DNA of 38,989 nucleotides from Planctomycetaceae bacterium (GTDB lineage Bacteria; Planctomycetota; Planctomycetia; Pirellulales; UBA1268), in contig JAIXPT010000382.1 of the NCBI GenBank assembly GCA_027486095.1, positions 1-38,989 on the forward strand, read 5' to 3'. Positions within the stretch are counted from its first letter, which is position 1, and every line of letters starts with the position of its first letter. Under the pieces are notes generated by a model, which saw only the letters and a program-made list of their open reading frames with translations, ran no database searches and was not told the origin of the DNA. Positions 1-38,989 of this stretch are shown one piece after another. The position numbers and the translations under genes were made by a program.

Positions 1-1823
1 GGAACGTCGCTCTTGATCGAGTGTTTCTTGAACTTGTTGTTTTCGATGTTCGGCTTCTGCTGCAGCTTGCCGTCGTAGTAGATCTTCACGCCCTCGGCCT
101 TGCCGGAGCCGTCGTACGAAAGCGACACGAGCGTCCACGCATCGGCCTTGAGCTGGTCCCTGGCGACCACTTTGAAGGCGTCGTCGGGCCAGGCGTGGGC
201 CATGTGCATGGCCACGCGGCGGCCCTGCACCCAGACATCCCAGCCGCGGTAGGCCTGGGCATCGTCCATCCGGGCGACCACGGCATACGCCCCGTCGTTG
301 GCGGTGGGCCGCAGCCAAAACGACACGGTGAACGCCTGATCGTGCTCGAAGTCGCCGGCGGACTGAATCTCAGCCGCCTTGCCGTCGAGCAGGAGGGCGG
401 GCGAGCCGTTCGGCCCAGGCTGCAGGGTGGTGGCGGGCGTGAGCGGCAGGTCGCTCTCCTTGCCCACGAGTTTCACGCGGGCGGTGGCCCGGTCGCCTTC
501 GGCCACCGAGAAATCCACGAGCGGCGTATCCTGCGGGAGCGACTTCGCCACCGTGGCCGTGTCGGCCTGCTGGATCCAGGCGTCGAATTCCGGCTTCGCA
601 GCCTGCTTGCGGGATTCGACCGCCGCCTTGGCGACGGGAATCTCCTGCTCGAGCACGCGGAATCGGGGCCGATCTTCCGGCTTGGGCACCGGGAGGATCG
701 GCGGCGTGTCGTGCACGTTGCCATCCATCACGTTCTGCGTCGTGTTGTTGAAGAACGCCGAGAGCTCGTAGAACTCCTGCTGCGAGAGCGGATCGAATTT
801 GTGGTTGTGGCAGACCGCGCAGCCGGTGGTGAGCCCGAGCCACACGGCCGACGTGGTCTCCGTGCGGTCGCGGGCGTAGAGCACGGCGTATTCCTCCGCG
901 ATCACGCCCCCTTCATTCGTCGTGATATTGCAGCGGTTGAAGCCGCTGGCGATCTTGTTGTCGAGGATCTGGTCGGGCGTGGCGTTCGGGCCGTGGTCCT
1001 GCACGAGGTCGCCGGCGAGCTGCAGGATCGTGAATTGGTCGAACGGCACGTTGCGATTGAAGGCGTTGATCACCCACTGCCGGTAGGTCCACATCTCGCG
1101 GTAGTTGTCGAAGTGGATGCCGTGCGTGTCGCCATAGCGGGCGTAGTCGAGCCAGTGGCGGCCGCGGTGCTCGCCCCACTCGAGGCTTGCGAGCAGCGAA
1201 TCGACGAACCGCTCGTAGGCGTCGGGATGGGGATCGTGCACGAAGACATCGACGAGCGCCGGCTCCGGCGGCAGGCCGGTGAGGTCGAGGGCGACGCGGC
1301 GCGCGAGCGTGTGGCGGCTGGCTTCGGCCGCGGGCGTGAGACCCTCCTGCTCGAGCCGGGCGAGGATGAAGCGATCGATCGGATTCCTGACCCAGGCTTC
1401 GTTCTTCACGGCCGGGGGTTCGGGCCGGGCGGGCGGAATGAAAGACCAGTGGGGCTGGTATTCGGCCCCTTCGGCGATCCATCGCTTGAGCAGTTCTTTC
1501 TGTTCCGGCGTGAGCACTTTTTTGATCGAGGGCGGCGGCATCACCTCCTCGGGATCGTCGGAGAAGATGCGATCGAGCGCCACGCTCGAATCCGGGTCGC
1601 CCGGCACGATCGACCCGCTCTCGACCGCCGCGTCGCGGTCGTCGAGCCGGAGGTCGGCCTTCCGGCCGGCGGAGTCTGCGCCATGGCAGCCGAAGCAGTT
1701 TTCGACCAGGATCGGCCGGATGTCTTTATTGAACGACAGCGTCTCGGCGGCAAAGCCTGCCTGCGCGAAGATCAAGGCCGCAAAACCTGCGAGCGCGATG
1801 GGGCGCGAAAGAAAGCGGAGCAT
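1..1823 (-). CDS. PSCyt1/DUF1549-DUF1553 cytochrome-type protein with internal LamG-like domain (C-terminus cut off by window start)
   Basis: Own translation from ATG at 1823 on the minus strand: MLRFLSRPIALAGFAALIFAQAGFAAETLSFNKDIRPILVENCFGCHGADS..., with CxxCH, EVMPPP, and RNPIDRFILARLEQEGL / GDTHGIHFDNYREMWTYRQWVINAFN as in DUF1549. A LamG-like stretch (AFTVSFWLRPTANDGAYAVVARMDD...) lies near the window edge. Absent from the ORF track because it has no stop inside the window. Confidence 0.9.
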   Translation of the reverse strand, partial: MLRFLSRPIALAGFAALIFAQAGFAAETLSFNKDIRPILVENCFGCHGADSAGRKADLRLDDRDAAVESGSIVPGDPDSSVALDRIFSDDPEEVMPPPSIKKVLTPEQKELLKRWIAEGAEYQPHWSFIPPARPEPPAVKNEAWVRNPIDRFILARLEQEGLTPAAEASRHTLARRVALDLTGLPPEPALVDVFVHDPHPDAYERFVDSLLASLEWGEHRGRHWLDYARYGDTHGIHFDNYREMWTYRQWVINAFNRNVPFDQFTILQLAGDLVQDHGPNATPDQILDNKIASGFNRCNITTNEGGVIAEEYAVLYARDRTETTSAVWLGLTTGCAVCHNHKFDPLSQQEFYELSAFFNNTTQNVMDGNVHDTPPILPVPKPEDRPRFRVLEQEIPVAKAAVESRKQAAKPEFDAWIQQADTATVAKSLPQDTPLVDFSVAEGDRATARVKLVGKESDLPLTPATTLQPGPNGSPALLLDGKAAEIQSAGDFEHDQAFTVSFWLRPTANDGAYAVVARMDDAQAYRGWDVWVQGRRVAMHMAHAWPDDAFKVVARDQLKADAWTLVSLSYDGSGKAEGVKIYYDGKLQQKPNIENNKFKKHSIKSDV

Positions 1824-2115
1824 GAAACCTCCTGGTTGCTGACAGGCCGCTCCGGCCCGTGGGCCGAGACGACGTTCAACGTGCCTTCCAAGGGTGTCGG
1901 CGTTTCGCTCCGCCGGCACTGACATCTACATCATTACTATAGCACGCATTTTCGGGGAAGCCACTCTCGCGATACGGCGCAAGTCGTTGCCTGTCGGGGC
2001 TTTGCCGCCGACGGCAAGGAGACGCAATGCGCGAGCGCGGCCACCGAACCCAATCCAGGTGTTGGCGAGCGGTGCGGCGAAGGAAGGTATAATCGCCGCA
2101 CAGGATGCGGGGATT

Positions 2116-2877
2116 ATGGGTTTCATTCACGAGAAAAAGGGCTGGCCGACGTTCTCTTGGGAGGCGGCCGCCGTCCTTCCCGCCCTCGGGCGGGTGCGGC
2201 ACAAGCAGGGCCTGCTCCTCGGGCGGATGCGGCACCTCGGCTTTGACCTGCAGGCTGAGGCGACGGTCGAGGTGCTCACGAGCGACGTGGTGAGAAGCTC
2301 CGCGATCGAAGGGGAACGCCTCGACGCAGCGGCCGTACGCTCATCCATTGCCCGCCGTCTCGGCGTGCCTCAGGCGGGCGGCCCTGTTTCCAGTCGGCTA
2401 CAGCGGCTCTCGTCCGATCGCGGTCGGCACCTGGCGGCCCGCCGAGGCGGGGCCGATACATGTCGTGTCGGGGCCGATTGGCCGCGAACGCGCCCACTTC
2501 GAGGCGCCCGCTGCGGACCGGGTTCCCGGTGAAATGGCGACATCACCGCCTGGCTCACATGGTTTCTCGGCTGCCTCGACCGGGCTATCGACCAGGCGGA
2601 CATGCTCACTGCCGCCGTGCTGCACAAGGCAGCAGTCTGGCGGATGCTGCACGCAGGGATCCCGGTCAACGAGCGCCAGCGGATCGTCGTCAAACGACTC
2701 CTCGACGGATTCGCGGGCACGCTTACCACGTCGAAATACGCGAAGCTTGCAAAGTGTTCGCCGGACACGGCGCTGCGCGATATTCAAGACCTCGTTGATC
2801 GGGGCGTGCTCGTTCGCAGTGCGGCCGGCGGGCGCAGCACGAGCTACAAGCTGATTGAGGGAAATGGCCCCGCGTAG
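2116..2877 (+). pseudogene. Fic family (DUF4172 N-terminal type) pseudogene, catalytic core deleted
   Basis: Fic-family segments in two frames: MGFIHEKKGWPTFSWEAAAVLPALGRVRHKQGLLLGRM..SSAIEGERLDAAAVRSSIARRLGV (frame 1), AALFPVGYSGSRPIAVGTWRPAEAGPIHVVSGPIGRERAHFEAPAADRVPGEM (frame 2), GDITAWLTWFLGCLDRAIDQ...LTTSKYAKLAKCSPDTALRDIQDLVDRGVLVRSAAGGRSTSYKL (frame 1). The HPFxxGNGR segment is absent. Confidence 0.85.
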
Positions 2878-3009
2878 ATTGCCATCGGCACCTCCACATG
2901 CGGCGGCCCTGTAACGAGATTCGCCGCACCGCGTAGACTTTCCGGCGTCGCGTGAGGTAAGCACGAGCGGAGGGCTGTGGCCGTGGGTCCAAAAGATGTT
3001 CTTCTGCCG

Positions 3010-6000
3010 ATGCGAGTGCCGATCGCCACGATTGTGGCGGCGACGATTCTTCTGGGAGGCAGCATGGTGAGACATGCAAACGCGGCGAGCGATGACGTCC
3101 CGGCGGGCCCCAGGGCCGAGGCGTGGAAGCGGGTGCAGCAGGCGCTCGATGAAGGCAAGCCGAAGACGGCGGCCGAGGCACTCGCCGGCGTCGAGGAAGC
3201 CGCCGTGAAGGAGAAGGCCTGGGCGGAGGCGGCGCGGGCGATCGCCACGCGGGTGATCACGGCGACGGGCGACCGGCCTCCGGACGATCCAGAGCGGCTC
3301 GTGCAGCTCGCGGCCGCGATCGAGAAGGCACCGGCCGAGACACAGGCCGTGCTCCGGGCGATCCAGGCGAACTGGACGTGGGGTTTCTTTCAAAATAATC
3401 GCTGGAGGTTTGCCCAGCGCACGGCGGGCGGCGCCGCGACCGACGACCTCGCCACGATCGCAGCGTGGGATCTGCCCGCGGTCGTCGGCGAGATTCGCCG
3501 CCGGTTTGCCGCCGCGCTCGCGGAGCCCGCCGCCCTGCAAACGCTGCCGGTCACCGAGTGGACGCCGCTCATCGCTCCCGGCTCGATGCCCGATGCCTAC
3601 CGGCCCACGGTGTGGGACGTGGTCGCCCGCGACGCGCTCGAATTCGCCACGTCGGGCGAGCGCGGCGTCGTGGCCCCGGAAGACGTGTTCGAGGTGGCCG
3701 CCGATTCCCCGGCCCTCGCCACGGCCGATGAGTTTCTCGCGTGGAAGCCCGAGGAGGATCCGGCCGTCACCGATCGCGGGTCGCCGCTCTTGGAGGCAGC
3801 GCGGCTCTATCGCGACCTGCTTCTCTTTCACAAAAGTGACACCGACCGCACGGCATTTCTCGCCGCCGATCTCGACCGGATTCTGTGGGCGGCCGGGGCC
3901 GCTGCCGGCGAAGGGCTCACGGAACGCAAGCAGACTGCGCTCGAAGGCTTCATCGAGCGAGCGGGCACGCACGAGACGGCGGCGCTCGCGGGATTTCACC
4001 TTGCGGGCAGCGTACGCGAGGCGGGCGATCTCGTCGAAGCCCGGGCGATCGCGGCCAAGGCCGTCGCGGCGCACCCCACGAGCCCCGGCGGCGTGCTCTC
4101 CAAAAACCTGATCGCGGAGATCGAGGCGAAGGCCCTCGCGGTGCAGACCGAGCGCACGTGGGCCGATCCCTGGCCCGTGATCCGGATCACGGCGCGGAAT
4201 CTCGAGACGGCCCACGTGCGCCTCGTGAAGGCCGACTGGCTCGCCCGCATGGCAGCCGGCAAGCCGCAGTGGCAGTGGCTCGACGATGCCGACCGCCAGG
4301 CGATCCTCGCCCAGGCCCCCGTGAAGAGCTTCGCCGTCGTGATTCCCGCCGCCCAGGATTTTTCCGAGGTGCAGCACGACGTGCCGGTGCCCAAGGATCT
4401 TGCGCCCGGCAACTACTGGGTGCTCGTGAGCCATGCGGCCGACTTTGGCGGCACCGACAACGTGGTCGAGGCGGCGCTCGTGTGGGTGAGCCGGCTGGCG
4501 ATCGTGGCCGATCAGGGTGGAAGCCGGGCTGGCGAGCCGCTGGCCGGCTTTGTCGTCGATATCAAAACCGGCGAGCCGCTCGCGGGCGCTGCGGTCAAGG
4601 CGTTTGTGCAGGACGAGGGCCGGCATCCACCGCGATATACGGCCGGCGCGCCGGTGATGACCGATCGCGAGGGGCGGTTCGCGTTGCCGGCGGTGCCCGG
4701 CCGGCAAGCGGTGCTCCATGCGCAGATGAAGCTCGACGGTCGCGACGAAGCCACGGCCACCGAGCCGACGCACGTGTGGCAGCACGATGCCGAGCAGAAG
4801 CACCACGCGCTCGTGCTCATGACCGACCGCGGCATCCACCGGCCCGGGCAGATCGTGTTTTACAAGGGCATCGCGTGCCTGGCCGATCCGACAAAGCAGC
4901 AGTACGCCGCGCTTGCCGGGCAGAAGGTGGCGGTCGTGCTGCGCGATGCCAATGGCCGCGAGACCGCGCGGCAGGAGCACACGACGAACGCCAACGGCTC
5001 GTTTCACGGTAACTTTCCGATCGCCACAGGCGCGCTGCCGGGCCAGTGGACGATTCTCGCCGAGGGCGCAGGGGCGACGGGCGTGGCGGCCGTGCGGGTG
5101 GAGGAATACAAGCGGCCGAAGTTTCAGGTGACGCTCGCGGCTCCAGCAGGCGATGTGGTGCTTGATCGCGACGTGATGCTCACGGGCACGGCCACCACCT
5201 ACACGGGCCTGCCGGTGGCGCAGGCGAAAGTCCGCTGGCACGTGGAGCGGGAGGTGCGGTTTCCGCCGTGGTGCCGCTGGTTTTTCCCCTGGCTGCCTGG
5301 TGGCGGCGAGGCGGCGCGGATCGTGCGGGGCGCGGCCGTCACCGATGCGAATGGGGTGTTTGCGATCACGTTTCCAGCACGGCCCGATCGCGCGGTGCCG
5401 CGGGAGACCGCGCCCGTGTTCACATTTGTCGTCACGGCCGACGCCACCGACGCAGGCGGTGAGACGCGAAGCGATGAACGCCGCGTGACGGCTGGCTATG
5501 CGCCACTCGAGGCGAGCCTCTCGGCCGAGGCCTGGCAGGCCGTGGGCGCCGACGGTGCGCCGGCCGCCGTGGCGATCACGCTCACCACGCACGCGCTCGA
5601 CGGCGGCCCGCGGGCGGCGGTGGGCACGCTGAAAGTGGTCAGGCTCGTGCAGCCCGAGAAAGTGCCGCGGGCGAGCCTCTTCATGGACGGCCCGCAGCCG
5701 GTGAGGCCGCGGCGCAGCGGAAGGGCGAGTTCGGCGGCGAAGGTGCCAGCCGCGAAGATTTCGGCTCCGCAGCCCACGGATCCCGCCAATGTCGAGACGT
5801 GGGCCGCGGGGGATGCCGTGTTGACGGAGAAAGTTTCCACCGACGCCGCCACCGGCAAGGTTATCGTCACGCCGACGTTGCCGCCGGGCATGTATCGGGC
5901 CGAGTTCGAGATGCCGGCCGTCGGCGAGGTGCCCGCCGTGAAGGCCCGCCACACGATCGAGGTGTTTTCGTCGTCGGCGGATCGCTACGGCGTGAAGCGT

Positions 6001-9000
6001 CCGCTCGTACTCGTGGCGGAGCGACTCACGGCTCAGCCGGGCAGCGAGTTCAAGGCGCTCGTGGGCACGGGCTACGACCGTGGCCGGGTGCTCGTGGAGG
6101 TGTCGCAGGCGGGGAAGACGCTTACGCGCTATTGGACCGAGCCGGGCCGGACGCAGTGGCCGGTGAGCGTGAAGGTGGGCGACGAGGCGCGCGGCGGCTT
6201 CACCGTGCGGGCCTGGCTCGTGCACGAAGGGCGGCTCGAGAGCCGCACGCTGACCGTGGACGTGCCGTGGACGAACAAGAATCTGGTGATCGAGTGGGAG
6301 CGGTTTACGCGCCGCGTGGAGCCCGGGAAGCAGGAGGTGTGGCGGGCGAAGATCATGACGGCCGCCGACCCGCTCGACGGCCCAGCCACGCCCGCCGCAG
6401 CCGAGATGGTGGCCACGCTCTACGACCACTCGCTCGACGCCCTCGCGCCGCACGAGTGGCCGAGCGGGCTCGGCGGGCTCTTTCGTCGCGAGTGGGACCA
6501 CCGCACGGTGTCGTTCACGAATGCGGGCCAGACGCTGAACCAGATTCTGGGCGGGTTCGCCACACGGTATGAGCCGGTGACCATCACCTACCGCGAATTG
6601 CGCGAGCCCTTTGGGCCGCTGGCGGGCGGGATGATGTTTGGCGGAGGTCGCCGACACCGCGGGGCGATGCCGATGGCGATGGCCGCGGCGCCGGCCGAGG
6701 CGATGATGGCCGACGGCGAGGCGACCAATCGTGTGCTGCGGAAGGGGCAGGATAAGGAAGAAGCGAAGAATGGCGGTGTGCCTCCGGCGGAACGCCCGAC
6801 GGCTCAGGCCGCAGCGCCGCCCCCGCGAAAAAACCTCGCCGAGACGGCGTTCTTCCTGCCCACGCTCACGTCGGGTGCCAACGGCATCGTGACGCTCGAG
6901 TTCACACTTCCCGACACGCTCACCACGTGGCAGTTCAAGGCGCTCGCGCACGACGCACAGCTCAAAAGCGGCACGCTCCTCGACACCTGCATCGCCGCCA
7001 AGGATCTGATGGTGGAGCCGATGGCGCCGCGATTTCTGCGCGAAGGCGACACGGTCGAGATCCCCGTGAAGGTGAGCAATAAGTCCACGGGCCGGCTCGC
7101 GGGTGACGTGCGATTCGAACTCACCGATGCCCGCACGGGCGTGGCCCGCAACGAGCTCGTGGCGACGGCGCGAGCTCAGCCCTTCGACCTCGCGGCCGGG
7201 GAGTCGAAGCCGGTGTTCTTTACGGTGAAGGTCGCCGACGGCACCGAGACGCTCCGGTATCTGGCGACGGGTTCGGCCGGGAAGGCGAGCGATGGCGAGG
7301 AGTCGATGCTGCCGGTGCTCTCGAAGCGGGTGCTCGTGACGGAGACGGTGCCGATTACGATCCGCGGCCCGGGCGAGAAGCGCGTCGTCGTCGAGCGGCT
7401 TGCGAAGCCGGCCGATACGATCGAGAGCCAGTCGTTCGTGATCCAGGCGGCGTCGAACCCGGCGTGGTATGCCGTGCTCGCCCTGCCCGCGATCATGGAG
7501 GCGAGCGACGAGAGCACCGAAGCGCTCTTCACCCGGCTCTACGCCAACAGCCTCGCCCGCCATCTCGCCACCCGCGACCCGCGGATTGCGAAGGTCTTCG
7601 AGCAGTGGAAGGGGACGAAGGCTCTCGAGAGCCCGCTCGAAAAGAACACCGACCTCATGCAGACGCTGCTCGCCGAGACGCCCTGGGTGCGCGAGGCGGT
7701 GGACGAGAAAGAGGCACGGGCCCGGATCGCGCTGCTCTTCGATCAGAACCGCGCGGCGAATGAAGTGCAGGCGGCATTCACACGGCTCGACACGCTCCGC
7801 AACGCCGACGGCGGCTGGCCGTGGTTCCCGGGCGGGACCACATGCGACTCCGTCACGCTCGGCATCATCGCCGGCTTCGGCCGGCTGCGGGCCAGCGGCG
7901 TCGAGATCGACATGCAGCCCGCGGTGGGCACGATTCCATGGCTCGACAACCGGCTCATCGAGGAGAAGAAGTTGGCGGAGAAGGTGGAGGAGCCCGTGCT
8001 CACGCCGATCGGCTGCTATGCGCTCTATGCCCGAAGCTTCTTCCAGGAAGACGTGCCGCTCGCCGGGCCGGCAGCCGAGGCCCACGCCTGGGGGCTCGAG
8101 GCGGGCAAGAAGCGGTGGATGAAGGTCGATTACCGACGCTCGCAGGGGCATCTGGCGATCGCGCTCGCCCGGCATGGCGACCGCGACACGGCACAGTCGA
8201 TCGTGGAGAGCCTCGAGGAGCGGAGCACGGGGCTCGATGGCACCGCAACCAACTGGCAGGGCATGTGGTGGCGGGATCCGCATCCCGTGTGGTGGAGCTG
8301 GGCGAGTGCCCCGATCGAAACGCAGTCGATCATGATCGAGGCCTTCGACGAGGTGGCGGGCGACGCGCGGGCCGTCGAGGCGATGAAGGCATGGCTTCTG
8401 TCGCAGAAGCGCACGAGCCGCTGGGAGGGCAACCGGGCCACGGCCGATGCCGTCGCAGCGCTGCTCGGCCGGGGGGATGACCTGCTTGCGTCGCAGGAGC
8501 TTGTGACCGTGACGGCGGGGGGCGAGGCTGTGAAGCCAGCGAACGCCGAGGCCGGCACGGGCTTCTTCGAAGAGCGGTTCGTGCGGCGGGAGATCACGCC
8601 ACGGCTTGCCGATGTCGTGATGAAGAAGGCCGACAAGGGGATCGCCTGGGGCGGGATCCACTGGCAGTATCTCGACGACATCGCGAACGTGCCGGCGGCT
8701 GGCCGCGAGGAACTGGCGATCGAAAAGCAGCTGTTCGTGAAGCGATTTACGAAGGCTGGGCCCGCGCTCGAGCCGGTGGACGCCGGAAAGCCGATCGATG
8801 TCGGCGATGAGCTCGTCGTGCGGCTCGTCGTCACGAGCGACCGCGACTACGAGTTCCTCGAGCTCGCCGACCATCGGCCGAGCCTGACGGAGCCGGTGGA
8901 CGTGCTCTCTGGCTGGCGCTACGGCGACGGCGTGGGCTGGTATGCGGCCGTGCGCGACGCCTCGATGCAGCTCTTCTTCGAGCGGCTGCCGCGGGGCACG

Positions 9001-9129
9001 CATGTGTTCGAGTATTCGCTGCGGGCGGCCCACCGCGGCAGCGCATCGAGTGGCTTCGCCACGATCCGGAGCCGCTACGCCCCGGAGTTTTCGGCCCACT
9101 CTGCGAGCATCTCCGTGGATGTAAAGTAG
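3010..9129 (+). CDS. Alpha-2-macroglobulin-like protein (bacterial A2M/MG2 family), thioester-less
   Basis: Long ORF (track 2977..9129) with signal peptide from MRVPIATIVAATILLGG, MG2-type text (ALVLMTDRGIHRPGQIVFYKGI), RKNLAETAFFLPTLTSGANGIVTLEFTLPDTLTTWQFKALAHD, MVEPMAPRFLREGDTVEIPVKVSN, and the TED-like region NADGGWPWFPGG. Start codon chosen for the signal peptide; GTG 2977 is the alternative. Confidence 0.9.
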   Translation: MRVPIATIVAATILLGGSMVRHANAASDDVPAGPRAEAWKRVQQALDEGKPKTAAEALAGVEEAAVKEKAWAEAARAIATRVITATGDRPPDDPERLVQLAAAIEKAPAETQAVLRAIQANWTWGFFQNNRWRFAQRTAGGAATDDLATIAAWDLPAVVGEIRRRFAAALAEPAALQTLPVTEWTPLIAPGSMPDAYRPTVWDVVARDALEFATSGERGVVAPEDVFEVAADSPALATADEFLAWKPEEDPAVTDRGSPLLEAARLYRDLLLFHKSDTDRTAFLAADLDRILWAAGAAAGEGLTERKQTALEGFIERAGTHETAALAGFHLAGSVREAGDLVEARAIAAKAVAAHPTSPGGVLSKNLIAEIEAKALAVQTERTWADPWPVIRITARNLETAHVRLVKADWLARMAAGKPQWQWLDDADRQAILAQAPVKSFAVVIPAAQDFSEVQHDVPVPKDLAPGNYWVLVSHAADFGGTDNVVEAALVWVSRLAIVADQGGSRAGEPLAGFVVDIKTGEPLAGAAVKAFVQDEGRHPPRYTAGAPVMTDREGRFALPAVPGRQAVLHAQMKLDGRDEATATEPTHVWQHDAEQKHHALVLMTDRGIHRPGQIVFYKGIACLADPTKQQYAALAGQKVAVVLRDANGRETARQEHTTNANGSFHGNFPIATGALPGQWTILAEGAGATGVAAVRVEEYKRPKFQVTLAAPAGDVVLDRDVMLTGTATTYTGLPVAQAKVRWHVEREVRFPPWCRWFFPWLPGGGEAARIVRGAAVTDANGVFAITFPARPDRAVPRETAPVFTFVVTADATDAGGETRSDERRVTAGYAPLEASLSAEAWQAVGADGAPAAVAITLTTHALDGGPRAAVGTLKVVRLVQPEKVPRASLFMDGPQPVRPRRSGRASSAAKVPAAKISAPQPTDPANVETWAAGDAVLTEKVSTDAATGKVIVTPTLPPGMYRAEFEMPAVGEVPAVKARHTIEVFSSSADRYGVKRPLVLVAERLTAQPGSEFKALVGTGYDRGRVLVEVSQAGKTLTRYWTEPGRTQWPVSVKVGDEARGGFTVRAWLVHEGRLESRTLTVDVPWTNKNLVIEWERFTRRVEPGKQEVWRAKIMTAADPLDGPATPAAAEMVATLYDHSLDALAPHEWPSGLGGLFRREWDHRTVSFTNAGQTLNQILGGFATRYEPVTITYRELREPFGPLAGGMMFGGGRRHRGAMPMAMAAAPAEAMMADGEATNRVLRKGQDKEEAKNGGVPPAERPTAQAAAPPPRKNLAETAFFLPTLTSGANGIVTLEFTLPDTLTTWQFKALAHDAQLKSGTLLDTCIAAKDLMVEPMAPRFLREGDTVEIPVKVSNKSTGRLAGDVRFELTDARTGVARNELVATARAQPFDLAAGESKPVFFTVKVADGTETLRYLATGSAGKASDGEESMLPVLSKRVLVTETVPITIRGPGEKRVVVERLAKPADTIESQSFVIQAASNPAWYAVLALPAIMEASDESTEALFTRLYANSLARHLATRDPRIAKVFEQWKGTKALESPLEKNTDLMQTLLAETPWVREAVDEKEARARIALLFDQNRAANEVQAAFTRLDTLRNADGGWPWFPGGTTCDSVTLGIIAGFGRLRASGVEIDMQPAVGTIPWLDNRLIEEKKLAEKVEEPVLTPIGCYALYARSFFQEDVPLAGPAAEAHAWGLEAGKKRWMKVDYRRSQGHLAIALARHGDRDTAQSIVESLEERSTGLDGTATNWQGMWWRDPHPVWWSWASAPIETQSIMIEAFDEVAGDARAVEAMKAWLLSQKRTSRWEGNRATADAVAALLGRGDDLLASQELVTVTAGGEAVKPANAEAGTGFFEERFVRREITPRLADVVMKKADKGIAWGGIHWQYLDDIANVPAAGREELAIEKQLFVKRFTKAGPALEPVDAGKPIDVGDELVVRLVVTSDRDYEFLELADHRPSLTEPVDVLSGWRYGDGVGWYAAVRDASMQLFFERLPRGTHVFEYSLRAAHRGSASSGFATIRSRYAPEFSAHSASISVDVK

Positions 9130-9140
9130 CGTAGGGACAG

Positions 9141-9482
9141 AGCTCCAGGGCTGTCTTCACGCGAAACATCGGCGTCGTGCCGATTTTCGCTTGGCCGACT
9201 CCGTCGGCTGGAGTCAACCCGGCCCTCCGGGCCTAGCGCTCCTCGTGGCGACGGAGCTCCAGGGCGGTCTTCACGCGAAACATCGGCGTTGTGCCGATTT
9301 TCGCTTGGCCGACTCCGTCGGCTGGAGTTAACCCGGCCCTCCGGGCCTAGCGCTCCTCGTAGCGACGGAGCTCCAGGGCTGCCTTCACGCGAAACATCGG
9401 CGTCGTGCCGATTTTCGCTTGGCCGACTCCGTCGGCTGGAGTCAACCCGGCCCTCCGGGCCTAGCGCTCATCGTAGCGACGG
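9141..9482. repeat. Three tandem copies of a 114-bp unit, each containing several short hairpins
   Basis: agctccaggg/agctccag recurs at 9141, 9255, 9369 and 9483 (period 114). Each unit contains ATCGGC-(5 nt)-GCCGAT, GCCGAC-TCC-GTCGGC and GGCCC-TCC-GGGCC. Confidence 0.93.
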
Positions 9483-9539
9483 AGCTCCAGCTCTGTCGAA
9501 TGCGGTTCACATTCGACAGGCCTGGAGGCCTGTCGCTAC
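9473..9539. repeat. 67-bp imperfect palindromic element, copy 1
   Basis: gtagcgac-ggagctccagctc-tgtcgaatg ... cattcgaca-ggcctggaggcc-tgtcgctac: outer and inner arms complementary around a short loop. Confidence 0.88.
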
Positions 9540-9549
9540 GATCTTCGGC

Positions 9550-9972
9550 ATGGCCGATCGCGACCACTCCCTGACCAATGAGCTCGCCCGCGAGCGCAAT
9601 CGCGAGGCGGCCGACCGCACGCTCCTGGCCTGGATCCGCACGAGCCTGGCGATGATCTCGCTCGGCTTCGGCATCGAGCGTCTGGGGCAGGCTGCCCTGG
9701 CCTTCGAGGGAGGTTTGTCGGGTTTTTCGCCGCTCAAGACTCGGCTCTTCGGTGCAGCCCTCATCGCGCTCGGCGTCGCCGCCACGCTCGCGGGCATGTG
9801 GGAGCATAAGCGGGTGCTCGAGGCCGTCTCGCACGATGGCTATCGCTACGCCGACCGGCCCCCGATCGCCCGCTACATGGGCGTGGCGCTCATCATCGTC
9901 GGACTCGCAGCGCTCGCGCTCATGCTCGTGCATTTCTCCAACCCTGAAGTCCCCGGCCCAGTGGGCGGGTGA
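9550..9972 (+). CDS. DUF202 (YidH-like) membrane protein
   Basis: MADRDHSLTNELARERNREAADRTLLAWIRTSLAMISLGFGIERLG, plus two further hydrophobic segments. The ORF track start at 9289 lies in the repeat and is unlikely. Confidence 0.88.
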   Translation: MADRDHSLTNELARERNREAADRTLLAWIRTSLAMISLGFGIERLGQAALAFEGGLSGFSPLKTRLFGAALIALGVAATLAGMWEHKRVLEAVSHDGYRYADRPPIARYMGVALIIVGLAALALMLVHFSNPEVPGPVGG

Positions 9973-11645
9973 TGGTCTGGAGCCACGTCTACGACCCGTT
10001 CGGCTCGCCGGTGCTCTCGACCGTGGTGGCCGCGCTGCCGCTCGTCGTACTCCTGGGGCTTCTCGCCTCCGGTGGCTGGTCGGCGCTTGGCGCCGCGGCG
10101 GCGGGGCTCGCGACGGCGCTCGTGATCGCGATTGGCTGCTCTGGCATGCCGGCCGACGCCGCCCTGGCGGCCGCGGGGAATGGAGCCGCATTCGGGCTCT
10201 TCCCGATCGGCTGGATCGTGATCGGGGCGATGTTTCTCTATCGGCTGTGTGTGGAGGCCGGCGCACTCGACGTGATGAAGCGATCGGTGACGAGCCTCTC
10301 GGCCGATCACCGGCTCCAGGCGCTTCTGATCGCATTCTCCTTCGGGGCGTTCCTCGAGGGCGTGGCCGGATTCGGGGCCCCCGTGGCGATCTCGGCCGCA
10401 CTGCTCGTGGGGGCCGGGTTTCCGGCGCTCGAGGCGGCATGCCTCGCGCTTCTGGCCAACACGGCCCCCGTCGCGTTCGGGAGCCTTGGGACGCCGATCG
10501 TGATGCTCGCGAAGGTGACCGGCATCGATGAGCAGGCGCTCTCGGTGATGGCGGGGCGCCAGTTGCCGTTCTTTTCGCTGCTCGTGCCGGCCTGGATGGT
10601 GTGGGCGATGGCCGGCTGGCGTGGACTGGCCGGCGTGTGGCCCGCGGTGCTCGTGAGCGGGGCGACATTCGCCGGGATGCAGTTCGTGATTTCGAATTTC
10701 GTCGGGGCGGCGCTTGTCGATATCGTGGGCGGCGCCGCGAGCCTCGCGATGCTCGCGATCTTCCTGCGCTGGTGGCGGCCGCGGCAGGTGTGGCGACACG
10801 GCGAGGGCTGGTGTGAGGCTGCGGCGCACGCAACCGCCGGGGCGCGCGAAACCACCGACACTCCAGGCCGGATCGCCTGGGCGTGGGCGCCGTGGGGCCT
10901 GCTCTCGCTCGTGATGCTCTGCTGGGGACTGCCCCCGGTGAAGGCTCGTCTCGAGGGTCGGGCCGGCGGCCTGCCCGCGGCGGTCGTTGCCCCCGAGTTT
11001 TCCGTGCCCCGTCTCGACGGGCGGGTGGCCAAGGTGCCACCGGCGACGCGCGAGCCGCAGGAGGTCGAGCGGGCTGTCTACCGCATCAACTGGCTGTCGG
11101 CGTCGGGCACGGGCGTTGTCGCGACGACGCTGCTTGCGATCCCGTGGCTCGGCGTGCCGTGGCGGCGGGCGGGCCGCATCTGGTGGAGCAATCTCGCGGC
11201 GCTTTCCACCGCGCTTGCCACGATCGCGGCGATGCTCGCGCTCGCGTTCGTGACGCGGTATTCCGGCACCGACGTCACGCTCGGCCTCGCGCTCACGTGG
11301 TCGGGGGCGGCGTATCCCTTCTGTGCGGCGCTCCTCGGATGGCTGGGCGTCGCGCTCACCGGCTCCGACACGTCGAGCAACGCGATGTTCGGCAGCCTGC
11401 AGCGCGTGACGGCCGAGCAGCTCGGTCTCGATCCGCTCCTCATCTGCACGGCCAACAGCACCGGCGGCGTGATGGGGAAGATGATCGACGCCCAGAGCAT
11501 CGTCGTGTCGGCCACGGCCACCGGCACGCACCGGCAGGAAGGCGCGATCCTGCGCCGCGTGTTTCCGCATTCGCTGGCGCTCGCAGCCCTGATGGGCCTG
11601 CTCGTGTGGCTCCAATCCGGCTTGCTCGCATGGATGGTGCCGTGA
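9969..11645 (+). CDS. L-lactate permease family transporter
   Basis: 558-aa polytopic protein with GNGAAFGLFPIGWIVIGAMFLYRL, FSFGAFLEGVAGFGAPVAISAALLVGAGF, NTAPVAFGSLGTPI, SDTSSNAMFGSLQ, NSTGGVMGKMIDAQSIVV. Overlaps the DUF202 stop by 4 nt. Confidence 0.92.
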   Translation: MMVWSHVYDPFGSPVLSTVVAALPLVVLLGLLASGGWSALGAAAAGLATALVIAIGCSGMPADAALAAAGNGAAFGLFPIGWIVIGAMFLYRLCVEAGALDVMKRSVTSLSADHRLQALLIAFSFGAFLEGVAGFGAPVAISAALLVGAGFPALEAACLALLANTAPVAFGSLGTPIVMLAKVTGIDEQALSVMAGRQLPFFSLLVPAWMVWAMAGWRGLAGVWPAVLVSGATFAGMQFVISNFVGAALVDIVGGAASLAMLAIFLRWWRPRQVWRHGEGWCEAAAHATAGARETTDTPGRIAWAWAPWGLLSLVMLCWGLPPVKARLEGRAGGLPAAVVAPEFSVPRLDGRVAKVPPATREPQEVERAVYRINWLSASGTGVVATTLLAIPWLGVPWRRAGRIWWSNLAALSTALATIAAMLALAFVTRYSGTDVTLGLALTWSGAAYPFCAALLGWLGVALTGSDTSSNAMFGSLQRVTAEQLGLDPLLICTANSTGGVMGKMIDAQSIVVSATATGTHRQEGAILRRVFPHSLALAALMGLLVWLQSGLLAWMVP

Positions 11646-11665
11646 AGTCCGTCAGGATGAATTCG

Positions 11666-11685
11666 TTCACCCTGCAGCGGGTGAA
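11666..11685. terminator. Candidate hairpin between convergent genes
   Basis: TTCACCC-TGCAGC-GGGTGAA, 21 bp after the permease stop and 52 bp before the ApbE stop (convergent). No clear T-run. Confidence 0.45.
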
Positions 11686-11736
11686 AGCCCGCGGGCACCG
11701 GGTTGAATTGCCACCCCACATCATGCCCGCAGCCAA

Positions 11737-12516
11737 TCACTCCCCGCGCACGAGCCGCGCCACGGCGCGGGCGTCGGCCTCGGCGCACGTTTTTGCCCGT
11801 ACTGTCGCGGATGGCGACTGCGGAGTGACGACGCGGCCCGTGCGGGGATCGATGGGCGAGCGGCCGGGGCGGGCGGTGCTCGTGGCGACGGCTTCGCCGG
11901 GGGCGAGATCGACGACGGCGAAGGTGTCGCGCAGGGCGACACGCCATGGCTCGCGAACGGTACGGCCGCCCCAGGCGCGGACTTCCCCACCAAGCTCCAC
12001 GAGATGGTCCGTCGAGCCGAGCGAGACAAGGCGCTCACCGATCGCATCGACGGCGTAGCCCGGGCCGATGCCACTGAGATCAAGCGCGACGTGGTCGCGG
12101 GTCTTGCGAAGCGCGGGCGGCTGCTCCTGGATCTCGACGAGGTGCATGCCCGCCACGGCCCCCGCGGTGGCCGTGAGGTCGAAGGCCCCGCGCGTGTCGT
12201 CGTGCACGCGCCGGGCGACCACCACGACGGCGACGAGATCGGGAGACACGGTCACCCACTCCCCCGCCTCCGCGCGGTTGAACCGGCTGGCATCCGAGTC
12301 GCTGCGCCATGTGCTGAGCGCACGGTCGAGCCGCGCGAGCACGGCCTCGATCTCGCGATGTACTTCGCCCTGCGATCTGCCCGGAATGTCGCCGCCGAGT
12401 GTCACGCGGTAGGTCGTGCCCATCGCCGGCCCTGCGAATGTGGGGAGCTCGCCAGCCACGGCTGACAGGGAGATGACGACGTAGAGGATCGCAACGATGC
12501 TTTTCATCGGGGCCAC
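11737..12516 (-). CDS. apbE: ApbE-like FAD:protein FMN transferase (short, divergent)
   Basis: AGPAMGTTYRVTLGG, DRALSTWRSDSDASRFNRAEAGEWVTVSPDL, TRGAFDLTATAG, VALDLSGIGPGYAVDAIGERL, PIDPRTGRVV, CAEADARAVARLV. Confidence 0.88.
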   Translation of the reverse strand: MAPMKSIVAILYVVISLSAVAGELPTFAGPAMGTTYRVTLGGDIPGRSQGEVHREIEAVLARLDRALSTWRSDSDASRFNRAEAGEWVTVSPDLVAVVVVARRVHDDTRGAFDLTATAGAVAGMHLVEIQEQPPALRKTRDHVALDLSGIGPGYAVDAIGERLVSLGSTDHLVELGGEVRAWGGRTVREPWRVALRDTFAVVDLAPGEAVATSTARPGRSPIDPRTGRVVTPQSPSATVRAKTCAEADARAVARLVRGE

Positions 12517-14207
12517 CAGTGGGCGAGCGCGGCGGCGGTGAGGCAGGCGAGCATGGCGCCATCGCGCCAGGTGAAGCGGTCGGAGCGGCTATTGAGCCGG
12601 AGATGATCGAGCAAGGCGCCCGTGGGGCAGGCGTGGCGGCAGTAGGCCATCGGGTAGAAAGCGCTCGCAACCAGTCCCGCAGCGAAGATCACGAGCGCCG
12701 CCACGCCGGCGACCGTGGGCAGATACGCGTCGAACGGCTCGAGATCGACGATGTTGAGCGGCAGGTGAAAGACCGCCGTGAGGATCGCAAGCGCGAGCAA
12801 GGCCCACGGCAGGGCCACGAGCCACGGCCGCAGCCATGCCGGCACGCTCCGCTTTGGCTTCACGAGCCGCACGAGCAATTGCTGCGCCGCGCCGTGGGCG
12901 CAGAGGTGCGAGCAGTAGACGTTCTTGCGGGTCGTGGCGGGGAGGGCGACCGCGGCGGCAGCAAGCGCCGCGAGCACGATGGCCCCGCGCGGCACGCCCG
13001 CCTGGGCCCAGCCCCACACTTGCGCCTGCGAAAGGAGCGCTCCCGCGCCAAAGCCAAGGTATGCGAGCACGGCGAGCGGCAGCGCGAGCCGGCCAAACCA
13101 CGTGCCGCGGAGGCGCGTGAAGGCCGTCACGATGCCGATCGCGACGAGGCCGAGGGCACCGAGCCGGGGGCCGTCGAGATCGCGGGCGAGGCTCGCCAGC
13201 CACGACCGCCCCACGGCGGCGGGAGCTCGAGCCTGTGCCCGGGCGGCTCGCACGATGCCCTCGGCGACAGCTTGGCTCGTCATCGTGGCGCCGCTCACGC
13301 CCTCGATGCCGGTCGCGGTGGGATCGATGCCGGTGAGCTCCTCGATCGTCATCCCCCGATAGATGCGGCGAAACGCCCGGTCGTCGCGGACGTAGCCCAC
13401 GTAGGGCTCGTTGTCGAATGTGGCGAGCACGGCCACGCCGGCGACCTTGCCAGTGGGATCGAAGCCGATCACGGCGTCGGTCGGCCCCTGGTAGCCGATC
13501 ACGCGGTCGGCCGCGGGGCTCGTGCGGAGCGCCCAGCCCAGCGGAACGCGTTCGGCCGCCTGCACGCGGATCACAGCGGGGTCGCCGGCGTCGGGCTCGA
13601 TCGCTACGGCCTCGGGAAAGATTCGCTTGAGGTCGTCGAGCGTGGGCGCGGCAGCGAACCGACTGCCGGCTGCCGAGCCGCCGAGCCGGAGCGAGAGGCT
13701 CTCGGCGATCGCGTGGCAGGTGAGCGTGGAGCCAGCCACGGCATCGACGCTGCCCGCGGCGAGTGCCTCGAGATCGTCGAGCGACTTTCCGCGAAATGCG
13801 GTCAGATAGCGGGTGTCGCGCTCGATCGCCGCCACGTGGTCGCGGGTGTCGCGGCTGGAGAGAATTTCGATGCCCGCCACGCGGAGGTCGCGGTCGCAGA
13901 CGACGAGGAGATCAGTCGGGCCCGAGAAGCCGATCGCGGCGTCGCCCGCGGGAGACGTCTTGAAGATCGTGCCCACGCGTTCGCCGGAGTCGGCGAGCAC
14001 GTCGCGGCCGCCCGCGACGGCGCCCGAGTCGCCGCCGATGGCCGCCGCGTCAGGCAGGTGGCGGCGGATGCGCCCGATCGAGAGCGCGGCGAGGTCGGCG
14101 CCTGTTTGCCTGGCGAGATACGCGCGGTGTTCGGCATGCACGAGCCACGCGAGGGCGGCGACGATGGCGAGGCGCGCCGCATGGGCGGCGTACATGCGGA
14201 GTTTCAT
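12504..14207 (-). CDS. NosR-like membrane protein: two FMN-binding domains plus C-terminal NapH/NosR-type membrane domain with Cys motifs
   Basis: Two FMN-binding-type repeats (GIEILSSRDTRDHV...AVAGSTLTCHAIAESL and GVAVLATFDNEPYVGYV..FRRIYRG...GVSGATMTSQAVAEGI), six or so TM segments, then YCSHLCAHGAAQQLL and YCRHACPTGALLDHL. Confidence 0.88.
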   Translation of the reverse strand: MKLRMYAAHAARLAIVAALAWLVHAEHRAYLARQTGADLAALSIGRIRRHLPDAAAIGGDSGAVAGGRDVLADSGERVGTIFKTSPAGDAAIGFSGPTDLLVVCDRDLRVAGIEILSSRDTRDHVAAIERDTRYLTAFRGKSLDDLEALAAGSVDAVAGSTLTCHAIAESLSLRLGGSAAGSRFAAAPTLDDLKRIFPEAVAIEPDAGDPAVIRVQAAERVPLGWALRTSPAADRVIGYQGPTDAVIGFDPTGKVAGVAVLATFDNEPYVGYVRDDRAFRRIYRGMTIEELTGIDPTATGIEGVSGATMTSQAVAEGIVRAARAQARAPAAVGRSWLASLARDLDGPRLGALGLVAIGIVTAFTRLRGTWFGRLALPLAVLAYLGFGAGALLSQAQVWGWAQAGVPRGAIVLAALAAAAVALPATTRKNVYCSHLCAHGAAQQLLVRLVKPKRSVPAWLRPWLVALPWALLALAILTAVFHLPLNIVDLEPFDAYLPTVAGVAALVIFAAGLVASAFYPMAYCRHACPTGALLDHLRLNSRSDRFTWRDGAMLACLTAAALAHWWPR

Positions 14208-14253
14208 AGATCACAGTGTAGGGAATAACGCTCCGGCTCTGTCGTCTGCCGAT

Positions 14254-14320
14254 GTGGCGACGGAGCTCCAGCTCTGTCGAATCCGGGCCGCATTCGACAG
14301 GCCTGGAGGCCTGTCGCTAC
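14254..14320. repeat. 67-bp imperfect palindromic element, copy 2, flanked by left-arm fragments
   Basis: gtggcgacggagctccagctctgtcgaatccgggccgcattcgacaggcctggaggcctgtcgctac, same length and arms as 9473-9539. Left-arm-like fragments near 14230 and 14331. Confidence 0.88.
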
Positions 14321-14357
14321 ATCATGCGGCGCCGGAGCCCTAGCTCTGTCGAATGCG

Positions 14358-16640
14358 TTACTTCGCAGGCACGAGCATCACGGCGTCGGCGTGGGCGTTG
14401 CCCTTGGCCCCGTCGGTCGAGATCACGACCACGCACTGGTCGCCCTTGCCGAGCCTCACCTTGCCAGCCGAGGCGAAGCCGTCGAGCGGCGCCGGCTTCC
14501 GCATGTCGAATCGCACGCTCGTGCGGCCCTCGGCCGTCTCCACGAGCACCGGCACCGCGGAGCCGCGGTTTTCATGCGGCCGCCAGGCGACGAGCACGTC
14601 GTAGGTGCCCGGCGCCGGCGCTTGCAGTTCATATTTGGCAGTGGCCCCCGAATCGCTCGATGCATAGAGATAGCCCGAGCCGACAAACCCTGCGAGCGAG
14701 GCGCCCGGCTGCCACGGGCCCTCGCGCGTGGCTTCGCTGTCGTCGCGGACGACGGCCCCTTTCTCGCGGGCCAATTTCCGGGGATCGATGCCCGTCGGCG
14801 GCCCTTCGGGCGCCGCCAGCGGCAGGGCGTCGGCCGGGATCTCGATCGCCGATTGCAGCGTCGCCCGCCGAGCCTTGCCCGGCAGCTGCAGGAGCTCGTG
14901 CATTTCAGCCCAGTGCTTTTCGTAGACATCGCGCGGTGTCGCGCCATGCTTCACGGCCACGCTCGCCGCCTTGCCGACGACTTCTCCCATCATGCCGCAG
15001 GTTTTCATCACGCGCACGGTGCCGAGCGCCTCGTGCGTCACGGAGACGCACCGGCCCGCCATGAAGAGATTCTCGATGTCCTTGGAATAGAAGCAGCGAT
15101 AGGGCACGGGATAGCCGTAGGTGCGGTCTACGCGCTGGTCGTGCACGGCGATCGAGATGAAGGGATTGTCGGGAAACTTCTGGGCATATTCCTTCTTGGG
15201 ATAATGGAGATCGATCGACCACGTGCTGGGCACGCAGCCGTCCGGGAACTCGCGCTTGGTCACGATGTCGTCCTGGGTGAGCACCACGTCGCCGAGGATG
15301 CGCCGGCTCTCGCGCGGGCCGCCGACATACGCCACCCACGTGAGGATGGCATTTTTATGATCGGCAGCGCCGTCGCCGTTTTTCATGGCGTTGAACGCGC
15401 CATATACGGCCCGCAGGTTCCAGTCGCGGATGCCCTCGGCGTCGGCGAGCGGATCCTTGTCGAAGCCGCTCTCCCAAAACCACTGGCCATGGTGGTCGCG
15501 GGGATAGGGAAAATCATCCATCGTGAGCGGCAGCGCCCAGGGCGTTTCGGGAAACGCCTGCGGGGCGTCGAGCTCCTCCCAGGCCCACATGTTGCTCATC
15601 CCCATCCGGCCCTTGGGCTCCATCACGGTCTCTGCGCCGGCCAAATGGCCGATCGTGGCATGGCCCGTGGCGTCGCAGAAAAACGTGCCCGTGAACCGCA
15701 GTTCCTGCCCGCTCTTCACGTCGAGGCAGGTGATGCTCTTGATGCGATTGGCTTCTTTGGCCAGGGCGAAAGCATGCGTGTGCAAGAAGAGGTCGATATG
15801 CGGCTCGTCGCGCACGACCTGCTCCTTTTTGGCGTCGCCGTATTCCTCGAATGTGCCCGGGCTCTTTTTGGCGTGGTCGCAAAACTCCTCGATGATCTCG
15901 CCGATCCGCGGATACTTGCCGCGTCGAATCAGCCCCATCGCCCACACCCGCACCTCGCTCGAGCCGTTGCCGCCGAGCACGCCGCGGTCTTGAATCAGCG
16001 CCACCTTGAGGCCCATGCGCGCCGCCGAGATTGCCGCACCCATTCCGGAGTAGCCGCCGCCCACCACCACGAGGTCGTAGGGGCCGACCTCCTTCGGCGT
16101 ATCGGAGAGCCCGAGGGCCGTGCGCCGCCAGCCAGCGAGGATCGCCGAATCATTCGGTGGCGGCATGGCCTCGGTCGTAAGCACGATGCAGTCGCAGCGG
16201 CCGTTGAAGCCGGTGAGGTCGTGGAGGGCGAGGGTCGCCTCACCCGCGGAGAGCGTCACGGTGCCGCCGTCGTGCCAGCCCCACTCGGCCCCCTTCGTGC
16301 CAAACGTCTCGGCGATGGGTGTGCCGTTGAAGACGACCTGGAATTTTCCCGGCGTGCCGGAGGCGTTCCACCGGGCCACCCAGTCTTTCGTGCGTACGAA
16401 CACGCGGTAGGTGCCGGCCGTGGGAATGCGCACCTTCGTGGTCGCATCGGCCACAGGTTTCCCGAGCCCGTGGGCGATCAGGTAGGGCGAGCCCATCTCA
16501 CCGATGAACTGCGTGTCGAGGCTCCAGCCGCCGGGCGATGAGAAGCTCTCGGCCTCGACGAGAATGGTGGCGGCATGCAGTAGTCCTCCGCAAGAGAAGA
16601 TGACCATCCCTAGGGCGAGGATGGAGAGCATACGGTTCAT
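14358..16640 (-). CDS. FAD-dependent oxidoreductase with C-terminal golvesin/CBM-like domain, secreted
   Basis: Signal peptide, VGPYDLVVVGGGYSGMGAAISAARMGLKVALIQDRGVLGGNGSSEVRVW (FAD_oxidored type), and C-terminal YELQAPAPGTYDVLVAWRPHENRGSAVPVLVETAEG..HADAVMLVP. Confidence 0.9.
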   Translation of the reverse strand: MNRMLSILALGMVIFSCGGLLHAATILVEAESFSSPGGWSLDTQFIGEMGSPYLIAHGLGKPVADATTKVRIPTAGTYRVFVRTKDWVARWNASGTPGKFQVVFNGTPIAETFGTKGAEWGWHDGGTVTLSAGEATLALHDLTGFNGRCDCIVLTTEAMPPPNDSAILAGWRRTALGLSDTPKEVGPYDLVVVGGGYSGMGAAISAARMGLKVALIQDRGVLGGNGSSEVRVWAMGLIRRGKYPRIGEIIEEFCDHAKKSPGTFEEYGDAKKEQVVRDEPHIDLFLHTHAFALAKEANRIKSITCLDVKSGQELRFTGTFFCDATGHATIGHLAGAETVMEPKGRMGMSNMWAWEELDAPQAFPETPWALPLTMDDFPYPRDHHGQWFWESGFDKDPLADAEGIRDWNLRAVYGAFNAMKNGDGAADHKNAILTWVAYVGGPRESRRILGDVVLTQDDIVTKREFPDGCVPSTWSIDLHYPKKEYAQKFPDNPFISIAVHDQRVDRTYGYPVPYRCFYSKDIENLFMAGRCVSVTHEALGTVRVMKTCGMMGEVVGKAASVAVKHGATPRDVYEKHWAEMHELLQLPGKARRATLQSAIEIPADALPLAAPEGPPTGIDPRKLAREKGAVVRDDSEATREGPWQPGASLAGFVGSGYLYASSDSGATAKYELQAPAPGTYDVLVAWRPHENRGSAVPVLVETAEGRTSVRFDMRKPAPLDGFASAGKVRLGKGDQCVVVISTDGAKGNAHADAVMLVPAK

Positions 16641-16661
16641 CGGTTTACTCCTCTGTGGTGC

Positions 16662-17866
16662 TTAGACTTCCGTTACTACATCCAGCGATTGTATTGTAAA
16701 ACGGGGTCCGCATGCATACTGTCCGTCATGGTCTTGTCTGCATAGCTTACGCGGCAGTGATTTTGGCGGCAGCGAATCTACTGGCCACCATAGTCCTACA
16801 AACGACGCGCACGACGACGAAGATCCTTGTCGGCAGGCATGAAATCTTGCTCCCGTTGCCGCTACGTTCCATCGCAATGATCGATCCTCGCTCCGGTAGT
16901 TCATACCATAGGCGACGATGACGAGATCGGGCTTGAACCGCGCTCCCTGGCTGTCGGCCCGGGTCGCCGCGTAGCCCGAAGTGGCACCACCGCGGGAATG
17001 GTTCATGCACTCGATCGGACCACTGTATTGCCAGCCCGAAGCACGAGCAACCCGCAGCGCAGTTCGTAGTCGCGGCCAGCTTCGAGTTTTCCATCCGTCA
17101 GATTGCAGACCACCTCGATGATCCGCCGTGCCGGATAGAGCAACTGCACGACGGCCTCGGCGGCACGGTCCTCGACGAGCGGCAGGCAGGCCTCACGATA
17201 GATCATCGCCGTTGTGAGCGGGGCGATTCCCTCTTCCCAGTCGTCGTTCCATGCTGGCTCCGAGACGACTTCGAGCGTCGGCTGGGTGTGGCCCACCGCG
17301 ACCGGGAGCCCGTACACCTCGTAGGGCAGCGGCTTGCCGGTGATGCGCACCTCGAGCCGCAATGTTCGCGCGCCGTCAAGCCGGCCCAGCATAGCGTTGA
17401 CGGCATCGGTCACGTCGAGCACGTAGGTCGTTGCATGCCCCGGTTTGACGGGCATCGAGGCGACGAGTGCCGCAGGCCCGTCGGCCGTGGCGGGCAGCGA
17501 CACATGCACTGCGCCGCGTTCGCCGCTCTGCCGTGCTCCGGGCCGCTTCACAGGCACCTTCGCGACGTCGGCGAGGCGCAGCCGGGCAAGCGGCACGATG
17601 CGATCGGCGAGTGCAGCGAGATCGAATTCCAGCGCAATTCCAGCCGACGGGGCGTCCGGCTCATTCGACAAGACCAGCGCGTCAGCGGGCGCGACGCCTT
17701 TCGGCAAGGTTCCAAGCTGCTCAACGTGCGTCGCCGCTAGCCGCGAGACGCTCCCCGTAATTCGCGGATCAGATTCGGGGTTGCCGGCCCGAGCGCAGGC
17801 CGCGCATAGGACGGCGGCGATCAGGGCGGCTCTTGGCACGTGAACGCGATGGATGAAATGTCTCAT
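16662..17866 (-). pseudogene. Secreted SGNH/GDSL-type hydrolase pseudogene (N-terminal DNRLRE-like region intact, catalytic part frameshifted and truncated)
   Basis: ORF 17003..17866 ends abruptly after EAGRDYELRCGLLVLRAGNTVVRSSA. Overlapping frame (ORF 16662..17006) continues NHSRGGATSGYAATRADSQGARFKPDLVIVAYGMN, an SGNH block, with no GDSx block between them and unrelated sequence afterwards. Confidence 0.72.
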
Positions 17867-20800
17867 CGCGTCGCCGATTCCTGCACGCTTTCGGCATCTG
17901 CGACCTTCCGTAAATACCCTGCAAGTACATCGACGAGTTCGTCTTTGGATGGATCAAAGCACTCGAAGGCATGTGGCCAGCGGAAATGAATGTGCTGGCT
18001 ATGGCTGTCGGCGATATTGGCCGCGATCCAGGCCGATAGCGGCCGCCCTGCTTTAACGAACAACAGTGGCAGGCAGTGGTCCCGCTCGATCATGTGGAAG
18101 AGCGGCACCGCTTCGTTGTGGAGCCATGGGTCCTTGTCCGGGAACGCCGCCCAGTTTCCAGACACCACTCCGATGGCTCCGTCGAGCGAAATGACGCCAT
18201 GGACCTCGCTGGAAACATCCCGATGCTGACCATCGCCCTCGAATCGAGGATCGCCATTCGTCACGCCGACCAGCCCGGCAATGTTGCCCCCTGCGGAACC
18301 GCCGGCCGTGATGATGAAGTCAGGGTTGAGGTTATAGGCTGCTGCGTTTTTCCTGACCCACCGCACCGCTGCCTTCACGTCCCACACCGCCGCCGGAAAG
18401 CGGGCCTCGCGCCCGAGCCGGTATTCGACGGCAATACAAGCAAACCCCTTCTTGGCCAGACTCATGGCCACAGGCCGGTTGGTACGGTGGCTGCCGTCGA
18501 GCCAGCCACCCCCGTGGATGAAAAACACCACCGGGAGAGACCCGATCGGTGACGTCTTCGGCGTGTAAAGATCGAGCAAGAGGGCCCGCTCTCCGAGGAC
18601 GTTGTAGGTCACGTTTTCATGGACGTGGAGGTCGGCCTCTGAAGGACGCCTGGCGGGCCGCACGTCGCTGATCACCGATTCATCGAGCTGCATCGTCTTC
18701 CGAATCGCCGGAAGAAAATTGTTTGTCATGAACCGGAGGACTTCGGCGTCTGCTCGCGCGTATTCGCTTTCTGCCTTGACGAGTAGGCCGCCGGCATCCC
18801 GCACCAGCGGGACCACGTATTTTTCATGGAACGGTGAGGGTGGCGGAAAACCCTGCAGGTAAGGGTTGGAGCCCTTGTTCCGAACGTCCGCCAGACGGCC
18901 GTTGCTGCTGATCAAGTCATGGTCGTCGATGGCCCGATTGAGCAGGCTGTCCGCGGCGGCGAGCGTGGCGAAGTCGGAACGATGCACCGTTCCACCGGCA
19001 TCCTCGATCTCGAACTGCACTCGCACCGGCTGGTCGCACGCAGACTCTTGCATGCTGAATTCGAATGGGTATGTATCGTCGGTGTGGTGTGTGACCGAAC
19101 CGCAGTGATCAACGGTGAATTGGACGCGATGCACATCGCTGGCACGGCAATCCACGTAGGCATAGACCCACGTCAGCCGCTCCCCAAACGAAAGCCTGAT
19201 GGCCCGCGCTGAGCCACACGGCATGACCGCGGTGACATCGGTTGTCCCGCGACCGCCGACCGGTTGTGACCAGAGTTTGTCCTGGAACGCGGGTGTCGGC
19301 ACGAGCCCATTGATGACCAGCGACGTGAGTCCCCGCGGTGCGATGGGTACATGCACGCGCCCACCCTCCACCGGCACCGGCGTCGGCATCTTCACACCGT
19401 CCTGCCAGACCTCGGCCACGACAGTGCCCATCGGTCGGGCGAATCGCGAAAGATCGATCATGACCGCGACGTCATCGAGCGACCGATCGCATTGGTTCAT
19501 GAAGGCGATGCACAGACTGTCCGCGCTGCGGCCAGCCACGTAATTCACCTGCACGCTGTCTGTCGTAATCAGGCCCTTCGGCATCCAGGGCCGCACGCCG
19601 CTGCGGTCGTGGAATCTCCCGGGTGCGCCGTACACGCGGCCGCTGAGATAGGCATAGCCCTCCGCAAACTCTGCGGGAAACTCGATCGCGCCGTTCGACC
19701 GGGCGTAGGCATCGGCAAAGAGGTAGTCGAGCACGAGGTTCGCCATCGGCAGGCTGTGGTTGTAGTGCATCGACGTGGTCACCCTGAGCTCGTCGAACGG
19801 GTGCGATGCGAAGTCGGCCTTCTCCTGCGCCGTGGAATACCGGGTGTTGAAGTGGTAGCCCGGAAAGCCGGCGAATCGGCCGACGAGTGCCGACCGGGCG
19901 ATGTCGTGAAGGAACGGGTCGGCTGCGTCGTGCGACAGCCGCATGAAGAGCGGGGCGTGCATCGCAAGATAGAGGGCGATTCGCTGCACGGTGCCGTTGC
20001 CTTCGCAAACGAGCCCCTGTTCCGACACCCGCCAGGCCGGCACGGTCTCTGGGGCGACGCGCACCAGGCCGTCCTCGTCGGGCCTGCCGCGGCGCGGGGC
20101 GAAGCCGGTCTGGTTCACCGTGACGGAGCCCTCGGGCACGGCCGGATAAAACCAGACGAGCCGGGCGTACTGCCGAGCCCCGGCGTGGGCGGCAGCCAGA
20201 TGCCGGGGATCACGGGTTTCGAGCCACAGCTCGTAGAGTTCCTTCCACGGCGGGAGCATGTAATCGAAGAACGTGCCCGTGCCCGCTTCCGTGAAGTCGG
20301 TCGGGGGGTGAGCGGCACGGTTCGCGATCCAGGCGTCGGCTTTCCGCACGGCGGACTCGAGCGACTGCCGTTGGCCTGTGGCGCGGTACAGCCAGAGGTC
20401 GTTCTGCCACGAGTTGGCCGGGCTCACCCATTCCATGTTGAGCATCCGATCGACGCCTTCAAGTCGCTCGGCGCTCGCGAGAAAAGAGGGCGAGGCGCCC
20501 TGCGAAAGCCGCTGGAAGGCTGCCAATTCCGACACGGGCATCGCCGGGCCGGCGAGCCTCCGGGACGGCGTCTGAGAGCTGGTTGCCGTGTCGCTGAGCG
20601 CGAACAGGAATTTCTCGCGGGAGAGCAGGTATTCGAGGATCGGCACTCCCTGGTCGCGAAAGAGCCGTTCGTCGTCGGTGACGATCGCGAGGCTGATGGG
20701 ATGGAGTGCGCTGACGTTCTTGACCGTGCCCTCGGCGTCGGGATAGGTGAATGCGCGGTTGGCAGCGTCGAACCGGCCAGCCGGCCCCGTGGCGAAGGCG

Positions 20801-21708
20801 AGGATGTTGTCGAGTGCCGTGTTGAGCGAGGTGAGCGTGTTTTCACGGCGGTCGCGGAAGCCGCAGACGTCGCGGGCCACGTGTTCGAACGCCGCGTCGA
20901 GCGGCTTGGGCGTGGCGACCAGCACGACGGAGAACGACCGCGAATCGCCGGCCGACAGCACGGCGTCGGGCATGCCGGGAAAGGGTGCAAAGACGAGGGG
21001 CTGGGCCTTTCCCAGCGCGTTGCGCACGCTCACGCCGAACCTGCGCCGGCTCGACAGGGGCATCTCGAATGGAAACTGGCTCGGGTCAGCCACGACACCG
21101 ACCGTGCCGCGAGCCGACTGCACGAGACAGCCGGGAATCGAGCAGATGTCGTCGGGGATCAAAACACTTTCAGGCGGCAGCCGACGGTCGTTCCAGACGA
21201 GAGGCTGGAAGAGTTCGACGACGTCGTCGAGCGCCGCTGCCGGTACGCCGGCGTAGGCGACGGTCCACATGCCAGCTGTGCGGGCGGTGAGCGTGGAACG
21301 GATCCGCACGAGGCCGCCATCCGGTGGCACCACCACCTCGGCCTCGACCTGACAGTCGGGATGGTCGAACCGCCAGCGTACGCCAGCTCCGTGCCGCTCG
21401 ATTCGCGGAGATTCGAGCGTCAGGACGTCGCCCATCTCGAAGACGTCGGAGGCGATCCGCCCATCGGGGCGCTTGACGCCGACGAGGTTGTAGATCGGCT
21501 GTGTCCACTTCACACCGGCTGCCGGCAGAGGTCGCCCGGAGTGAACCGCCACGAACGAAGGACGAAAGACGATCGATTGACCGCCTGCCTGGGGTGTCAT
21601 GAGCACCGAGCCATCGGCGTCGATCCGCACCGCCGGCCCTGCGTCCGCCGGAGAAATCGCAAGACACGAGAAGAGCATGAACCCGAGGGCGTAGCGAAAT
21701 TCGAGCAC
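17863..21708 (-). CDS. Large secreted fusion: N-terminal alpha-helical (toroid-like) carbohydrate-active-type region plus C-terminal alpha/beta-hydrolase esterase
   Basis: GTG start at 21708 gives [23 protein letters not shown] signal peptide. C-terminus: [85 protein letters not shown]. The N-terminal family assignment is a guess. Confidence 0.8.
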   Translation of the reverse strand: [1281 protein letters not shown]

Positions 21709-21721
21709 GGGAGTGGAACCC

Positions 21722-23005
21722 TCACGCAAACAGGTCGAGCACGGGCTTGCCATCATGTGCGATCGTGAACGGCCGGCCTGATGGCGAATGCTCCGTGGCG
21801 GCGATGTCGATCCCCAGGGCAGTGGCGACGGTCGCGTTGAAGTCGGGCATCGTGACCGGCTTGTCGGCGACACGAGTTCCCGAAGCATCGGATGCTCCGT
21901 AGACGGTTCCCCCCTTGATGCCCCCGCCGGCAAGCCACCAGGTGAATGCCCCCGGATGGTGGCCGCGGCCGGCCGTAACCGAATTGATCTCAGGCGAGCG
22001 GCCGAACTCCGTCGTCAGGATCACGAGCGTCGTCGCGAGTAGGCCGCGCTCGTGGAGGTCGGCGAGCAGTGCGGCAAGCGCCTGATCCGTCGGTGGCGTC
22101 ATCTGCTCCATCTGCACGACATGGTCGTTGTGCGTATCCCAGTTGTGCTCATCGTTGACCTCCACGAACCGCACGCCATGCTCGATAAGCCGGCGGGCAA
22201 GCAGGCAGCCCTTGCCGAAAGTGTGGGGGCCATAGGCGGCTGCGACGGATGCCGGCTCGCGCGAGATGTCGAAGGCTGCGAGGTCCTTGCTCCGCATGAG
22301 GCCGACCGCCTCCTCATGGATCTTGGCGTAGGCGGCCGCCGTGCGGTTTTTCGTGCCGGAGGTAAATCTGCTCGACAGGGTTCGGGAGAGCGCATCGCGG
22401 CGGGCAAAGTCGGCCGGTGTCTCGCCGCGCAGGAGGGTCGAGTTTTGCAGGCCTGCGGCAGGATCGATGATCGGCAGCGGGGCGAGATGCGACGCCATGT
22501 AGCCGCTGCCGGGGTGCTGCGGGCTTCCGTTGACGAGCACGAAGCCGGGGAGCAGTGGGTTGTCCGTGCCGAGTTGCTTGAGCGTCCACGTGCCCAGCGA
22601 CGGGTGGCTGATCGTTGGCGTCTGAAAATAGCTGGTTTGGGCGAGGTAGGCGCCGCGCTCGTGTACGCCCTGCGTCGATGTCATCGATCGCACGAGTGCG
22701 ATGTGGTGCATCTGGCGGGCGAGTTTCGGGAACCACGCTCCGACCTGTACACCGTCGGCGCTCGTGGCGATCGCTCGCACGCCCGCCATCTCCGGCCGGC
22801 CGGGCTTCGGATCGAACGTATCGACGTGGGACATGCCACCCCGCAGATAGATCGCGATGACCTGCTTTGCGTGGCCTCCGACAGGAGGCGCTGCCGACGC
22901 CCGCCTGGCGAGGCTGCCGACGCCGACGCCGAGGAAGCTCTTGGCAAACCACTCGATGAAGCGACGGCGCGAAAAGTCGGTGTCGATCGAGGACATGTCT
23001 TTCAC
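21722..23005 (-). CDS. DUF1501 family protein
   Basis: SRRRFIEWFAKSFLGVGVGSLARR, KQVIAIYLRGGMSHVDTFDPKPG, HERGAYLAQTSYFQ..HPSLGTW, LTTEFGRSPEIN..GRGHHPGAFTWWLAGGGIKGGTVYGASD. Confidence 0.95.
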   Translation of the reverse strand: MKDMSSIDTDFSRRRFIEWFAKSFLGVGVGSLARRASAAPPVGGHAKQVIAIYLRGGMSHVDTFDPKPGRPEMAGVRAIATSADGVQVGAWFPKLARQMHHIALVRSMTSTQGVHERGAYLAQTSYFQTPTISHPSLGTWTLKQLGTDNPLLPGFVLVNGSPQHPGSGYMASHLAPLPIIDPAAGLQNSTLLRGETPADFARRDALSRTLSSRFTSGTKNRTAAAYAKIHEEAVGLMRSKDLAAFDISREPASVAAAYGPHTFGKGCLLARRLIEHGVRFVEVNDEHNWDTHNDHVVQMEQMTPPTDQALAALLADLHERGLLATTLVILTTEFGRSPEINSVTAGRGHHPGAFTWWLAGGGIKGGTVYGASDASGTRVADKPVTMPDFNATVATALGIDIAATEHSPSGRPFTIAHDGKPVLDLFA

Positions 23006-23006
23006 C

Positions 23007-25355
23007 TCACTGCACGAACAGGAATTCAGGCGTGTTCACGAGGGCCCAGGCGATGTCGCGCTCCGGCGTTGCGGCGGCCTCCCACGCGTCGCGGCAGGCC
23101 CGCGACTCCTCGTCGGTCGGGCTCCGGATCAGGATGGCCTCGTAGAGCGTGCGAATCCGGTCGTCGCGATCCTTGACCGTCGCGAGCGACTTCATGAGGA
23201 GCGACGTGGGGGCCACCACCGCGCCGGTCAGGTCGCCGTTCATGAGCGACAGCGCATGTGTCACCTTGGCGTCGCGACTGAAGGCGTCGATCTCCCGTCG
23301 GTCGGATTGGCCGAACTGCCGCAGAAAGTGGCCGAGTTGTACAGGCACGGCCAGTTCGGAGGCGCGCACCCAGCCGGAATTGAGCCGGCTCCAGCGGGGG
23401 TCCGCTTCCTTGGCCCTAGCTGGGGGCTCTACACCAGCGGAAACCTTGAGATCGGTGAGCTCGCGGTTGACGATTTTCAACTGTGCATCGAGCCGGCGCT
23501 CTTCTTCACTGTTGCCGCTGCGCCGGGCCGCATCGAGGCTGACGAGCAGTGCCTTGCGCCGAAGGTCGTTCTCGCGGCGATTGCGAAAAAACTCGCTCAT
23601 GACGCGAGAGCGAGCGAGCAGTTCGTCGGGGCCCATGGTGGCGAGCCGGTGATACTCTTCCCGCTCCCAGGTGTGGTCGTTCGGCGTCTTCCGCTCGTCG
23701 AGATCCTGGACGAGGAGCGTGAGCAACGAATCCCAGACCTGCTCCGCAGACAGTCGACGCACGAGGGGACCCCGCAGAGCGGACGGCTGCCCGGGGGCAG
23801 GAGGCTCGTCGTCTGCCCCGCTCTGATAGAGACGCGTATTGAGCACAACCGCGAGGAATGCCCGCTCGTCGAAGCCAAGGCGTGCCATCATCTCGGAGAG
23901 GAAGGCGAAGAGTTCCGGCTGTGCGGGCCGCGTCATCGGCGACAGCGAATCGACGGGCTCAACGAGGCCGACGCCCAGTACCCGCTTCCAGAGCCGGTTG
24001 GTGATGTTCCGCGAGAACCGCGGATTGCGCGGAGATGTCATCCAGGCGGCGAGCGCCTCTCGGCGCTTTTCCACCGCGGCCGGCGCCTCGTCGCCGAATG
24101 GAGTGCGCGTGCCGGCCTTCGTGCCACGGGCCGGCTCGAGCGCGTAATCTTTGGGATAGACGAGCTCGTTCGTCGTGTCTTTCGTGAGCCGCTTGAGGAC
24201 GGCGACGGTGCGGCTCGCGGCCTGGCGGACGTTGTCTCCGGCCTGGGTGTCTTCGAGCTTGGCCTTGAGCGCCTTCCAGTGCCTGACGTTATCGACCGAG
24301 AAGCCCGCTTCGCTGCACAGGTTCGTGACGCCGAACGTATACGCGGAGAGCTGATAGAAGTCCTGCTGTGTGACGGGCTCGTGCGGATGATCGTGGCACT
24401 GGGCGCATTCGATCCGGGTGCCGAGGAATACGCGGGCCATGTTCGACGTGTGATCGAGCGGCATGCCGAGGTCACGAAGATAAAATCCAACTGCTCCGTC
24501 ATCCCACGGGTACCCACTCGACGTCACGAGCCGGCGCACGAACTTGTCGTAGGGCATGTCGGTGCGCACCGATTCTTTCACCCACTCGTCGTACATCCAG
24601 CCAGGCGTGCCGGCGATGATGCGGAGCAGGTCGGCTTTCCAGTTGAACGTGTGGCTGACATATCCCGGCCCGTCGAGAACCTCATCGATCAGCCGAGCCC
24701 TCTTGCCGGTCGATCCGTCGGCGAGAAACCGGCGTGTTTCCGCGAGACTCGGGATTCGGCCGGCCACATCGAGATACACCCGCCGCAGGAACACCTCGTC
24801 GTCGATCGGGGGGTTGAGTCGCGTACCCTGCGTCGCGTGCCACGCGTCGATGAGCCCATCGACCTGGCGAGCAAGCGTCGGAACGTCGGCACGCGAGAGC
24901 TGTGAACCGGCAAATTCGATCGCCGGCTCGCGGTGCTCGAATGCCTGCCACGAGCCGAATGGTGCGCCGGCGGTGATCCAACGGCGCAGGAGATCCCGCT
25001 CACTCTCCGAGAGCGGCTGCCCTCCGCCCTTGAGCGGCGGCATGAAGTGCTCATCGGTGAGCGGCAACGACACGCGGGCCAGCAGTTCACTCGCATCCGG
25101 CTTGCCCGGCACGATCACAGCTGCCTCGTGGATACCTGTGGCCGTGTCGAGTTTCATGCCGGCGGCGGGCTCAGCCTTCTTGCCGCTGTGGCAGGCGAAA
25201 CAACGCGAATAAAGAAGCGGCAGCACGTCGCGCTCGAAGTCGGGCGATGCGGCGCCGGCTGCAGTTTCGGCTGCGGCCGGCGCGTCGGGCATGAGGCTCG
25301 CGACGAGCGGAGCCGCCACCAGTCCGGCTGCAATGACGCGTCCGAGCTGATTCAT
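23007..25355 (-). CDS. PSCyt1/DUF1549-DUF1553 cytochrome-type protein
   Basis: DFERDVLPLLYSRCFACHSGKKAEPAAGMKLDT, PPIDDEVFLRRVYLDVAGRIPSLAETRRFLAD, FLGTRIECAQCHDHPHEPVTQQDFYQLSAYTFG, NPRFSRNITNRLWKRVLGVGLVEPVDSL, ALVNTPEFLFVQ. Confidence 0.95.
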   Translation of the reverse strand: MNQLGRVIAAGLVAAPLVASLMPDAPAAAETAAGAASPDFERDVLPLLYSRCFACHSGKKAEPAAGMKLDTATGIHEAAVIVPGKPDASELLARVSLPLTDEHFMPPLKGGGQPLSESERDLLRRWITAGAPFGSWQAFEHREPAIEFAGSQLSRADVPTLARQVDGLIDAWHATQGTRLNPPIDDEVFLRRVYLDVAGRIPSLAETRRFLADGSTGKRARLIDEVLDGPGYVSHTFNWKADLLRIIAGTPGWMYDEWVKESVRTDMPYDKFVRRLVTSSGYPWDDGAVGFYLRDLGMPLDHTSNMARVFLGTRIECAQCHDHPHEPVTQQDFYQLSAYTFGVTNLCSEAGFSVDNVRHWKALKAKLEDTQAGDNVRQAASRTVAVLKRLTKDTTNELVYPKDYALEPARGTKAGTRTPFGDEAPAAVEKRREALAAWMTSPRNPRFSRNITNRLWKRVLGVGLVEPVDSLSPMTRPAQPELFAFLSEMMARLGFDERAFLAVVLNTRLYQSGADDEPPAPGQPSALRGPLVRRLSAEQVWDSLLTLLVQDLDERKTPNDHTWEREEYHRLATMGPDELLARSRVMSEFFRNRRENDLRRKALLVSLDAARRSGNSEEERRLDAQLKIVNRELTDLKVSAGVEPPARAKEADPRWSRLNSGWVRASELAVPVQLGHFLRQFGQSDRREIDAFSRDAKVTHALSLMNGDLTGAVVAPTSLLMKSLATVKDRDDRIRTLYEAILIRSPTDEESRACRDAWEAAATPERDIAWALVNTPEFLFVQ

Positions 25356-26341
25356 GGCCCCACCAGTTCCGGCTGGTGGCCGATCACGAGTTGCACGTCG
25401 TCGAGATAGTGGGCCCCAAACTCGTCGGTGCGCTGGTGGGGATCCTTGGAGTCGTTGGAGATTCCGGCGCGGATGAGCAGATAGTCGGTTTCAGGTGGCA
25501 GCCGCAGCTCGTTGGTCGCCCGCTGCCAGGTGACAGGATCGGCATCGAGGCGCACCCGGCTGCTCTGCGAATGGGCGAGCGAATTCCGTGATACGTTGGC
25601 GTCGCCCAGAGGAACACCGTCGTGGACCAGCGCCGTGTCGAGGGCATAGATGGTGAGCGTGCAGGAGAGCGGATCGGTGGCGGCGGAACCGGCGGCGTTG
25701 AAGAGCGCCCCGAGCTGCACCACCACGGTCCCGTCGATAAAATCGCGGCGCAACTGCCGCACGTCAACGAGCTTGAAGACGTCGCTCGAGTGACTGTCCG
25801 GAATGAACCGGCCCTCGTAGTCGCCACGAAGAAAACGCAGCATGCATCGACCCTCCGCCGGTGGGACACCGTCACTCGCACCGACGAGATCGGCATGATC
25901 GCCACTCCATACCCCGGGCTCCGACGGGATGCCCAAAGCCTGCAGCTTGGGGTCACCCTCGAAGCCCTCGCGCATCACCGTGACTGCCACGCTGCGGACC
26001 GGCACGGCGTAGGCGAGGACGATCGACGCCCCGCACAGACCGAAAAGCACGCCGGCGACGATGGCCGCAGCTCGCGAGCCGAGAGCCGTTCGCCACTCAG
26101 ACCGCTGCATCAAAGACGGCATGCGATATGCCGCCTGACGCAGCTGCTCGTGCACCAGCATCGAGAGGACGAACTGGTCGCTGAACAGCTTTCGCTTTGC
26201 AGCATCGCCGGCCAGTTCCCGCTCAAACGCTTCCTGCTCCGCGGGGGATAGCGCGTTATCCTGAAACCGCACGAGCAGTTCGCGGAATGCCAAGTCGTCT
26301 GCCGATCGGCAGTCGTTTTCTGAATTCTGATCGAGCATCAT
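25352..26341 (-). CDS. Candidate membrane anti-sigma factor with extracytoplasmic carbohydrate-binding-like domain
   Basis: Start MMLDQNSENDCRSADDLAFRELLVRFQDNALSPAEQEAFERELAGD (anti-sigma-like helical N-terminus), one TM (AAAIVAGVLFGLCGASIVLAYAV), then a beta-rich region ending YLLIRAGISNDS..HYLDDVQLVIG. Overlaps the sigma gene by 4 nt. The ORF track N-terminal extension is rejected. Confidence 0.75.
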   Translation of the reverse strand: MMLDQNSENDCRSADDLAFRELLVRFQDNALSPAEQEAFERELAGDAAKRKLFSDQFVLSMLVHEQLRQAAYRMPSLMQRSEWRTALGSRAAAIVAGVLFGLCGASIVLAYAVPVRSVAVTVMREGFEGDPKLQALGIPSEPGVWSGDHADLVGASDGVPPAEGRCMLRFLRGDYEGRFIPDSHSSDVFKLVDVRQLRRDFIDGTVVVQLGALFNAAGSAATDPLSCTLTIYALDTALVHDGVPLGDANVSRNSLAHSQSSRVRLDADPVTWQRATNELRLPPETDYLLIRAGISNDSKDPHQRTDEFGAHYLDDVQLVIGHQPELVGP

Positions 26342-26850
26342 GATCCTTCGTGCTGCAGGCGAGCCCGCATGCAGTCTCCGAGCGACTTGTGGACCCGGGT
26401 GAGAGCCTGGTAGATGGTTTCGAGCTTCCGCCCCATGAGTGCAGCGACGTCGGGGCAGGAACGCCGCTCGAAGTAGCGGAGACGCAGTAGTTCGCGGTTG
26501 TTGGCGGTGAGCCGCTCGAGGCAGGCACTCAACGCCTCTGCCAGCCCGTCGGCCTGGGCTTTTCGGGGCCATTCGTCGGCAAGCGTGGCGAGGAGGCTGT
26601 CGCTCAGGCCTGAGTAGTGCCCATGGCGAGCCCGCAGGACGTCGATCGCCCGGTTTTTGCCCACGACCCGAGCCCAGTGAATGAGATGCTCGGACGTCTC
26701 GAAATCGTTCTCGCGACTGACGGCCTTGACGCACACTTCCTGAAAAATGTCTTCAGACACGTGAAAATCACGGGTTACCGTTGCGATGTAGGCAGTCAGG
26801 GGCAGTCGTTGGCTGAACAGCACGGCGGCGATTTCTTCTGCGACGAGCAT
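26338..26850 (-). CDS. ECF-type RNA polymerase sigma factor
   Basis: AYIATVTRDFHVSEDIFQEVCVKAV...HWARVVGKNRAIDVLRARH and LERLTANNRELLRLRYFERRSCPDVAALMGRKLETIYQALTRVHKSL (sigma regions 2 and 4). Confidence 0.92.
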   Translation of the reverse strand: MLVAEEIAAVLFSQRLPLTAYIATVTRDFHVSEDIFQEVCVKAVSRENDFETSEHLIHWARVVGKNRAIDVLRARHGHYSGLSDSLLATLADEWPRKAQADGLAEALSACLERLTANNRELLRLRYFERRSCPDVAALMGRKLETIYQALTRVHKSLGDCMRARLQHEGS

Positions 26851-26867
26851 TGAGCCTCCGCGGCTAT

Positions 26868-26895
26868 TACGAAGAATCCGCTAAACACTCGACAT
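26868..26895 (-). promoter_or_regulatory. Candidate ECF-sigma promoter (site 1) upstream of the sigma operon
   Basis: Minus strand ATGTCGAGTGTTTAGCGGATTCTTCGTA: shared 9-mer + 15-nt spacer + CGTA, followed by GGAGG and the sigma ATG. Confidence 0.75.
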
Positions 26896-27002
26896 GCCGG
26901 ACTTGGGCGGACGACTTCGACGCCGACGATTTTCTGAAAGGGTTGTCTTTTATTTGCAAAAACGCCCTTCCGGAGAGGCGGCGGAAGGTTGTAAGAGCCG
27001 CG

Positions 27003-27030
27003 ATGTCGAGTTGCAGAGCCTCTATCCGTA
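27003..27030 (+). promoter_or_regulatory. Candidate ECF-sigma promoter (site 2) upstream of the DUF1559 gene
   Basis: Plus strand ATGTCGAGTTGCAGAGCCTCTATCCGTA, 53 nt before ATG 27084. Confidence 0.72.
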
Positions 27031-27083
27031 TAAATTCATTAGGGGTGGGATGATCCGCCCGGCGTTGTGATCAAGGTCGTCTC

Positions 27084-28082
27084 ATGGGCAAGGCACTGGC
27101 GGCGGGATTTCGAGGACGTGGTCGATGCACGGCATTTACGCTCGTCGAACTTTTGGTCGTCATTGCGATCATCGGCCTGCTCATCGGCCTGCTCCTCCCG
27201 GCCGTGCAGGCAGCCCGCGAGGCAAGCCGGCGGTCATCGTGCGCGAGCAACCTCAAGCAGGTCGGTCTCGCTGTTCACAACTTCGAAAATATAAAGAAAA
27301 GAATCCCGCGGTTGCGGTCTGGAAATGCTGGCGGAGCCCACTCATGGGCCTTGCTGCTCCTGCCTTTTCTCGAGCAGCAAGCGGCCTTTCAGAGGTTTGG
27401 CGGCTCCATCTATGGTGGCAACCCGTACGACGGAATCGTAAATCTCACGAATTCGACATTCAAGAACACGGGCGCGCTGGCGACGCGGGTGGCCGAATTC
27501 AACTGCCCTTCGAGAAATCGCACGACGTTCTTCACAACGTATAACACGCCAGGGGCCAATGCCTCCGGTCAATATGGGTTTTGTGGCGACTATGCGCTCA
27601 ACGTCGGCACGTCGTGGTCAATGCCCATCAATGGCCCGTTCCCAAACGATTATTTTGATACGGGATTGTTTGCCGGGTTGAGAGGCGGGGTGGGTTTGCG
27701 GCTCGCCGATATCAGCGACGGTCTGAGCAAGACGGTGTTTGCGGGAGAAAAGCATGTCCCGCCGACTCGTTTTGGCACCGCTGTCTACGTCACCCAGTCC
27801 AACCCCAGCCCTTCGGGAGTCGATGACTACGACAACACCGTGTACTCGTCGTTTGCCAACTCCTGGAACAACGCTCGTCTCACGCATAGTTTGGGCTTGG
27901 CCGATGGGCCAAACGACACATCGGCCAACAGTCGCTTCTTCGGCGGCTACCATCCCGGAACAGTCCTGATGTTGATGGGCGACGCGAGTGTACGAGTGTT
28001 CCAATCGCAGATCGCCGGAAGCGTGCTCCAAAGCTTGGGCTCACGATCAGGAGGAGAAGTGTTTGACACCGGTGCCTACTAG
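27084..28082 (+). CDS. DUF1559 family pseudopilin-like protein
   Basis: [54 protein letters not shown], and C-terminal [26 protein letters not shown]. Confidence 0.95.
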
Positions 28083-28101
28083 GACGGATTCACCGATCTC
28101 A

Positions 28102-28587
28102 ATGCTTCTGCAGGACGCCGCGATGTCGAGATGCCGTGCGATGACTACGCTGTGCAGTTCCGCTTGGAGCGGGCGCTTCCTCGTAGTGATGGCGTCCATC
28201 ATGATGTCGGGGTGTGGTGATCGCCGGTTCCCCGTCGAGGGCAAGGTCTGCTATGAGGATGGCACGCCATATTCGGGGGGCGGCGTGGTGGTCATGGAGA
28301 CTGCCGTTGGGAAGAAAATAATCATGAAGCGGGCCCCGATTAGCCCGGACGGGACATTTCGTACGGCAGCGGGCACCCCGAGCGGCGCCGTCGCGGGCAC
28401 CTACCGAGTGAGAATTCTACCCGCAGCCGTTGATGAAGAACGTGATGACGGCAAGCCCGCGCCACCGCTTCCGTACGATAAGAAATTCTCGTCCTTTGAA
28501 ACCTCCGGCCTCGAGTGGGTCGTGGGGCCTGCCATGTCTTCCCGTGACCTCATGATCGACTTGGGGAGTCGGCCGGCATCCCAATGA
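28102..28587 (+). CDS. Small lipoprotein with carboxypeptidase-regulatory-like fold
   Basis: Hydrophobic leader with lipobox-like MMSGCGD, then FPVEGKVCYEDGTPYSGGGVVVME...ISPDGTFRTAAGTPSGAVAGTYRVRILP. Confidence 0.78.
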   Translation: MLLQDAAMSRCRAMTTLCSSAWSGRFLVVMASIMMSGCGDRRFPVEGKVCYEDGTPYSGGGVVVMETAVGKKIIMKRAPISPDGTFRTAAGTPSGAVAGTYRVRILPAAVDEERDDGKPAPPLPYDKKFSSFETSGLEWVVGPAMSSRDLMIDLGSRPASQ

Positions 28588-28701
28588 TCGGCGTTGGAAA
28601 AACAGGCACGCCATATCGCCTGCTTCGGGCAGTTCGGTGAATTCCGGCCGCGTGCTTTAGGTGCTCGCGCGGCTTTCCCGCGTTTCCCGCCCTTCACGTC
28701 C

Positions 28702-29340
28702 TCAGCGAGGATCACAGAGCGGCTCGATCTGGATATCCCGGTAGCGAATCTGGCCGATGAATCCGCCGTGAATCTGGAGCCCGACCCTGCCCCGCTGTGG
28801 AATCGTCTGGTCGGGTTCCGTGTAGTCAGCCATTTCGACGCCGTTGATCGCCAGGCGGATTCGCGGCCCCTCGCAGCGGATGACGTATTCATTCCAACCG
28901 TTCTTGGCGAGGGCTAACGCCTGCTGCTGCGTGTCCTTGGGCGGCACGACGAGCAGCTTGTTACGACGGCTCTCGTCGTAGATCGCTCCCGTGATGCCCG
29001 GAGCGATGTCGGCCTGGTAGCCGATCATCTCGTGATGATTTGGCACGCGTTGCGATCGGAACTGAATGCCAGCGTTGCAGCTCTTCACGCAGTCGATGCC
29101 ATACTCCAGGCGAAGCACGAAGTTGTCATATTCCACGTCGGTGGCCAGGAACTCGTTTCGCGGTGCGGGCGTCTCCGGGCTACCGGCCACGATCGTGCCA
29201 CGCTCGATCCGCCAGGTATGTTCGGTGTCGCCATTCCAGCCGGCGAAGGTCTTCCCGTCGAAGAGTACGACGGTCTCAGCGGCATGCGTATGCACTGCCA
29301 CCAGCAGCATCGCTGCCAGCACACAACCGAGTCGTGGCAT
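28702..29340 (-). CDS. DUF1080 (3-keto-disaccharide hydrolase-like) secreted protein
   Basis: ETVVLFDGKTFAGWNGDTEHTWRIERGTIVAGSPE..NEFLATDVEYDNFVLRLEYGI..NAGIQFRSQRVP..MIGYQADI and GRVGLQIHGGFIGQIRYRDIQIEPL. Confidence 0.95.
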   Translation of the reverse strand: MPRLGCVLAAMLLVAVHTHAAETVVLFDGKTFAGWNGDTEHTWRIERGTIVAGSPETPAPRNEFLATDVEYDNFVLRLEYGIDCVKSCNAGIQFRSQRVPNHHEMIGYQADIAPGITGAIYDESRRNKLLVVPPKDTQQQALALAKNGWNEYVIRCEGPRIRLAINGVEMADYTEPDQTIPQRGRVGLQIHGGFIGQIRYRDIQIEPLCDPR

Positions 29341-29378
29341 GATCGTCTCGCTTGATTCGTGAGTGAGTCGCATTGAAT

Positions 29379-30785
29379 TCACGATCGCTGCCGTTCGATC
29401 CACGGGTTGCGTTCCGGACGGCTCTTCAACAGGTTGGCCTCGTCGTCCAGTCCGCCGTCAGCCGTCACGAAGACCTCCTTTGCGGGATCGAACGAAAGTT
29501 TGCGACCCAGAATCCAGGCATTGGCCGCGGCGTGGCACGCGATGTGGCTCTTGCGCATGACGTCGGCGTTACAGACGGTCGGCTGCCGGGACTTGATCGA
29601 ATCGAGAAAATTTCTCCAGTGGAGGACGACGTCATGCCACTTGGCCGTGTTTTCCGCGCCGGCCACTTCGGCCCGCAGGTTTTCGTCCGACAAATCGATC
29701 CGAGACAGGTCACCAGTTTCCACCCAGCCCTCGTCTCCAATGTACTTCACCGGGCACGTGCCGAGCGCCGTGTTCCAGTTGGGCCCCCGGTCGCCGAAGG
29801 GAGTTGCCAGGAAGTCGAGAAACAGGAGCACGCCGTTGGCGTAGCAGCATTCGATCCCCTTTTCGGTTGGCTCGAATGTGAGCGGCGTCGTGTCGTCACT
29901 GCCGTTTGCCCACTGGCAGAGGTCCACGGTGTGGGCGCCCCAGTCGAGCAGTTTGGCTCCTGAGTCAAAGTCGTAGATGCCACGCCACTTGCCGTCCGCA
30001 TACAGTTGGTTGAACGGTCGCCACGGCGCCGGGCCGAGCCAGAGATTCCAGTCGCAGATTTCTTTGGGAGGCGTCGGTTCGGCTGGCAACCATTCATTGC
30101 CCAGGATCGGGGAGTAGACCGAGGCGTTGAGTCGGGTGATCTTGCCGAGCTTACCCGATTGGGCGAGCCGCCGTGCGGCTGCGTAGTGTGGGGCGCTTCG
30201 TCGCTGCGTGCCGGCCTGAAAGATCCGGCCAGTCTTCTTGAACGTTTCGGCGAGCCGCTGGCAGATGTCGATCGTCAGACCGCAGGGCTTCTCGCTGTAG
30301 ACATCCTTGCCCGCCTCGGCCGCCATCAGGGAGGCTGGACCGTGCCAACGGTCTCCGGTAGCGATGAAGACGGCGTCGATGTCCTGGCGTGCGAGCAATT
30401 CGCGGAAGTCGTGATAGAGGACGCAGTCTTTGGTGCCATACTTCTCATCGACCAGCGTTTTGCCGATATCGCGGCGGGAGGCCTGCACGTCGGCGATCGC
30501 CACGCATTGCACGTCGGGTAGGCTCAGCATCGCCTTTAAGACGCCCCTCGCGCGGCCGCCGACACCGATCACACCGAGCGTGATCCGCTCACTGGCGGCG
30601 GCCGCCTGCTCGAGGCCGAGGGCCCGGGCCGACACGATCGTGGGCAACGCGACAGCGCCAGCCGCCAGGGACTGGGCGAGAAACTCGCGGCGTGATGCGC
30701 GGGGGTGATCGAAGCAAGAAGTAGAGGCCAAGGGCTGCGTCATGGGAGATACCTGCGGACTTGATTGGGATTCGAGTTCACTCAT
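29379..30785 (-). CDS. Gfo/Idh/MocA family oxidoreductase with Tat-type signal
   Basis: ASRREFLAQSLAAGAVALPTIV, ITLGVIGVGGRARGVLKAML, DVYSEKPCGLTIDICQRL, KEICDWNLWLGPAPWRPFN. ATGA overlap with the GH95 stop. Confidence 0.93.
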   Translation of the reverse strand: MSELESQSSPQVSPMTQPLASTSCFDHPRASRREFLAQSLAAGAVALPTIVSARALGLEQAAAASERITLGVIGVGGRARGVLKAMLSLPDVQCVAIADVQASRRDIGKTLVDEKYGTKDCVLYHDFRELLARQDIDAVFIATGDRWHGPASLMAAEAGKDVYSEKPCGLTIDICQRLAETFKKTGRIFQAGTQRRSAPHYAAARRLAQSGKLGKITRLNASVYSPILGNEWLPAEPTPPKEICDWNLWLGPAPWRPFNQLYADGKWRGIYDFDSGAKLLDWGAHTVDLCQWANGSDDTTPLTFEPTEKGIECCYANGVLLFLDFLATPFGDRGPNWNTALGTCPVKYIGDEGWVETGDLSRIDLSDENLRAEVAGAENTAKWHDVVLHWRNFLDSIKSRQPTVCNADVMRKSHIACHAAANAWILGRKLSFDPAKEVFVTADGGLDDEANLLKSRPERNPWIERQRS

Positions 30786-33151
30786 TGCATCACGCGTAGC
30801 TCGGAGTTGAGGGTGATCGTTTGCCCTGCGGTCGCCGTGAGAGACACCGTCTTGTCGCCCGTGCGGACGGTGAGGGCACCGGCTGTGCCGGGCCGCAGTG
30901 TGGCGGATTGCAGTCGGCCGCCCGCCCACGCGAGGTCGACCTCGACGTTTCCGCGGGCGCGGAGGCCGCGGACACTGCCTGCCGGCCATGCCTCGGGGAG
31001 CGCCGGCAGCAGATCGATCGCCCCGTCGTGGCTCTGGACGAGCATTTCGGCCACGGCCGCCGGGGTGGTCATGTTGCCGTCGATTTGGAAGACACCCGGC
31101 GTATTTGCCCGCGGATGGAAGTCCATCAGATTGGGGAACGTGCACCGGCGCAACAAGGTCATCGCCGTGTCGTATGCCTGTCTGCCGTCACCCAGGCGGG
31201 CCCACAGACAAGCGTTCCACGCCAGGCTCCAGCCGACGCTGCTGGCATCGCTGATATTCACCTTCTTGACCTGATCGCCGGTGATCCGTGCCACCAGCGA
31301 CTTGCGAGCCGCCTCGGCCAGATCGGGCGTTCGCCGCGGCGTCATGCTGCAGCCCGGATACACGCCGAACAGATGCGACACGTGACGATGTGCCGGCTCC
31401 CGCTCCTCGTATTCCTTGGACCATTCGAGCAGCCGGCCATCCGAGCCGATTTTCGGGCCGGCCAACTTCGCCCGCTTCGCACGGATCTCTTGGATGGTGT
31501 CGTCTTCGATACCGAGAATTCCGGCGGCTTCCAGCGTGTTGTCGAACACCTCGGCGATGAGCAGCTGATCGAGCGTCGGCCCCATGCAGAGCTGGCTGAT
31601 CGTGCCATCCGGCAGCACGAAGGAGTTCTCCGGAGAGATCGACGGGCCGCTGACCAACTTGCCGGTCTCCGGGTCCTGCACCAACCAGTCGCAGAAAAAT
31701 AAGGCGGCTTCCCGAATGGTCGGATACGCCCTCGTTCTCAGGAACTCGCGGTCCTGTGTAAAGCGATAATGTTCCCACATGTTTTGCACCGCCCAGCCGG
31801 CGCCCATTGGCCAGACGGTGAAGCCCTTGACCGGGCTCGTGAAGAAATTGGCATTCGTGCGGTGGGCAGCCACGAAGCCCCGGGCGTTGTAGACGTCTTT
31901 GGCGGTCTTGCGACCATTGACACGCAGGCGGTCGATGAGATCGAAGAACGGTACGTGCAGATCGGAAAGATTGAGCGTCTCGGCGTGCCAGTAAATCATC
32001 ATGGCGTTGGGATCGAGATGCCAGCCGCCGAACCACGGTGCATTCAGCTCATGATTCCAGAGCCCCTGCAGATTTGCCGGTAAGCCGCCGGGCCGTGACG
32101 AAGAAATCAATAAGTAGCGGCCGTAGTTGAAATGCAGCTCGATCAAGCCCGGATCGCCGCCGCCGTTTTTCACGAGATCCAGGCGTTTGTCCGTGGGCAA
32201 CTCCTCCGGGCCGTCGCCCACTTCGATGTCGACGCGGCGGAAATATGGCTGGCAGTCGGCCAGGTGCTCAGCCAGCAATCGGTCGCACGACATTTCGGCC
32301 GCACGATCGAGGGCCGACTGCGGCACGTCCTGCCAGCCCTCGGCCCCGTCGAAATCCGTGGCAGCTGACAACAACACGAGCGCCGAATCAGCCCCTGTCA
32401 CAACGAGCTTGCCATCGACCATGGCCCGCCGTCCCCCGTCATTGACAACCCGCAACTGTCCCAGGAAACGCGTGCCAGCCGTCGGCTCGCCATCATCCGC
32501 ACGGCCCCGCAACACGAGGTCGTCTCCCGATGCTTCGGTTTTCGCAGCCGCAATCCGGTCGAGCGCGGCAGTGAAGCTCACCCGCCCGGGCTTGTCGCAC
32601 GTGAATCGTACTACCAGCACCTTGGCAGGAAAGCTGACAAATGCCTCACGCACGAAGACTACATCGCCTTGGCGATAGCGCACGGTGGCGACGGCCCGTG
32701 CCATATCCAACTCGCGGCGATAGTCGCTCACCGCACCATCGGCATGAAAATGGAACGTCAGGTCCCCGAGCGGCTGATACGACCCGAGCGGCCGGTCGCC
32801 CAAAATCTCCTTCTTGACGAGCGCGTCCGCCTCGGCGTGCTTGCCGCCGAACAGCAGCCGGCGGACCTCCGGCAGATGCTCATGCGCGCCGACACGGTCG
32901 TAGTCCGAGCGATTTCCAGACCAGATCGTTTGCTCGTTGAGCTGAAGGCGTTCGTGCTCCACACCGCCGAACACCATCGCCCCGATCCGGCCGTTGCCAA
33001 CGGGAAGGGACTCGTGCCAAAGCTGAGCTGGCTGCCGATACCAGGCGACGGATTCACCTCCGTGCGCCAGCGAGTGCGACGCCAGCGACACCGCCAGAGT
33101 GCTCAGGAACAGGATGCACTCGAACATCGGTTTCATCGCAGGCGTATCCAT
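30782..33151 (-). CDS. Glycoside hydrolase family 95-like (alpha-L-fucosidase type), secreted
   Basis: WYRQPAQLWHESLPVGNGRIGAMVFGGVEHERLQLNEQTIWSG, LISSSRPGGLPANLQGLWNHELNAPWFGGWHLDPNAMMIYWHAETLNLSDLHVPFFDLIDRL, PSISPENSF, HRHVSHLFGVYPG, FQIDGNMTTPAAVAEMLVQSHDGAIDLLPALPEAWPAGSVRGLRARG. Confidence 0.95.
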   Translation of the reverse strand: MDTPAMKPMFECILFLSTLAVSLASHSLAHGGESVAWYRQPAQLWHESLPVGNGRIGAMVFGGVEHERLQLNEQTIWSGNRSDYDRVGAHEHLPEVRRLLFGGKHAEADALVKKEILGDRPLGSYQPLGDLTFHFHADGAVSDYRRELDMARAVATVRYRQGDVVFVREAFVSFPAKVLVVRFTCDKPGRVSFTAALDRIAAAKTEASGDDLVLRGRADDGEPTAGTRFLGQLRVVNDGGRRAMVDGKLVVTGADSALVLLSAATDFDGAEGWQDVPQSALDRAAEMSCDRLLAEHLADCQPYFRRVDIEVGDGPEELPTDKRLDLVKNGGGDPGLIELHFNYGRYLLISSSRPGGLPANLQGLWNHELNAPWFGGWHLDPNAMMIYWHAETLNLSDLHVPFFDLIDRLRVNGRKTAKDVYNARGFVAAHRTNANFFTSPVKGFTVWPMGAGWAVQNMWEHYRFTQDREFLRTRAYPTIREAALFFCDWLVQDPETGKLVSGPSISPENSFVLPDGTISQLCMGPTLDQLLIAEVFDNTLEAAGILGIEDDTIQEIRAKRAKLAGPKIGSDGRLLEWSKEYEEREPAHRHVSHLFGVYPGCSMTPRRTPDLAEAARKSLVARITGDQVKKVNISDASSVGWSLAWNACLWARLGDGRQAYDTAMTLLRRCTFPNLMDFHPRANTPGVFQIDGNMTTPAAVAEMLVQSHDGAIDLLPALPEAWPAGSVRGLRARGNVEVDLAWAGGRLQSATLRPGTAGALTVRTGDKTVSLTATAGQTITLNSELRVMQ

Positions 33152-33221
33152 ATGTCAACGGATCACGGGCCGGATTGGCCGCGATCGGATCAGACTCGAG
33201 GCCGATCCACCCGACAAGGAT

Positions 33222-33249
33222 TACGAGTGACCGGTGAAAAACTCGACAT
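33222..33249 (-). promoter_or_regulatory. Candidate ECF-sigma promoter (site 3) upstream of the GH95 operon
   Basis: Minus strand ATGTCGAGTTTTTCACCGGTCACTCGTA, 70 nt before the GH95 start. Confidence 0.75.
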
Positions 33250-33366
33250 GGGTCTTGTCCGACCCAGGGCAAGTGGACCGTCGGCGTCGGCTCGGTGTGC
33301 GTCGGGCCAGCCTCGGGCTGTTGGGGCAACTTTGGCTGCGTACCCCCAGTTCTCGTACCGGGTCGG

Positions 33367-36300
33367 TCAGTGCATGGAGCCGTGCAAAATCCCGTTCATG
33401 GGGGCGCCGTCGGCGGCCTTCGTGCGCCACTCGACCGCGTAGCACCAAGTGGCCGCGAAGGTGGGTACACGGAGCGTGACCCGCCGACCGTCGGCCGAAA
33501 CCTCGGCCATCGTCACCGCGCGGTCGCGTTCGTCGAGGTGCTTCGAGCCGTAATTCTTCGTCCGGTTGAGTCCCCAGGTGCGCACGGTCCACGCAGCCGG
33601 ATCGGCCGCGGCCGAGCGGTCGAGCGGCGCGCCGAAGTCGAGCGAGATCGCGCCCGGTTCCGTGTGGAGCCCGACGGGCATCGTGAGCGGCTGGTCGGTG
33701 CGCCGCACGCGAAATAGGCCGCCCGGCTGCGTGCGGTTGCCGGCCCAGGCGAAGAGCCCGCAGGCGTAGAGTGCCCCGTCGGCCGGATGGAAGCGGCCCC
33801 GCATGATGCCGGTGGGCAAGTCGGGGATCGGTAGCCTTACCACGCCCCCCTGCGTGCGTGAACGCCCCGCCGCGTCCCCCGCGGTGGGCTCCGTGAGCAC
33901 GAGGTGGATGCGGCCCTCGCCGTATGATAGCTCGATGAGCGCTGCTGTAATGGGCGCCCACGAGGGGTTTGGCACGCGCAGGAGTTCGGCCGGGGAGCGG
34001 TCGAACGCGTTCGTGATCCATACCACCGGCGGTTCCATCGCGGCGTCACTCTCATCGGTAACGTCCGTCCAGCCCAACAGGTTGCCGTAGAACCCTCCGG
34101 GTCGGACGTGGTTGATACGGTTCTTGGGGCACCAGAAGCCCTCCTGGTCGGTGACCCAGAATGTGCCATCGGGCTCTACGCACACGCCGTTGGCGGCACG
34201 GAATCCCGTGGCGATGATCTCGGTCGTCGAGCCGTCGCACGACACCTTAAGGAGCGTGCCGTGGTGGGGCACGACCGCGGAGAGGCCGTGGCGGCTGCTC
34301 TTGGCGTAGTACATGTTGCCGGCCGCATCGGTCTCGAGGCCCATCGCGAATTCGTGGAAGTGTTCGGTCACCTGGTGGTCGTCGTTAAACGTCTCGTAGC
34401 AGTCGGTCATGCCATCGCTATCGAGGTCGACAAGGCTGACGATCCGGTCGCGGCAGCCCACGCGGATCGTGCCATCCACTAACTTCAGCCCTAGCGGCTG
34501 GTAGAGGCCGCTGGCGATCCGTAGCCATTCGAGCCGGCCCGCGGCCGCGGTGATGCCGCGGACCGTCCAGACGTCGCCGTCCCACGTGCAGAGGGCGGCT
34601 TCGTCGGGCCCGGTAAAGTCGATTCCCGAAAAACGGACCTGGGCGTTCCACGGGTTCGTCGCCGGTGCCGAGAGCCCGTCCACGGCGAAAGGGCCGTCGT
34701 TGCTGCCTGGCACGAGCGATGCCTCGATCGACTCCGCCCAGAGACGCGGCGCGGGCCGGCCTACCAGCGAGCATGGCGGCGGGAGCGCGGTGAGCTCTGT
34801 GGCGTGGCGGGCAAGCGGTTCCGGTTCGGACCTCGCAATGGCGACGCTCACGTCGAGCGGTTCGGGGCCCGCCGGCACGACGAGATCGACGTAGCCGTCT
34901 CGGGTCTCGATCCGCGGTTGCGTCGCGGTGTCACCCGCGCGGGGCGGTCCCACGAGCGCTGCGGCGGCCGGAGCCGCGGCGAGACGCACCGCCAGCAGCC
35001 TCGGGCGGGCCCCGAGCGAGAACGACCGAATAGCGACTGGGATCAGCGTAGCCCCGTCGGCGAGCGGTGGCGCGAGGGCGGGAGACTCGAGCACGCGTGT
35101 CCCGGCGACCAAGTACTCGAGTACGACGGTCGACCGCGGCTCCATGACCGTGCCGCCGTCGGCTGCGACGTGGTGCAGCGCACGGAAAGTGACGTGTTCC
35201 CGCGGCAGCGGCCCGTAAGGCTTCCTGTCGCGGCCGAGTGGTCGTGGATCGGCGAAGGATCCTGTCGCCGGGTCGGCCCAGCCGGGCATCGTGGACAAAG
35301 TTGTCTGCACGTCGCCGGCCACCCGTGGGTGCGCGCCGTGCCGGCCATCGAAGTTGATACCCGCCCAGTCGATGAAGGATGCGCCCGTCCAAAACGCAGC
35401 CACGCGCACCGTGTCGAGTTCGTAGAGGAGCCAGGCGCGTCCGCCGCCCACGCCTCCCGGGCCGGTGTCGAGACGGACGGCAAGTCCCTTGCGGGCGACG
35501 TTCGTGCCGTCGCTCCCCACCTCGAAGCTGCCGGAGAGAAACGGCCCGTAGTCGTGCGTCCGCCAGGGCTCGATGAGCGTGGCCTCGGGACCGCGGCTCG
35601 TGCCAGTGGGCAGGCCGGCGACATAGTCGGCGGTGACGGCCGTGTAGCGGGTCGGGTTGTGCTCCTTGAGGAACTCCTCGCGGATGTAGTGGATGACGTC
35701 GTACTTCTGGCTCGGCACCATCCAGCCCTGCGCGACCATGAGCCCCGCGCCGTGCGTGAGCGTGTGGTACATCGCGTGGGGATCACTGCCTGCCTTGAAG
35801 GAGCCCGATGTGAAGCGCGGTGCTGTCGGCAGGGAGCCCGGCGCCTCGAGCGTGCCATGGCAATTAGCGCAGACCCGCGCGTAGATAGCGGCGCCGCGGT
35901 CGAACGCGTTCTTCGCCTTCGACGGGTCTCGCCAGTCGGCGATGAAGCCCGCGTGGTCGATGTCGGTCTCGTAGGTCGGCGGTATCTGCACGGCGAAGGT
36001 GGTCGGGTCGGGTGCCAGTGCCGCGGCCCGCTCTGGCCCCCCCTCTGCCACCTCGGCGAGGAACCGCACGAGGTCAAGAAACTGCCCGCGATCAGCGAGC
36101 AGGTTGGCAAGCCCCGCCGGCATGAGAGAGACGGTCGCCCCGACCCGTTCCTCCACGTCGGTCTTCCGGGTGGGCACCTCGCGGCCGCCGGCAGCGGCAT
36201 CCCGGACGATGATCCCGTCGGCCGTTTCGCGGGCCACGATCCCCGACAGGCTTCGGCCATCCGTCGTGACGATCGTCACGCCGCGGTCCTCGGGGCGGAC

Positions 36301-36669
36301 GACCGCCGAGGGGTCGAGGAGTGACTCGACGAGGTGCGCGACGAGCCGCTCGGGCGGCACACCCGCCGGCATCGCGGTGAGATTCGGCCCGAGCCGGCTC
36401 GGGCCTGCGCCCGCCGAATGGCACTGCGTACAGGTGATGTGGGGCGTGTGGAAGAGCTTCGAGCCCCGCCGCGCGTCGCCCGCTCGGGCCACGTCCGCCA
36501 CAAGGGCTGCCCTATCCTCGGCAGCGAGGTCCGCCGCGAGTCTCGCAGAACCGTTCAGCGGCGCAGCCGACACCGGTGGGGCAGCTGCCGCGAGGGTTGC
36601 GACGAGCAGGCACGCCCGTGCCATCCGCCCGCGACCGATCACCACGACTGCTTGCATCGCTTTCCTCAT
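33367..36669 (-). CDS. Large secreted diheme cytochrome with Pirellula/Verrucomicrobium-type heme domain, second cytochrome c and C-terminal beta-propeller-like region (DUF6797-like centre)
   Basis: ITCTQCHSAG (36418-36432) and YARVCANCHGT (35857-35871), GVTIVTTDGRSLSGIVARETADGIIVRDA, C-terminal propeller text (FHEFAMGLETDAAGNMYYAKSSRHG...GTLLKVSCDG..RAANGVCVEPDGTFWVTDQEG). ATG 36723 is an alternative start. Confidence 0.88.
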   Translation of the reverse strand: MRKAMQAVVVIGRGRMARACLLVATLAAAAPPVSAAPLNGSARLAADLAAEDRAALVADVARAGDARRGSKLFHTPHITCTQCHSAGAGPSRLGPNLTAMPAGVPPERLVAHLVESLLDPSAVVRPEDRGVTIVTTDGRSLSGIVARETADGIIVRDAAAGGREVPTRKTDVEERVGATVSLMPAGLANLLADRGQFLDLVRFLAEVAEGGPERAAALAPDPTTFAVQIPPTYETDIDHAGFIADWRDPSKAKNAFDRGAAIYARVCANCHGTLEAPGSLPTAPRFTSGSFKAGSDPHAMYHTLTHGAGLMVAQGWMVPSQKYDVIHYIREEFLKEHNPTRYTAVTADYVAGLPTGTSRGPEATLIEPWRTHDYGPFLSGSFEVGSDGTNVARKGLAVRLDTGPGGVGGGRAWLLYELDTVRVAAFWTGASFIDWAGINFDGRHGAHPRVAGDVQTTLSTMPGWADPATGSFADPRPLGRDRKPYGPLPREHVTFRALHHVAADGGTVMEPRSTVVLEYLVAGTRVLESPALAPPLADGATLIPVAIRSFSLGARPRLLAVRLAAAPAAAALVGPPRAGDTATQPRIETRDGYVDLVVPAGPEPLDVSVAIARSEPEPLARHATELTALPPPCSLVGRPAPRLWAESIEASLVPGSNDGPFAVDGLSAPATNPWNAQVRFSGIDFTGPDEAALCTWDGDVWTVRGITAAAGRLEWLRIASGLYQPLGLKLVDGTIRVGCRDRIVSLVDLDSDGMTDCYETFNDDHQVTEHFHEFAMGLETDAAGNMYYAKSSRHGLSAVVPHHGTLLKVSCDGSTTEIIATGFRAANGVCVEPDGTFWVTDQEGFWCPKNRINHVRPGGFYGNLLGWTDVTDESDAAMEPPVVWITNAFDRSPAELLRVPNPSWAPITAALIELSYGEGRIHLVLTEPTAGDAAGRSRTQGGVVRLPIPDLPTGIMRGRFHPADGALYACGLFAWAGNRTQPGGLFRVRRTDQPLTMPVGLHTEPGAISLDFGAPLDRSAAADPAAWTVRTWGLNRTKNYGSKHLDERDRAVTMAEVSADGRRVTLRVPTFAATWCYAVEWRTKAADGAPMNGILHGSMH

Positions 36670-36741
36670 TTCGGCGGCAGATCGCGCGAACACGCGGGTA
36701 GTGATCGTATTGGAGGGGTGCATGGAGCACCTTGGCCGAAG

Positions 36742-36769
36742 TACGAGCGGGCAACAAAAAACTCGACAT
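36742..36769 (-). promoter_or_regulatory. Candidate ECF-sigma promoter (site 4) upstream of the diheme cytochrome gene
   Basis: Minus strand ATGTCGAGTTTTTTGTTGCCCGCTCGTA, 18 nt before ATG 36723 and 72 nt before ATG 36669. Confidence 0.75.
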
Positions 36770-36819
36770 TGGCTGCGTCGAGACGGCCAATTTGCCCGTG
36801 TGCCGTACGTCGCCTGGCG

Positions 36820-38874
36820 TCAGGCGGACCGGCGGCGGCGGATGAGTTTCCAGCCAACGAGCCCTGCCCCGACGCCCGCAAGTGCGAGTGCAGCCGGCTC
36901 CGGCACCACAACGATGTTGCCCGTCGATTGGCTGAAGGTGAGCGTCTGCCCGCCCTGCTCGATCTTGAAAGTGCCGTCGTTGTTGTTTGTCCAGGTACCG
37001 CCGTAGAAGCCGGACGAAGCCACTGTCGAAAACGCCCCCGAAGGGACGCCAATGAAGCTGAAGAGGTCGAAGATTGTGTTGTCAGTGAACGCAGACCCGT
37101 TGCCGAACACGAGCGACAGCGTGCCGCCGTACGTCAGCCCACCGAAGCCGGAGATGTCTACGCCGTCATACTGCCCGCCCCGCGATGCGCCGTTGATCTC
37201 GAAGAGGGACGTGCTCGAGCCGCCCAGGGCGAGCGACGCGATCGAGAGCACGCCGGGGCTGTTGCCCGGCGAGAGAATACCGTTGACGGTGACGGCTCCG
37301 CCAATCGTGCCTGAGCCGCCAAGCGTGGCGAGCGCATCGACGATCAGCGCGCCTGCCGCTGCCGAATGATTCCCGTTCACGAGCAACGTGCCGCCGGAGA
37401 CCGTCGTCGTGCTGCCATAGGTGTTCGAGCCGGATAGCGTGAGCGTGCCCGCGCCAGTTTTCACGAGCGACCCCGCTCCGGTGAGGGAGCCGGCATACGC
37501 CGTGCTCGCGTTATTGCCACCGACGGTGAGTGTGATCGCGGTGCCGGCGGTATTCGACAGGGCCAGCGTGGCGGCAGTGCTCGAGGCAGATAGGCCGCCG
37601 AATGTGAAGGCGTTGGTGGCTACGCTGGAGCTGAAGAGGAGCGAACCGGTTCCACTATGAGACACTGTGGAGTTTTGCAGGGCCTGCTGATTGTTGAGCC
37701 GGAGCGTGCCAGCGTTGAGAGTCGTCGTGCCGGAATGGGTGTTGGAGCCGCCGAGAACGAGCGTGCCGGCACCGGCTTTGGTGAATCCCAGAGCGTTGCC
37801 GCCGTCACCGATTGAGCCGTTGAAGGTGGCGAGCGCCACGGTGCCAGTCACCGTGAGCGTGCGAGTGGCTCCCTGAATCGTCGCAGGCCCGTTGAAAGTC
37901 AGGGCTCGTGCCGCCACGTCGAACTCGAAGTTGCCCGCGAAAGCCAGTGGGTTCGCGAGTGTTCGATCAGCACCGCTCGTCGGCCGCAATGAACCGCCCT
38001 CGAACGAAATCGTGCCAGATCCGAAGGCTGCGTCTTGCGATACCGCAACCCCGCTCCCAGCCAGAATCCGAGTGCCGCCAGTGTACGTCGATGATGTGCT
38101 ACCGAAGACAATTGCCGCACCGCTCGGATTCAGGACGAGACTGCCGGTGCCGGTGACAGCGCTGCCGACAGTCCACTGCGAACCAGTCCCATTCCGAATC
38201 TCGCCGCCGTTCACACCGATCGAGATCGCATTTGTAAAAGTTGGTGCCAGTGTGCTGCTGCGGAGCAAGGCGCCCCCATCGAGCACGACCGAATTGCCGG
38301 CTGGCACGGCGTTGGCGGCACCTAATCCAAGAGATCCACCCATGACCGTCACCCCCCCGGTGAACCCGTTCGAACTGGACAACACCAGCGTGCCTGGATT
38401 CGGTGTATTGGTGTCGTTCAGAATGAATCCCGACGTGCCGAGCAGCCGGGTGCTGAGTATTACGCTGCCGCCCCCCATTCCACTCACCGTGATCCTGGGC
38501 GTGGTGCCGCTGCCGGCCGCGAGCGTGAGCGTGGTGCCGCTCGTAATCACCCATGAGCCGGTGCTACTCGTCGCTGTATCGCCAAACGTGAGACTGCCGA
38601 GTGCAGTGGCTATATCGAGCGTGATCGTTTGTGTGCCCGTGATGTTGAGCGTAGAGAAATTTGCCATCGCGCCAGTGCCGCTCGCGATCACGCCGCTTGA
38701 CCAATTCGCCGTCGTGCCCCACGAGCCGCCCGTCGTGCTTGTCCACGTGCCGCTTTGGGCGCGCGCTGGCGTGGCTGCCACGAAGAGCGACGCATAGCAG
38801 GCCACGGCGCACACCATCTGCCGGAGCCACGATGCACGGAATGCATGCCGGTCGGCAAAGAATCTGTCGCTCAT
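36820..38874 (-). CDS. Autotransporter-associated beta-strand repeat protein with PEP-CTERM sorting signal
   Basis: Signal peptide (..AVACYASLFVAATPARAQ), repeats such as GAGTLVLGGSNTHSGTTTLNAGTLRLNN and GAGTLTLSGSNTYGSTTTVSGGTLLVNG, C-terminus VVPEPAALALAGVGAGLVGWKLIRRRRSA. Confidence 0.93.
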   Translation of the reverse strand: MSDRFFADRHAFRASWLRQMVCAVACYASLFVAATPARAQSGTWTSTTGGSWGTTANWSSGVIASGTGAMANFSTLNITGTQTITLDIATALGSLTFGDTATSSTGSWVITSGTTLTLAAGSGTTPRITVSGMGGGSVILSTRLLGTSGFILNDTNTPNPGTLVLSSSNGFTGGVTVMGGSLGLGAANAVPAGNSVVLDGGALLRSSTLAPTFTNAISIGVNGGEIRNGTGSQWTVGSAVTGTGSLVLNPSGAAIVFGSTSSTYTGGTRILAGSGVAVSQDAAFGSGTISFEGGSLRPTSGADRTLANPLAFAGNFEFDVAARALTFNGPATIQGATRTLTVTGTVALATFNGSIGDGGNALGFTKAGAGTLVLGGSNTHSGTTTLNAGTLRLNNQQALQNSTVSHSGTGSLLFSSSVATNAFTFGGLSASSTAATLALSNTAGTAITLTVGGNNASTAYAGSLTGAGSLVKTGAGTLTLSGSNTYGSTTTVSGGTLLVNGNHSAAAGALIVDALATLGGSGTIGGAVTVNGILSPGNSPGVLSIASLALGGSSTSLFEINGASRGGQYDGVDISGFGGLTYGGTLSLVFGNGSAFTDNTIFDLFSFIGVPSGAFSTVASSGFYGGTWTNNNDGTFKIEQGGQTLTFSQSTGNIVVVPEPAALALAGVGAGLVGWKLIRRRRSA

Positions 38875-38989
38875 CGATCGCACCTTGGAAGTCTCCCGCA
38901 CCCATGCAACTCAGACCTCCAAGAGAATAGGGCTGAAAAACAGGCTTCTCCACGGCCTGCTTGCGCAAATTTTCTTCACAAAAGCGACA

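Follow-up and report, generated by a model that had tools for sequence, protein, structure and literature searches.

A candidate glycan-sensing ECF sigma/anti-sigma switch heads a PSCyt-DUF1501 operon in a putatively acquired planctomycete island

The window, i.e., the whole 38,989-nt stretch of planctomycete DNA that was analysed, carries on its minus strand a tight array of five intact genes, encoding a sigma factor, an anti-sigma candidate, a PSCyt1-PSCyt2-PSD1 protein, a DUF1501 protein and a 1281-aa protein; a broken SGNH-hydrolase gene comes after them (Table 1). The sigma and anti-sigma genes overlap by ATGA (4 nt), as do the anti-sigma and PSCyt genes (25352-25355) and the large-protein gene and the SGNH remnant (17863-17866), and a 13-nt gap separates the DUF1501 gene from the GTG start of the large-protein gene. 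For DUF1501, the ATG at 22996, placed behind GAGGTGA, is a likelier start than the GTG at 23005, and it leaves a 10-nt gap after the PSCyt gene. On re-reading, the gene coordinates and frames of an earlier sequence-only reading held, together with its 4-nt overlaps and 13-nt gap; its 1-nt gap before DUF1501 gives way to the 10-nt one, and its six-gene operon is reduced to five intact genes, the sixth being a pseudogene remnant. Codon-position GC is normal in all five. No sigma-70-like promoter was found inside the operon, thus a single continuous transcript across it is plausible.

Table 1. Genes, predicted promoters and island borders, in positions of the window
Feature	Positions	Strand	Remarks
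Island absent from three congeners	16650..36800 (approximate ends)	n/a	
Decayed SGNH-hydrolase gene	16662..17866	-	frameshift, internal loss; edge of island
1281-aa protein	17863..21708	-	aa ~26-916 (alpha/alpha)-toroid glycosidase-like, no Pfam; BD-FAE esterase aa ~1045-1280 (GGSAGG)
DUF1501 protein	21722..22996	-	TAT-type signal (SRRRFIEWF); preferred ATG start
PSCyt1-PSCyt2(DUF1549)-PSD1(DUF1553) secreted protein	23007..25355	-	two conserved CxxCH haem motifs
Membrane anti-sigma candidate	25352..26341	-	helical N-terminal half, TM, outer beta-jelly-roll sensor
ECF sigma factor	26338..26850	-	sigma2+sigma4, TIGR02989-like; Verrucomicrobia lineage A, 59-70% identity
Predicted sigma-specific promoter of sigma operon	26868..26894	-	TGTCGAGTGTTTAGCGGATTCTTCGTA; ends 17 nt before sigma ATG
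Predicted promoter, same class, divergent	27004..27030	+	upstream of DUF1559 gene
DUF1559 pseudopilin-like protein	27084..28082	+	predicted regulon member
3-keto-disaccharide hydrolase (PF06439)	28702..29403	-	after Gfo/Idh
Gfo/Idh/MocA oxidoreductase	29379..30785	-	TAT-type signal; ATGA overlap with GH95
GH95-family glycosidase	30782..33151	-	
Predicted promoter, same class	33222..33248	-	best score; 71 nt upstream of GH95
Cytochrome c / DUF6797 protein	33367..36723	-	predicted regulon member
Predicted promoter, same class	36742..36768	-	ends 18 nt before DUF6797 gene

Pfam supported the domain calls of that reading, i.e., the ECF sigma, PSCyt1 with PSCyt2 and PSD1, DUF1501 and a C-terminal BD-FAE esterase. 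The sigma factor (170 aa) matches PF04542 and PF08281 above cut-off and has sigma2 and sigma4 only, as expected of an ECF sigma; with 106.4 bits against a curated cut-off of 124.55 it lies near TIGR02989 (Sig-70_gvs1) and is not a member. The anti-sigma candidate comprises a predicted helical sigma-binding half (aa 1-85), a single transmembrane segment (about aa 88-112) and an outer beta-jelly-roll sensor (aa 113-329). It presents general features of anti-sigma factors: it adjoins a sigma gene, spans the membrane once and has a half co-inherited with the sigma, which it would bind. The zf-HC2 profile reached 15.2 bits against a cut-off of 22.2 (E 0.024), the HxxxCxxC motif is absent, and Pfam gave no RsgI_N match, the partner being an ECF and not a sigma-I factor.

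The PSCyt protein has PSCyt1, PSCyt2 and PSD1 in order plus CxxCH, the make-up of the PSCyt2-PSD1 planctomycete cytochromes, and both of its CxxCH motifs are kept across 11 aligned relatives. DUF1501 (PF07394) is matched over its full length (338 bits, positions 1-390 of 390); in the PDB it faintly matches GalNAc-6-sulfatase (E 0.07), which is in line with, and not proof of, an alkaline-phosphatase-like role. According to the part of PMC5615132 available to us, nothing is known of the functions of PSCyt genes, and a carbohydrate role is named only as a guess. Our search, which covered less than the whole literature, found no paper joining PSCyt or DUF1501 to an ECF sigma.

The hydrolase-like nature claimed for the large protein is supported. 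Its BD-FAE match (121.8 bits, above cut-off) includes GGSAGG and covers 143 of 215 profile positions, with the C-terminal third unmatched; the triad Asp was not located in it. The N-terminal region, for which no Pfam, NCBIfam or PDB sequence match was found, was modelled (score 89.9) as a beta-sandwich, a helical toroid and beta-domains, and its nearest Foldseek neighbours were GH15, GH95, GH36, GH97 and GH65 (E 1e-5 to 1e-7); global TM-scores were low, about 0.2, and the model indicates only the general toroid fold. The SGNH remnant keeps only ‘NHSRGG...PDLVIVAYGMN’, in another frame than the upstream half; the GDS motif and the remainder of the gene are lost.

A scan of GTDB genomes with the N-terminal family of the large protein yielded 79 loci, mostly in Verrucomicrobia and Bacteroidota. 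The order sigma, anti-sigma, PSCyt, DUF1501, large protein was found, often with overlaps, in L117 (the cultured Brevifollis gellanilyticus), L226 and L227, and in L113, where a large ORF separates the last gene from the others. Since the same order recurs in these four Verrucomicrobia genomes, the arrangement is far beyond chance. The view of the sequence-only reading, that the genes are coupled in translation as a single unit with a sigma/anti-sigma pair of their own, is supported, and so is conservation of the order. Partial versions also occur: in L231 the first four genes are present and the fifth lies on a separate contig of that genome; L122 combines sigma and anti-sigma with the large gene; the planctomycete G167 has PSCyt, DUF1501 and the large gene in order, without sigma. 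The PSCyt subfamily itself is rare (6 other genomes of 397 in the host order, 6 of 289 in the Brevifollis order), and DUF1501 follows it wherever the contig continues. Homologues of the large protein adjoin GH106, GH95, GH43, GH97, GH3, sugar transporters and esterases. Among the loci seen, the BD-FAE fusion is present in this window only; elsewhere a different alpha/beta-hydrolase-like protein of 440-510 aa (its fold read from motifs) often adjoins the large protein.

The unit is not general among planctomycetes: it belongs to a species-specific island and has its counterparts mainly in Verrucomicrobia. In the window, about 20 kb lie between the FAD oxidoreductase and PATR genes. In three congeners (G002, G003 and G005) the FAD gene is followed by a distant DUF1559 gene and then by the PATR gene, and nothing similar to the sigma operon, GH95, Gfo/Idh, the 3-keto-disaccharide hydrolase or DUF6797 was found at that locus. 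In the island region GC falls from 0.686 to 0.646. No direct or inverted repeats of 11 nt or longer were found in the stretches compared at its ends. Orthologues of the left-flank proteins (A2M, FMN-binding and FAD oxidoreductase) occur in the genus at 68-89% and are ordered alike; a mis-binned contig was rejected on the flanking A2M and FMN genes (68-87%). The FAD oxidoreductase gene (14358-16640) was also considered as a further member of the operon and rejected, because congeners without the operon keep it, with the FMN-binding gene, in the same order (82-89% conserved); it is an older neighbour. Other FAD_oxidored genes adjoin the large-protein family in 35 of the 79 loci. Clues to the direction of transfer are mixed: PSCyt is closest to a planctomycete protein (59%), the sigma (70%) and the large protein (63%) to Verrucomicrobia.

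Relatives of the sigma at 54-70% identity occur in 34 of 289 Verrucomicrobia genomes and others, at 38-52%, in six planctomycetes of another family; none was found in other members of its own family within the genome sample searched. Bearing in mind that both sigma and sensor are short proteins to compare, the window sigma is 66-67% identical to lineage A versus 24-29% to the sigmas of the orthologous operons, and its tree groups it with lineage A (support 100/100), the opposite placement with the PSCyt-linked set being rejected (AU p 0.0002). A single clade of PSCyt-linked sigmas was likewise rejected (AU p 2.8e-44). The first 85 residues of the anti-sigma match only anti-sigmas adjoining lineage-A sigmas (40-46% identity, E 1e-8 to 1e-10), a result repeated in further loci. 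Conversely, the outer domain is 43-53% identical to PSCyt-linked anti-sigmas versus 35% to lineage A, and groups with the PSCyt-linked set (support 97/98; opposite placement rejected, AU p 0.027).

Judged by these comparisons, the anti-sigma is a natural chimera of two halves with different histories: the sigma-binding half, the sigma and the promoter are of one lineage, the sensor of the lineage linked to PSCyt and DUF1501. Unrecognised paralogues might give the appearance of a single swap, but they could not account for a split inside one protein. At least four sigma lineages stand beneath the seven known members of the sensor clade (the window; L117, L226 and L227; L113 and L231; L122). As sigma lineage and promoter change beneath the same sensor, output cassettes appear, on sequence, to be exchangeable below it. 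A general pairing of such anti-sigmas with PSCyt was rejected: relatives in Planctomycetes have no PSCyt or DUF1501 downstream.

The promoter class can be followed with the sigma. The motif TGTCGAG(T/A)TTT followed by CGTA is conserved upstream of all 24 lineage-A sigma genes, window included, and four of the distant planctomycete relatives also carry it; exact TGTC-N19-CGTA is present in 21 of the 24 upstream regions, and shuffled sequences reach 3-4. Three lineage-B operons have CGGTAA-N17-CATACA instead and no lineage-A site, so the promoter class changes together with the sigma lineage. In the window the exact pattern was found four times versus 0.02 expected, correctly oriented before genes and always inside the island. 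A matrix built from 37 sites of Verrucomicrobia relatives, with no window site used, scored the four at 36.3, 30.7, 26.0 and 24.8, the next best window site reaching 9.9; one site of the same spacing was found in 2.9 Mb of other loci, and none with the 16-nt spacing in about 0.3 Mb of host genome outside the window. Since these four strong sites all fall in the island, the sigma probably governs the whole island and not one operon. Because GH95 overlaps Gfo/Idh and the 3-keto-disaccharide hydrolase comes next, the predicted regulon would amount to four promoters and about ten genes.

Our preferred reading, to which we give a probability of about two in three, is that the ~20-kb island was acquired, serves periplasmic glycan degradation and is under an RsgI-like ECF sigma/anti-sigma switch that senses glycans. 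At rest, the membrane anti-sigma would hold the sigma through its cytoplasmic N-terminal half. Carbohydrate binding to the outer jelly-roll domain, or ceasing to bind it, would free the sigma, which would then transcribe its own operon from TGTCGAG(T/A)TTT-N-CGTA promoters, as well as DUF1559, the GH95-Gfo/Idh-3-keto-disaccharide hydrolase genes and the cytochrome/DUF6797 gene. The products of the head operon would be PSCyt1/2-PSD1 as a secreted cytochrome, DUF1501 as its partner exported by the TAT route, and the glycosidase-like/esterase fusion; GH95, Gfo/Idh with the 3-keto-disaccharide hydrolase, the large hydrolase, DUF1501 and PSCyt may cooperate in a periplasmic pathway acting on glycans. 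The carbohydrate signal is suggested by the sensor model, whose nearest solved neighbours by Foldseek are the sugar-binding jelly rolls Fbs1, CBM61, CBM22 and CBM16, in a low-confidence model (mean pLDDT 58.9, alignment of four sequences). Jelly rolls bind non-sugars too.

The pair might sense envelope damage, a lipid or a peptide, with the hydrolases as incidental passengers. We hold this improbable, though it is the best placed of the alternatives: stress responses are a frequent task of ECF sigma/anti-sigma pairs (PMC7406223), and homologous sensors exist in about 25 other anti-sigma genes with differing downstream genes, often DUF1559. However, the sensor subclade goes with a single cassette (PSCyt-DUF1501-large hydrolase), the predicted targets are sugar enzymes and the sensor model resembles CBMs. 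Somewhat less probable again is that the sigma regulates only its own operon, the other three promoter matches being coincidental or belonging to another sigma. Indeed, the DUF1559 site shares an intergenic region with the sigma site and may be a by-product, but the three further sites score highly, are correctly oriented before genes and all lie in the island, with none in the rest of the window. Moreover, Verrucomicrobia relatives of the sigma have second sites before an SGNH gene and a PSCyt1-PSD3-PSD5-PSD4-PSCyt3-PSD2 gene; both planctomycete cytochrome classes may therefore fall under such sigmas. That the operon is decaying and non-functional after transfer, with a mismatched pair, as the broken SGNH gene and the mosaic anti-sigma could suggest, is very improbable, since neither the other five genes nor the promoter sites show damage, the codon-position GC of these genes is normal, and the sigma is paired with a sigma-binding half that fits it.

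The proposed glycan-sensing switch has its closest model in SigI/RsgI of Clostridium thermocellum, where the sigma controls its own gene and, at scattered promoters, genes for glycan degradation (PMC4711584), as is predicted here. The two share a membrane anti-sigma with a cytoplasmic N-terminus for sigma binding (predicted in the window); the outer domain of RsgI binds carbohydrate, that of the window protein is CBM-like in a low-confidence model, and the SigI/RsgI -10 element CGWA is comparable to the CGTA of the window promoters. Conversely, the window sigma is a two-domain ECF and not a sigma-I, RsgI_N is missing, the sensor is another jelly roll and the predicted targets include PSCyt and DUF1501. 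The co-inherited sigma-binding half and the single-span membrane anti-sigma recall ECF sigma/class I anti-sigma pairs (PMC7406223), from which the window differs in having no curated zinc-finger ASD match and an independently exchanged sensor half. The modelled layout of the large protein (beta-sandwich, helical toroid, beta-domain) is that of the (alpha/alpha)6 glycosidases GH95, GH65 and GH15, with which it has no detectable sequence similarity and from which the BD-FAE fusion also sets it apart. In the polysaccharide utilisation loci of Bacteroidota, glycan enzymes are under a trans-envelope ECF/anti-sigma switch; unlike those, the main proteins of the window include no SusC/SusD.

Freshwater Verrucomicrobia have PSCyt genes near sulfatases and CBMs and with conserved unknown neighbours, and the window resembles them in domain order, pairing and suspected carbohydrate role; beyond the part of that work available to us (PMC5615132), which names no regulator, it adds a sigma, a promoter class and predicted co-regulated sugar enzymes. 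A bolder proposal, which we advance tentatively and at somewhat less than even odds, is that promoter, sigma and sigma-binding half form a plug-in output cassette that has been exchanged three or more times under a single conserved glycan sensor and the PSCyt-DUF1501-hydrolase genes that go with it; here the cassette would rule the four-promoter island, and PSCyt and DUF1501 would be enzymes of a periplasmic glycan-cleaving pathway. The sigma/anti-sigma mosaic is a natural domain swap and indicates the point at which an anti-sigma can be divided and recombined. PSCyt and DUF1501 proteins abound in Planctomycetes and Verrucomicrobia and are still unexplained. Being tied here to a defined sigma, a readable promoter and named sugar enzymes, they gain a testable role, and the same operon in the cultured Brevifollis gellanilyticus makes that role open to experiment.

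The N-terminal, glycosidase-like region of the 1281-aa large protein belongs to a widespread family (at least 79 loci, L111-L189), whose members often adjoin a FAD_oxidored gene and, in Bacteroidota, are often present in multiple copies within one locus. No Pfam model covers this family, and it is a candidate new glycosidase family. Repeatedly close to the large glycosidase-like gene lies a putative alpha/beta-hydrolase-like family of 440-510 aa, without Pfam match (L114, L116, L122, L125, L131, L132, L140, L144, and L158).

The window's own genome carries four further relatives of the sensor-type membrane anti-sigma candidate, with sigma genes close by (C325, C100, C454, and C431; loci L068, L080, L082, and L088); PSCyt/DUF1501 genes were not found after any of the four.

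Among the remaining window genes, the first two listed belong to the genus backbone, and the PATR-repeat protein has matches at several places in congeners.

Other genes of the window
Feature	Position	Strand	Remark
Alpha-2-macroglobulin	2977-9129	+	bacterial, conserved, 2050 aa
L-lactate permease	9969-11645	+	
PATR-repeat protein	36820-38901		PEP-CTERM sorting motif
PSCyt2-type gene	3-1925	-	second, different from operon copy; incomplete, crosses left window end

In Verrucomicrobia, near sigma genes of lineage A, to which the window sigma belongs (L285, L287, and L292), the window-type predicted promoter lies upstream of SGNH genes and of PSCyt1-PSD3-PSD5-PSD4-PSCyt3-PSD2 genes (domain identity confirmed with Pfam at L287). 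Because these cytochrome genes share the promoter class, the other planctomycete cytochrome class, the PSCyt3-type, may likewise be sigma-linked.
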